This document shows, piece after piece, positions 1 through 64,000 of a stretch of DNA of 64,000 bases. Numbering within the stretch: the first letter of the stretch is position 1; the number at the start of each line of letters is the position of its first letter. Both the position numbers and the translations under genes were made by a program. This DNA comes from Kingdonia uniflora. Its lineage: Eukaryota > Streptophyta > Magnoliopsida > Ranunculales > Circaeasteraceae. Location of the stretch: the NCBI GenBank assembly GCA_014058105.1, contig JACGCM010001655.1:2356001-2420000 (forward strand). The letters are read 5' to 3'. Under the pieces are notes generated by a model, which saw nothing but the letters and a program-made list of their open reading frames with translations, was not told the origin of the DNA and did not search any database.

Positions 1-317
1 ACTTACTATTATCATTTCGTGCTTAATCAAGCTCCCTAAATATTATATTTTGAGCTTTATATTTACATCTGATAAGCTCGATTCATTTACGAGGTAAAAT
101 AAGGTATGTTATACCACCAACTATTCCCTCTCATAGTATGTACATCTCGATGACATGTCAACCATTTCTTCCTTTTACTAGTAAGAAGCAAACAAGATAT
201 TCTTTTATTACGCTCGATTTTTATCTAACAAGCTGGTTTCAGGACTATTCCTACAGCGTTACTTTACAATTACATAATCAATCTCTTCGAAGCTCGATAT
301 TACAAATACTTTCTCAA

Positions 318-794
318 TCACGAGGACAGGTCTCTAGTTCTTTTATCGTTGCTAAGATACTCCTGATCCTCCATAGAAACCTCCACCACAGATCGCAAAG
401 TACAAGAATGTAACAGGTCAGAAACCTTTTTCCCCTTCATTCCCGTGCAGGAAGAATTAAAAGAAAGCGATGGCACCGAGAGAGGCGATACATCTTCCAC
501 CTCTACCACCGCCGTCTCTTCCTCCTTATCCACACTAACCCAGAGTTCATGGAAGTTGAAAAGGACTCCTACCTTAGAAACTGGAACATCAGTAGAGACC
601 AGGGATTTTGCATCACATACACCCCGACCGCTAAAACGGACGCTACATAATACCCAGAAATATTTTAAACAACACTCCTTCAAGAAAACAACAAAGGGAG
701 TCTCCCTACTCTGATAACCACAAAACCATATCCAGAATCCCTCCATGATAAAAGATAACTAGGTATGATACAGTTGATTCCTCATCTTAACCAT
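318..794 (-). pseudogene. aORFy copy 1 (small antisense gene of E1)
   Basis: Function is unknown. From an ATG at 794 the frame starts MVKMRNQLYHT, has one TAG, then is open for 142 codons from a second Met to 318. The start (MVK) and an MEGFWIWFCGYQS segment match the position and pattern of MKKFKLRYFCDQS in the copy near 10.3 kb. The tail is acidic and Ser/Pro-rich (KEEETAVVEVEDVSPLSVPS), like the tail seen there. It lies on the strand opposite to the element's own transcript, about 340 bp before the 3' LTR, with a TATA box 117 bp upstream. The homology is weak residue by residue. Position, promoter and start context carry the call. Confidence 0.5.
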
Positions 795-910
795 GATTTT
801 ACAAAGATATGCTTCTAAAAAACTCATATTTTTTTCGCACTCTACAAAACAGGCATGTTTGTTTTTCTCTGCAGCAAAATGTATTGCAGGTTATTCGGCA
901 ATCAAATCCA

Positions 911-920
911 CTATTTATAG
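911..920 (-). promoter_or_regulatory. TATA box of aORFy copy 1
   Basis: Reads CTATAAATAG on the minus strand, about 117 bp before the ATG at 794. It matches the plant TATAAATA consensus and the TATA boxes before every other aORFy copy. Confidence 0.55.
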
Positions 921-1120
921 CAATACCGTATTTAATGCATGTTCTTTCCCCAAACAGTCATCCGCTCAGGAAAACTAACAGTCCGCCCATGACACTCACG
1001 CGTCATAATGGCAACCCACTCTTCAATACAGACGTTCCATTTTTTAGGCGTTGCTTATGTCATTACAAGGTCCGCATTTTAGGGTTTTTTCTCAACTAAA
1101 GCCACATGTGACTTCAGTTG

Positions 1121-1131
1121 CGAGGGAGCGA
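1121..1131 (+). other. Polypurine tract of E1
   Basis: CGAGGGAGCGA immediately precedes the TG of the LTR at 1133. The equivalent tract at 10665-10675 is CAAGGAGGCGA. Primes plus-strand DNA synthesis in LTR elements and marks this LTR as a 3' LTR. Confidence 0.65.
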
Positions 1132-1132
1132 T

Positions 1133-1714
1133 TGTAGGGACCTATCCCTCGGGCTAAGCACACTCGATCTCATCTGTACCTCGATCTCTATAAGACTCAA
1201 TCTTATCCAGTACCAGACTCACACAGTTACAAACACGTTAACAGTTACACATCAACCACGAACTCAAGCAGAACGTGGATTATCCACAACAGATGTAAAC
1301 AGAACAGATCAACATACACCTATCTTCCACGAGCTAACAGTTATACACTCAACTGCCTATGACTCCCACTTTCAGGAAAACGTGTTCGAGCACGATGTTA
1401 AGCTGAGAGCAGGGTCTATAAAAGGGTAGAGCTCTTAGGAAAAAAGGCGAGGAGGGATATACATATAATTTTCTGATATCTAGCTGTTCGAGCATTAGAT
1501 TAACTCTTGTAATCAGATTTTCCCACTCTCTCAAGCAATAATACTACTTTCACAAAATCCTTCACTCGAGGTCACGGTTTTTACCTATTCACAGGTTTTC
1601 CACGCTAAATCCCCTGTATTAAGTGTTAGCCCTTATTTAATTCTTGGCATAGTAGTTCTTGGTGTAAGGATCGATTTCAAGCCAGTTCGAGCTTTAGGAA
1701 ATCTAGTCCCTACG
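1133..1714 (+). repeat. LTR family A, 3' LTR of E1
   Basis: Starts TGTAGGGACCTATCCC and ends near CTAGTCCCTAC(G/A). Shares its start, its length of about 500-600 bp, a TATA box (GTCTATAAAAGGG near 1425) and many internal blocks with the LTRs at 10677, 15532 and 60709. Minus-strand relatives are at 16927 and 18732. The last base appears mutated (CA to CG). Confidence 0.8.
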
Positions 1715-1929
1715 CAACCGGCTGTACCCCATTCCTCTTCGCCTATGGCAACAAATTTTTCATTCCAATAGAATATTATCATCCAGTCAGAGAATACGAG
1801 CAAACTGACAAAGAAAAGAAGTTCCAATTGTCCTGCAGCATCAATTAGATTGATGAAACTAGTGTAAAACTAGCTTTCATCTCTCAATATGTCTGCGATA
1901 GATACTTTTTCAGGTTACATATAATACCA
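1715..1929. other. Unassigned spacer
   Basis: About 215 bp between the E1 LTR and the stop codon of the next antisense gene. Just after the LTR, CAACCGGCTGTACCCC faintly resembles a decayed primer site, but this LTR follows a polypurine tract, so I do not call one. No gene is seen. Confidence 0.4.
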
Positions 1930-4515
1930 CTACAAAGGATTCTTTTTTTCTGTTGGGAGGTCAGCTACGCTTTCCCCTAAAATAGGAGGACGATCAGCCA
2001 TAAATTCTCGAGCTCGAGCAGTCACAATAAGCCTACCTTACTCTACCAATTCAGCAGGTCGAGAACCTAACTCCATTTCTATGGAGTTCATACAGTTTCC
2101 TCGATCAATATCAGCTCTACAAATGTATCCTCTGTCCGACAAATAGTCGTGCAAGGTATTCCTCTCTAACTTGAGCCTTCAAATCTCTTCAACAATATAG
2201 GTAATCACTGTCATTAACATCTCTGAGCGCGATGCCCCTGGCATAACCATCTTAGCAAAATTCTTTCTTGTCGTTTGAAGGTACTCTTTCAACCTCTTGT
2301 ACCGTGCATCTTTCCATTCCATTTAGCTATCTACACGAGACATAAATTCAAAGTTCTCTTTCGCCTTCTCATCAGCTTTAGCTGATTCAGCTTAGTTCTT
2401 CACCACATGAGCATAAAGTTCCTCAAACTCCTTATCTAAATTTTCCCCAACTGGAAATTTCTTTAACAGTTCATCTTTTTTCTTTATCAAAATCACTTTA
2501 CCTCTGATAACCCGCTCAAACTCTTGTTCCCTGGCAATAGCAGCGTCCAACTTACTTTAGCACACCCTTAACCGCTCATTTCCTTTTTGTAAGTGACCTT
2601 GAGTTTGACCTACATTTCCCTCCAGCTTTCTGATTCGAGCTGATAGGCTAACCACATCCCCTTGAACAATAAAAACCCTAGCATCACCCTTATTTTTCCT
2701 CGAGCGCTCCCCAACCTTGGCAGTTTAAGCGCACAAATTGGCCTAAGCGGTCTTCAATTGTACCACCCACTCATTCAACTCATCACATTTCCTTTATACC
2801 AACTGAAACTCTATATCTTTAGCAGGCAAAGCTACAATCAATTGCTTAACTGCAATTTCTGAGTTAGATAGGCCATCTCGAGCTCTCTTCAGCTCACTTT
2901 CTTTCTCAACCATTTTCTTCTTCAATCGCTCTAATTCACTTTTGGTACTCACTAGATCAGCTCAAGTCTATTATTGTTCTTTTATTTTGCTGATAATTTG
3001 GTCCTTCAAAATGGCCGCAAAATGGCGTAACTCTTTTTCTAAAGCTTTTAATGCCTGAATACGGTATCGAGCCATGTCTGCCTCCCTACTCTTTACCATC
3101 AGCACATCATTATGGCTTTTGATTTTCGTTGCTTCTACCTTCGTCTCCGCGAGATCTTTTTGCCCTTTACTAATTTTGATATCCTTTTCCTCAATCTTCT
3201 GAGTAAGGTCATCAACGGTTTGAGTTGCCTCAACGAACTTGAAATGTACCTTTACATGTTGATCTTTCATATCTTCATTTACCTCTCTCATTCTATCAAA
3301 CTCCACCGCAAACTCTTGGTTACATTAGTGTGCCTCTTTTTCACTCAAACGAGCTGACTCCAATTTGACCTACGCATCACAGATACAATATATCAAGTTC
3401 AATTCAGGAAACTCACTCAAATCATGCATCTTATTTCTAACAAAATTTCTATTTTTTGACATCAACTGTGTAAAACTACTTCTAAACTTAAGGTCGAAGT
3501 ATGATCTTAATTTGATGAACAATAACATATACTTCTAATTACAAGGTACACATTCTCTACATTCTAACTTTTTTAACACTTTGATATTATCTATATACAT
3601 TTGAGTGCGATTTCCCCTAAACTATTAGCAAGTTTTTAGTCTGTCTCTACACTTTAATTTTTACTTTGAAGCTCTAAAGTAATGAAGCATACAAGTTAAA
3701 TATTTCTTTCTCTTTTCTAACCTCTAGCTCCGCTTGCGAAGACAATAGGGATACTGGGGAATCTTTCTCCTTAATGAGCTCATTCACTCATTCATTATTC
3801 TAAGGCGCATGTCCTTAAGTTCTTACAACAAGGTTTATAAGCACATCTTAGCCTACAGAAGTCTGTCCAACAAACAATGTTTTATTAAATTATAATATTT
3901 CAAACCCTTCATAATCACACAATCATAAAGTCGACATTCTACTCTACCTTCTTGTTCCCTTCCTCTAGATACTCATTGTCATCCTCTTAGTTGTCTCGCA
4001 CCGCTTGGGGAGAGATACCATCAAACCCGTCTACGACTCCCACCACGACATCTTCCGCCTCATCATCTTCCTCCTCCACAACATAGGTGTCCGCCATAAT
4101 GTCATTCACCTTAGTTTTGGAGTACCCCATTTTTAGGACGTGGTGCCTATGTCTATCACGCTGGATTACCACCTCCCCCAAATTCTTTCCTATTTCCGCT
4201 ATCAGCTCGTTGATCTCCATTTCTTGAGAAGCCTTCAAGGAGTCCAGTCGCATCCCCTCCTTAACCAAGTCAGCTTGAGAATGAGCTAACTTCTTATCGA
4301 GCTCCGCCTCCCCCTTCTCAAGCTCGGCTTTCTCCTCCTCCACCCCAAGGTAGATCCTCTTCATCAAACGAGCAGCCTACAAAAATATAACAAGCATCGG
4401 CCACAATGTTAGCTCGAATCATCATACAAAATTCAGCATATGCTCAAATCATCAAACTTACCATTTTACTCATTTCCTCCTCACCATTGCAAACTCCAAG
4501 CTTCGCCCTATCCTC
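1930..4515 (-). pseudogene. aORF1 of E0, C-terminal half (coiled-coil antisense gene)
   Basis: Large antisense gene of a Tat-type element, interrupted at 4515 by an LTR. Reading leftwards: an exon end (GEEEMSKM), an intron at 4377-4461, a charged coiled-coil exon (EEEKAELEKGEAELDKKL, then MGYSKTKVNDIM and an acidic stretch to about 3950), a second coiled-coil block near 3620-3880 (NELIKEKDSPVSLLSSQAEL), and a long third exon from 3369. The third exon stays in one frame to a TAG at 1930-1932, ending ESVADLPTEKKNPL. About ten stops break it. They are mostly TAA or TAG where Gln would fit. Coiled coils dominate; no enzyme motif is visible. A structural or scaffold role is possible but only inferred. 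Confidence 0.7.
4377..4461 (-). other. Intron 2 of aORF1 (E0 copy)
   Basis: On the minus strand the exon ends AGTAAAATG, followed by GTAAGTTTGATG and ending TATATTTTTGTAG before GCTGCTCG. That is an 85-bp canonical GT-AG intron. The donor AAAATG/GTAAGTTTG is also present in the E2 copy (6416). A related GTAAGTTTG donor stands at about 11322 in E3. Confidence 0.7.
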
Positions 4516-5212
4516 TATAGTATCCTACTTGCAGCCTTCCAGTACTAGTTAAATAGTTGGAAGCTACATCGAAGCCTACAAGAAACTCAAAGCCCAGCAA
4601 GTCAACATCAAAATTCCACGATGCCTTCCGAGATTAATCAAATACTCGAGCACTCAAATAAGTCATCGAAGTAAGTCGAAGCCAGAACCAAAGACAGTCG
4701 GTCAACATTAACTCCAGAATGACTTCGACTATGGTAATGCATGATTGAAGGCAAACACACCTGATAGCCAGCTTACCAAAAGAATAGTAGAAACAAGCTG
4801 CCAGACAGCTACAGTGTTAGAACCAACTTATCGAACAGGAGAGCTACCCTAAGAGGTATACATGTAATCTGACCTTACATGGTAACTCGCCCCTTTTCTA
4901 TCTCCTATAAATGAAAGAGAGGGAACACTGTCAAAGGGTTAGAAAAACTCCACCAAAAACCCTCCTAACACTACCTTCGGATACCCTGTACCTCCTCTTA
5001 ACTCGAACTGTCATCTAACCCAACATATATATAATCTTCTATTCAAATCCTTGCTAGAAGTCATGGAGAACCCAATTCATGGACTCCGCGCAAGTATGCT
5101 AGCGCATTAAACTAGTTTTGTATAGTCTTATATATTTGCCAAAACCCCTAGCCAAAGGTAACCTTCAAGGTGTAAGAGCTAAGTTTCCCCTCTACAAAAC
5201 CAGGCCACTACA
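4516..5212 (+). repeat. LTR family B, 5' LTR of EB
   Basis: Closely resembles 63327-64000 over its whole length. Shared blocks include CTCAAAGCCCAGCAAGTCAA, the TATA region CCTATAAATGAAAGAG near 4905, and GTTAGAAAAACTCCACC. It starts TATAGTA rather than TGTAGTA, as does the copy at 63327, and ends GGCCACTACA. A primer site follows directly, so this is a 5' LTR. It breaks aORF1 of E0 inside an exon. Confidence 0.85.
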
Positions 5213-5230
5213 TTTGGCGCCATCTCTGCT
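5213..5230 (+). other. Primer-binding site of EB
   Basis: TTTGGCGCCATCTCTGC directly after the LTR. The TGGCGCC core is complementary to a tRNA 3' end. The same kind of site follows the LTRs at 22579, 29612 and 61282. I do not assign the tRNA. Confidence 0.75.
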
Positions 5231-5279
5231 ATACCCACCCTGTCCAATCCCTTTTCCTTTTCCCCTATAGCCATTCTCA

Positions 5280-5423
5280 ATGTCCCCCACCCTTTATTCA
5301 ACCTCTGCCATCGTCAGAAACTCCACCGATGGCATCGCCGCCCAACCCGCCATCATTAGCCAACAATTCTCTCAAGCTGAGAAGCGCCATACAAATCAGT
5401 TACGTATTGAGTGTGAAGAACAA
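5280..5423 (+). pseudogene. gag N-terminus of EB, truncated
   Basis: An ATG 67 bp after the LTR opens MSPTLYSTSAIVRNSTDG and continues AAQPAIISQQFSQAEKRH. The EC gag at 22644 starts MAPTLYSTSAIVGSS. The ED gag at 29698 has SQQVAQAEERHQNQL at the matching place. This is the helical N-terminal segment of Gag, which forms the particle. The frame ends abruptly near 5423, where the sequence jumps to antisense coiled-coil DNA. The rest of gag and all of pol are missing here. Confidence 0.75.
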
Positions 5424-7764
5424 AAAAATTTATCTTATTTCTAACAAAAATTTATTTTTTGACATCTACTGTGTGAAACTGCTTCTAAACTTAAGGTCAA
5501 AGTCTGATCCCAATTTGATGAACAAAAATATGCACTTCCAATTCCAAGGTACACATTCTTTATATTCTAACTTTTTCAACACTTTAATATTATCTATACA
5601 CAATTGAGCACCATTGCCCCTAAACTGTTAGCAAGTTTTTGGTCTGTCTCTACGCTCTAATTTTCACTTTGTAGCTCAAGAGTAATGAAGCATACAAGTC
5701 AAATATTTCTTGCTCTTTTCTAACCTGTAGCTTCGCTTGCGAAGTCAACAAAGACGTTGAGACATCTTTCTCCTTAGTAAGCTCATTCCCTAATTCTTTT
5801 ATTCTGAGGCGCATATCCTTACATTCCTATAAGCAAGGGTTACAAACATAACTCAGCCTATAAAAATTTATTTTACATTGATCCATACAGTTATAATTCA
5901 TAAAGCCCTCATAATCACACAACCAAATAGTCAACAAGTCTACTCTACCTTCTCATTCACATTCTCTGGGTTGACATTATGATCCCCTTCGTTCTCTCAT
6001 ACGGTCTGGGGCAAAAATCCATTCAACCCCCTCCCAACGCTAGCTTCATCATTCTCAACCTCCTATTCTTTAACATAGGTATCCTCTATAATGTCATTCA
6101 CCTCAGTTTTGGAGTACCCCATTTTCAAAAGGTGGCGCCCAAGTCTATCACGCTGGATTACCAACTCCTCCATATTCTTCCCGACTTCCACTGTGAGCTC
6201 GTATATCTCCAACTCTTGCGCAGCCTTCACAAAGTCTAGTCACTTCCCTTCCCTAGCCAATTCAGTTTTTAAACGAACTTCCTTCCTCTTGAGTCCAGCC
6301 TTGCCCTTCTCGAGCTCGGCTTTCTCCTCCTCCATAAAGCAACACAGTCATCGACCACACTTTTTAGCTTGAACTACAAAATAGAATTCATAAGATATTC
6401 AAATAATCAAACTTACCATTTTGCTCATCTCCTCCTCACCTTTGTGAGTTGCAAGCCTTGCCCTATCCTTTGCCGCTTTCAACTCATTTCCCTCACTAGG
6501 TCAATTCACTGCAACCTTCATCCCTATCAGTTTAGAAGATGGATCTACCCTTCTCTTCAACACCTTCCCCTTGACCTCATCACTCCCTATGGTACCAATG
6601 GCCGATCCACGCTGCAACATCCCCTTCTTCTGAAATACCTGAGCTAGCTTGCTCGACATGGTAGACTTTGGTAAATCTTCAAAATCTACTCCTGAGGCCT
6701 TTGGCATAACCACTCGTCTCTTTATATTAGCTCTCCTCTTCTTGTTGCCACCAATACCCGTCATTAGCCTCATTCCTTGAGACTTTTGAACTTTCTCGGG
6801 CTTGCTATTAGCCCGCTTCTTTCTACTAATGTCAAGTTCTTTTAGTACAGACTTGAGCTCGACCCCTTCTTAAGCAACAATATCTAACAGGGACTTCTTC
6901 CCCTTTACCTTCGATGAAGGACCTATAAAACAACAACGCAATATCAATAATACAGCAACATTCAATTTTAACATTTTAATATTATACGTTATTATACTTA
7001 CTTTGCTTCACAGTTCTACACTGAGGTTCCATAGTTTCTTCATCATCTCTTTGAAGGCAATCACCCTTCACTCATATCATATAATTGTTCCACATTTGAC
7101 TTGCTAAATTCAGATTGAAGAAAAGAGGTAGAGTCAAACTCGCAAAAAAGTATGATCCTCCACATGCAGAATAGTTTTTCACGCCATAAAACTGTAAGAC
7201 GTCATCAAAAGATATCCTCCTCTCAACCTCGTTCTCTACCCACAGCTTATTCAAAAACTTACAGACATTTATTACCTCCCACATATTCCCGTTCAACTGA
7301 GCAGGACATACCCTAATAATATTCATAATCCCTTTCATAAGATTGCAAAGGGGCAGACTCAGCCCGTACTCTAATTGAGATAAGTAACATAGAAAACCCT
7401 ATTTCAGGTCGCCTTGGACATTTCTATCATAATATTCCAAGGAGATCGATTCGTCTAACCCCCTATCTAATTTCTCCTTCTCTAAATCAGCCAACAAAAT
7501 GAAATGTTCTTCCCCAGATCCTGTCATACAACTTCTAAATTACCTACCAGCATGTTTTACAAAATTTCCCCATCTTCCCCATACAAGGGCTTTGGCTTTA
7601 CAAAACTCTCTAAACACATCAGAGTTTGGAGAATAAGATACCAATTCTCCCTGAAAATCTGGAAATTGAACAACTTCTACTCTATCTACCTTATCGGATG
7701 TTACACTTTCAGACTCAGCAAAACGACTGGAGGTTGAGGTCTTAATAACAGGTGAACTCTCCAT
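5424..7764 (-). pseudogene. aORF1 of E2 (Transposase_28-like plus coiled coil)
   Basis: Best N-terminal copy in the left part of the window. It starts MESSPVIKTSTSSRFAES at 7764. The first coding exon holds YGLSLPLCNLMKGIMNIIRV, then CPAQLNGNMWEVINVCKFLN and FYGVKNYSACGGSYFFAS. This pattern recalls the Pfam domain Transposase_28 ('putative gypsy type transposon'), known from antisense ORFs of Tat elements. That assignment is from memory of the family. After the intron at 6923-7001 comes a basic exon (KSVLKELDISRKKRANSK, GNKKRRANIKRRVVMPKASG) that could be a nuclear-localisation region, then a coiled coil (EEEKAELEKGKAGLKRKEVR) and a second coiled block to about 5600. Several stops and an internal deletion that removes the intron 2 acceptor make it a pseudogene. 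The third coiled-coil exon is absent. Confidence 0.75.
6923..7001 (-). other. Intron 1 of aORF1 (E2 copy)
   Basis: On the minus strand GAAGCAAA is followed by GTAAGTATAATAACG, and the intron ends TTGTTTTATAG before GTCCTTCATCG: 79 bp, AT-rich, GT-AG. Introns at the same place occur in ED (37787-37863), in E3 (donor at 11957) and in EM (acceptor at 53795). Confidence 0.75.
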
Positions 7765-8713
7765 ATCAACTACAACTCTACAAATAAGTACACACAACAC
7801 TTCATAATCGGCCTACATAAAATTCCAGGTATTCTATCATTATTTTTACATATACATCCCACAGATATGTATATCATTCATATCTCTTTTTACGAATATA
7901 TCTACCAGAGTTTTATAGGTCGCTATAAATAGTAATTTTTAGATTTGAATACTACAAAAATATAGTTCACTTTCAAAAGAAACACATTCACAGTTTCACA
8001 AATCGTCTACTAACCTTCAATGTCAAAATATGAATCTGACGTAGTACCAAATCATTTCCTTACAATGCTTCTATATAACCACCTTCATGACTCAGTCTCT
8101 GCAACTCTCTCTCTCGCTTTGATTGTTGATCACTCTCGATTAATTTCTGACAAAATTATCTACTATTTTTTATTTTTCCTCTCTCACTGCACTTCAAGTT
8201 TTTAGAAGTTTATAAACGTTTGAATGAAGAAGATGAAGCATTATTTATATTATCTCTCTCTAACTGTTGGCAGTTATTGGGCCTCGCACGAGCCGCCCTC
8301 GGTTTTGGAACTAAGGCATCTCTTTAAAAATTAATGTCAGACATCTTGCACCTTGTCGGTGAAAAAACCTTCCCATCATTGCCCCCTGCCCTATATTTTA
8401 ATATATTTTCATCTCTCTTTCCCAAATCTTCCTCTGACCTCCCCACACTCATGATGACTCAATACTTACACACAATCAAACTATCCCTGTAATTATACCA
8501 GAGATAAAATCAAAGCTGCCTACTTTTTCTATTTTCTACTTCTTCTACTTATAGAAGTACTGACATCATTTCCAAAGCTCTCTACATTTTAAAAATTTTA
8601 AATTTATTTTTTCTAACAGTCACAAACAGTATTTGCAACAAAAGAGGACAGATTCAAACATCATTCTCATTATATTTCTTTGAAAGTTATTCAAACTGAT
8701 ACAATTTACTCCC
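7765..8713 (-). promoter_or_regulatory. 5' leader and promoter region of E2 aORF1
   Basis: Holds no protein-coding gene. The minus strand has a TATA box at 8241-8250 (ATATAAATAA). Before it is a block conserved in E3 (13440-13600) and EM (21392-21545), with GAGGGCGGCT and GAGGCCCAATAACTGCC. Downstream of the TATA box, TTGACATTGAAG followed by GTTAG near 8018 aligns with TGACGTTGAAG/GTTAGG in E3, suggesting a leader intron. This argues that the antisense gene was transcribed from its own promoter. Confidence 0.6.
8241..8250 (-). promoter_or_regulatory. TATA box of aORF1 (E2)
   Basis: ATATAAATAA on the minus strand, aligned with TTTATAAATAG at 13424-13434 (E3) and GTATAAAG at 21542-21549 (EM) within a conserved promoter block. 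Confidence 0.6.
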
Positions 8714-9067
8714 TCATATATAATTATACCTAAAACATCCCAGATGTCCTGGGGAGTTACACCTGATAAGTTTGCCTCCAGTAATTCTCACATCTTCCAA
8801 CTCGATCTCTTCTTCAGCAATTAATCTTATAGCCTCTCCTCAAGTTAAAGGCTCTACAATTTCTTCCCGAAATAGCTCCTCGTAGAAGCGATGTCCTAAC
8901 TCAAGTTCCCTACCCATCCAGTATAAACCATCAAACTGATACTCTGTCACAGGCAAGCCAGCATCATAATTCAACATGCCAAAAATGTACTCCCGCACTT
9001 TAGCTATCTTTATCGCCAACCGTCCCTCAGCAGCATAACGAATTATCTCAGATCGAGTCTACACCAT
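8714..9067 (-). pseudogene. aORFx copy (E2), 117-aa antisense protein
   Basis: Unknown family. One frame runs from ATG at 9067 to a TGA at 8714, 118 codons including the stop. It has TAG at codon 3 and one further TGA. Features: EGRLAIKIAKVRE, then FGMLNYDAGLPV, an EYQFDGL segment, an acidic middle, and LGCFRYNYI at the end. The E3 copy (EGRLTIKVAEVRE, LFGLLDYDA, LGCFRGNYL) and the EM copy (GRIAIKEVELYE, YQ-like LQFEGL, SFKCNYF) align without a single gap and have identical length. No membrane segment or known motif is seen. It sits between aORF1 and aORFy on the antisense strand with a TATA box just upstream. Conservation of frame and length says it was once a translated gene. Confidence 0.75.
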
Positions 9068-9100
9068 TTCTATTTTCTTCTACCTATTTAAAGCTCATTT

Positions 9101-9114
9101 CCCCCTATTTATGC
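9101..9114 (-). promoter_or_regulatory. TATA box of aORFx (E2)
   Basis: GCATAAATAGGGGG on the minus strand, 34-47 bp before the ATG, followed by AAATGA. E3 has TTTAAATAAGGGGAAAATGA at the same place. The short distance means a very short leader or a start further in. Confidence 0.5.
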
Positions 9115-9889
9115 AATTTTCTAAATTACTTCAAATACCCCACAATTCGTATTTATATTCTATTCTTTCACAATAGAAAGCCCTAGTATTTTGAGTAAAA
9201 TTATTTGAATTTATCTATCCACATCGACCTCATTGAATTCGGCCTACTAATCTTGTACTTATTTTATCTAAATCTAATATTTCAGAGCAACCTCCCTGAG
9301 CTCGAATTTATAATTCATGTATATTCTAAGTCTTCTACAGTTATCTCCCCCAAATAATCCTAAGTTATTTAGTTTGAAACAAATTCTTACACATATTTTA
9401 TGTTATAAATACATATTTATAGCTCGATTGCTATAATATAATTTATATATCCAATCTTATATATTACATTTTATTCTCTCTTCGTAAATCTTCAAATTAC
9501 TCATAGCTCAATTTTAATCACAAGAGTTATTCTATATATCAACACAGAGCTTGAATAACCAATTTTTATTGAACTGGAATATGAATTACAGGCACTTTAC
9601 AGATAACAAGTTTTTTATGTACTTTATAGATAACAAGTCTTTTAGGTACTTTATAGATAACAAGTCTTTCATGCACTCTAAAACTACAAATCCATCAGCT
9701 CATCTAAATTTAGTGATGTTTCACTCCAAGAATCTTTTGAAGTAAAGAAAGCATTATAAGTTACCAGACGTCCTTCTCCCTTCACACCATAGTACTCTAA
9801 CCAAAAAATGGGTTTAGAGGAAGTCTGGACATGAAAGCAGAAAGAGTCAGTGCTTGAACCAACTCTTCAAATAGAAGGTCTTCTTAGAG
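9115..9889. other. Spacer between antisense genes of E2
   Basis: AT-rich, no gene seen. Around 9590-9680 a near-perfect 27-bp motif (TATAGATAACAAGT...TAGGTACTT) is repeated about three times, giving the repetitive peptide DNKFFMYFIDNKSFRYFIDN on the plus strand. I read this as a local tandem duplication, not a gene. Confidence 0.45.
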
Positions 9890-10339
9890 CCAAGACACGA
9901 TGATGGTGCAGAAGCAGACTTCTATTCTCTGCCTCCCTTCTCCACTACCACCGTCGCTTCCTCTATAACCACCACCTCAGCAGAGTTGGATTAGATAAAG
10001 AAGGCCCGACCTTAAAATCCAAACCTACACAAAATATTGGTGCAACTTCCCCACAGTTACGTCAACCGACCCATCTGTCTCCTCATCCTTGTCTTTCTCA
10101 AGGATGCGTAGACACCTTCAACGTTGCTCGCCTGTTAAGACAACGTAAGGAAATCTCTACATACAGTAAAAATCTTCTTCAGCTTCAACCACTTCTTCTT
10201 CCAACATATCCTGATACGTCGGTAGAACGGGAATGAGAGTGAGCATCTCCACGGACTGATCACAGAAATATCTCAACTTAAACTTTTTCATCTCAACAGA
10301 AACTCTTTCTTTGTAAACCATTTTCTGAGTCTTCACCAT
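9890..10339 (-). pseudogene. aORFy copy (E2)
   Basis: Starts MVKTQKMVYKERVSVEMK at 10339 and contains KKFKLRYFCDQS, PVLPTYQDM and EVVEAEEDFYCM, then a TAG at 10157-10159. Related sequence goes on past the stop in the same frame (RFPYVVLTGEQ, then a charged segment) and, after a frame change, ends in an acidic tail (SNSAEVVVIEEATVVVEKGG) like the one in E1. The E3 and EM copies also stop at or within one codon of this position. No known domain is recognised. A short secreted or membrane protein is not supported, since there is no signal peptide. It lies 340 bp before the 3' LTR with a strong TATA box. Confidence 0.7.
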
Positions 10340-10407
10340 TGTCAATCTAGACTTCCAAAAAATTTTGCAACAAACAGCGTACTTTGCCAAGATCCACGGC
10401 ACATGCA

Positions 10408-10418
10408 CTATTTATATA
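10408..10418 (-). promoter_or_regulatory. TATA box of aORFy (E2)
   Basis: TATATAAATAG on the minus strand, 69 bp before the ATG at 10339: a near-ideal plant TATA box at a normal distance. Confidence 0.65.
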
Positions 10419-10664
10419 ACCCAAGTATTTAATATGCAGGTACATTTCCCAAGCGTCGTTATTCAAAACAAAGAAAACTCTTAAAGCCCAAGCGTCGCAT
10501 ACATCAATATTCCCATTATCATTCAATGCAAAAACATTCCCCCATAAAAATATACACATTTTCCATACAGTCAAATCCACATTAATATATCCTTTCTTTT
10601 CAACTTTCACAACCTATATTGCCACAGATTCTTTCTCAACCAAAGCCACTCGTTACTTCAGTTG

Positions 10665-10675
10665 CAAGGAGGCGA
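10665..10675 (+). other. Polypurine tract of E2
   Basis: CAAGGAGGCGA directly before the TG of the LTR at 10677. Confidence 0.65.
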
Positions 10676-10676
10676 T

Positions 10677-11276
10677 TGTAGGGACCTATCCCTTGATATA
10701 ACCCAATTCAAACTACTTCCATATCATACTCACGCATTCTACACGTGACATAAATAGTCAGCAATGAGACCTACGCCATGAACTGATGAAGAATGAGGGT
10801 CGAGAATAGTAGAAAAGCATGAACAAGTCAAAGGTACCTGTCTCTCACAAACTCAGTAGTTATTCAGCCAAACACCACTTACCACATTATTTAGAGAATG
10901 TGATTCAGCACAATAACGAATTATGGGCAAGTCCTATATAAAGAAAAAGTTCCATAAGAGACAAGAACCAGATAATAATACGAGAAATCACCAAGAAAAC
11001 TATATTTTCTAGATTCTCAAACATTAAATTTCTTATTTACATGATCAAGTATTTCTAGCACGAGAGATCACTTGTAATAAGATATCAGCCTCAAGCAATA
11101 AAAGTCATTGTTACTAAAACCCTCAACTTGAGGTCATGGTTTTTTTTACCTATTCCGAGTTATTCCACGCTAAATCACATATGCCATTTCTTACTTTACA
11201 TTAGTTTTTTCCACAGGAACATTGTTGTAAGAGCTAATTCTGATCCATCACAAGCTTACGGAATTAGGCCATTACA
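10677..11276 (+). repeat. LTR family A, 3' LTR of E2
   Basis: Starts TGTAGGGACCTATCCC, carries CCTATATAAAG near 10936 and ends GGAATTAGGCCATTACA. To its right lies an aORF1 intron donor (reverse complement of ACTTAC) within 50 bp, so this LTR stands in an intron of the E3 antisense gene. Confidence 0.85.
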
Positions 11277-12782
11277 AATATCACTTTGAAAATAGCCAAT
11301 TACATTAATTCCACATATCAAACTTACCTTGCACAAATCCTCATGAATTGCAAATTTTACCTTCTCAACATCCTCTAACACTATTGCCTTAAACTTATTT
11401 ACCAAAGCCAGCAGCTCATCATCCAAGCTCGATGCCCCAACATCATCCTTTAGCTTATTCGAACGACAAGGATTATCCATCTTCCTCTTCTTCAAATCAC
11501 CCTCGACCTCCGTACTTTCTGCGTTCATGAAGGTCGACACAGAAGTCTTTAGTTTTCTCTTCTTGGAAACCTTGTGGCTGGTGGTTCCAGGCTAACCCCA
11601 CTAGCTTACAGTTTCCTAGTAGGTAATGGAACTTTTCTAAATGAGGGTAAAGCCAAATCACTGTCCCCTATTTTGTCTACCGCAGTTAGAGACTCAGCCG
11701 ATGATAAAATCCCACCTTCCATTCATTTTTGTCGCTTTTGACATCTGGATTTTAACAGATTTACTGTTCACCCTCTTCTGCCTACTTATCTTTAGTTCGA
11801 ATACTACAACTTTTAGGTCAACTCCCTTTCGAGCTAATGTATCGATCAAAGATTCTCCTCTCTTTACTTTAGAACGAGGATCTGTATACAACACAAATAC
11901 TGTCATAAACCAATAGAAAAAAATAGGCACAGTTCAAAATTAGTAAGATTTACTTACGCTTCTTAATAGCGTTATATTTAAGAAATAGGGTGTCCTTGTC
12001 AGCTCGTTGGAGACACTCGCCTTTCACCAAATCATATTATTATTCCATACTCTTCTAGCATAATTAAGGTCAAAAAATTGGGGCCGGGTCAAGCTGGAAG
12101 AGAAGTATACATCCCCGGATAAAGTAACGTATTTCACAGTATAATACTTCAAAACATTGGAAGGAGTTATTTCTCTCATTCCCCTCATGGGCCCACCTCC
12201 TATTTAAATTCTCACAGACATTGATCACCTCCCACATATTACTATTTAGCTGGGTTGGGCATGCCTTGATCTTGTTCATGATACCTTTCGCAAGGTTGCT
12301 AAAGGTACCACCAACCCATATTCAAACAGGGATAAATAACATAAAAAATACTCATCCAAATCACCTCCAATATTCCTACCAAAATACTCAAAAACAATAA
12401 ACTCTGGTATTTTCTTGAATTTTCTCGTGCTCCAAGTCAAGCAGCAAGAAAAACATGTTTTTACTCCCCTTTCCATCAGAACACCCCCTAAAAACTCTCC
12501 CATCATACTCCATTACATCCCCCATACACCAACTATACTACTTTTACATTTACAATACTCCATAAACATATCTTAGTTTACAGGATACCTATAGAGATTA
12601 CTAGGGAAATTTGGAAATTTAACTTTTTCATCCCCTTCCCTCTCCTCTATGTTGCTCTCCTCCTTAATATCTCGATCGACTGCATTCGAGCTAAACTTAA
12701 TAAGTTTGCCCCCCACAGAGTTGGCACCCTCACATCCTACATCATTTTTCTCACTCAAATGATCCGAGGTGGAAGGCTCCAT
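11277..12782 (-). pseudogene. aORF1 of E3, N-terminal half
   Basis: Starts MEPSTSDHLSEKNDVGCE at 12782. The first exon has EYGLVVPLATLRKVS, then ACPTQLNSNMWEVINVCENL and FQCFEVLYCEIRYFIRG, matching the E2 copy (GLSLPLCNLMKG, CPAQLNGNMWEVINVC). After an intron (donor GTAAGTAAATC, high end 11957; the acceptor reads TTCTATTG and is probably mutated) the basic exon holds DPRSKVKRGESLIDTLARKG and ELKISRQKRVNSK. The exon ending FAIHEDLCK is followed by a GTAAGTTTGATA donor near 11322, then the E2 LTR cuts the intron at 11276. Frameshifts and stops are present. Role as for the other copies: unknown, with a Transposase_28-like N-terminus. Confidence 0.7.
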
Positions 12783-12912
12783 ATATCAAACTATATGCTC
12801 AAAAAAGAATGACATCTACTTCTACGTACTTTTGTATGAATCTACACCTACATTAAGGTCCAGGTATTTCAATCAATTTCTATATTTCTCTTTACTTGTT
12901 GTTTTTTACCAA

Positions 12913-12918
<6 letters not shown>

Positions 12919-12949
<31 letters not shown>
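12919..12949. repeat. (AT)n microsatellite
   Basis: About 16 uninterrupted AT dinucleotides in the antisense leader region of E3. Confidence 0.9.
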
Positions 12950-12952
<3 letters not shown>

Positions 12953-13423
12953 TATATTATTTTTCATCACTCTACAATACATAACACTAAAAAAAGAAAA
13001 CCAGATTTTAAAAAGACCATTTTTCCCCTAAACCTTACAGGAGCAAATTTTGTCTATATAGTAAACCTTTTAAATTTCAAATACAAAAAACAAGAGGGAA
13101 TACACTATGAACGCAAAAATGAGGAATCATCACATCCATACACAGACAGTCATATCAAGCACATACGATATTCATAGAAATACCTAACCTTCAACGTCAG
13201 AAAAGGAATTAGGCATCGTGAACGCATCCTTCTTCACAACAGAACTCTATACCAATAATTTTTCCGCAACCCCAACAATGAAAACTTCCTCTTCCCTATG
13301 AAACTGATACCTACTCATGAGGTTTTTCTCTCCAAAATATTTGCAATCAAACTTTTTTTTTCTCTCTCTCTAGATTTTTGCTTCTCTATTTTCTGTAAAC
13401 GTTAAGAAGAAGAGAGAGTGTGA

Positions 13424-13434
13424 CTATTTATAAA
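13424..13434 (-). promoter_or_regulatory. TATA box of aORF1 (E3)
   Basis: TTTATAAATAG on the minus strand, followed by TCACACTCTCTC, a typical plant initiator-like CA and CT-rich leader. Confidence 0.65.
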
Positions 13435-13844
13435 TTTTCTTTCTAACCGCTGGTAATTTTTGGGACTCACGTAAGTCGCCCTCAATTTTGTAGCCAAAGA
13501 GTCTCTTATTCTCTTCCTGCCAGACGACTCATACCTTTTGGGTATAAATACCTTTTCATCATTACCCCAAACCCTATAATTAAATATACCTTCCCACATC
13601 TATGATGGCAAAATCCCCTCATACAAAATCGATCAATACCTTTACAATAAATCTCATACTCTTAAATTCATATCTTCCTACTTACTTATAACAACTTCAC
13701 CGTCATTCCAAATGCTCCAATATTTAAAATTCAAAAACAAAATCCTAAACCACTTTTACATAAAATAAGGAACATAATCAGACCAAAAATATTATTAACT
13801 TATATACAGTTACATTATTTCGACCTACATACATGATCGACCTT

Positions 13845-14198
13845 TCAAAGATAGTTACCTCTAAAACAACCAAGGTTCCCTGCAGTACCACATCTGATTA
13901 GTTCCCCATATAAAATCATCTTATCTTCAGCAGCTATCTTATAAATTACAATCACTTTCACAGTAGTTCTTCAAATTTCAGGCTTGACGATCGTTTCATG
14001 GAATACCTCACACCAAAAATGACGATCAACTTCATTCTCCCTAGCCCTTGCATTCAACCCATCCGTCTATAATGCAGAAACAGGAAAATCGGCATCATAA
14101 TCGAGCAACCCAAATAACCTTTCACGAACTTCAGCTACCTTTATAGTCAAACGCCCTTCAACCGCATGTTTAACTCTCTTAAGGAAAGTCCTCAACAT
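13845..14198 (-). pseudogene. aORFx copy (E3), 117-aa antisense protein
   Basis: Frame from ATG at 14198 to TGA at 13845: 118 codons including stop, identical in length to the E2 and EM copies. Sequence features: HAVEGRLTIKVAEVRERLFG, LLDYDADFPV, a TDGLNARAREN segment, CEVFHETIVKP, then LIRCGTAGNLGCFRGNYL at the end. Two internal stops: a TAG, and a TGA which falls at the same codon as a TGA in the E2 copy. Unknown function. No domain recognised. Confidence 0.75.
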
Positions 14199-14227
14199 GT
14201 TTACTATTTTCACATCTTCATTTTCCC

Positions 14228-14239
14228 CTTATTTAAAAG
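14228..14239 (-). promoter_or_regulatory. TATA-like box of aORFx (E3)
   Basis: TTTTAAATAAGG on the minus strand followed by GGAAAATGA, aligned with ATAAATAGGGGGAAATGA in E2. Confidence 0.45.
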
Positions 14240-14729
14240 ACCAAAGTACGATATCATCCAATCCCATCTTGTACACCTATCAAATACTACCTGATATACA
14301 TCACATTTGTCATAGTTATCCACTCTAACCAACATAGCATATCTCACCGCCTCAAATCAAGAAATACAAACTACTTGGTAATATTTTTATCCATTAATTT
14401 TTCAAACTATACTTTTATTAAATCAGTTCGAGAGGTGCACGCATATTTTTATCATACATACTAAGTTCAATTTTCAGCATTCCGTTCAAATGACCTACCA
14501 TTCGACAAATATTTCATATTTTGATCTCACCATATTATATTATACAATTTGATATTATCATTTTCATCTACTAATTCCGAGCTTTAGACATTTAATATCA
14601 TAATAACCATTTTCATTAGCTCAAACTACAAATTACAAATTACTTTACAGGAAACAGTAAGGTACAAAACTTCTTACAGATTGTTCTATAGATTATAATC
14701 ACTATCTGGTATTGGCAAAAAATTTAAGT
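14240..14729. other. Spacer between antisense genes of E3
   Basis: AT-rich, no gene or repeat recognised. Confidence 0.4.
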
Positions 14730-15212
14730 ACGAACATCAGTAGATTCGTCAACCTCTGAGACCACCACTTCTTCAAAAAAGCGAAGATGGTTATAACAGA
14801 AGTCTTCCACCTCTGAAACTACCACTTTTACAAGAAAATAAAGATGGTTGTAACATAAGTATACTTCTACCACCGCCTCCACCTACAGGACCCAATCACT
14901 CATAAGATAACGGCGAGACTTCCTTACACGGACGCCAGCTGCCTCATCCTCCTTAGTTATGGTATCCTCTATAAGCAAACGAAGGCATGCCCTACATTGC
15001 TCCCCCTCTTCAACCAGATAATGGAACCGCACCATCTAGTAGTAGTCATTATCTGCCTCCACTACGTCCTCGTATGTCATACCGTGATAGATGGGATGCA
15101 CTGGAATGGGAACAGGAAGATCTAAGGACTGCATCCCAAAGTAGTGAAACTTGAGTTCTTCCACTTTGGCAAAAACCCTAAATTCATAAACATGACATTT
15201 GGTTCTCACCAT
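14730..15212 (-). pseudogene. aORFy copy (E3)
   Basis: Starts MVRTKCHVYEFRVFAK at 15212. Key motif: VEELKFHYFGMQSLDLP, then PIPVHPIYHGMTYEDVV and EADNDYY before a TAG at 15036-15038 (58 aa). Related sequence continues in frame after the TAG (MVRFHYLVEEGEQCRA, then a charged segment) to another TAG near 14897, and an acidic VEAVVEV/EEVVVSEVDE tail follows. The EM copy has YFGQQSLADPTPIPVEPMYQ. Unknown family. TATA box 67-76 bp upstream. Confidence 0.72.
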
Positions 15213-15278
15213 TATCACTACAGTAGATTTGAAGCAGCAGAAACTTATAGAAGAATAACAGGCAATACAACAACAATA

Positions 15279-15288
15279 GTATTTATAC
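15279..15288 (-). promoter_or_regulatory. TATA box of aORFy (E3)
   Basis: GTATAAATAC on the minus strand, about 70 bp before the ATG at 15212. Confidence 0.6.
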
Positions 15289-15531
15289 AAAGATATACAT
15301 ATAATGCAAGAAAGATTTCTAAAACAGTCATCATTTAAAGAATACTTATAGGAAACCTAATAACCAATAAACACAATCACAATCCTAGCAATATTCCAAT
15401 TCCCAACAGTCAATTACACTTCTAAGATAAAATACCACATACCAAATCCACCATTGCCATGTCAAACAACTCCTTCATATCCCCATACTAAGCTCGATTG
15501 AACCTTCTTAACTTAAAGTACGGGTACATTC

Positions 15532-16036
15532 TGTAGGGACTTATCCCTCGAGTTGGGATATTATCGAGCTAATACCTCACGCAATATGCATGTGACATAC
15601 GCTATCAATAATGACACCTAGACTATGAACTGCAAAAGAACATGGCTCAAGTACTTAAAGTAAAATATAACAAGTCAAGGACACATGTCTTCCACAAACT
15701 AACAGTTATAGAGATAACCTCTACTTTTTTCCCAATTCAAGAGAATGTTTTGATACATGTAAATGAACCAAGACTATGGTCTATAAAAGGGACAAAATAC
15801 AAAAAAAGAAGGGGACCAAGTTTTTCTAGCTTAAAGATCATAACTTGTAACCAAAATATCAGTCTCAAGCAATGAAGTTATAGTTACTAAAATCCTCAAG
15901 CCGAGGTCGCGGTTTTTACCTATTTATAGGTTTCCACCCTAAATCATGTGTTAATTTTTATTCTTTATTCAATTTTTTGTCACAGGTACATTTGATGTAA
16001 GAACTTTTCGAGTTATTATGAAATTAGGCCCTTACA
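15532..16036 (+). repeat. LTR family A, 3' LTR of E3
   Basis: Starts TGTAGGGACTTATCCCTCG, has GTCTATAAAAGGGAC near 15780, ends GAAATTAGGCCCTTACA. The following DNA (16037 on) is not part of the family, so this is the outer end of E3. Confidence 0.85.
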
Positions 16037-16926
16037 GTTATTGTATTTGGTTTTTTGGGTACAAGTGTGGGAAGATGAAATCCCTAGATTGAGAAACTTT
16101 AGTGATTGTAATATCCATTTTGAAATGAGTTTGTAGCTAATCATTTCAACATTTTTTTGTTAAAAGATAAAGAGAGAAAGATATATGATCACGATGTACA
16201 TTGTCGGTAATCGGTAAGTTGATGCCACAAAAAGACATCCGGGACGTATTAACCAAATAAAATTAATACTTCATCATACCCTAACTTTTGTGGAAATAAA
16301 CATGAAGTTGGGTGACCTCGTCTACAAAGGTGATGGTCATCGGCTTAAGTAATTTATAGTCGTTTAGCCAGGGGTTTTATTAATTTTGGCTTATTTGCCT
16401 TTTTCCCATGAAGTGAATCAGATTTTGATTAAGTGCATGGGTTTAATTAGAATCAATTTATTGTTAGCTAATTAGGATTAACAGTGGTTGGGTAATCAAA
16501 AAATAAAAAGAGCTTATATATGCAAATGTGTAAATGGAACTACGCCTATGTACACTAGTATATAAAATAAAAAGAACTACTTTGTCATCTCCAAAATAAG
16601 GGCCGTCCTCGAGGGTAGGCAGGTGAGGGGGCCACCTTTTTGACCTTACCAGAGGGTCCCAACTCAGACCCAAAATTTGTGTGCCACGTCAAGTGCAACA
16701 CGTATACAATATAACAATTAACAAATATTAATTTGTGGGCCAACTGGCAAACTCTGACCAAAACAGCATCGCCACATATAGCCACTAATTTTATGAATCA
16801 AAGCACTATTTAAGCGATGGTAATCCTGAAAAAGGATTTTTTGCATGATTTAGTTCACTATATTAGCGATAGCTAACCAACTGCCCCTGCTCTTAGATAG
16901 ATGCTAAGCAAACTTTTTATAGGTAC
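16037..16926. other. Unassigned flank, possibly older genomic DNA
   Basis: No LTR, pol or antisense-gene similarity found. A locally GC-richer patch lies at 16590-16690. Short open frames there show no recognisable protein. This is the best candidate in the window for non-retrotransposon DNA. Confidence 0.4.
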
Positions 16927-17483
16927 TGTAAGGACCTAAAATCATAGCTCGAATAGACTCTTATTCCAAATGTTCCTGGAAAACAAAAAATTGTAAATTA
17001 CTAATAATAAGTGACAAGAATTTAGCGTTGAAACCTCTGAATAGGTAAAAACAACGGCCTCGACACGAGGATTTAGAATAATAAGTTCATTGCTCGAGTA
17101 TTTTGGAGTTTATAAAAGTTTGTTCCCTGAGATTAGATTGCTTGAGTATCATTTTATCACCCCCATCACCTCTCTATTTCCTATCACCTAAAACCTATTT
17201 ATAGATCTCATCCTTAGCTCATGGTCAGCAGTACATTCTCTTAGATTTAGGGGAAGAATGGTGAAGTTTCTCGAGATCATTCCTATAACTATCAGTTTGT
17301 AGGGATAGGTATCTTTTACTCATTCTTTTTTATTTCATAAGGGTTTGAGCCACGCCATGTCTAATTCGCGGACTACGTGCCAATATAAATAGGGTATATA
17401 TCCTCTTGGTTATGCGTGACCCTAGTAATTTAGTAATTTTCCGTTAAAATAGCTCGAGCGACAGGTCCCAATAGGAACCTACA
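16927..17483 (-). repeat. LTR family A, isolated copy on the minus strand
   Basis: On the minus strand it starts TGTAGGTTCCTATTGGGACC and ends TAGGTCCTTACA, with the family's internal blocks (for example the GGTTTAGTTTTTACCTATT-type segment). Neither flank shows a clear primer site or purine tract, and the 5-bp flanks differ, so it is a solo LTR or a decayed remnant. Confidence 0.65.
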
Positions 17484-18147
17484 TTATCTAGCCTTTTATA
17501 GTTTTATCATTTACCATACAAAAAATATGAATATGCAGTATGGGTACCTCAATTTTAGTTCATCGCAGCCAGAGGCGCACACCCCAAAAACCACAGGCCG
17601 ACCCTGTCCAAGGCAAAAGCAATTGAGAGAACATCCTCCTCTCAAGCCTCAACCTAGCTTTGTGAATATGTGCTAGATTATAAACACTTTTGTGAAAATG
17701 GGCTTTCAAATCACATCCCCTTGGAGCTAGACAATAATTCATAAGCGCATGCACTATTCAAAAAGCTTGTTTAGGACCACACACAAGAAAAATCATCCCC
17801 GAATATGCCCTTAATCAATAATTCTTGATATTTTGAAGATATAAGTATAACTAGCACTAAATGGCCACATGCTATTTATTTCAACAATGTAAAAGATATA
17901 TTCACATTTGGTACACGTATTCCATTCATGCTTAAGGATATACTTTTTGCAATTCCAAATTTTATTAATTTTAGTCTAGGAAATAACAATAATACCTCGA
18001 GAAAAAAGTTCAAAAATAATTTCCGCCTTCGATCATCATGTTTATAGTTAGCAAAAACAACCCCAAGAGTATAAACTCCTTTACCACATAAAAATGTTAC
18101 ATACCTGCAACAATATGTCAGACTATAAACCCCAGCATGTTCACCAT
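17484..18147. other. Unassigned stretch
   Basis: Nothing recognised. It may include more decayed Copia sequence upstream of the integrase scrap. Confidence 0.3.
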
Positions 18148-18731
18148 ATTACTAAAATTAATAATATTACAATTACAGGTGAGTTTACCTCCCGTGTATT
18201 CGATGACTATTGTATTACTAATTGGATAGATGTAGAATATCCAGTACCTCATGTCCATACTCAGAATGGTATGGCAGAGAACCTAATTAAGCGATTATAG
18301 ACAATCACTAAGACACTGATATTGCGATTATAACTTCTAACAACTGTTTGGGATCATGCAATATTGCACGCCGTAGTACTGATTAGGGCTCGTTTGAGCG
18401 TGAATCGTCAGATTTCCAAAGGTACTAGTTCCATTTATACACCTTCGAATGTATCGTGCAGGTGTTGATTGCACCTCCACAACACACAAAAATAGGTCTT
18501 CAGCACCACCTTAGTATCTACGTGGGTTATGATTTATCATCTATCATTTGATACTTGGAACCCACTATAGGCATCATCTTTACTACAAGATTTGTAGACT
18601 ATCACATTGATAAGATAATTTTCCCGATATTAGATGGAGATATGACAGATAATATTGTAAAATTTCTTAAGTTAACCAAGGAAACACCATCGTTGTCTCA
18701 TCAAGATCCAATTACTAAATAGAGTGACAGT
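18148..18731 (+). pseudogene. Ty1/copia integrase fragment
   Basis: Decayed C-terminal part of a Copia integrase. GEFTSRVFDDYCITNWIDVE, then PVPHVHTQNGMAENLIKRL (the conserved HTQNGLAE block with the catalytic Glu), WDHAILHAVVLIRAR, and later YLEPTIGIIFTTRFVDYHI. These match the usual order GEFTS..DYC, HTQNG.AE, AW.HA, and the KYLEP..G..F.ARF..C tail. At least five stops. The matching part ends where the LTR at 18732 begins, so the EM element probably landed in this Copia copy. Upstream catalytic Asp residues are not visible. Confidence 0.75.
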
Positions 18732-19230
18732 TGTAAGAGCCTAAATTTAGAACTCAAACTTAGTTTCTCGCACCAAAAAAATTATAAAACTAACAACAAA
18801 TAAGTAAATACTAACAATTCAGTATCTGGCGTGGAAACCTTTAATTAGGTAAAAACCACAATTTCTCTTGAGGATTTTACAAAGAACTATTGATTGAGTG
18901 ACTACCAATTACAACAAGTATCCCTGATAGTGTCATATAGATAATCTAGATAGAAAATTCCTTCTTTAACATGTTCTTCCTCGTACCTATTTATAGGTCT
19001 CCTATTATGACCGTTTAATGACCACTATTTCTTTTTAATGAAAAATGTTACATAAATAGTCCAGACGTGTCTTAGTAATAGATGTGTAATGGCATAAGTA
19101 ACTTTTTTTCTTCGTAACTGCTCCATAATGTACCATAAATGTACCACATTGTCGTATATCTACGAGGTCGAGTAAGTGTTTGTTGGTCGAACCGAGGGTT
19201 TGAGCTCGAGCTCTGGAATAGACCCTTACA
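18732..19230 (-). repeat. LTR family A, 3' LTR of EM
   Basis: Minus strand starts TGTAAGGGTCTATTCCAGAG and ends TTTAGGCTCTTACA. The bases just outside its start are ATCGCCTCCTCTCAAC on the plus strand, the reverse of a polypurine tract GTTGAGAGGAGGCGAT. Confidence 0.8.
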
Positions 19231-19246
19231 ATCGCCTCCTCTCAAC
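19231..19246 (-). other. Polypurine tract of EM
   Basis: GTTGAGAGGAGGCGAT on the minus strand, abutting the LTR. The best-preserved tract of the family here, and it fixes the element's orientation. Confidence 0.75.
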
Positions 19247-19462
19247 TAAAACCACAAGTAATTTTGGTTAAGATGCTCGGTTGAGAAGCTCGCTTGAGAC
19301 CCGTTACTCTATGCTTCTGTCTTGATCCAACTGGTGAAGTCTATACCATTTCATTTAATGCTAGCCTTTGGGAATTATCTATTTGAGATGATTCATGGAA
19401 TTCCCAAATGTATTAATTACATTCTTCTTTACTCTTGGAATATTCAGCACATTTAATCAAAC

Positions 19463-19472
19463 TATAAAATAG
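19463..19472 (+). promoter_or_regulatory. TATA box of aORFy (EM)
   Basis: TATAAAATAG, 59-68 bp before the ATG at 19531. Confidence 0.6.
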
Positions 19473-19530
19473 TGTATTTCCTATTTGGAAAAGTAATTTC
19501 CTACACTTTCCTTCCTGCTTTTGAAAAGAA

Positions 19531-19827
19531 ATGGTTAAAGCAAGGTCTCAAACCCTCTGTAAAGATCGTGAGCCTCACATTCTGACAAAGTTATCGGTGT
19601 TAAGTTCGGTACTTTGGCCAACAATCTCTTGCTGATCCAACACCGATCCCGGTGGAACCTATGTACCAAGGTTTAACTTTTGTAGAGGCTGAAGAAACTA
19701 GTGAGGACTACTTCTAGCTCTATCAGTTCCACTACTTCATTTTGGTGGAGGCAAACCGTGAGGACTGTCTTTGTGGCATGGTAGAGAGTATGATGGATGA
19801 TGAGGATAAGGCGGCTTGCATCGTGTA
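19531..19827 (+). pseudogene. aORFy copy (EM)
   Basis: Opens MVKARSQTLCKDREP, has one frameshift near 19590-19610, then reads VRYFGQQSLADPTPIPVEP, MYQGLTFVEAEETSEDYF and a TAG. Related sequence continues (QFHYFILVEANREDC) to a TAG at 19825-19827. The YFG-QSL and PIPV-P-Y-G-T residues are shared with the E3 copy, and the TAG stands at the same place. This gene is antisense to EM, as the other copies are to their own elements. Function unknown. Confidence 0.72.
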
Positions 19828-20531
19828 GAAGCATTTTCACAATTATGGGTGTGTAGGTTGTATCTAGTTTAAATACTTGGTTGTATCCCATACTACTTAA
19901 TAAATATTTATCTTTTTTCTGTCTCTTATAGTTTTATGTTTGCATGTAGTCTCATGAACATTCGACTTTTGTCGTAGACATCTATTTCCTTGAAAATGCT
20001 TTTTACAAACTGTTACCATCTTGAAGAACGGTGTGGCAAAAATTGCCTTTTGGTACTATTCAAAATTTTATGATATGTAGAGGTCCAGCTGTGTACTTCG
20101 ACCTAACGCTTTATCTCAATTTCTATAAACCAGCCCTAACTAATACATAAAACATTTGCTTCTCCAAAACTTGCCTTGTTTAGATTTAGGGGTGCTTATG
20201 TCCAGGGATTTGCTTAGAATATAGTATTTCCAAGAAAATCTTCAGCTTTTTGTATATAAGAAATTCACCTTTGGCATAATTCAAATGTCGATGTAATACA
20301 AAATGGACGACCAGTATCTCGAATTATTTTCCTTTATTGTTCTGAGGGAACGATATTCAAACTGTGACTAATCGTGACATGTTCTTTTGCCAACTACACT
20401 TTTTCCTATTTCTGAGGATTATGTTTTATTGGGAATATACTTTGACTTTCACGGATAACTTTGCTTCCCTATAATCTTGCATTGGTGATTTGTATGCAAT
20501 ATATTATTTCTAAAATTTTATATTCTTTCTG

Positions 20532-20540
20532 TATATAAAG
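20532..20540 (+). promoter_or_regulatory. TATA box of aORFx (EM)
   Basis: TATATAAAG followed by GGGTG, about 76 bp before the ATG at 20616. A pyrimidine-rich TTTTCCTTTTCTTTGTAG just before the ATG could be a leader splice acceptor. Confidence 0.6.
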
Positions 20541-20615
20541 GGGTGTTAGGCCTTGGATATTCTTTGTTTTTCCCTCATTGCTCAAGTTTTCCTTTTCTTT
20601 GTAGGCGAAACGATC

Positions 20616-20969
20616 ATGGTGAGGACACGTTCCCAGCGTCAACATTGTGCAATGGTGGGAAGGATAGCCATAAAAGAGGTTGAACTCTATGAATGATTTT
20701 TCCAACTGCTACCATATGATACTGTACTGCCTGAATGGTATTTACAATTTGAAGGGTTAAACGTGGAAGAGAGTCTTAGGGAACTGGATCATCACTTCTA
20801 GTTTGATGTCTTCCGTAACCTAATCCTTGATACAGGAGCTCAGGAAATTGTTGTGAAGGAGATCGTGTTGGACAAGATTGCTGAAGCGGACGTGAGAGAT
20901 GCGGATAGCGAGATAATCCCTTGTAGTGAACCCAACCATCCTAGTAGCTTTAAATGTAACTACTTTTGA
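20616..20969 (+). pseudogene. aORFx copy (EM), 117-aa antisense protein
   Basis: ATG at 20616 to TGA at 20967-20969: 354 nt, the same length as the copies in E2 and E3 despite many substitutions. MVRTRSQRQHCAMVGRIAIK, then LLPYDTVLPEWYLQFEGLN, LRELDHHF, VFRNLILDTGAQEIV, a charged middle, and SSFKCNYF at the end. Two internal stops (TGA where an Arg fits, and TAG). The frame is uninterrupted by indels. No known domain. Predicted soluble, with mixed charge. Confidence 0.75.
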
Positions 20970-21391
20970 ATATAATCGTCCTTGTCCTGAGATTAATTCT
21001 AGCAAGTTCATTTTTGATAATAAAAGAATTTTGAAATCATTGTGCTTGTCTGTTACTTGTAGAACTACATACTACTTATTTAAATCGTACTGTTGCATAG
21101 TTTCTGAACTGGGGTATGTAAATCTGTTCACATCTTGCTTTTACATCCTTTATGATGTATGTTCCCGTCTTAAATTTTGCAGCTATGATCCATGATATCC
21201 ATATGTTCTGTATATTTGAAATTAAAAACTTCTCCCTGTTAATGCCTCATCTAGGTATATATAAAAATAGGTCATTAAACGATGGGAAAATAATACAATT
21301 CTGATCAGACGAAGAAGGTTGAATAGATTTGCAAACTCTGTGATATATAAGTTGTCTTAGGAATGAGGAAGGAGGTGTTAATATTATTTTA

Positions 21392-21560
21392 ATGGTAGGT
21401 TTGAAAAGGGGCAATAATGAGAAGGTTTATTTTCCCAATAGAGATGACGTGAATAAGTGGCAGATGGGAAAAGATGCCTCTTTATTAAAACCAAGGGCGG
21501 CTGGCATGTGTCTCCAAGAACCATCGTTTCACCCAAGAAAGAGTATAAAGTTTTGTCTTT
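21392..21560 (+). promoter_or_regulatory. Promoter block of aORF1 (EM) with TATA box
   Basis: TATA box GTATAAAG at 21542-21549. The preceding 150 bp (GGGGCAATAATGAGAAGGT, then CCAAGGGCGGCTGGCATGTG) align with the blocks upstream of the aORF1 TATA boxes in E2 and E3. A 108-codon open frame crosses this block but is not shared as a protein, so I read it as regulatory DNA. Confidence 0.55.
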
Positions 21561-22056
21561 CTCTCCCCAAAGGTCATCCTACTATTTTAAAGAAAGAAAC
21601 TGTCCCTAAAAACCTAAGTTCTAAAGAGAGAAAGCTACAGACCTCTATAAGACAGCCCATCTACAAATCTTCTGGGAATTTCTCCCATTGTTCTTTACTT
21701 GTTCCTGAGGATCATTAACGCAAGAGGTCTCCTATTATTTTTTCTGTGAAAATTGAAGATTGTGGTTACTTAGTATTGTTCTTATTATTCGTTGTTTAGT
21801 GTTCTGGATTTGGAATTTTATGATAGGGGATACTGTTTATGTAAATGTGAAAAATTCCCCCTAAATTTTAAATAAAAACTGTTTATTCTCTTTTTGGTTG
21901 CAATTATAGTAATTTAGGAAAAAAATATTGTATTTTGAGATGCTTGAGAGATAAACTAGGGTTTACTATTCTAGATAATTGTAAAATTTTAGGATTTTTG
22001 TAATAACGGGGGAACTATCGACCAAAATTTAAGAATGAAACATAGGATGGCAAAAC
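21561..22056 (+). other. Leader exon and start of leader intron of aORF1 (EM)
   Basis: No gene. GTGAAAATTGAAG near 21755 aligns with the leader exon ends TTGAAG/GTTAG of E2 and E3, though the donor GT reads AT here. The sequence is then cut by the EC LTR at 22057 and resumes at 46343. Confidence 0.45.
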
Positions 22057-22579
22057 TGTAGTAGACTACTCGACAATATCGGCCACCAGTAGTCTACTAG
22101 ATAAAGTATCGACCTTCAGTAAGCCACACATGACAAGGACCCATACTCGGCATCAATTATTATCAGGAGACAATACCAACATCGTCTAACGATCGATCTA
22201 ACGGCGCAAGCCGCACAAAGCAAAAATAGTTGTAAAGTAGAATAACTAAATGATGATTGTTTGTAAAGGGTAAAAGGGGAATATCCGAGAGAGACCTGAA
22301 GGCTCTCCCTAGGAAACCTATAAATAGGAGAGGGAGGGCTAAAGGGAGGAAGAAGGAGAAGGAGAGGACTGGACCATACTATCAAGAGCGTTTTAGCCAT
22401 CACAAAAGAGAAATATATACCCCTCAATGTTATAATATCCTCCAAGGAGGTCGTGAGGAGTCCCCTTTATAGGAACTCGCAGATATGCCTCGCTATTTCT
22501 TTTGATTATAGGTTTTATTACTTGTCTTCTTTACATTATGAGGTCGATTCAGGATCTCCCCCGAATTTATGCCCTTACA
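22057..22579 (+). repeat. LTR family C, 5' LTR of EC
   Basis: Starts TGTAGTAGACTACTCG, contains CCTATAAATAGGAGAG near 22317, ends TATGCCCTTACA. Its partner is 45787-46342, which shares long blocks such as CGGCCACCAGTAG and GGAATATCCGAGAGA. Confidence 0.88.
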
Positions 22580-22597
22580 ATTGGCACCGTCTGTACT
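22580..22597 (+). other. Primer-binding site of EC
   Basis: ATTGGCACCGTCTGTACT directly after the LTR, a one-base variant of the TTGGCGCCGTCTGTG type. Confidence 0.7.
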
Positions 22598-22643
22598 CAA
22601 CACCCCACCCCATAAAAAGGCCACTCTTCTACCCCAAATATCC

Positions 22644-24292
22644 ATATGGCACCAACTCTCTACTCAACATCAGCTATCGTTGGAAGCAGCATACTAGATA
22701 ATATTACAGCCTGGTTGGCTCAGATGCGCGACGCTCTTGCCCATACTGTAGAGCGACACACATAGCTTATTTGCCTTGAGTGAGACATACGTTACAAAGA
22801 GCTTCAGGAGGAACATACTTGACGTTTAGAGGACATCGACCAACACACCAGAGACATGGACGACCTATGTCTCACAGTTTACATGATGCAAGATACTCAG
22901 CCCGTCGTGCACCCTCATAACCCCAATAGACCGGCCACCTCTTGTATCTCAGTTCATGAGCGTTTGGGACCAAGCCCTTTAGCAAAACCTACACATGTAC
23001 CATGTGGAGCACCCCCCTGTGGGTCCCTTCATCTGAAGGCAGATGCTTCCGTAGGATCCAGTGGATCCACCATGCGCACTAGCAATCTATACCTATAGAG
23101 ATCCGTACGAGATCGTTTAGGCAACTAAAGCACAAGACATTGACAACGGTGCGAATACCTCGCCAAACGGTTCCCCTTTGATCCATGTACTTCACACAGA
23201 GAGAACTCGGTCAGAAGGTTCATGAAGCCATACACATCTGCTCAACCCCGATCCCTACATCATGGAGTCGCCTCAAAAATCCCATAAGCCAAGCTCTCCT
23301 CGCAATTGAGATCCCACCCAACTTTTATGTACCCAAAATTTGCAACTACATAAACACTAACCAAGAGTTTTACATCCTCAAATCACAAAACTCTCTAGGT
23401 CTCCATGCCACCTCCGACCATATCCTCTGTTTGGGATTTCCATCCAGCCTCTTTGACAGTCCTTTAAAATGGTACCATAGCCTACCCAATAGATCGATAC
23501 ACAACTTCAAAGACCTTTCCAAACTCTTCATTGCCAACTTTGGCATAATAATGACAGCGAAGTACGAGTCAACTCATTGTTTAACATCAGACAGGTTTAG
23601 GGTAAAACCCTAGAGTCCTTCACCAAACGTTTCCTCGATAAATTTTGAAAAGTTGAAAATATCGACTCTTCGAACACCACCGTCCATACCTATTCCAATG
23701 TTCTGCCCGACAACAGCAAGGTCGAAGAATGCATCGTCTTGCATAAACCTTCTTCCCTTGAAGAAATGCTTATCAAAGTGAATGGATACATTGACTTGGA
23801 ATGCATTAAGGTTAATAACCAATAAGAAATCTCCCCTCCCAGCCAAACGTAAGGCTCTGCACTGACTACGAGGCACGCAAGCTCCCCCATCCGAACATGT
23901 AGGGCGATCGGGGTCGACGACGACTCCCACCTCCTATCCTACCCAAACTCAAAGTTAAGCTTACACATTTAATTTACTACATCAAAGTCGACCCTATCTG
24001 AAGGGTACCCCAGCTAATTGAAGTCAAATCGGAGGTGCCCTACTGCCTAAACCATAAATGCAACAATCACTTTATCAACAGATGTTACGCCCTCCAGAGA
24101 TCCTTGCAACTCATATGTAAAACCAGCCAGTTGTACGAATACATTGTTGACCTGCCTAGTTACCTTGATGGATCCTACCTTAAACTACAGAAAACTATTC
24201 TTGAGGGCGCTAAAGAGCTTCACATTTACTATGCCTACATGATCGAGGTTAACAATATTGACAGTACCCACACCCCCAGTAAATGCCAATGA
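22644..24292 (+). pseudogene. gag of EC
   Basis: Capsid-nucleocapsid polyprotein remnant. It opens MAPTLYSTSAIVGSS and has a helical N-terminal segment to about 22850. The retrotransposon gag domain is at 23185-23613 (FPSSLFDSPLKWYHSLPNRS, then FKDLSKLFIANF, matching the usual LKW...LP..SI..F..L...F pattern) and continues after a frameshift (KTLESFTKRFLDKF, LEEMLIKVNGYIDLE) to about 23820. A short Cys/His segment near 24040 (YCLNHKCNNHFINRC) stands where Tat Gag proteins have their single knuckle-like motif. It has many stops and at least three frameshifts and cannot make a product. Confidence 0.8.
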
Positions 24293-24349
24293 GTGGGTCA
24301 CTGTATCAAGTTAACTTATTAGAAATAATTACCCACCCTCCTACCCAAA

Positions 24350-24840
24350 TCTAGCCAGCACCCTCAGCCGGTGGGGATCTCTTTTGTCGGCTATGACGTG
24401 TCACATGTCCATTTCCCACACTCCGACACCCTGTTCATCACCCTCAAAATCGATAATACTGTTTTGCACACGATGCTAGTCGGCACAGGAAGCGCGACGG
24501 ATGTACTATTCCTCGTAGCTATACGATCCATGAAAATGGAAGATCGCATCACTCCTACTAATGTCGGGATGAAAGGCTTCAATGGCTCTACCGAGGCAGC
24601 CACGTACCAATTAAGCATCCCTGTTACCACAAGACCAGTCGTGCTGCAGATCAATTTCCTTGTCGTCGACAAAAAATAAGAATACTTAGGAATAATTGGG
24701 CAGCAATGGCTACGTACAATTATGGTCATCCCTTCTAGCTGCCACCAAACTCTGCGTTTCACCACTAAAGAGGGTACATATGACAAGAAAGGTTCACAAA
24801 GAATAGCACGGTCATGTAAGCACCCCGAGATCAAAATGAC
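24350..24840 (+). pseudogene. Aspartic protease of EC
   Basis: Retropepsin-like domain that would cleave Gag-Pol. HVHFPHSDTLFITLKIDN leads to HTMLVGTGSATDVLFL. The catalytic triplet DTG reads GTG, so the active-site Asp is lost. The ED copy at the same place reads VDTGSASDVLFL. The rest (GFNGSTEAATYQLSIPVTT, then NFLVVDKK, a stop, EYLGIIGQQWL) follows the family order. Confidence 0.8.
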
Positions 24841-24874
24841 TCATAAACTGGTATAGGCCTTGTAATTACTTAAC

Positions 24875-26950
24875 ATGGGCTCCCCTCGCAATAATGAAAC
24901 ATTCATCATGCCAATCCCTACGAAACATGTTACCTATGCAGAGCTCGATGGCCCCACATGCGGAACGTATATCAGCACACTTTTAAGCAACGTTGAACAA
25001 ACCCAACTCATCGACTATCTCAAACTCAACAAAGATGTCTTTGCATGGAATGTTACCGAAATACCTGACATCGACCCTAACCTCACTTGCCATAAACTCG
25101 ATCTATACAACGATGCCACTCCTATCAAACTAAATAAAAGGATTATTTTTCACAGGTTACGCGACGCCGTCAACACCAAGATCGACAGGCTTTTGAATGC
25201 TAGGTTAATTCGAGAGGTTAAGTACCCCAAATGGATCTCAAATATTATGGCAGTCCTAAATAATAATGGTAAGATCTGCGCCTATGTCGACTTCACTGAT
25301 CTTAATAAATGTACCCCAAAAGACAGTTTACCACTACCAAAAATTTAGACCATATTCGATTCTACAGCCAGACATGAATGGCTATCTATGATGGATGTCG
25401 CCTCTGGCTACAACCAGATATCGCTTACCTCAATCGATTAAGACTAAACAGCTTTCACAATAGAGCGCGTTATTTATTGCTTTAATGATATGCCATTCAG
25501 ACTCAAGAATGCGAGAGCCATATACTAGTGCCTCGTCACCAAAATGTTCAAACCACTGCTCGGCACTACATTCAAGGTTTATATTGATGACCTGTTATGT
25601 AAGAGTATGCTCAAGGGGTCACACATCGACGAGTTAACCCAAGTTTTCTAGACTTTCAAATCATACAACATGCGACTTAACCCTAACAAGTATTAGTTTA
25701 GCATGTCCTCAGGTAAATTTTTGGGGCCCTTGGTCAGTAATAGAGGATTTGAGGTCGACCCATAATAGATTTGGGACCTCATTAACATGCCCTCCACTCA
25801 CACCAAGAAGGACGTTCAGAAGATAGCTTAAAAGATAGCCGCCATAAACTATTTTACCTCAAAATCCTCAGGCCAATGCAAATGGCACTTCGCCTTCCTC
25901 AAAGTCGAGTCCATCCAGAACTGGAATAAGAAAAACCTAGACATCGAATGGACCACAAATTATGAATCAACATTCCTCGAATTAAAAATATTCCTTGGTC
26001 GACCTTCAGTAATAAGCACACCGGTAGAGGGCGAAACCTTATGGATCTATCTCACCGCTACCGAAGAATCGATCAGCTTAATTTTAATCAGACTCGACAA
26101 CAACATCGAGAATTCCATCTACTTCATCAGCAAAATCCTCACTCCCGCCAAGGCCCATTACAAAAAGTTATAAAAGCTAATCCTCACTCTTGTATACACC
26201 TCACAAAAACTAAAATCGTATTTTCATACCCACAAGATTAAAGTCACCACAAGTTACCTACTTAAAGAAGTATTAACCAAGAAAGAAAAGTTGAGAAGAG
26301 TTCAGCAATAGTCAGTGTTTCTAGGTAAGCATGATATCTCCTTCGAGAAAATGGTCTCTAAGATAGGACAAGCGGTCGCAGATTTCTTGGCTGATCTTGG
26401 CTAATTTTCCTATTATCGACCCCGATTGAGAGGAGTACGAAGATAAAAGTCCCAACGATACACTCACCCCCTTAATCTATGGAACCAGTTTACTGGTTGG
26501 CACCTTTTTATAGACGGATCTGCGGGTCTCTATGGGTCAGGCATTGGAATCGTATTGGTTACCCCCTCCAGCGATTGCATCGAAAAGGCTATCAAATTGG
26601 GTTTTGAATGCATAAACAATAAAGATGAATATGAATCCCTTATACATAGATTCAACATGGCTCTCAGCCTCAGCGTCCCTCAGCTCAACGACTAGTAGCT
26701 AGCCAAAAGGTACTGCTCTCAAGAGAACAATGCTAACGGACGCATGGCCGCTTATGCGTAGGCCGTCCGTAACCACATGGCACTCTTCCCTCAGCCGTCA
26801 ACCATCAACCATTTTCCTCGTAGAGAGAACAGGCATGCCGATGTTCTAGCTTATTTGGTGGTGATGCTAGGCCGATTAGAGCCACGACAGGTCACCATCG
26901 AAGTACTTTATTACCCAACAATTGACAATATGCAGATAGCTCATATTTAA
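24875..26950 (+). pseudogene. Reverse transcriptase and two RNase H domains of EC
   Basis: RT at about 24920-25800: KDVFAWNVTEIPDIDPNL, WISNIMAVLNNNGKICAYVD, MMDVASGYNQI, and KVYIDDLLCKSML with both catalytic Asp residues kept. A connection/RNase H domain at 25860-26400 (WTTNYESTFLELKIFLGRP, LWIYLTATEESISLILI) is followed by a second RNase H at 26490-26900 (HLFIDGSAGLYGSGIGIVLV, NRHADVLAYL). A second RNase H of this archaeal-like type is a mark of the Tat lineage. The segment that should carry the FTDSQL Asp is missing. Numerous stops. Confidence 0.85.
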
Positions 26951-26989
26951 ACGGTTTTCCCCAACTCCAACAATAAGAACTGGAGCTCA

Positions 26990-28140
26990 CCTTTCCTACA
27001 ATATTTCAATAACTTAACCCTCCCCGATAACCCCAAGGTGCGTCGATCTATCCTCGACAACTGCACAAGGTTCTCAACCCAAAAGAGCATGCTCCATAAA
27101 TGTGCAACAAACAGTGTTTACCTATAGTGCCTATTCGACATTGAGGCTCCAGACACCTTGAAAGAGCTTCACGAAGGTATCTGCGGATCATACACTGCCA
27201 GTCGATTACAAGAAAGTCGCACTATCAGTCAATAGTTATTCTGGCCTCACATGCAAGAACAAGCCTAAGAGTATGCTCCACGCTGTGATAAGTGTCAACC
27301 CTATGCCTATAAAATTCGAACTCCCTCATATAACCTGTATTACAGCCAGGTCTATTGGCCCTTTAAAAGGTAGGCAATAGACCTCATCGGACCCTTTCCT
27401 AAAGCAGTGGACAAGCGAGAACATGTTCTAGTTGCCACCGACTACTTTACAAAGTAGGCTGAAGCCACCCCGTTATGCCTCACGCGAGAGCAGGAGGTTA
27501 TCAATTTTCTTTGGGAGAACATCATAACTCGTTTTAGATTCCCTCACATGGTTCGATGAGATAGCAGCCTACAATTTGTTGGGGCCAAGATCCATAATTT
27601 TCTAAAAGAGCACAACATCATCCTTTCACCCTTGACCCCATACTATCCTCAAGGAAACGGCCAGCTCGAGACAATTAATAAGGCCATTTTTAATGGCCTA
27701 AAGAAGCTAGTCGACGATAAAAAAAAAAGGCCGATAGACCCAAGAGCTTCAGTACGTCCTATGGGAATATCGCACTACCCCAAGAAAATCAACTGGATGT
27801 ACACCTTTCTTACTAGCATATGGGACCAAAGCGGTACTACCATCGCAGTTCCAAACACCCACTCACAACCCCAATCTTCCAGACGAAGAGAACGAGTACC
27901 AATTGGCGTACAACATTGAATAGACAGATGAAACCCACGACAAAGCCATCGTGCAGCTTGGTCGATATCATCATGCATTACAGCAGTTCTATAACAAACG
28001 AGTTTGGCCCAGGGAATTCGAGATCGAAGATTTAGTCCACAAACACACAACCCTCTCCTCCAAGTCAAGGAAAGGAGAAAAGTTAGCCGAGTCTTGGTAA
28101 AGCCCATACATCATCTACGGCATGACCACGCATGGTTCCT
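26990..28140 (+). pseudogene. Integrase of EC
   Basis: HHCC-type N-terminal part (KELHEGICGSYTASRL, FWPHMQEQA, CDKCQPYAYK; one His is replaced). The catalytic core has AIDLIGPFPKAVD, VATDYFTK, INFLWENIITRF, HMVR followed by a stop and DSSLQFVGAK where DNGPQFVG is expected, and YYPQGNGQLETINKAIFNGL with its Glu intact. A decayed C-terminal part runs to about 28140. Stops throughout. Confidence 0.85.
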
Positions 28141-28307
28141 ATTACCTAATGAATGAAGGCGATCAGCCTTGAACACACCCTTAGAACATGATGCATCTCT
28201 TAGAATACCGACGGTAGAATCACTAATATAGAAAAAATTTGTATACAAAATGCCATGACTATATTTGAGATTTCAATCGTATCGCCTTAGGGGCGTGCTC
28301 TTTTTGA

Positions 28308-28835
28308 GCAACATTTATGCAACTTAGACACACACCTAGTATTTAACCTAACCAGTCGACTCTGACAAGACTTGGGGACAAGTACTTTTTGAGAAACATT
28401 TATACAACTTACACACACCCCCAGTATTCGACCTAACTAGTCGACTCTGACAATACTTGGGGGAGAGCTCTTTTTGAGCAGCAGTTATATAACTTACGCA
28501 CACCCCCAGTATTCGACCTAACCAGTCGACTCCGACAATACTTGGGGGTGAGCTCTTTTTGACCAATAGTTATACAACTTACACACACACCCAGTATTCG
28601 ACCTAACCAGTCGTCTCCAGCAATATTTGGGAACGAGCTCTTTTTATGCAACAGTTATACAACGTATACACACACCCCTGAATTCGACTTAACCAGTTGA
28701 CTCTGATAATATTTGAGGGCAAGATCTTTTTGAGCAACAGTTATACAACATACACATACCCCTAGTATTCAACCTAACCAGTCGATTCCGACAATACTTG
28801 GGGGCAAATATTTCTTGAGCAACAGTTATACAACT
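28308..28835 (+). repeat. 85-bp tandem repeat of EC (left part)
   Basis: Six units marked by CTTGGG-type motifs at 28371, 28456, 28541, 28626, 28712 and 28797. The unit holds CCCCCAGTATTCGACCTAAC, CAGTCGACTC and GACAATACTTGGGGG. Two more units stand at 42071-42240, beyond the ED insertion. It lies just after the integrase, where Tat elements are known to amplify tandem repeats. Confidence 0.9.
28831..28835 (+). other. Target-site duplication of ED, left copy (CAACT)
   Basis: CAACT directly before the TG of the ED 5' LTR. The same CAACT at 42071-42075 directly follows the 3' LTR. Removing the insertion and one copy restores an uninterrupted 85-bp repeat unit. Confidence 0.93.
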
Positions 28836-29612
28836 TGTAGTAGCCTACTCGTAACCTTCGACATGCAGTCGAAGCCCACTTCATAGCCTACTCGAATGTA
28901 TCGAAGCCCACTTCATAGCCTACTCGAATGTATCGAAGCCCACTTCATAGCCTACTCGAATGTATTGAAGCCCACTCAATCTCTAAAACAGACTCCCCAG
29001 AGATCCCTTGAAGACGAAGCTTTAACATCAAACAAAGCTTCGAGAACGAACTATTATACTATAGCAGAAATCCTTCGACCTTACTAACACACGATCGAAG
29101 CAGGATAAGACAGACAATCATCTCATCATATTAGACGGTGCATTAATTGGCCCATTAAGCTACAGTGACAGGTCCAACCACAGTCCTGTTCAAAGACATC
29201 ATCAATAAATGTTGCAGTGACAGTACTGACATGACCGGCGCCCATAACTCACCAGAATTTCCTGACACTAATCATGTAAACCTGACCCATACTTGAAGAC
29301 TCAGCTCCTTATATCTCTATAAATAGAGAAGGGAAACCAAGGAGGGGTTAGAAAAATCATCTCCAACCCCTTGCATTTTACCTTCGACCACCCAGATACT
29401 CTGTACTCGAACCCTGTTATTTACTCTTTAGTAATAAGATCTGTCTTAAAAAATCCTCATCAGAGGTCGTAGAGAGTCACATTCGGGTCTCTACGCAAGT
29501 ATTTGTCCATAGTTAGATCTTACTTTAGGTCGAATGCTTGTCTCCTCGGATTAAGGATTGATTCTACATTGTAAGAACCAACTCCCGATCTGAACGAGGT
29601 TAAGTCCCTACA
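28836..29612 (+). repeat. LTR family D, 5' LTR of ED
   Basis: 777 bp, TGTAGTAGCC to GTCCCTACA. TATA box TATAAATAG at 29318-29326. Contains a 32-bp unit (GAAGCCCACTTCATAGCCTA + CTCGAATGTATC) three times at 28876-28970, present once in the 3' LTR, which explains most of the 73-bp length difference. By eye about nine of ten bases match the 3' LTR elsewhere. Confidence 0.93.
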
Positions 29613-29630
29613 ATTAGCGCCGTCTGTGCT
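29613..29630 (+). other. Primer-binding site of ED
   Basis: ATTAGCGCCGTCTGTGCT after the LTR, a one-base variant of the TTGGCGCCGTCTGTG type. Confidence 0.75.
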
Positions 29631-29697
29631 TCCCACCCTACCAATCTCCTTTCCTTCTTCCCCTTCTTTTGTTTTCCACTCCAGTAGATTACCTTCA

Positions 29698-31200
29698 ATG
29701 GCACCCACACACCGTTCCAACTCAGCCCAGGCAGGCCACTCCATTGATGTAGCTGCCCAAATAGCCTTGCTATCCCAACAAGTCGCTCAGGCAGAGGAGC
29801 GCCACCAGAACCAACTAAACCAGAAGCGTGAAAACCACTGCTTGGCACCAGAAACTGAGCGAAATAGCCGCTTGGATGAAGAAAATAGAAAAAACAGAGC
29901 AATCCACAAACTGCGTAACACCGTCTGAGAGCTACAGAGATTACAGCCCTAGGAACCTGTTTGCCCGTCCCAGGTACCAGACCCATTACGCATCTTACGC
30001 CCGCCTAGGACCTTCGCCAAACCTCGAGATACCCCCCGTTCACACCGGTGCCGAAGGTTTTCCCCGTATTATTCCCCCAACTGGCTCCATTCATCTCGGG
30101 ATTAACCCCACAGAAGACTCTTCCGACTCAACCCTCTGCTCCTCCAGATACCCCAGACGCCGTCCTGCTCGGGAACGGCTTGGCAAACGCAGTGCTAATT
30201 TTATATCACACACTCGACCTTACCACCATCGAATTCACCAATCTCCCCCACATCCTGCATATGTTACACAACATGACATCGACCACAAAATACAACCTGT
30301 CATCTGCGTTAGCACGAGCCCTACCATAAACTCCTAGTGCCGCCTCAATAACCCAATCTGCCTCAAACTTTTGGCTATCGAAATACCCTCCAACTTTCGT
30401 GCCCCCAAACTCAGAAAATACCATAACAAAGACCCCAAATCCCACATCCACGAATTCTAAAACTCCCTGAGCCTCTACTCTACGGCTGACTACCTATTAT
30501 GTCGCCTTTTTTCAATGAGCTTTACCGATAACCCCCTTCGATGGTACCACAATCTCCTAAATAGCTCAATTCCTAACTTCGGGCAACTTTTACACCTTTT
30601 CATTGCCCAGTTTACCTTCAACAAAGACAGAGAGGTCAGAGTTGATAGTCTCTTCAATTTCAGAAAATCCGGCAGTGAAACCCACAAAGCCTTTACCAAA
30701 AGATTCCTTGACGAATCATGGAAAGTTAAAAATCTCGACTGCTCGAATGCTATTTTAGCATATTCGAATGCCCTGCCTGACCACAGCCGAGTAAAAGAGC
30801 ACCTACTCCTCCACAAACCAAAAACACTCGAAGAGATGCTCTCGAAGGTCAATGGCTATATTGATCTCAAACGCCTCCAAGAGTCCCGCAAACAGAGCCA
30901 GCCTTCGCAAGCAGCAAACTTCAATAAACCTCGTAGGAGACTGAGAGCCAGAAACGCCCCAACATTGATAACAGCATCAAAGCTCGCAAGAAGTGACCAA
31001 GACCTATTCTGCCTACACTCACTGCCCCCCTCAACACCCTTCTACCACGCATATAGGCAGACTCTAATTGGTGCATCCTTTTCCCCAGCGAAGTCAGACC
31101 AGGCAAACCTTACTGTGCCAACCATAAGTACAACTGTCACCATACCAATAAATGCTTCACCCTTCAATGCGCCTTTGAACTTATTTTTAGAGCAGGACAT
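29698..31200 (+). pseudogene. gag of ED
   Basis: Opens MAPTHRSNSAQAGHSIDV and has a coiled N-terminal segment (SQQVAQAEERHQNQL). The capsid domain starts near 30515 (FTDNPLRWYHNLLNSSIPNF, LLHLFIAQFTFNKD) and stays open to about 31180, including HKAFTKRFLDESWKVKN and EEMLSKVNGYIDLKRLQESR. The ED capsid segment is the best-preserved gag domain in the window. Frameshifts separate the N-terminal segment, the 30.2-kb stretch and the capsid domain. The nucleocapsid motif is not clear. Confidence 0.8.
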
Positions 31201-31869
31201 TTGCACCAGTATATTGTTGATCTTTCAAGCTACCTCGATGGGTCCTACCTCAAATCTCTATCCACCTCTACTACTGAACAAGCTGAGGTGCATATCTATA
31301 GAGTCAAGTTGATCGAAGTTAGCAACATAGACAGTGGACATTCCAAGAATAAACGAAAGCGCATCGAAGAATGTCACAAGCTCACCAATCAGGAGAAATT
31401 TCCTACCCTTCTGCCAGAATCAAGCTGTCACCCTCGACTCGAAGGTATCTCTTTCATCGACTATGATACTTCACACGTTCGTTTCCCCCATTCCGATCCA
31501 TTAGTCATCATGATTAAGATCGAGAACCCCATCCTCCATGCAATGCTCGTAGATACTGGGAGTGCATCTGATGTCCTCTTTCTCCAAACAATCCAAACCA
31601 TAAAGAAAATAGACCTCATAACTGCTGCCAACATTGAACTAAAAGGTTTCAACGGATCGACAGAAGTCGTTGTTGGCCGTACCAGCCTACCCGTCACTAC
31701 ATGCTCCACTACCCTTAAATCTAACTTCATCGTCATTGACAGGAAGTCCGAATACCTCGGTATACTCAGACGAGATTGGCCTCACGCTATCCGAGCTATA
31801 CCTTCGACCTACCATCAGTCCCTTCGATTCAGTAATCACGAGGGTACTTGGAATTTGAAAGGCTCTTAA
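31201..31869 (+). pseudogene. Aspartic protease of ED
   Basis: One open frame of 222 codons. It starts with a linker shared with EC (IVDLSSYLDGSYLKS), then HPRLEGISFIDYDTSHVRFP and HAMLVDTGSASDVLFLQTI with an intact DTG. The flap and tail follow (LKGFNGSTEVVVGRTSLPVT, NFIVIDRKSEYLGILRRDWP) to a stop. The active site looks intact, but upstream and downstream frames are broken, so this is a remnant of gag-pol. Confidence 0.85.
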
Positions 31870-31949
31870 CGCCTTCCCCGCTCCTGCGAGCACCCAGAGA
31901 TCGACCAAACCTATAAACTTGCCAGCCGCCCATAGCAATCACAGTATCT

Positions 31950-33940
31950 TTCTATCCCCTCGACTTCGACAGATACCACCCCATCCATCGAACCCACTGT
32001 TTATATTAAACTCGACGGTCCTAGTCGAGGTACATTTCTCAAAACCTTCCTCAATGAATCAGAGCACCTCAAACTTTCTGAGTTCCTTTGAACAAGCAAA
32101 GACATCTTTGCCTGGAAATTTTGAGAGATGTCTAGCGTCGACCCCAGCCTGGCCTATTATCGCCTTGATCTCCCCCCCCCCCTCCTATTCCTCAGCAGAA
32201 AAACAAAAGAAGCGTACACTAGCACCACGACTTTGCGAAGTCGTGAACCTCGAAGTAGGCAAGCTCATAGCCGCAGGCTTTATCAGAGAAGTGAAGTACG
32301 CAGACTAGATATCAAACATTGTAGCAGTTCCTAAGAAGAATGGCAAGATCCAAATCTGCGTCGAATTCACAGACCTCAACAAGCACACACCGAAGGATGG
32401 CTTCCCCCTCCCAACTATCTCAACACCCCTCAATGCCACTGCTGGACACGAGTGCCTATCCATGATAGACGCGGCTTCGGGTTACAATCAGGTACCCCTC
32501 CTCCCCGAAGATCAACTTAAAACTTCATTTATACTGAACAAGGCCTTTACTGTTTCAACGTTATGCACTTCGGCCTTAAAAATGTCGGTGCCACCTACCA
32601 ACGCCTTGTCACAACATGTTCAAACACTTGCTTCGCAAATCTGTTGAAGTCTATATCGACGACATGTTATGCAAGAGCCTTCAGAAAAACACCCATATCC
32701 AAGACCTCCCAGAAATCTTCTCGATACTTTGCACGTATAATATGGAACTCAACCCAGATAAGTGCCAATTTGGCGCGTCATCTGGAAAAAATTTGGGTCA
32801 CGTTATCAGTAAACGCAGGATAGAGATAGACCCCACCCACATTCGAGCCCTCATAGACATGCCTTCGCCCTGAACCAAAAATGACATCCAAAAAGTGGCG
32901 GGCAGGATAGCAGCCCTCAATCGTTTCATTTACAAATCCTCAGATCGATGTGCCTGGATTTTTTCCCTCTTACGCGATCAAGGCATTCACAAAGCAAAAA
33001 AGAAAAACAATCTTGAGATCGACTGGACCCCTGAGTGTGAACAAGCCTTCCTTGAACTTAAAAATTATCTTGGCCGTCCACCAATCATCAGCACACCTAT
33101 CAAAGGTGAAACACTCTCTTTATACCTTGCTGCCACAGAAACCTCTCTCAGTTCAGTGCTCATTCGACTTGATTCTAACATCGAAAAACCTGTATATTTA
33201 ATCAGCAAAACCCTTACCTCCACAGAAACTCGATATTCAAAACTTGAGCGCTAACTCCTCACACTTGTCTATTCAGCCCGTAAGCTCAAACCATATTTCT
33301 AGGCTCATCCCATCCGTGTTATTACCAGTTATCCCCTTTGAGAGGTACTTAGCCACAAAGAAAAATCCAGACGAGTGCAACAGTGGTCCGTATACCTTAG
33401 CGAACACAACATTACATTCGAGAAGCAAATATCCCAGAAAGGTCAAGCAGTAGCAGACTTTCTACCTGACTTCCCGGTCGAAGATGTCGACTGGGAACAA
33501 CACAAAGATGATCTATCAGAAGATCAACCCAAATAGTAGATCCCTGGGATCCTCTCACAGACTGGCATTTATTCACAGACGGATCAGCAGGACCTAATGG
33601 CTCAGGCATTGGTATTATCTTGGTAACACCCACTAATGACCGCATAGAGAAAGCTGTCAAACTGGCCTTCGAATGTTCTAATAACGAGGCAGAGTATGAA
33701 GCATTGATCCACGGCCTCGACCTCGCACTCGGCCTTGGCATTCTCAAGCTGGCAGTCTTTACAGATTTCCAACTCATTTAGAGACATTATACAAGATAAA
33801 ACCAAGCTAACGGTCGCATGGCTGACTACGCTCTCTTTGTGCGACAGCGCATGGACCGGTTCCTCGAAAAATCCACAATCACACATTACCCTCGATGATA
33901 AAAAAGGCATGCAGATGCCCTCGCCTACATAGCAACTATG
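31950..33940 (+). pseudogene. Reverse transcriptase and two RNase H domains of ED
   Basis: RT starts PTVYIKLDGPSRGTFLKTF. NIVAVPKKNGKIQICVEFTD, MIDAASGYNQVPLLPEDQL and VEVYIDDMLCKSLQKN (catalytic YIDD intact) follow, with frameshifts near 32180 (a C11 run) and 32570-32640. The first RNase H at 33000-33480 has WTPECEQAFLELKNYLGRPP and LSLYLAATETSLSSVLI. The second at 33560-33930 has HLFTDGSAGPNGSGIGIILV, NNEAEYEALIHGLDLA and KRHADALAYI, while FTDSQL reads FTDFQL. Domain order and motifs fit Tat elements closely. Confidence 0.88.
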
Positions 33941-34129
33941 CTCGGCCAATCAGAATCTCGGACACTCCATATCGAAGTACTCGAATGCCCAAGTATCAAC
34001 CAGATAAAAATCAATACCATCAATACTGGGGGCGAAAGTCACGATCCAGACGATTGGCGAACACCGTTTCATTATTACCACAACAGCACCACCCTCCCAG
34101 ATGATCCCAAAGCCAAACAGTCCTTGCTA

Positions 34130-35230
34130 GAAAACTACCGCAGATATACCATCCACAAAAACCAACTACATAAAAAAATCCCCAAATGGCGTCCTCCTTC
34201 GATGCATATCCCAAGCCGAAGCCCCTCAAACCTTAGCCGAACTTCACGAAGGAACCTAGGGTGCTCATACTGCTGGTCATTCTATGGCCCTTCGAGCTAT
34301 TACCCAAGGATTATTTTAGCCCGGTATGAAAAAACAAGCTTCAGGCTACGCAAAACACTGTGACAAATGCCAGTGTCACACTCATGGTATCCATTGCCCC
34401 TCTCAAGACCTCCACTTCAGTTAAGTTTCCTGGCCATTTAATAGATGGGCCGTCGATCTCATTGGACCCTTCCCAAAATCTTTGGGTAGTAGAGAAAATA
34501 TCCTCGTCGCAACTGATTACTTCACAAAATGGTTCGAAGCGGTACCTCTATGCCGAACTAGAGAAGAAGTTGTCAAATTTTTATGGGAAAACATCATCAC
34601 TCGCTTCGGCTGTCCCCATATGATTCGATGCAACATTGGTCCCCAATTCATTGGCAGTAAAGTCAGAAACTTCCTCAAAAAGCACAATATCATCCTCTCA
34701 CCCTCCACAACTTACTATCCCCAGGGCAACGGTCAAGTCAAAGCAATTAACAAAACCATCGTCGATGGTCTTAAGAAGAGAGTCGATGCAAAGAAAGGAC
34801 GATAGGCTCAAGAGTTACAACCCCAAGGAAATTTACAGGATGCACCCCCTTCCTCCTAACATATGGAACCGAAGCTGTATTACCAACCCAATTTGAAGTA
34901 CCCATACGAGACCCTAACCTGCCAGACGAAGATAATGAGTTTGAACTTAAATGCAACATGTTATGGATCGATAAAACCTGAGATCGAGTTATCGCCAACC
35001 TTTGCTGGTACCACACGTCACTTTAGAAATCTTACAACAAAAGAGTTCGACCATGGAGTTTTAACATTGGAGATCCGGTACTTCGACGTATCAATCAATC
35101 TTTGAGACCTCGAAATGCTGGTAAGTTAGCCAAATCTTGGGAAGGACCATATCATGTCTATGATAAAACAGATAAGGGTTCTTATTACCTAATGACGGAA
35201 GAGGAAGAGCCTCTACCGAACCCCTAGAAT
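34130..35230 (+). pseudogene. Integrase of ED
   Basis: Zinc-binding part AHTAGHSMALRAITQG and KHCDKCQCHTHG. The core has RWAVDLIGPFPKSLGSREN, VATDYFTKWFEAVPLCRTRE, VKFLWENIITRFGCPHMIR, then CNIGPQFIG where CDNGPQFIG is expected (second catalytic Asp lost), and PQGNGQVKAINKTIVDGLKK where the catalytic Glu reads Lys. The same Glu-to-Lys change occurs in EP and in the fragment at 54.7 kb. The C-terminal part is frameshifted. Confidence 0.85.
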
Positions 35231-35386
35231 ACAATACAGCTGGTTTCCTATAACAGGCCATATCTCCAACCATGTACGACTGATGTAATCCAGAACATTC
35301 AATAAACAAGTTTTTTAACCCTTACTTCGTCTCCTACTTCATTTTGAATTTCTTGATTTAACTCAGGTGTCATATCAACCTTCGAC

Positions 35387-36030
35387 CCGACTGATACTTG
35401 AGGGTAACCTCGAGATTTTTTCAAGCTCCCAACTTCGAGCATACTCGAGGGGCAAGAATGATCGAAAGGTCAGACCCTCAAGGATGTATTGGAGGCGATC
35501 AAATATTGCTTCGTTGTGGCTTAGGCCTTCGAAGTCCAGTCCTTCTCTTTATTGACCCTAGGTATCACGTCCACCCTCACCCCGACTGATACTTGGAAGC
35601 GATCTTGAATTGCTCAAGTCTCCAATTTTGAGCAAACTCGAGGGGCAAGGATGGTCGAAAGACCGGACCCTCAGGGATGCATTAGGGGCGATCAGATATA
35701 CTTCGTCCATGCTCTGAAATAGTCGAAGTCCAGTCCTTTTCTTGGTTTACCCCAGGTATCATGTCCACCCTCGCCCCGACTGGTACTTGGGGACGACCTT
35801 GAATTGCTCAAGTTTCCAACATTCGAGCAAACTCGAGGGGCAAGGATGGTAGAAAGACCGGACCCTGGGGAATACGTTGGAGGTGATCAGATATTGCTTC
35901 GCTGTGGCTTAGGCCTTCGAAGTTTAGTAAATTTTCGGGTTTCCTCTAGGTATCACGTCCCCTCGGCCCGACTGCTACTTGGAGGCGGCCTGGAAATTTT
36001 TCAAATTTTCAACATCGTTGTGGCTTCTGC
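35387..36030 (+). repeat. 194-bp tandem repeat of ED
   Basis: About three and a half units. CTGATACTTG-type motifs stand at 35391, 35586, 35780 and 35972 (spacing 195, 194, 192). The unit holds CTCGAGGGGCAAGGATGGT, GAAAGACCGGACCC and CTTCGAAGTCCAGTCC. Same position as the 85-bp repeat in EC and a related CGACTGATACTTGG core, but a different period. Confidence 0.88.
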
Positions 36031-36558
36031 CTTCGATGTCTAGAAAAACATTCAGATTTTGATCTATGCATCATCGACACTCCCCAGGTTTTGATCACAC
36101 TACAGTCATTCATACAGATTAAATTTTTGCAGAAATAGATCCAACTTCTATACCTCCAAACAGCAACCGCATACAAAAATACTATCTACAATTCCATAGC
36201 ACATTCAACATATTATCTATCAGTAGAACAGTTGCAGTACAATTCAAAGACCAATCATCATGAGTCCAAAACAAGCAAACTCAACAGAATGTGCATTCAA
36301 ATTCCAATAATTCAAGGTCAGAGCACGATTGCACAATCCATCAGCAAATCAGATATCGAATCAGAAGTTCATAATCAGTATGTTTAGAAAATATGCATCA
36401 ATATGTTCTACATCAATTTCAGAAGTTCAAACAGATAACAAAAGCACAAACAACCTACTGAGTTCAGAGACCAACAAAAACCAACAACATCGCTTAAAAT
36501 AATACAACTCAACATTATAATCAGCAGAAGAAGACATGGAACCCCAATCCCAAATACC
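36031..36558. other. Spacer after the tandem repeats of ED
   Basis: AT-rich, no gene. On the antisense strand it is the 3' flank of aORF1, where its transcript would end. No poly(A) signal is certain. Confidence 0.4.
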
Positions 36559-37093
36559 TCATATCGGTGCGGTTACACCTTCTTGCTTCACAGATCCCCC
36601 AGCAGCTTCATTCGAACCTTCGACGATCAGACCATCAACAGTTTTACCAATGGGTGCTCCAACAAGAGAAGTATCTGCACCACCTCCAGTACCTCCAACT
36701 GCTTCTTCAACAATGTTTGTCTCCCCTCCCTTCACCTGCAAATCATCCCCGTCAACAAGTTCTGAAGACACAGGATAAGGTTCTAATGTCTCAGGGTCAT
36801 ACTCCTTATCAGCTATAAATCTTGTCAACTTAACATTCGCCTTGCATTCGCCATCATACTGCCGCTGGAAAATCACCTTATGCTTAACTTTCTCCCTCTC
36901 ACACGCCACAAGCTTCGCAGACTACTCTCGTTCCAGCCTCGACCACTACAGTTCGAGCCTCTCGACATAAGAGCCGATAAACACCCCCAGATCCTGCTTT
37001 AACTTCCAGACTTTAGACACCAGTGATGCTTCTTTTCTACAAGAAAGATTCAGATTATCCTTTGCTTGCTTCAATTTCGCCTTTATTGCCAAG

Positions 37094-37212
37094 CTGTAAG
37101 TTTGCACTCAAGCATCCGTCTGTTAAAATTTTCAAGAAATCAGTGCAACTCAAAATTCAAAGAATTTTCAAGAAATCTCAAAGTACCACAACAGCAAGCA
37201 GCATATAGTTAC
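37094..37212 (-). other. Intron 2 of aORF1 (ED)
   Basis: Minus strand: ATGTTTC AG, then GTAACTATATG, ending GCAAACTTACAG before CTTGGC, 119 bp. An alternative acceptor is TTTTAACAG near 37120. Confidence 0.5.
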
Positions 37213-37786
37213 CTGAAACATGTGTTTCTCTATCTCCTTCGAAGCCTCGTCTGGGTCATCTTCCCAGATCAAGACCATCGAAGCCTGCTTGGCCACATCC
37301 TGCTCCTATCGTTCAAGCTCTGACATCTCATCATCTTCCTCCAGTGTATTATCTCCCCCAGTACCTTACACCTCTTGCATTGGCCAGCCTTCGATTGCTG
37401 CATCTTCAAAGCTTCGGGGACTACTGGGACTTTCCCCTTCTCAGTTTGAGCTGCTACTAGCCTCGTCCTCAACTTCGGCGTATCTCCTACCACTTCGGGC
37501 ACTGGCATTGCTTTCCTCAAACCCCTCTGCAATTTCGGTACAAATTGGTAGTTTCTTGGAAACTCTTCCCCTCCCATCTCTTTTTGCCCCTTTGAAACAC
37601 CTTCACCTTTCTTTCTCTTTGGTAGCTTCGGCATAGCGGGTACGTCTCAAAGCAGGGAATTCGCCTTCTTCCTCCTTTGCCTTTTGATTTTGAAACTGTC
37701 AAACACAGAATTTACCCAGTCTTCACTAGCTTCGAGCAGCGTATCAATATAATTTACAGGATTATCCCAAGATGAACTCTCCGGAT

Positions 37787-37863
37787 CTGCAGATTAAAAC
37801 AAGAACACAGATATCACTTATCTCATATACATATCAACAACAACCCTTCGACAGTAAACTTAC
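37787..37863 (-). other. Intron 1 of aORF1 (ED)
   Basis: Minus strand AACAAAA, then GTAAGTTTACTG, ending TTTTAATCTGCAG before ATCCGGAG: 77 bp GT-AG. Same place as the 79-bp intron at 6923-7001 of E2. Confidence 0.75.
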
Positions 37864-38714
37864 TTTTGTTATATACCTTATGATGTAATCTATACCGGGT
37901 CATCTTTATCTACATTCTCATAGTTACCCCTTACTATTAGTAAATCTTTATTCCAACCTCGGCCTGTCGAGCACAGGTTAAAGAACCAAGGTTTCTCTAG
38001 GTGGTATTGGATGTGGTAGGTCCCCGGGTTCTAACTAGCCTTCCTCGAGTAAAAGGTGATAATGTCAAACCACTTAATCAAACTTCAACCCTCACTAGCC
38101 AATTTTACATTCATCCCCTCTACAACCCCCATCATCTCATTAAAATTACCGTTCATTTGCACTGGAGCCACTCCCCAGAAATTCAACACTTATTTCACCA
38201 GTCTTCGGAGAGGATGCTTCAGTCCTAATCGAATATGGCCTCTATAAGCCAAAATCCATTCCCAAGGGTCCGACTTGAAGGTCAATCCCGCCCCTGCAAC
38301 ACTCAAATATGCCCCTACCTTCGAGAGTTCTAATTTGGTGGCGAACCGATCTAATCTAATCCTCTTTTTAGCTAAAATAGCACCTTCGACCCTATCTAAC
38401 TTAATCGAATCCCCACTATCTTCACTATGTACCTTATCTCCCTCTCCACCACCAGAAGGTCCTACATTACCCCCCTCCCCCCATACTGTTTCCTCTTCAT
38501 CACTATCTTCGGTAACTATCGTTCTTCGATGCCTCGAAACCGAAACCTCCTCAGCCGGTTGAACCATTGACAATGGAGCCTCGGTTACAATAATTAACAC
38601 TTCTACATCACTACCTTCATCCATTGGGGCTCGACCAGAAATACTAGCTTCCAATTCTTCGAGCTTCTCATCTATCAGTCTCCGTCTCGAAGCCCGACGG
38701 TTACGCATTTTAGC

Positions 38715-38996
38715 CTACAGAAGAAGAGGCACGCAATTAGAGTAAAAAGTTCGACAATTCCGTGCCAATCACTCCTATCCTGCCCATCCCCCCCCCCCCC
38801 ATATATTCATCACAACCTCAATCTCAGACCCAGTACCCCCTCCAAAATCCCCCAAACCCCAAAATGGGTCAAAACCCAAATCCCTCAAGTTTCTTTACCC
38901 TCGAAAACAACCTCTAAAACCCCAAATACAGATTGCCTTACCCACATTCTCAAAAAGGCAAAACAAAGTACAAGCAGCAGAGATCAAGTAACTTAC
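38715..38996 (-). other. 5' leader intron of aORF1 (ED)
   Basis: Minus strand AACAACTG, then GTAAGTTACTTG, ending CTTCTTCTGTAG before GCTAAAATGCG, where the ATG is the start codon: 282 bp, canonical GT-AG. Contains a C13 run at 38788-38800 whose length may be a sequencing uncertainty. Confidence 0.65.
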
Positions 38997-39965
38997 CAGT
39001 TGTTAGTAGCACTACCCTCGAACCAGAAAAACCAAACCAGCAAGTACAACAAGAACTCCCAAGTGAGAAATGGCGTACGTTCCCTCATCTCCACTCTTTG
39101 ATTCTCACAGTAAAATAATACAATAATTACTCTTTTCCCTCTTATATATCTTTCGAAAAACCCAAAACCACCTCGATTTTCTAACCACTATCATTACCAC
39201 GAACCCACTACCCGACTTTTCGGCTACAATATGTTTTGACCAATATACCCCTCGTACCTCTCACGTGCGAATAGCACCCTCACTTTTAACTGCCTGTAAA
39301 AGCTGAAGTTCTCAAACCTTTTTCTCCCTCACTCGAAGTTAAATAGCCAAGTTCAAATAGTCACATTATAGCATTTCCGTCATGCGTGAAAAACATCATC
39401 ATTACTTTTTGCACACTGCCCCAGGCACCCGTACCAGCCTGGCAGGCCAGCCGTTTGGGCTGTCAGATCGGCCAGTCAAATCCCGCATAACCGACGACAC
39501 AATCCCCGAACTCGAGTACTCGACCATTTTACGTCTCGAAAATCCGCAGCATATAGCCTCAAATAAACTTATCTAATATATCGACTTTTGACATCCAACA
39601 CATCCTTTAACACAAAAGTTTCGCCCCTTCAACCGAATACAGTCACAAACTTCGGCCATTCAACGATCTCATGCTTACAGATAAATTTTTTAGCCTCGAT
39701 ACAGTTTACCTTTCATTTCGACAAAGACATTTTTATCTTCAACCAACACAAACAATTCATTTCGATAACTGTATTATCCCTTCAATACCTCAAATTACAA
39801 ATCAGATAGTATTACTAGTACGCACAATTCGACAAAGCAAGTTATCAACAAAAACCATTTTCATTCAGGAACTCAGACAGCATTACAGGCTTCATACAAA
39901 AAGGAGAAGGGAAAAGAAGGAAGAAAATAGGAAAGCAACAACAAAAAAGCATATAAGAGATAACC
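38997..39965 (-). promoter_or_regulatory. Leader exon and promoter region of aORF1 (ED)
   Basis: Leader exon of about 120 bp, TATA box GATATATAAG at 39141-39150, then upstream DNA with no protein gene. The block at 39060-39250 resembles 61880-62130 at the right end of the window. Confidence 0.55.
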
Positions 39966-40283
39966 CTATTTGTTGACGAGTTGCTTCTCTTCAACAACGC
40001 TCGCTGCATCTTTATCCTCCTGGTCCACTATATCCTCTGCGAAGCCTTTGAGAAGAGATAGCCGATGGCTGGGAAACGGCCCCATCATCTGTACTATTCC
40101 CCACCAGTACGTGAAGGGCATGTCATAGAGTCGTGCACCAGGTTCCGCTTCAAAAAGGCATGGTATTTCAGCATCAATATCCTCCTCTATTCTGAACCTC
40201 CGTTGAAGACCCAGCAAGGCCTCCTGGATTCACCTGGCCCTCACCGCCGCATGATCTCCTTGAACAAATACGTTTTCAGCCAT
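39966..40283 (-). pseudogene. aORFx-position gene of ED (105 aa)
   Basis: ATG at 40283 (MAENVFVQGDHAAVRAR), one TGA where Arg fits, then open to 39966: IQEALLGLQRRFRIEEDIDA, EIPCLFEAEPGARLYDMPF, YWWGIVQMMGPFPSH, an acidic stretch and KQLVNK. It shares the position, orientation, size class and a short H-A-A...DA..P pattern with aORFx of E2, E3 and EM, but the residue similarity is low. It may be a fast-diverging version or a replacement. Start Met and TATA box spacing (75 bp) match EM. Confidence 0.55.
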
Positions 40284-40357
40284 GTGGATCAACAAATAAA
40301 GTAGTAAACAGAGAGAAAGTTGCAGGACAGATGAAGAAATTCCCTCCAGCCTATCCC

Positions 40358-40366
40358 ATTTTATAT
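40358..40366 (-). promoter_or_regulatory. TATA box of aORFx (ED)
   Basis: AATATAAAA followed by TGGG on the minus strand, about 75 bp before the ATG at 40283. Confidence 0.5.
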
Positions 40367-40775
40367 TTACAAACCCACCATAGCTTTCCATCTTCCCTAA
40401 CTGAATTAATAGTAGCCTTCAACTCTCAACCTCAAAAAGTCAGTAAACAAACTTTCTAACTTCCCAGGTGTAACTGATTCATCGGTACATGCATTCAAAC
40501 CTCGTTCCCGAGGACTCCTAGTAGAGTATACCTCCAGCGTCGAGCATTCGATCATCATTACCTTCGAGCATATCATTATACATCGCGCCTATAAGAGTAA
40601 TCGTCTAGATTCGTCTACACTACCAGTCTGAAATAGTAATACAGGTACGCAAAAAATATTTTGTCCATTCCAAACATCTGCTCAAATAAACAAATTATAT
40701 TTCTACTACCATCCCAAGAAAAAAAACACCCACACATAAAAAACAAAGACATACAAAGATATAAAGATAACCTCC

Positions 40776-41114
40776 TCAACCATTGGTCCTACTACCAGAA
40801 GGTCCAGCTTCAGTGGCTGAATTCTGCTCCTCGATGATCTCCTCCATACGAACAAGATTGTCGGCCAGAGCCATCAGAAAGAGATAGCGCCTCTCAGCGG
40901 TCGTAAAATGGAACCTTAGCTGGTCCCACAGATAGGAATAAGAATCACCATTGAAGAACTCCTCAGGTCCTACCTCCACAAGCTCGGGCATGTCCCAATT
41001 CAGATCATGCTACCCAAAAAACCTCATATGCAATTCTGTCATCTTCCGCCCTGCACAATGGTCACGAGTGAACCCCATCCTTTTCTGGCAATGCGTAGTT
41101 GGCGTGGTATCCAT
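40776..41114 (-). pseudogene. aORFy copy (ED), 112 aa
   Basis: ATG at 41114: MDTTPTTHCQKRMGFTRDHC, then KMTELHMRFFG, a TAG, HDLNWDMPELVEVGPEEFF, SYLWDQLRFHFTTAERRYLF and an acidic, Gly-rich end (EEQNSATEAGPSGSRTNG). RFFG--DL and M-P-LVE are shared with the right-end copy (YFGDQDLGAPMPDLVE), and LRFHF with VRFHY/QFHYF in E3 and EM. Only one stop breaks it, so it is the best-preserved aORFy here, and it shows the gene reading through the region where other copies have TAG. Confidence 0.75.
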
Positions 41115-41178
41115 TCAAATGCTCAGAATCAAAAAAATAAGCAGAAGAATACTGTAAATGGAAGATGATACAGCACCC

Positions 41179-41189
41179 CTATATAATAA
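41179..41189 (-). promoter_or_regulatory. TATA box of aORFy (ED)
   Basis: TTATTATATAG followed by GGGTG on the minus strand, 65-75 bp before the ATG at 41114. Confidence 0.55.
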
Positions 41190-41366
41190 CCCATCTTTAA
41201 AGCCTTTACTTCAGCTATTACCCTATAACACCTACATATCTTAAAAATCCTCCTTTATTACCTACCCGAAAACCAACATTTAACCTGCTCAAATCCAAAG
41301 GCCAAACAGTTTTCTCAGCAAACACCTCTCCACTTGGCTTCAAGACCTTCGCTAAGAGTAGGCAAA

Positions 41367-42070
41367 TGTAGTAGTCTTCGACAGGCAGTCGAGGCCCACT
41401 TCACAGCCTACTCGAATATATCAAAGCCCACTCAATCTTAAAATAGACTCCCTAGAGATCCCCCAAAGACGAAGCTTCGACATCAGACAAAGCTTCGAGA
41501 ACAAACTATTATAATACAGCAGAAATCCTTCCACCTTACTAATACATGATCAAAGCAGGATAAGACAGACAATCATCTCATCAGATAAGACAGTACCTTT
41601 ATTGTCCCGTGCAGCTACAGTGACAGGTCCAACCACTGCACAGTTCAGAGATATCATCAATAAATGTTGCAGTGACAGTACCGACATGACCGGCGCCCAT
41701 AACTCACCAGGATTTCCTGATAGTAATCATGTAAACCTGACCCACACTTGGTGACTCAACTCCTTATATCTCTATAAATAGAGGAGAAGGAAATCCAAGG
41801 AGGGGTTAGAAAAATCATTTCCAACCCCTTGCATTTTACCTTCGACCACCCAGATACTCTGTACTCGAGCCCTGTTATTTACTCTTCAGTAATAAGATCT
41901 GTCATAAAAATCCTCATCAGAGGTCGTAGAGAGTCACATTCAAGGCCTCTACGCAAGTATTTGTCCATAGTTAGATCTTCCTTTAGGTCGAATGCTTGTC
42001 TCCTCGGATTAATGATTAATTCTACTTTATAAGAACCAACTTCCCATCCGAACGAGGTTAGGTCCCTGCA
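41367..42070 (+). repeat. LTR family D, 3' LTR of ED
   Basis: TGTAGTAGTC to GTCCCTGCA, 704 bp, preceded by the purine-rich AAGAGTAGGCAAA. TATA box near 41775 (CTCTATAAATAGAGG). Directly followed by CAACT, the target duplication. Confidence 0.92.
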
Positions 42071-42240
42071 CAACTTACACATACTCCCAGTATTTGACCT
42101 AACCAATCGACTTCGACAATACTTGGGGGTGATCTCTTCGTGAACACCATATAGACATCCTATACTCCATCAGTATTCGACCTAACCAATCGACTTAGAC
42201 AAATATTTGTGGGAGAACTCTTTACTTAAGCATCATATAC
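42071..42240 (+). repeat. 85-bp tandem repeat of EC (right part)
   Basis: Two further units (CTTGGG at 42122, TTTGTGGG near 42206), resuming in phase with the array cut at 28835. Confidence 0.85.
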
Positions 42241-42458
42241 ATAGTATATTCAGGACCCCCACATATGGAATCTGATCCGACAGCTGAACCATACCAAGGG
42301 ATAAGCTATTTACTTGAACAACATGCCAATTACTTACATTATACATACAAGAGCCAGTGGTAAGCCTTGATAATAAAGGTCTTGACTTATACTTACACTA
42401 GTATTTCACAAACATTCCTACTCATTAAACATACATAGTCAAGATACAAATATCCCTA

Positions 42459-44456
42459 TCATTTTACCACAATTACAAAATTCAAGCATCCCCAACATTG
42501 AGATTCACGGGGATCGAGGAACTGTAACATCGTCAAGGGGAGGGCTGATATTAACCCAAGGCCCCTACTGTGCCTCGACTTCTCCTTCTGCCTCAGGCCC
42601 CTTTTCATCGATCTCTTCCTTCTCCTCGTTCTCATATGGCCACAAGATCTCAAGGTCGATGCCCATCTGGTCGAGATGTATTGCATAACAATCAGCCACT
42701 GGTTGCCTTTCCTGGATAGCTTGCTAAAAATTAAGTTTGTTTCGTACCAGGTGAGCTTCATACTCTTTAACTTTGGCAGCATGATCAGTGAGGACCTTAT
42801 CCACAGCTTGGTCATGAATCAACTTTAATTCAGCCATCACGGCGTCCATAGCTACCTGGGTTGCCTGTTTTACCGCCACCAATGCCCCTTCCAGATTGAC
42901 AACCTTCTGAGTGAACATAACCACACTCTCGCGATCAGTGACTCAGCTTGCGCCCCAGGGCCAAAAACTTGGCTATATCCTATATAGATACGACACCAAT
43001 ACTCGGCATTCATACCTACTGAACCATTACTGAGTAATTGAACAATCAACATAATTTGAAGCTTTACCTCTTGGATGCACAGCTTGGCTTGCTTCAAAAC
43101 TACTGTAGGACCCTTTTTCACCATTGCCTCCAGCTGGTAGTTGACCTCCCCTGGCACGGAGCCCTACACCTCGACATTATCTTCCACATCCACAAGCTCA
43201 GCCTGTTGCATGGGCTCGTCTCTCTTCTGCTTGTGCAACAACAATAGACTTTCTGGCATAACATTAGTCATTATTGTATCAACTTTTTTCCCTAAATTTT
43301 TCATCCCTCAGTCATCCCCACAACCTCCCAGACTCCTGCCTTTTTGTTCTTGTTCCGGGGTTGAGCATGGAATGAACTAGGAATGTCATCCAGCTAATCG
43401 ACATCGATAACTACTTGACTTCCTACTTTTGATGCCATCTTCTACCTTTTTTAGTATTACTTCTTCCTCATCAGCGTCACCCCTTTCGGCTTGGCGTCCT
43501 TATTACTCAGCCTAACCCTCGGTAGCTCAAGTGATGTAAGAATACCGTCTACCTTCATGCTGCCTTCTTTCAACACAGTCTCGAGGTAGCTCGATTCTAA
43601 GGGTATCTCCAGTGGTTATGGCACTATACAAATAAAAAGAATACCAATTAATCGACTATCAGACCGACATACATACCCTAAAATCTAAATACGTCAACCT
43701 ACTAGGCTTATAAACATTATAAGTTAAAGACAATACAAATTCTCGAACCCGTTGTTCCCAACCGCTCTCTACCAGTACTAAGGTCTCATTCCAGTATCAA
43801 CCATTGCTACTCATATCATAGATACACGGGCGATTGATATCACTCTTTACATGGTATGTTACCTTTCCTATACTACAGACCATCTCGTAGTATGCTACGA
43901 TATTGAGTAAAGAAATAGTAGATTTTCTGGCTCATGGAAAATTCTTATTCAGCGCCTCGATTACCAACATCATTTCATAGAAATTGTCGTTTAATTGACA
44001 CGGCACTACATCAAAAAAGTTTAGCACTTCATTCACCAAGTTGCTGAACGGAATCATCATACCCATCCTCACCTGTCCTAGATACTCGAGCACCTCAGAG
44101 TTCACATGATCTCGCAGATCCCCTTCATAGAGCGTGATCGTTACCTGTAGACTGACAAAATACTTGTGATGATACAATCTCAATTTTTTCACATGAAAAG
44201 TCTCAGCATGCGCCATCTAGCACTCCTTTGTATTACTTTTTCCTTCCCTATCGACCGCTCTATCATCATCTATTCCACGATCATCATCCTTGGTTACCTC
44301 ACTATCATCTACCTCATCACTACAAGATAGTTGTGGTCGAGATGTACCCACCTTGAATACTCACACCCTGGGGTCCTCGCCTGTGATATCCTCCAGCGAG
44401 TTTTCTTCCTCACTTTCAAAGGGGTTACATCGGCCAGATGTCGATAAACTATTCAT
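42459..44456 (-). pseudogene. aORF1 of EC
   Basis: Starts MNSLSTSGRCNPFESEEENS at 44456, has an acidic N-terminus, then HVKKLRLYHHKYFVSLQVTI and the Transposase_28-like core MIPFSNLVNEVLNFFDVV, PCQLNDNFYEMMLVIEALNK, with one TAG between. The following exon is frameshifted. The C-terminal coiled part has KVVNLEGALVAVKQATQVAM and AELKLIHDQAVDKVLTD, ending in an acidic tail with LDQMGIDLEILWPYENEE that aligns with DPETLEPYPVSSE of ED. Two short GT-AG gaps (43624-43676 and 43019-43067) sit where introns are expected but, at about 50 bp, are short for plant introns. Confidence 0.72.
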
Positions 44457-45129
44457 GTTTAAAGCTTTTATATCAAAGTCTAACAACCTATTAACAGTCA
44501 TCCGAGTGCGCATTTACTTACAAAGTAGAATGAAAGGTCGGCCATATCGTACCTGACCATAACCTCTCTAGGGGCGATGTGCATTTATATATATATCAAT
44601 CTTTCAACATCATCACACCCTTGCTACTGGGATTTACAGCTCGATGTATTAGTCCTGTATATTACCTACATCTACCACGCCACCTCGATGCCATAACCGC
44701 AGAACATCCAGTTTCAAGGGAATCAAAGATACATTCATTAACCCTCTATCTAACACCTATCCAATCACACATTGCTCACTGCATTTTATCTATTAAGGGT
44801 CCCCCATCGAAGGCAGATCAATAAACAAACCATACAGGTTCGCAACAAGCATCATGAACGCCTTTAATGTCACACCCTATTTCAAAATCAAAGGTTAAAT
44901 AAGAGAAAGACAGACTTACCGGTGTTTAGAGAAGATTTTAGCACGACGTCCGGTGATAGAACCTATTCCCCTCCTGATTGCAGTCATGCAGTCCATCGCT
45001 GGTTTGTAGCGTTTTAGGTGAGGAAGAGAAATATTTTTTCTTTACAGTCGTGAGCATCCTAACTGCTTGAATGGCCAGGGTCATCATATCAACTGGGAAT
45101 GGTTTCCAAGACATTTAACTATTTTTCTC

Positions 45130-45160
<31 letters not shown>

Positions 45161-45786
45161 CTCTCTCTCTCCTTCTCTCTCTCTCTCTCTGTGCAGTTAT
45201 TTAATTCAAATACCCACCCCTCAAAAATTTTCCTTTTCCCGCCTTCGTTTGCCCCTACTCGATCTTTTAACCTGCCTATGTTTGGTCTCCCTACATCAAC
45301 CAACCTAGCCTACACTTGGTATCCATCTCTTATGCGCATTTCCATTTGCCCCTTAACCAATGAGCCTACAGTTGATTACTATCGCGAGTACATATCCGAT
45401 CTAAGGTGAGAAGTACTCTCTTCTAGCTCTATCGGTCATTTCTGCATAATTACCTTTTAAACACAATACTGCTAAAACTTCACTTCCATTTTATAAAAGC
45501 CCGAAGGCCACATTATATTCATTGTAAAAAAAAACTTACAAAAAAATAGCCTCAACATCACCCCTAAACTATGCTTCAGATGATTAAGGAAATTAAACTT
45601 CAGGTTAGCAGAGCTCTGGTCTCAGGTATTAAATGCCCAAATGGCATAATCAGTGCAAGGCAATAATGCCCTCGTCATCTGTGAACCATTCAACTGCCAA
45701 TTTATGAGGTCTCTTCATCATCTTCTCAGCAGTAATCCCCTCGCACGAAGTTACGCACTCCTGTATCACTGTTGAGAGAGGGCGAT
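44457..45786 (-). other. Antisense leader region and 3' end of EC
   Basis: TATA-like TATATATATAAATGC on the minus strand near 44582-44597, and a leader donor ACACCG/GTAAGTCTGTC near 44918. I could not recognise aORFx or aORFy here. Open frames at 45115-45303 and 44.97-45.11 kb do not match them. A polypurine tract (GAGAGAGGGCGA, 45774-45785) ends the region. Confidence 0.45.
45121..45190. repeat. (CTTT)n/(CT)n microsatellite
   Basis: About seven CTTT units followed by CT dinucleotides. Makes a spurious Arg-Glu or Ser-Leu repeat in all frames. Confidence 0.9.
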
Positions 45787-46342
45787 TGTAGTAGCCTACT
45801 CTACAATATCGGCCACCAGTAGCCTACACGATAAAGTATCGACCTTCAGTAAGCTACACATGACAAGGACCCTTACTCGACCTTAATTCTTATCATGAAA
45901 AAATACCAACATCGACCATCGATCGAGCAAACGGTGCAAGCTGCACAAAGTAAAGACAGTTGTAAATTAAAATAACTAAATGATGATTATTTATAAAGGG
46001 TAAAAGGGGAATATCCGAGAGAAACCTAGAGGCCCTCCCTAGAAAACCTATAAATAAAACAGAGAGAGCCAAAGGGAGGAAGAAGGTGAGGGAGAGGACT
46101 GGACCACACTATCAAGAACGTTTTAATTATCACAAAAAATAAATATATACCCCTCACAGTTATAAAATCCTTCAAGGAGGTCATGAGGAGTCCTCTTTAC
46201 AGGAACTTGCGCATATGCCTTGTCATTTATTTTGATTATAGGTCTTTTTACTTTTCCATTTATTTTGATTATTGGTCTTGTTACTTTTCTTCTTCAAGTT
46301 GTGAGTTCAATTCCATACCTCCCTCGAAATCACACCCTTAGA
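45787..46342 (+). repeat. LTR family C, 3' LTR of EC
   Basis: Starts TGTAGTAGCCTACTC after the polypurine tract and ends near ACACCCTTAGA (partner ends GCCCTTACA). TATA region CCTATAAATAAAAC near 46045. Confidence 0.85.
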
Positions 46343-46465
46343 GAAATAATGGGAAAAGGAAAAAAATGATTTATAAAGTTGATTACTGTTTTTCTATGTT
46401 GGTCAAATATGTGTATTAAAAATCTAGTTCCTAGGAGTAAATTTGTGTTCGAGTCGAGCTCGGAA

Positions 46466-47276
46466 ATGGAGGTGTCTACTTCTTGTTAAGAGGAAAAATT
46501 TGAGAATGCAGATGAAGAAGTTGTAGATAGTCAAGCAGGACTAATCGAGGTCACTCCGCTTCAGGTCGCTTCAGGCCACTCCCTTACAGGTCAAACCTGA
46601 AGTATTAGAGATTAATGTAAAAGATAATATAAAGGCAGAAATAGAAATGTGTGTATATCCTGAGGGGGTAGATATTGGTAAGGAGTTTCTAAAATATAAA
46701 AGGAGATTAAAAGGGAAATGGGGATAGTATAATGAAGACGAGTGTTTGTTTTTTAGGGAATTAACCACATAGAGAGGTCAGAAAAGGTGTTATCAAGTTC
46801 TCTATATCGACCAAGTTAAACGGGATAGGAAGTTACCAAACGATGTCTTCTTGGAGTATTAGACTATACCTTTACTCCTTGGTCCAAGTAATAAATTTTT
46901 GTGTTATACCAACCAGCTCGTATATGGTCTTAAGATTCCTCTAACAAACTTCTAAAAGGGGGTTATGAATGTGTTGAGCTGCTACCCAGCATAGATAAAT
47001 GGTAATGTGTATGAGATGATGAACATTTATGAAGCCCTAAATGAGATATTGAGGGTCAACGGGGTTGAGAGGAGGTTTGTGGCTTCAAATGTCCTAAAAT
47101 ATTATAAGATGAAACATCTGAAAGCTTTTTTTGCAAAAAGTGTAGTAAAATATATCAAAAGGCAAGAGTACAAGATGAGGGGTAGCCAAGCATGCCACAC
47201 ACTAGTACATGTCACTATGGTATATGCAGATGAGGCTCTTTACGAAACTTACAAAATAAAGAAGGAAATAAGCTAG
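46466..47276 (+). pseudogene. aORF1 of EM, first coding exon
   Basis: MEVSTSC at 46466 matches MEPSTSD of E3. A frameshift follows near 46600, then PEVLEINVKDNIKAEIEM and KEFLKYKRRLKGKWG. The core reads VYGLKIPLTNF, a stop, KGVMNVLSCYPA, a stop, INGNVYEMMNIYEALNEI. This is the same YGL-PL-N--KG-MN/NGN--E pattern as E2. It then stays open to 47276 (ASNVLKYYKMKHLKAFF, YKIKKEIS). The usual intron 1 donor follows in other copies; here it reads AAG/GAAATAAG and looks mutated. The exon continues at 53796 after a LINE. Confidence 0.72.
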
Positions 47277-47289
47277 GAACCCTCATGCA

Positions 47290-47545
47290 TCCTGGCTAAT
47301 TCGTTCGAACGAGTCCAATGTCGTTCGAACGAGTCCAATGTTGTTCAAACGATAATAGAATAATTTTCGTTCGAATGACCTCCAATGTTGTTCAAATGAA
47401 AAGTTAAAAAAGCCTTTGAATTGTCGTCTGAATCGACATGTTGAAAAAAGCCGGTATTTGAAGTTAGCGTACGATTCATTTGAACGACATGTTGAAAAAA
47501 TTACCAGTTTGTTCGAATGACCTCCAATGTCGTTTAAACAACTTT
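47290..47545. repeat. Degenerate palindromic repeat cluster (TCGTTCGAACGA)
   Basis: A perfect 12-bp palindrome TCGTTCGAACGA occurs twice at 47300-47335, each time followed by GTCCAATG. Degenerate versions with the same CCAATGT(C/T)GTT or ACATGTTGAAAAAA neighbours follow to 47545. It lies between EM aORF1 and the stop codon of the LINE, so it may be the LINE 3' UTR or an independent repeat. Confidence 0.75.
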
Positions 47546-47574
47546 AGGGTATTTACCTTCAATTTTATCTGAAG

Positions 47575-50500
47575 CATAGATCCCCATAGTCAAGTTGTAA
47601 ATCAAAGGTAAGCATTTTCAATCTTGAGAAGAAACTGAGGTCCTCTAATACACCATTCTTCAAATGGGTGAGTAGCACTTGAGCCTCTCCTTGCAAGCTG
47701 GTCTGCAGAAAAGTTTGTTTCTCTATAGATGTGTGTGAATCTTATAAGTTGGATCTGATTTATTAGCGTGTTCTACTTGTTTTTGAAGGTCCATGGAATA
47801 TGATTGCTTTTGAATGCCTTTATTGCTGCTTCAGAATCCGAAACCACCCAGAGAACCATCCATCCATTTTGAACAACCTTCTGAATCCCATCCAGAATAG
47901 ACTGGATTTCTGCCATATATCTAGTAGTGATCACCACAGATTTGTTGAACATGCCTTGAACTCCACCTATACTATCATTGAGAATGCTCCCAATCCCTGC
48001 CTTGCCTGGGTTCCCCAAAGAAGAGCCATCACAACATATTTTTACCTCATTTGGATTTGGTAGTTCCCAGTAGCACCTTTAAATTCTATACTACTTGGCC
48101 TATTTACATTTAAGCTTTAGGGCTTTGAGTGTTTGCAGACCATGTACGGAGTTAGCCATGGAGCCTTTGAATAGGATAGCTGTATCTGCTAGGTCTTTAT
48201 AAATAGAATGTTACGTTTGCTGCATGTCCCTATTTCATCATATCTACATCTATTTCTTGCTTTCCAAATAACATTATAATGGAAAAAACTATTGTTGTCT
48301 AGAGGTCTTGGATATAAGAGCTTGAAGCTTTAAATTTCTCCAGTATAATTATCCAAGTTTCTGCATGAGATATAAGAGTGAAGTAGAAGATGTTAGTGGC
48401 CCATTGCTATAGAGGAGCAACAGAGGAGCAGTACATAAGAAGATGATGTTCATTCTCTTCATTTTCTATACAAAGAAAATAAACACATAAAAGATATAAT
48501 GATGTATCTTTGTCTGACATTGGCATCATGGGGCAGTATCTAATTAAGCAGTCTCCATGCAAGCCCTCCCAATCTGGGATGCAAACTATTTCTCCAAGTG
48601 TATTTCCACCACCAAACACCGGGTGCATTTTTCCTAAGTGTTTGAAAGGCATTTTTAACTATGAACTGTCCAATAGGATTAGGCTTCTAGATTTCTTCAT
48701 CAATGCCATTAGGATTGCATTGGATGTTGTCAATGTTGATCCTCAAAGATAAGAGTATAAGCCAAATATATGTCGGCATTGCCCAACCCTCGCTATCAAT
48801 GAAGTCACTAAGCTTTGTTGTACATTTCTTCCATAGGTGTTTTGGGAAATCAATGTATTCTCTGAGAGGAATGTCAGTAGACCAAGCATCTCTCCAAAAG
48901 TCTATTCTAGACCCATCTCCGATCAGCCAACCTATATGAGGCCTAGATATTGCAGTTGCTTGCTTAATGCCTGGCCAAATGGAAGATAGCTTATGGCTTT
49001 TGAGAGGATCATTTTACTTTGTGAAGAACTTAGCTTTGAGGAATATAGTCTAGTCTTCTTCCCCATCCCCAAAAATCCAATTAAGCTTACAGAGCATAGC
49101 CTCATTCACCTCTCCAAGGCTTCTCAATCCCAGCCCTCCCTCCTTCTAAGGTTTGCACACCTTAACCCATCTGATTGTTATGCTTCTTCTGGTGGATGGA
49201 TCCCCCGTCAAAACAAAATTTCTTAGAATGGAGTCTCCCTTCTTGATCATAGATGTAGGCCATTTGTAAACTGACATATTGTGTATAGGAATACTATTGA
49301 GCACCACCTTGGCCAGAGTAACCCTCCCTTGGAAAGAGATCATTTTATCTGTCCAACTATTGGTTATTTTCCTTATCTTCTCAACTAGAGGTCTGGGGGT
49401 TGCTTTAGTTACCCTCCCTTGCATGAGAGGTATTCCTAGATATGTCTTAGGGAATCTACTCTCCCTGAAGCCAATGATGTTCAGAATGATCCATTGTTTA
49501 GTTAAGGGGGCGCTGCTTAGAAATATCTTGCTCTTATCAACACTCACCACTTGCCCTGAGGAAATCTAATATTGCATAAGAAGTTTTTGCAACTATTTTA
49601 AATACTTAGTCTCTCCATTAACAAAGATAAAAATATTGCCTACAAATAGTAGATGAGTAGGACTTTGGACAAATTTGATAGTTTCCATAGGAAGAATCTT
49701 CCTTTCTTCTTTGATTCTATGGAGGTTTATACTTAGAATATCTTCTGCCAGTACTAATAGAAGAGGGGATAGAGGATCCCCCTACTTTAATCCCCTGCAC
49801 ATTTTGAAATATCCAGTTGGATTCCCATTGATAGAAATAGAAATCATTCCACTGTGGATAATGGTCTTTATCCAATTGCAAAAAATGTCCCTGAACCCAT
49901 AAGCTTTTAAAGATGAATAAAGGAATTCCCAACTTAGTGTATCATAAGCCTACGTAATGTCCAACTTGAGAGCCACATTACCCCCATTTCATTTTACCTT
50001 CATCTTATTGACTAGTTCAGATGCCATATAAATATTATTATGAATGTTCTTACCCTTAATGAAGGCCCTCTGAGCTTTTGACACAATTCTTGCAGCAATA
50101 GGTAAAAATCAAGAATCTAATATCTTAGTAATAATCTTGAAGATAAAATTACTCAGACAGATAGGCCTTTATTGATGAATATAGTCAGGCCTCTTGACTT
50201 TGGGAAGCAGAACAATAAGATTGGAATTGTAGCAGACATGAATCATACCTTTAGCAATGAAGGAGCATATTTCCCTATACAGGTTTGCAGAGATAATCTC
50301 CCAGTATGTTCAGAAAAAATACCTAGGAACCCATCAGATCCAAGTAAACTATCTGCATTTAGAAAGAGTATTACATTGTAAATTTCTTCATGATTAGGCA
50401 TTGCTATAAACATATTGTTCTCAGCTACTTGAACCCAATCTAGAATATTCTCAAAGAGAGAGGAAGAAATGTTAACTTCATAGTCACTGAATTTAGCGGT

Positions 50501-51678
50501 ATAGTAGCTAATAATATGTTCCTTAATGTCCTCTTGCTTGTTTATGTCATTCCCTTCTAGAGTTTTGAGTTCAGAGATCATAGCTTCTCAATTCTAACTC
50601 TTGTGGTGGTGTGAAAGAATCTTGTGTTTCTATCCCCTTCATGCAACCATTTAACCCTAGATCTTTGTCTCCAATCAGTTTCTTCCTTCTTCTCAATATC
50701 ATCTAGTTCCTTCTCCTTCTCTAGCATTTAATTTTCAATATTGTCATTGCAGTGGTCGTCCTCCAGCTGTATCTACAGATGAAGAATCTCTCTCTCCAGC
50801 CTCTTCCTTTTAATTATGCTGCTGTCAGACCCATTCATTCTCCATGCCTTAATGCCAGCTTTTAGACGTCAAAGTTTCAGTATGAGTAGATATAGTAGGG
50901 CTGCACCGAGTCCTTTATTCAAACTTCGAAAAACCACTTCTTTAAAATTTGGTTCCTTACTCCAAGAATGCATGTACCTAAAGGGGATATTTTGGGGATT
51001 AGGTATGTACTGACATTCTTCAAAGAGGATAGAGTGATCTGATTTGTCCCTTGGGAGCGTTTTGACCTTCCATCCTTTATAGGCCGTAAGCCATTACAAA
51101 CTGTGAAGGCATCTATCTAGAAGATAGAAGATTCTATTATGTCCTTTCTAAGAATTATTCCACGTGTATCTCATACCTAAATTCAGGCTTTCTACAAGGT
51201 TGGCTCTGTCTATGAAATCTACAAAGTTTTCCATCGTAGGATAAATAGGTGGTCTCCCACCTTTTTCTTCCGCCGGTCTGAGAATGACATTAAAGTCGCC
51301 AATACATATCCAAGGCTTATTGTTTTGCTGAGAGAAACTGGAAAGTTTAGCCCACAAGTTAGTTTTGTCAACTCTGAGGCAGTTTGCATGAATAATTACA
51401 ATAGTTCATATATTCAATAGTGATGTATTGATGGTTTGTATCAAGCACTTGAGGTTCAGCTGAAATATCCTTCCAGGGAACCCAAATGTTACCCTTATCA
51501 CCTCCTTGTTCATTGGTTATTACTTTGCTATTATAGCCTGGCATAGCAAAACTTTGGAATATATTTTTGGTTCAGCAAACCCTAGAATGTTTGGCTGCAT
51601 CATTAAAATCTTCTTTTTGACATAAGAAAGGGTTTTGTTATTTCCCAATCCTCTAGCATTCCGGAAAAGGACCTTCAT
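47575..51678 (-). pseudogene. LINE ORF2: endonuclease, reverse transcriptase, zinc domain, RNase H
   Basis: Opens MKVLFRNARGLGNNKTLSYV. The APE endonuclease part has WICIGDFNVILRPAEEKGGR at about 51300. RT follows, with IAMPNHEEIYNVILFLNADS, NVALKLDIT, AYDTLSWEFLY, GLK, GDPLSPLLLVLAEDIL. The catalytic FADD box reads HLLFVGNIFIFVNG near 49640, so both Asp residues are lost. The thumb segment is open at 49146-49550 (FPKTYLGIPLMQGRVTKATP). The zf-RVT domain has WWWKYTWRNSLHPRLGGLAW at about 48620. The RNase H at 48040-47600 has CCDGSS, AEIQSILDGIQ, VSDSEAAIKAF and HIYRETNFSADQLARRG. It ends DYGDLCFR at 47575. Many stops. Confidence 0.85.
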
Positions 51679-53406
51679 TTCGTACCATTGATGTTTGATC
51701 TTGTAACTCTGGGATCTAAGGTATAGACCTTCCCTCCCTTGTATACTTGGTTAGGTCCCAATTCTTTGATGGTATGTTCTTCCATATCCATCTCATCTAC
51801 CCACCTCCTAGGATTTAGAAGATGTCGTACTTCTAAAATAGTTGTATGGCTGTTATTGTCATCCTGTATCATCTGTGTCTCCTCTACCCATTCCTCCTCC
51901 AGATTGGCAGAGTTGCCTATATCAGCAGATATAATTTTCTCTTCATTGGTATTACGTGCTTCCTCTTTGTCATTCACTATCTCTATATCCTCTTCTTATG
52001 CTTGGTATTTATTAGAGCATCTAGTTACAGCTGAGGATACATCTTCAACTTTGTGAGCTGCTATACCTTTAGGTGTAGACCACTCATTTGTGTCGGCTAT
52101 CATTTCCCTCTGTTGGCTATGTGTGCTTGGTTTGGTCATTCCAGGGAAGTAATTTGGTGGTGATAGTTCTGTGCTTGTAGCCAGTGTGTCTTGAAAATAT
52201 GTGTGCTTATTGGGCGTTATAGGGTCTGCTTGTGTATGTGTGATGCCCTTCTCCTTTACTTTTGAAATTCTAATATTGTAGTTGTGTTTGCTTGCTGGTA
52301 AACTCACCTTCACATGCTTTCTGAAAAAAAATTTGCATCACATCATTCTGTCTATATGCTTTTTAATAAATTTGCATTCGGCAATATTATGCCTGATATT
52401 CTTACAGTGATTACAGTACTTAGGTATCCTGCGTAGAATAACATCCTATTTGATTATCTTGCCCACCACATCAAGAAGAACATGATCAGGGATAGGCTGA
52501 GATAAATCGACATCAACTAAGACACAAGCATGATACCCATAATCTTTATTTCTTGTTGACTGATCAAGTTGTATGGGAGTTCCCAGAGTCCTTCCCAATG
52601 ACAATATGATTTTTATACTCCACAATTCCAGAGGAAGCCCAGGAAATTTACACCATATAAGAGCATTCGAATTGTTATGTCTATCAATAGAGAATAGAGG
52701 AGACCATGGCATTAGTCTCATTGGCATCTTATGAATAATCTAAGGCCATTTGCTAAAAATCAGAACTTTAACCTCTTCATTGCCCAATTTGATAATAAAG
52801 AAACCCTTCCCAATTGGAATAAATTTGCATTGTCCCAAGGTTTTCCAATTAGCTCTAGCGTATTATTGCACCTCCTCAAATTTGATTTGTTACAAATCAA
52901 GTCTACCAATTAGACTGTGTAAATTAAGCTACACCATTCGCAACATCCAGAGATGGAATTGTTAGAATCGGTGTATTACCTTTCCTACCTGCTTATAACA
53001 GTGTTGTAGCCTCGATCTCATCAGACTTTGTTTCTTTGAGCTTTGCAGCAAATGACTGTTGGGGGTTATGATTGGTTGATTCAGGGATTTTACATTGAGG
53101 AGAAGATTCTCCCCTCACAACCTAATTTCCATTCTAACCATTATCTTTATCTGCTGCATCACTTGGTATAGCTAGATCGTTAGTAGCCTTCTCCATGAAA
53201 CTCCATGGGCAAATCATATTAGATTGATGCTTGTTTAGTGTTGTTATTGCTTTTTCCTTCTTGGATTGATTCTTATCCTAGATTTTCTTAACTACACCTT
53301 GATGATTTGTGTTAAATTTCTCAATCAAACCCTCGCTATCAATCCCCAGCGATTGGATTTCCCTGTTAATAATTGATTAAAGTAGAATAAGAGTAGTTAC
53401 ATCCAT
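51675..53406 (-). pseudogene. LINE ORF1: DUF4283 and CCHC nucleic-acid-binding protein
   Basis: ATG at 53406 (MDVTTLILL). The chaperone-like protein that coats LINE RNA. DUF4283 is open at 52446-52727: MRLMPWSPLFSIDRHNNSNA, LIWCKFPGLPLELWSIKIIL, LGRTLGTPIQLDQSTRNKDY, HACVLVDVDLSQPIP. A CCHC knuckle follows (YCNHCKNIRHNIAEC, C-x2-C-x4-H-x4-C, near 52400). Then a low-complexity tail ends RVTRSNINGTK at a TGA (51677-51675) that overlaps the ORF2 start as ATGA. About ten stops. Confidence 0.82.
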
Positions 53407-53795
53407 GATTAGGTGGTATTTGAAAACACTATTTACGATTACTATTCATGAGTACTATTCACGATGTACAATAATCATTGAGTTCATATTCACGAATTCA
53501 CTATTGATTTTATGCTCGACCTACAAAAACCATCTGAAAGCAAGCTAAAGTTATTATTTGTATAGTGATTCTTTGAGGGTGAAATTTTTTGACTTCAATT
53601 CGGCAGGTCGACCATGGAACGATCATCTAGTACAGGTTAGAGGGAATGTATACAGGTTCAAGATAAACCAGCGCTCAAGATAGAATTTATGTAATTAAAT
53701 ACGAGTAAGTTCTGATAACTTTGTAGAGATATATTGATGTTGACTTTGCTTTCGTATCTCATTATCACTGTTTTCTGTGGTTTTTCTTTTTGCAG
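53407..53795 (+). other. Remainder of aORF1 intron 1 (EM)
   Basis: AT-rich, no gene. Ends TTTTTCTTTTTGCAG at 53795, a strong plant splice acceptor for the exon that starts GTCCACC. Short direct repeats ACTATTCA(C/T)GA occur at 53440-53470. Confidence 0.5.
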
Positions 53796-54262
53796 GTCCA
53801 CCAGCAGAAGTTACCTCTGAAGACACGTACTTATTCAATTAATCAAGCTGAAAGAGGTCCTTGTAGATCTTAAAATTCAAAGGAATAAAAAAGTTTGGTC
53901 TGGCGTCCCAAAAATATAGCGTGCTAATCAAAGAAGAGCGATGGCTGGTTAAGAAGATAATCAAAACAAAAGGAGTTCTTTTTCTATGACTGAAGGTGGT
54001 CTCAAGCTTCTTGCTACTACAATTTTGACTAAGATCCCTCCTCCTGAGTCATCTAGTGTGGCTTGAAAACTTCGTCGGCTCAAGAAGGCTAATCAAGAGG
54101 CGCCAGTATAGAAGAACGTGGTAAAACTGGTTGGTGATGTTGTGGTTCCACCAACATCTGGTCTTGCTAAAGCTACCAATTTTGAGAAGAAAAAGATGCT
54201 TAAAGCTGAAGTGGTTAGTGATGATATTGAAGATAATGATGAGGACCACGTTCTTCTCACTA
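53796..54262 (+). pseudogene. aORF1 of EM, second coding exon (basic region)
   Basis: Begins GPPAEVTSEDTYLFN. After a frameshift it reads LKEVLVDLKIQRNKKVW, like LKSVLKELDISRKKRAN of E2. It continues GGLKLLATTILTKIPPPESS, KLRRLKKANQEAPV and NFEKKKMLKAEVVSDDIEDN to about 54262, where a gypsy integrase sequence begins in the same direction. The Lys/Arg-rich composition matches the other copies. Confidence 0.6.
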
Positions 54263-54948
54263 GGCCCAAGGCTCATCAGCTCGAAGGTAACAATTGGGCA
54301 ATCGCTCAGGGAGTCTTTTGGCCTATAATGAGAACACAAGCCATCAAATATGTGAGAACATATGATGCCTGTCATCGACATTAACCCAAAATTCAAGCTC
54401 CAGCTTTAGAACTTTATTCTAGTAAAGTGTATTAGCTAATCAAAAGATAGGTTCTCGATCTCGTTGGTGAATTCCCCAATACACCTGGAAAAAGGAGGCA
54501 ACTCTTAGTAGTAACTGACAACTTCACCAAGTGGGTAGAAGCAGTCCCTTTGTGTCAGACACGAAAAGAGAAAGTCATCAAATTTATATGGGAAAATATT
54601 ATCATCAGATTCAGTTACCCCCATCTCATTAGAATTGAAAATGGACCGCAGTTCGTGGGTGCAAAAGTGATCGAGTTTCTCAATAAACATAACATCATTC
54701 ACTCTCCTTCGAATCTGTACTACCCCCAGAGGAATGGGCAAGCCAAAATCACCAACCATACTATAGTTGACGGAATAAAAAGTATTTGACATAGATAAAG
54801 GGTAATTGGGTTCAAGAGTTACCACGTGCGCTCTGGGCATATCGAGCGACACTGCAAGTATCTACGGGATGTGCAACTTTCTTGCTAACTTACAGAACAT
54901 AAGCAGCTATCCCAACTTAGTATCATCATCCCATATGTGACCACGAAA
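54263..54948 (+). pseudogene. Gypsy (Tat-type) integrase fragment
   Basis: AQGVFWPIMRTQAIKYVRTY and CHRH, then VLDLVGEFPNTPGKRRQLLV, DNFTKWVEAVPLCQTRKEK, FIWENIIIRFSYPHLIR, IENGPQFVGAKVIEFL and YYPQRNGQAKITN. Of the DDE triad the first Asp is kept, the second reads Glu and the Glu reads Lys. Neither flank belongs to it: aORF1 DNA on the left and Copia on the right. It is a scrap carried by rearrangement or a remnant of an insertion. Confidence 0.78.
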
Positions 54949-57550
54949 TGAAGAAAATTGGGATAAAAGGGAAAAATGGGAATAATTCTCTCGGCCCTAA
55001 GGACAAGGACTTTAAGAAGTTTACAGGGAGTTGTTATGTTTGTGGCAAACCATGGAATACCGCAAGCGTAAAAATAGACCAGAAAGAAACAAAGGCACTC
55101 AAGTAAACATTACTGAGGTGGAGAACTGTGTGCAGTAATCTCTGAAATCAACCTGGTAAGGGATTCCAGAGGATGGTTTATGGATACAGGGGGCACACGC
55201 CATATATGCTATGACAGGAGTTTATTTACTACCTACAATAAGGCTGAACATGAAGAGAAAGTATTCATGGGAAATGTTTCGACGTCAAGGGTCAAAGGAA
55301 AAGAGAAAGTAGTCCTGAAATTTACATATAAAAAAGATGTTACTTTGAATGAAGTGTTGCATGTGCCTGATATCTGCAAGAACCTTGTCTCTGGAGTATT
55401 GCTAATCAAAAATGGTTTCAAGTTAGTGTTTAAGTCAAACAGATGTATCATGACTAAGAATGGTATATTCATAGGAAAGGACTATGAGTATGATGGACTA
55501 ATCAAACTAGAAGTCTTATGTAAATCAAATTCAATTATCAATAAGAATGAAAATTTTAGTTAATGCTTGAGTCATTTAATGTTGGGAATCAATGATTAGG
55601 ACATATAAATTATGGTTCCCTACATAAATTAGTTAATTTAGGATTGTTGCCTGAATTCAATCTTGATTATAAACAAAATGTGAAGTGTGTGTTGAAGCAA
55701 AATTTACTAAGCAACCATTCTATTCTATTGAACAATGAAAAATCGAACTGCTATATTTGATTCACAGTGATCTCTGCAATTTGAAGTTTATTCAAACACG
55801 AGGCTGAAAGAAGTACTGTATTACTTTCATAGATAATTGTACAAGATACAGTCATGTGTACTTGCTTAAAAGCAAAGATGAGGCATTATAAATGTTTGTT
55901 ATTTTCAAAAATAAGGTTGAGACTCAACTTAACAAAAAGATAAAAGTTTTTATAACTGATAGGGGCGGAGAGTACGACTCCATTCCATTTTGAGAACTTT
56001 GTGCTAAGTTTGGTATTATACACCAAACTACTACACCTTATACTCCTCAACAAAATAGTGTTGCTGAGAGGTAAAGAAATTTTTTTAAAAATATGCTTAA
56101 TGTTATGCTTATTAGTTCTAGTTTACTCCAAAACTTGTTGAGGGAAGCGTTACTTTCTATGAATTATATTCTCAATAAGTTATCTCACAAGAAGATTGAT
56201 AAAACTCTTTATAAACTTTGAAAAAGTAGAGAGCATTCTTATAAGTTCTTAAAAGTGTGGGGGTGTCTTGCAAAGGCACAAGTACCATTGCCAAAAAGGT
56301 CTAAATTAAAACCTAAAACTATTGACTCCATTTTTATTAGTAATGCCAACAATAGTAGTGCGTTTAGATTTCTCCTATAGAAATCTAAAATAAATGATAT
56401 GCATGAGAATACCATCATTGAATCACGTAATGTTATATTTTTTGAAAATATATTTCCATATAAAAAGAGTGATAATGAAAATCGTCTTAAAAGAACAACT
56501 GATGTTGCTTCTAGTAATAATCAACATATCATTCCAGAAAGTTCTGATTTCAATGCTCAACCAAGACGTGGGAAACGACTTAAGGTTGTTAAGTTTTTTG
56601 GTAAAGATTTTGTAATATTCTTGTTTGAAAATGAGCCTTGAACCTTCAAGGAAGTTGTGGCTACACCTGATGCTCCTAGTTGGAAAGAGACTGTACAAAG
56701 TGAGATAGAATCTATAATGCACAACCATACTTGAGAATTGGTAGATCCTCCACCTGACAAGAAACCTATAGGTTGTAAGTGGATTTTTAAATAAAAATTG
56801 AGACTTAATTGTTCAATTGAAAAGTACAAAGCCAAACTTTTTGCCAAAGGCTATAGGCAAAAAAAAGACTTGGATTATTTTGATACATATTCTCCAATGA
56901 CAAGAATAACTTATATACATATGTTAATAGCTACTACAATAGTGCATATGCTTGAAATATATCAAATAGAAGTTAAAACTATATTCTTGAATGGTTAATT
57001 AAATCAAGATATATATATGAACCAACCTAAGGGGTTCATTATCAGAGGCCAAGAAAATAAAGTGTGTCGACTGGTTAAATCTCTTTATGGATTGAAGCAA
57101 GCACTTTTACAATGGTATAAAAAATGGATGGAGTCATGATGAAGGAAGGCTTCTAAATCAATTAATGTGATAAATGTGTCTATATTAAAAGTATTAATGG
57201 TGAGCATGTAATTATATGTCTTTATGTAGATGATAAGCTCATCATGGAGACTAACATCAATGTTATTATGTCAACAAAGAAAATGTAGTTCAAGAACTTC
57301 GATATGAAGAACTTAGGCGTTGCAGATATTATTCTTGGCATAAAGATTAACAGAACACCATAGGTATTTTTTTTGTCTCAATCACATTATATAGAGAATG
57401 TACTTAAGAAGTTTAATAAATTTGAATGTCGTGGTGTTCAGACACCATATGACAATATGCGTCAATTAATTATATACGTAGGTGAGCTTATTTCTCAAAT
57501 AGAGTATACACGGATAATTTGTAGTCTAATGTATATTATGAACACGAATG
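54949..57550 (+). pseudogene. Ty1/copia polyprotein, 3'-truncated
   Basis: Starts inside gag with a knuckle remnant (CYVCGKP). The protease has WFMDTGGTRHICYDRSLF with DTG intact, and its domain stays open to 55563 (LNEVLHVPDICKNLVSGVLL). GAG-pre-integrase and integrase follow with DRGGEYDS and HQTTTPYTPQQNSVAER. RT has GCKWIFK, EKYKAKLFAKGYRQKKDLDY, YSPMTRITYIHMLIATT, DIYMNQPKGFI, CRLVKSLYGLKQALLQWYKK and CLYVDDKLIME with YVDD kept. It ends at ERTRII-like EYTRIICSLMYIMN near 57545. RNase H and LTRs are absent. Many stops. Confidence 0.85.
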
Positions 57551-57767
57551 TGACCCTATAGGTTGGGTTTTTATGGGTCCGACGTGGTAGCCCACTCACT
57601 CCCAACTCACACCCAACTGCTGGAGATGCCAGCAGTTGGGTATGTGTTGAGTATACCTGATCCCAGTGCTTAGCTCGCTCATGCGAACATCCCAAAATTG
57701 ACCTTACCAGGAAACTGGTGAAGCCATAGAAATCACTGCATTTTTCTCTCCCAACCACCTTGACACC
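57551..57767. other. GC-richer spacer with a hairpin
   Basis: Between the broken end of Copia and EP. Contains the 13-bp hairpin at 57611-57641. No gene is recognised. Confidence 0.5.
57611..57641. repeat. Perfect 13-bp inverted repeat with 5-nt loop
   Basis: Left arm ACCCAACTGCTGG (57611-57623), loop AGATG, right arm CCAGCAGTTGGGT (57629-57641). The outer 10 bp on each side also pair partly (ACTCAAC-type). Confidence 0.9.
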
Positions 57768-59790
57768 TTCTTCCACACCTGTCGAACCTGCTATTTACGT
57801 CAAACTCGACAGCCATGGTCGAGGTACATTCATTGGCTGCTTTTTAGATGCGGCCGGAATACGCAAACTCACTATGCTCCTTCGAGAAAATAAAGATGTT
57901 TTTGCTTGGTTGTTTTACAATATGTCTAGCGTTGACTCTACCCTGGCCTACCAACGCCTTGACCTAATCCCCAAATCCACAGCAGTAAAATAGATGAAGC
58001 GTACTTTGGCACCAAGGATTCGAGAAGTAATGAACCTCGAGGTCAAAAAACTTCTGGCCGCCAATTTTATCAGAGAGGTTTGAGTACGCCGATTGGATAT
58101 CAAATATCGTCGTTGTCCCCAAGAAGAATGGAAAGATCTGAATCTGCATCGACTTCAGCGATTTTAACAAATACACGCCAAAGGACAATTTTCCTCTCCT
58201 GATTATTTATGTGCTTCCGGATGCGACAGTCTGTCATGAGCACCTATCTATGATGGACGCAGCTTCGGGTTACAACCAGGTACCCCTCCTCCCTGAAGAT
58301 CAACTTAAAACTTTATTTATCACAAAATAAGGGATTTACTGTTTTAATGTGATGCCCTTCGGCCTCAAAAATATGGATGCCACTTACCAACGCCTTGCTA
58401 ACACCTTGTTTAAACCTCTACTTGGCAAGTTGGTCGAAGTTTATATCGACGACATGTTGTGTAAGAGTCTCCAAAAACACACCCATATACAAAACTTGAA
58501 TGATGTCTTTTTGATACTTTGATAATACAATATGAAATTAAACCCCGACATGTGCCAATTCGACGTATCCTCCAGAAAGTTCTTGGGTTACCTCATTAGC
58601 AAATGAGGAATCGAGATCGACCCTACCCAAATTCAAGCCCTCGTTGATATGCCCTCTCCCTGAACCAAAAAAGATGTCCAAAAGGTCACCGGCAAAATAG
58701 CTGTCCTGAACTGCTTCATCTCCAAATCCTCTTACCGTTGCACTTGGCTACTCCCCCTCTTGCGCGACCAAGGTGTTCATAAATTCAAAAAGAAGAACCC
58801 TGAAATTAACTGGACACCCGAATGCGAGCAAGCTTTTTTCAAACTCAAAACTTACCTTGGCCAACCACCTTTCATGAGTACCCTAGTCAAAGGCGAAGTA
58901 CTTACATTATATCTTGCGGTCACCGAAACTTCTATTATCTCGGTCCTTATCCGAATTGAGGCCGGTATTAAGAAACTCGTTTATTTAATCAGCAAGACTC
59001 TGACCCCAGCTGAAACACGATATACCAAACTTGAACGACTGTTCCTTACTCTTGTCTACACTTCTCAAAAGCTCAAACCATACTTCCAAGCGTACCACAT
59101 ACACGTTGTCACCAGCTTCCCTCTTCGCGAAATCCTCAGTAAGAAATATAAGTCTAGATGGGTACAATAGTGGTCCATCTATCTCGATGAATATGATATC
59201 ACTTTCAAAAAATAGGTCTTTCAAAAGGGATAGGCAGTCAACAATTTTTTTGCTGAATTCCCCGTCGAAGACATCGACTGGGAGGAACACGAAGACAACT
59301 TACCCGATGATCAACCCGAATAGAATGACCCTTGGAACCCTAACACAGGTTGGTGCCTTTTTATAGATAGATCTGCAGGACCCCACGATTCTGGTATAGG
59401 TATCGTCCTAGTCACACCTTCCAACGACTGAATCGAAAAGGCCATCAACTTAAATTTCAAATATACCAACAATGAGGCCAAATACGAAGCTTTGATATAT
59501 GGTCTCGATCTCGCTCTCGAACTTAGTGTCCCCAAACTATAAGTATTTACTGATTCCCAGCTTTTTCAGTGATAGTACACCGGTAAAAACCAGACAAGCG
59601 GTGGCATAGCTGAGTATGCAGCACTCGTCCGCCAGCGCATGGATTGCTTACCCAAAAAATCATCGATTACATATTACCCTCGAGGCAAAAATAGACATGC
59701 TGATACCCTTGATTTTATTACTGCCATTTTAGGCCAGTCCGAATCTCGAACCCTCAATATCAAAGTACACGAACGCCCATGTATCGACTA
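57768..59790 (+). pseudogene. EP: reverse transcriptase and two RNase H domains
   Basis: Tat-type pol fragment. EPAIYVKLDSHGRGTFIGCF, ENKDVFAWLFYNMSSVDSTL, MKRTLAPRIREVMNLEVKKL, MMDAASGYNQVPLLPEDQL, and VEVYIDDMLCKSLQKH (58440) with YIDD intact. First RNase H: WTPECEQAFFKLKTYLGQPP and LTLYLAVTETSIISVLI, open to 59170. Second: WCLFIDRSAGPHDSGIGIVL (Gly of DGSAG changed to Arg), NNEAKYEALIYGLDLAL, VFTDSQLF, NRHADTLDF. It starts abruptly without gag or protease. It is closest to ED in sequence. Confidence 0.85.
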
Positions 59791-59799
59791 GATATAAAT

Positions 59800-60700
59800 C
59801 AGCACCATCAATATTGGGGGCAAGAGCCTCAATCCTGAAGACTGGCACACACCTTTCCTAGCCTACTTCAACAGTTCCACCCTGCCGGAGGACCCCAAAG
59901 CCAAATGTTTATTATTGGAAAACTGCTGACAGTATACCATTCTCAAAGGCGGTCTATACCGCAAATCCCCAAATTGGGTATATCTCTGTCGTATTTCCCA
60001 ACGCGAAGCCACCACCATACTTACTAAACTCTATGAAGGAAATTGCAGTTCCCACACCGTTGGTCAATCTATGGCTCTCTGAGCAATCACCCAGGATTTA
60101 TTCTGGCCTAATATGAAGAACCAAGCCAAAGAATATGCGAAGCACTGTGACAAATACTAATGTCATGCCTATGATATCTGAATCCCCCCATAAGAAATCC
60201 ATTGCAGCCAAGTTGCTTGTCCATTCACGCGATGGGCCATTGATCTCGTGAGCCCTTTTCCCAAAGCTTCGTATAGTAGAGAGCACATTTTAGTCGCCAT
60301 AGATTATTTTACTAAATGGGTCAAAGTCGTGCCTTTATGATGAACCAGAGAAGAAGAAGTCACCAAGTGCCTTTAGGTCAAACCACAGATTATTCGATGC
60401 GACAATGGTCCACAATTCGTTGGGAAAAAAGTTTATAATTTCCTCAAAAAGTATAACATTATCTCCTTCCCCTCTACCCCTTATTACCCACAAGGAAATG
60501 GTCAGGTCAAAGCAATCAATAAAACTATAGTCGATGGTCTTAAAAAACGCGTCGATGAGAAGAAGGGTCGGTGGGTTCAAGAATTACACCATGTACTCTA
60601 GGCTTACCATACCACATCAAGAATGACGATTGGCTATACTCCTTTCCTCCTGGCCTATGGTATCTATCAGGGCCTGCCCCTCGATCTCACCTAGAATTGA
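59800..60700 (+). pseudogene. EP: integrase
   Basis: Zinc part CSSHTVGQSMAL, FWPNMKNQAKEYAKHCDKY (last Cys lost), core RWAIDLVSPFPKASYSREHI, VAIDYFTKWVKVVPL, IIRCDNGPQFVGKKVYNFLK with the second Asp kept, PQGNGQVKAINKTIVDGLKK with Glu to Lys, then VDEKKGRWVQELHHVL and YTPFLLAYG near 60660. It is cut soon after by LTR family A sequence. The stretch from FTKW to the second Asp has a deletion. Confidence 0.83.
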
Positions 60701-60708
60701 GTTGTCCC

Positions 60709-61282
60709 CAGTTCGAACTATCTCTATATCAGGCTCACGCATCCTCCACATAACTTCTAAGTCAAGCATTGCCACATACTCCACGAACTGATGATAAACG
60801 TGGGTCGAGGTTAAACCAAAAAACCTAAACAAATCAAAACCACCTGTCTCTCACGAACTCAACAGTTACTCAGTCAACAACCACTAACCACATTGTTTGG
60901 AGAACGTGCTCCAGCACGATGAAGAGCTACAAAAGGGCCCTATATAAAGGAAAAGTTCAAGAAGAGATAAAGACCAGAATATATACGAGAAATCACGAAG
61001 AAGACTATATCTTCTGAGATTCTCAAACACTCAAAACTTCTTATTCACAAGATCAAATATTTCAAAATCTAGAGATAAATTATAATAAGATATCGTCAGC
61101 CTCAAGCAATAAAAGTCACAGTTACAAAACCCTCAGCACCAGATCATGGTTTTTTAACCTATTCATAGGTTTTCCACGCTAAATACCTGTGTCATTTCCT
61201 ATTTACTATATTATAGTCACAGGTACGTTAGTATAAGGACAAATTTTAGGCCACGTCGAGCTCACGGAATTAGGTCATTACA
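60709..61282 (+). repeat. LTR family A, 5' LTR of EQ
   Basis: Aligns from CCCAGTTCGAACTA with CCCAATTCAAACTA of 10677-11276. The first 25 bp or so are missing or unrecognisable. TATA region CCCTATATAAAGG near 60948. Ends GGAATTAGGTCATTACA and is followed by a primer site. Confidence 0.78.
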
Positions 61283-61300
61283 TTTGGCGTCGTCTATGGG
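61283..61300 (+). other. Primer-binding site of EQ
   Basis: TTTGGCGTCGTCTATGGG directly after the LTR, the best-preserved primer site of family A here. Confidence 0.75.
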
Positions 61301-61358
61301 AATGAAATTCTTTCAATGGTATCCTAAAACATTCAATCACTCTACTACAACATTTTAA

Positions 61359-61860
61359 TCATGGTCACATCCAGGCAAACAATTAGCTCACGATCGAGAG
61401 CTCCGTGAAAAAGAGTTCGTTGCCGAACGGCAAGCCCGTTTGGCAGCGCTCAAACGACATGAAGATCAAATGATAATAATGCTGACTGCCATGGAAGCTC
61501 TGCAGAACATTTAACAGGCTCCTCCACCACGAGATCGTGATCAGGTGCTAGAAGCCTCCCAGATTTCTGCGTGTAAGATTAGGACCTCAAGAAGCCACCA
61601 GCAAGGCAATTTCCAGGCCTATTCAAAATAAACCACAACATTCCATTTATTTGGGATGGGAGATTCAATCTAAAATTAGCCGAGATCACCGATGTTCCAT
61701 CCATCAAGAGGAAGAACAGAGACCTCAGTCTCGAGTTCCAGCATGAGATCGTTGAGTGAAGGTACCGGTACCCAAAATCTGTAACCTCCTCATTATGTCG
61801 CATACCTGTTTAATGACGATTGAATGTATCGCAGTCGAAATCCAACAACTTGAAAAGTAT
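61359..61860 (+). pseudogene. EQ: gag N-terminus, truncated
   Basis: An ATG at about 61361 opens MVTSRQTISSRSRAP, then a stop. A second frame carries the helical segment AHDRELREKEFVAERQARLA, ALKRHEDQMIIMLTAMEALQ and a Pro-rich linker. Position after the primer site and the coiled character match gag of EB, EC and ED. It fades before 61880, where antisense-promoter DNA of another element starts. Confidence 0.6.
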
Positions 61861-61879
61861 CTCTTTCTTAAGTCTCTAT

Positions 61880-62200
61880 TACAAATCTAATAGTGCCAGT
61901 GGTGGTCGCCTTTCTCGCTTGTGTCTCTCTCTCCCTTTTAGTAGAAATAGTGTTGGTCTTTCTCTCTCTGTCTCTCCCCTTATTAAATAACAGCCCCTAA
62001 AACCGCCTCGGTTTCCCCAACCGTCATCATTACCACTACCCCCACCCCTTCCCCCATTTCTACCCATTTTCAGACACTCTAAGTATTTACCATACTGCCC
62101 CTACTTATATACATGTGTGTGCATACCCCATTTCCCCTCAAGAGAGTATTCCCCTCATTCTCTCGAACCCTCGATTCCCCTTAAAATCAATGACTATACA
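61880..62200 (-). promoter_or_regulatory. aORF1 promoter-leader remnant (right-end element)
   Basis: Resembles 39060-39250 of ED (AAAACCGCCTCGGTTT versus AAACCACCTCGATTTT, then CATCATTACCAC). A TATA-like TTATTTAATAAGGGG lies on the minus strand near 61976-61990. No coding gene. Confidence 0.45.
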
Positions 62201-62789
62201 TGGTCCTGCCTTTGATAACCCTCTTCCTTCGACACCAGGCTCCTAACACCCTATCCGAACCTACCACATCAACTTCAATCAACTCACACGTAGCCTCCAC
62301 CCCATTCCCAAGGAAATATAATTATGGCCTACTATGACGCATTGCCCCAAGAAGAGTATTACCTCTGATACCTCTGCCATTCCGGTTGTCAGCTTTTACA
62401 GCCGAAGTCCCCCATACCCTCATTATTCGAGCCATCTTATAAGCTTAACCAGAGTCACACCCCTCGACCACATTCTTTCGATCATCGATCGATGATCTCC
62501 GCTCTTACCGAAGTCCCGAATTGTATTACCATTCCTATTCGTTTTTCTGTTAAAGATTAACCGTGCCTCCATTATCATCACCTACATTACCTACCACTTT
62601 ATACTTCCATACATCGATAACCAAATCTTTGTTTTATTTAAAAAACAAAACGCGGGAATACAGCACCAACAAAAAAAACAAAAAAACAAAAAACAACAGC
62701 AACAACAACAAACACAACAACAACGTCTCACTCTACATACCCACCCACAATATCAAAGAACTCCCCTTATTTACACGCGGGCAGTTCTT
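62201..62789. other. Spacer of the right-end element
   Basis: aORFx would be expected here but I cannot recognise it. Contains an 18-bp perfect palindrome (GATCATCGATCGATGATC, 62480-62497) and an A/CAA-rich simple stretch at 62668-62735. Confidence 0.4.
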
Positions 62790-63089
62790 CCATTTCCCCA
62801 AGAAAGCCTTTGGCGGGCCTTCAGCTTCCATCAGTCGCTCTGCCAGGTGCCACAGCATATAGGATTGTTGCGTCACACTCGGGAGATACCATTGCATAAC
62901 CCCTCACCAGTGCGCGAATGGCTCCCCGCAGATCACTTCTCCTACCTCCAGCTCCACCAAGTCCGGCATCGGCGCCCCCAAGTCTTGATCCCCAAAATAC
63001 TACTGCCTCATAACCATAGCCTTGGCATTCACTCGTTATTACTTTACCTCCAGTTTCTTCTGGTAGCGTATGTTCGGAGTGGGTTTCAT
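62790..63089 (-). pseudogene. aORFy copy (right-end element, EB type)
   Basis: ATG at 63089: MKPTPNIRYQKKLEVK, two stops, AKAMVMRQ, a stop, YFGDQDLGAPMPDLVELEVG, then a stop within the next segment and TQQSYMLWHLAERLMEAEG. It matches ED aORFy at the start (M--TP----QKK/R), at FFG/YFG--DL, at MP(D/E)LVE and in the Leu-rich helix near the end. Lies 238 bp before the 3' LTR. Confidence 0.68.
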
Positions 63090-63150
63090 TACTTTACTAT
63101 AACAGGAGGAAGATGAACAGTACTTGAAGATTTTCCCACAAGAGGCCCCT

Positions 63151-63160
63151 CTTTATACCC
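63151..63160 (-). promoter_or_regulatory. TATA box of aORFy (right-end element)
   Basis: GGGTATAAAG followed by AGGGG on the minus strand, about 65 bp before the ATG. Confidence 0.6.
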
Positions 63161-63313
63161 TGCTTAAGGCGCATTAATTACCTCCTTAATCAGCATTATC
63201 ATAATTACTCTCCTCGAAACTACCCACATTCACACCACTCAAATTTTCAACTTCTATTGCCTAACAACTTTTCTCAACACGTGCTATCTGCAATAATTTC
63301 CAAGGCCCCAGCT

Positions 63314-63325
63314 GAGAGGGGGCGA
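63314..63325 (+). other. Polypurine tract before the right LTR B
   Basis: GAGAGGGGGCGA adjoining the LTR start at 63327, which identifies it as a 3' LTR. Confidence 0.7.
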
Positions 63326-63326
63326 A

Positions 63327-64000
63327 TATAGTAGCCTGCTCACGGCCTTCCAGTACTAGTCGAATAGTCGAAGGTTACATCGAAGCCAACAAAAGACTCA
63401 AGGCCCAGCAAGTCAACATCAAAATTCCACGAAGCCTTTCGAGATTATCGAATACTCGAGCACTCGAATGCATCATCGAAGTAAGTTGAAGTCGAAGCCA
63501 AAGACAGTCGGTCAACATTAACTCCAGAACAACTTTAACTGTGGTAATGCATGGTCGAAGGCAAATACACCTGACAGCCAGCTCACCAGACAGAATAGTA
63601 TAAACAAGCCACAAGACAGCTACAGTGTTAGAACCAACTTATCGTACAGGACAGCTGCCTCAAGGGGTATACATGTATCTAACCTCACATGGTGACTCAC
63701 CCCTTTTCTATCTCCTATAAATAGAAGAGAGGGAACACTGTGAAGGAGTTAGAAAAACTCCACCAAAACCCCTCCTAACACTACCTTCGAATAAAAACTC
63801 CACCAAAACCCCTCCTAACATTACCTTCGGATACCTTGTACCTCCTTTTAACTCGAACTGTCATCTAATCCAACATATATATAATCTTTTATTCAAATCC
63901 TCGCTAGAGGTTATGGAGATCCTAATTCATGGACTCTACGCAAGTATATTAGCGCATTAAGCTAGTTGCTTATAATTTTATATATTTGCCAAAATCCCTA
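63327..64000 (+). repeat. LTR family B, 3' LTR (runs off the window)
   Basis: Starts TATAGTAGCCTGCTC and matches 4516-5212 throughout, with the same TA start. TATA region CCTATAAATAGAAGAG near 63713. Carries a direct duplication of about 44 bp at 63749-63835 (AAAAACTCCACCAAAACCCC and following bases) that the left copy lacks. The last 20-odd bases of the LTR lie beyond 64000. Confidence 0.85.

Follow-up and report, generated by a model that had tools for sequence, protein, structure and literature searches.

The 64-kb window, by which we mean the whole stretch of Kingdonia uniflora DNA that was analysed, is a nest of old LTR elements. The boundaries and tandem repeats that matter here are the following.

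28933-42070, plus strand: element ED, with LTRs at 28933-29612 and 41389-42070 and gag-pol on the plus strand
22057-46256: element EO, with LTRs of 470 bp at 22057-22526 and 45787-46256
35349-36015: tandem repeats in ED
28286-28836: tandem repeats in EO
about 10677-11276, plus strand: 3' LTR of element E2, boundaries read by eye
about 15532-16036, plus strand: 3' LTR of element E3, boundaries read by eye

ED is a Ty3/gypsy LTR retrotransposon, with gag, reverse transcriptase, RNase H and integrase in that order between its two LTRs (Pfam Retrotrans_gag, RVT_1, RT_RNaseH_2 and pieces of rve, all on the plus strand). Its LTRs (680-682 bp) are 90% identical, with a K2P distance of 0.098, and the LTR pair of EO has a K2P distance of 0.155. 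The insertion site of ED is the tandem repeats of EO, and a weak DNA match suggests that EO seems in turn to have split a further element, EM; the region 22057-46256 would then be a nest of three levels. E2 and E3 are post-pol stubs whose own gag-pol is not recognisable in the window. From the domain order and the antisense TRP28-like gene described below, we regard the elements as probable Retand-like members of the Tat/Retand group. Retand LTRs range from 315 to 1194 bp (PMC11963269), and those of both ED and EO lie within this range. The Retand lineage is also described as having a second, archaeal-type RNase H between RNase H and integrase (PMC6317226). Elsewhere in the window, two antisense coiled-coil-like stretches (3428-4514 and 5432-6469) are 75% identical to each other and are possibly a local duplication or two adjoining stubs. 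Between them is an LTR-like stretch (4516-5150) with 82% identity to 63327-64000.

In the interval from pol to the 3' LTR, a series of genes runs antisense to pol. Read from the 3' LTR inwards, these are aORFy and aORFx (y and x below), followed by the promoter and body of aORF1. In E2, E3, EM and ED, x and y are two short genes of about 105-117 codons, and a TATA or TATA-like box lies upstream of each.

8714-9067, minus strand: E2 x, with in-frame stops
9106-9113, minus strand: TATA-like box of E2 x, CATAAATA, 46 nt before the ATG
10025-10339, minus strand: E2 y, with in-frame stops
10409-10416, minus strand: TATA box of E2 y, TATAAATA, 77 nt before the ATG
13845-14198, minus strand: E3 x, two in-frame stops
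14230-14237, minus strand: TATA-like box of E3 x, TTTAAATA, 39 nt before the ATG
14883-15212, minus strand: E3 y, one in-frame stop
15280-15287, minus strand: TATA box of E3 y, TATAAATA, 75 nt before the ATG
19463-19470, plus strand: TATA box of EM y, TATAAAAT
19531-19828, plus strand: EM y, a frameshift and an in-frame stop
20532-20539, plus strand: TATA box of EM x, TATATAAA, 84 nt before the ATG
20616-20969, plus strand: EM x, two in-frame stops
39966-40283, minus strand: ED x, one in-frame stop
40358-40365, minus strand: TATA box of ED x, TATAAAAT, 82 nt before the ATG
40776-41114, minus strand: ED y, one in-frame stop
41178-41185, minus strand: TATA-like box of ED y, TATATAGG, 71 nt before the ATG
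62820-62999, minus strand: broken small antisense frame in element EF, kin to ED x and ED y by tblastx and translation

Every copy of x and y in the window is damaged by in-frame stops or a frameshift, and the same proteins are nevertheless recovered in E2, E3 and EM when the E2 and E3 frames are used as tblastn queries. The x proteins of E2 and E3 share 49% identity over 65 residues (E=2.8e-17), and the y proteins share 43% over 60 residues (E=2.9e-12). From start to stop, x of E2, E3 and EM aligns without internal gaps over 116-118 codons, and y of E2 and E3 aligns without gaps over 106 codons. The E2/E3 differences by codon position are 46/36/63 for x and 40/36/67 for y. The ED pair is more distant. 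Both of its members match the one EF frame by tblastx, and both also match locus L032, a relative that lies 17-19 kb beyond the right edge of the window. There, x reads without a stop for 106 codons, and y has both a frameshift and a stop. The three antisense genes that an earlier note had described in E2, E3 and ED, and in mirror image in EM, are confirmed as matching frames across the families by tblastn, tblastx and the gapless alignments. The set is present in these four elements but is not universal. Neither x nor y was found in EO by tblastx, and in E1, just left of the window (locus L029), x is present and y was not found by profile. At L031, a copy of the E2 family, x adjoins the LTR and y is missing.

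The larger gene, aORF1, resembles TRP28 (Transposase_28, PF04195), and its recognised parts and boxes are as follows.

7075-7398, minus strand: TRP28-like core of E2 aORF1 (PF04195, E=3.1e-4, 21.4 bits against a cut-off of 26.2)
8242-8249, minus strand: TATA box of E2 aORF1, TATAAATA, also found in E3, L022 and L031
12073-12410, minus strand: TRP28-like part of E3 aORF1 (tblastx against E2, 47-55% identity in the main blocks)
13425-13432, minus strand: TATA box of E3 aORF1, TATAAATA
37899-38255, minus strand: TRP28-like part of ED aORF1 (tblastx against EO, 35% over 113 residues, E=2.4e-22; also against E2)
39141-39148, minus strand: TATA box of ED aORF1, TATATAAG
46642-47273, plus strand: probable remainder of EM aORF1 past the inserted EO (blastn against E2 and E3, 56-59%; frame 46995-47273)
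6850-7120 and 7700-8260: regions with intron signals in E2 aORF1
11820-12080 and 12740-13440: regions with intron signals in E3 aORF1
3100-3800 and 4480-4900 of genome locus L022, and 7700-8110 of genome locus L029: regions with intron signals in aORF1

EO aORF1 also scores under the PF04195 cut-off of 26.2 (19.9 bits), and the pieces at L022, L029 and L032 gave no match to this family at 0.01. By tblastn or tblastx, aORF1 of ED, E3, L022, L029 and L032 is related to that of E2 and EO. The body of EM aORF1 is interrupted by the nested EO and seems to restart at about 46642. For the TRP28 pair of ED and L032, pN/pS is 0.24 over 47 codons, with all frames tested, and 0.21 over 110 codons. Around the TATA box and upstream of it, three families share a conserved block (8174-8410 in E2, 13357-13593 in E3 and 21410-21502 in EM), which is probably the aORF1 promoter region. 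When aORF1 of E2, E3, L022 and L029 is inspected by eye on the antisense strand, signals resembling intron donors and acceptors are seen at matching places, and the gene seems to be spliced from that strand. The leader exon ends in TTGAAG, followed by GTTAG, and at a shared position in four families there is a second stretch, about 90-130 nt long, that looks like an intron. We infer that such introns can persist because the RNA that is reverse transcribed is the sense strand and the gene is read from antisense RNA.

The two small genes resemble each other. Both proteins have an MVRT-type start, and hhalign aligns x with y at a probability of 90.5 (E=1.3e-6), y with the ED-type set at 74.5 (E=2.7e-5) and x with the ED-type set at 38.8 (E=3.2e-4), from profiles of three or four sequences each. 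With profiles this small, it is likely, though not proven, that x and y are paralogues that arose by tandem duplication. Five x and y proteins gave no Pfam family above its cut-off, and among PDB sequences the best matches to the y profile had E values of 0.31 and 0.97. AlphaFold2 gave no usable fold for x of L032 (6 rows, pLDDT 52) or x of L033 (16 rows, pLDDT 39.5). Searched against a protein collection, E3 y as a single query had no match. The y profile matched one protein and the x profile three, all of them hypothetical proteins of Kingdonia uniflora, and these matches, made without a TRP28 control, say nothing about absence from other plants.

Relatives of x and y were then sought throughout the genome. 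For each query, 150 matches were scored among the first-look candidates (14338 for E3 y, 11216 for E2 x and 7908 for L032 x), and the unscored candidates do not count as confirmed copies. All 150 scored matches are strong for each query, at E<=3.1e-18, E<=1.0e-22 and E<=4.1e-35, respectively. By our own count, 59 of the 150 y matches are stop-free in the matched stretch. Fifteen y copies were fetched with 1.7 kb of downstream DNA; they were picked for a stop-free matched stretch, and their openness is no evidence in itself. Ten of them have x downstream, 930-1096 nt from the y ATG, and in the other five x is not within this reach. Only L033 has a stop-free x among these ten. In the E2 group, ten more x copies, picked as open, all have 117 codons with the stop at the identical codon, and eight start with ATG. 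The earlier note had proposed to look for open frames in other copies, and open x and y are indeed found elsewhere in the genome. Among the loci fetched up to the survey of reverse transcriptase matches (20 places, only three of them with pol more than 50% identical to that of ED), x was found at L022 only.

Selection on the two proteins was measured over all pairs of copies. For y (17 copies), pN/pS is 0.37 in the predicted frame and 0.51-1.19 in the other five, and for x (16 copies) it is 0.48 in the predicted frame and 0.57-0.95 in the others, the values of far pairs being upper bounds, with synonymous sites near saturation and pairs that are not independent. The nearest competitor for both genes is the opposite-strand frame in the same codon register (0.51 for y, 0.57 for x). 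Six deep pairs give 0.42-0.57, with the predicted frame lowest in all six. The constraint for which the earlier note had proposed a test is seen in both genes, but not in the recent pair E2/L031, where pN/pS is 0.77 (0.46-1.48) in the true frame and two wrong frames are lower (0.31 and 0.35). We read this absence of constraint as decay after insertion. Frame-specific purifying selection with a shared start and stop, found for x and y with the pair E2/L031 against it, argues that they are very probably protein-coding genes kept by selection.

The best-surviving alternative is that the antisense transcripts driven from the TATA boxes work at the RNA level, by dsRNA, siRNA or transcriptional interference, and that the frames are incidental. 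Noncoding antisense transcripts of retroelements are on record (PMC7264820), and broken copies such as those in the window would fit. However, the constraint is specific to the frame, the alignments are gapless from start to stop, and ten x copies, chosen as open, share a stop at the same codon. We thus consider a purely RNA-based role improbable.

Turning to the promoters, the earlier note had placed a TATA box before each gene. A TATA-like string is present at all 12 positions it named, in degenerate form at x of E2 (CATAAATA) and x of E3 (TTTAAATA). In the window, each strand has about 1.7 occurrences of the string TATA[AT]A per kb. For every one of the eight x and y genes, the best upstream box is equalled or beaten at 3-21% of 1191 other ATGs, and because of this the window boxes alone prove little. 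Counts of TATA boxes in the window were rejected as promoter evidence on account of this background frequency and comparison.

Where the window boxes fall short, the genome copies do point to promoters. Upstream of y in the 15 copies, the box is TATAAATA at 72-87 nt in nine, TATATATA at 87-114 nt in four and TATAAATT at 75 nt in one, and L036 has no good box. All ten E3-related x copies have a box 37-40 nt from the start (TATAAATA in nine, TATATAAG in one), and all ten E2-group x copies have one at 44-46 nt (TATAAATA in four, CATAAATA in three, CATAAAAT in two and CATAATTA in one). The TATA octamer is the most conserved upstream window, ranking first of 142 for y and first of 41 for x. Its mean conservation is 0.947 for y and 0.901 for x, compared with 0.759 and 0.679 over the upstream columns; the kinship of the copies raises both figures, which partly reflect shared descent, and it is the peak that is the evidence. 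The alignments comprise 19 y and 24 x stretches; ten of the x sequences extend no more than about 50 nt upstream, and the box of EM x is out of register. From the conservation and position of the boxes, we consider it likely that x and y have separate promoters, and one box per gene, as first suggested, is the reading we favour.

Two further observations concern the flanks of these genes. With the box only 37-46 nt from the ATG (L033-L057), an x mRNA would have nearly no leader. Past the stop of y there is a well-conserved stretch, seen at 14500-14882 in E3 and in the y tails of L033-L046. It contains a 57-bp tandem repeat and, farther on, TGTA-rich DNA and then AATGAAA, which we take to resemble a plant polyadenylation signal.

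The single strand common to all the genes, and the antisense intron-like signals in aORF1 itself, would also suit a model in which aORF1, x and y belong to one larger spliced antisense gene, with x and y as its exons or as alternative first exons. Against it, in many copies both x and y have a start preceded by a TATA box and a stop common to the copies, and the conserved tail between y and x looks like a polyadenylation signal. We regard such a single gene as quite improbable. Still less probable is an origin of x and y as remnants of a second antisense ORF that was once long. Such ORFs are known, in that further antisense ORFs of more than 600 bp occur in other Retand clusters (104 in 63; PMC11963269), and the window copies are all broken. 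Nevertheless, relics would hardly start alike behind a TATA box, share their stops and have the lowest pN/pS in their own frame, and no Pfam family was matched above its cut-off. Chance frames and TATA strings in AT-rich DNA, for which the background frequency of TATA[AT]A speaks, are already refuted for the genes by the strong genome-wide matches, the frame-specific constraint and the conservation peak at the box, and deserve next to no weight.

We return to separately promoted coding genes. The sequences compared show that several Tat/Retand-like families carry an antisense TRP28-like aORF1 in the interval from pol to the 3' LTR, together with x and y, and that all three genes have a TATA box. 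In the families compared, the box of x and y is fixed in position, and the copies have start and stop in common. As the likely explanation, we suggest that RNA polymerase II would transcribe x, y and aORF1 on integrated copies, each from its own internal promoter and independently of the LTR promoter. Since each gene has a TATA box, expression from integrated copies without the LTR promoter is the simplest reading. The x and y proteins would then act in trans in the life cycle of the element, most likely as small accessory regulators beside the TRP28 protein, for example by adjusting transcription of the sense strand, by counteracting silencing or by assisting in the handling of RNA. This regulatory role, as opposed to some other, is drawn by analogy with other retroelement antisense genes and is tentative, at somewhat less than an even chance. 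For the arrangement as a whole, we lean towards an antisense accessory block in which a spliced TRP28-like gene is joined by a duplicated pair of small genes, each with a conserved TATA box, in several families and probably in thousands of copies. If true, the LTR would drive the structural genes and internal antisense promoters the regulatory genes, with tasks divided as they are in complex retroviruses.

The function served by the long antisense region in Retand elements is described as an open question (PMC11963269, PMC7264820). Here, x and y provide defined proteins and promoters to test, and the claim can be checked directly at the fixed TATA boxes. Two published surveys of these elements used ORF cut-offs of 600 bp or 250 codons. 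One of them counted ORFs of at least 600 bp and shorter ones only if they carried TRP28 (PMC11963269), and a term search of its available text found no treatment of promoters and introns of antisense genes. As two small selected proteins under these size cut-offs, x and y enlarge the antisense coding content of the elements. No pair of small antisense genes of this kind was found in the titles and abstracts of the literature searched, where an earlier mention is possible. The earlier note had taken the two additional genes to be undescribed and aORF1-type ORFs to be known in Retand/Tat elements. The latter are indeed published (PMC11963269). Two small genes were not found described, but multiple antisense ORFs per element are already in print (PMC11963269), and within the literature searched only the two small genes look undescribed.

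Among the closest known systems are the TRP28-type ORFs of Retand elements, of which the available text of the survey gives 104 antisense ORFs in 63 clusters, with more than one per element (PMC11963269). Like the genes here, they are coding genes that run antisense in the interval from pol to the 3' LTR, often more than one, with tandem repeats in the same region; x and y differ in being about 105-117 codons long and without a known domain. ORF4 of Silene Retand is likewise an antisense TRP28 gene, and antisense ORFs are mentioned there in the plural, such that a second one may be on record (PMC7264820). HBZ of HTLV-1 and other retroviral antisense genes are also antisense accessory genes with their own promoter (PMC11963269, PMC7264820). 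This is an analogy only, since the element is unrelated and the HBZ-type antisense promoter lies in the 3' LTR. Gene23 of maize Grande, whose product is a nuclear protein, is an antisense gene with a promoter just upstream, as proposed here (PMC7264820). However, one gene is described there, whereas the Kingdonia elements carry three, two of them small and apparently related to each other.
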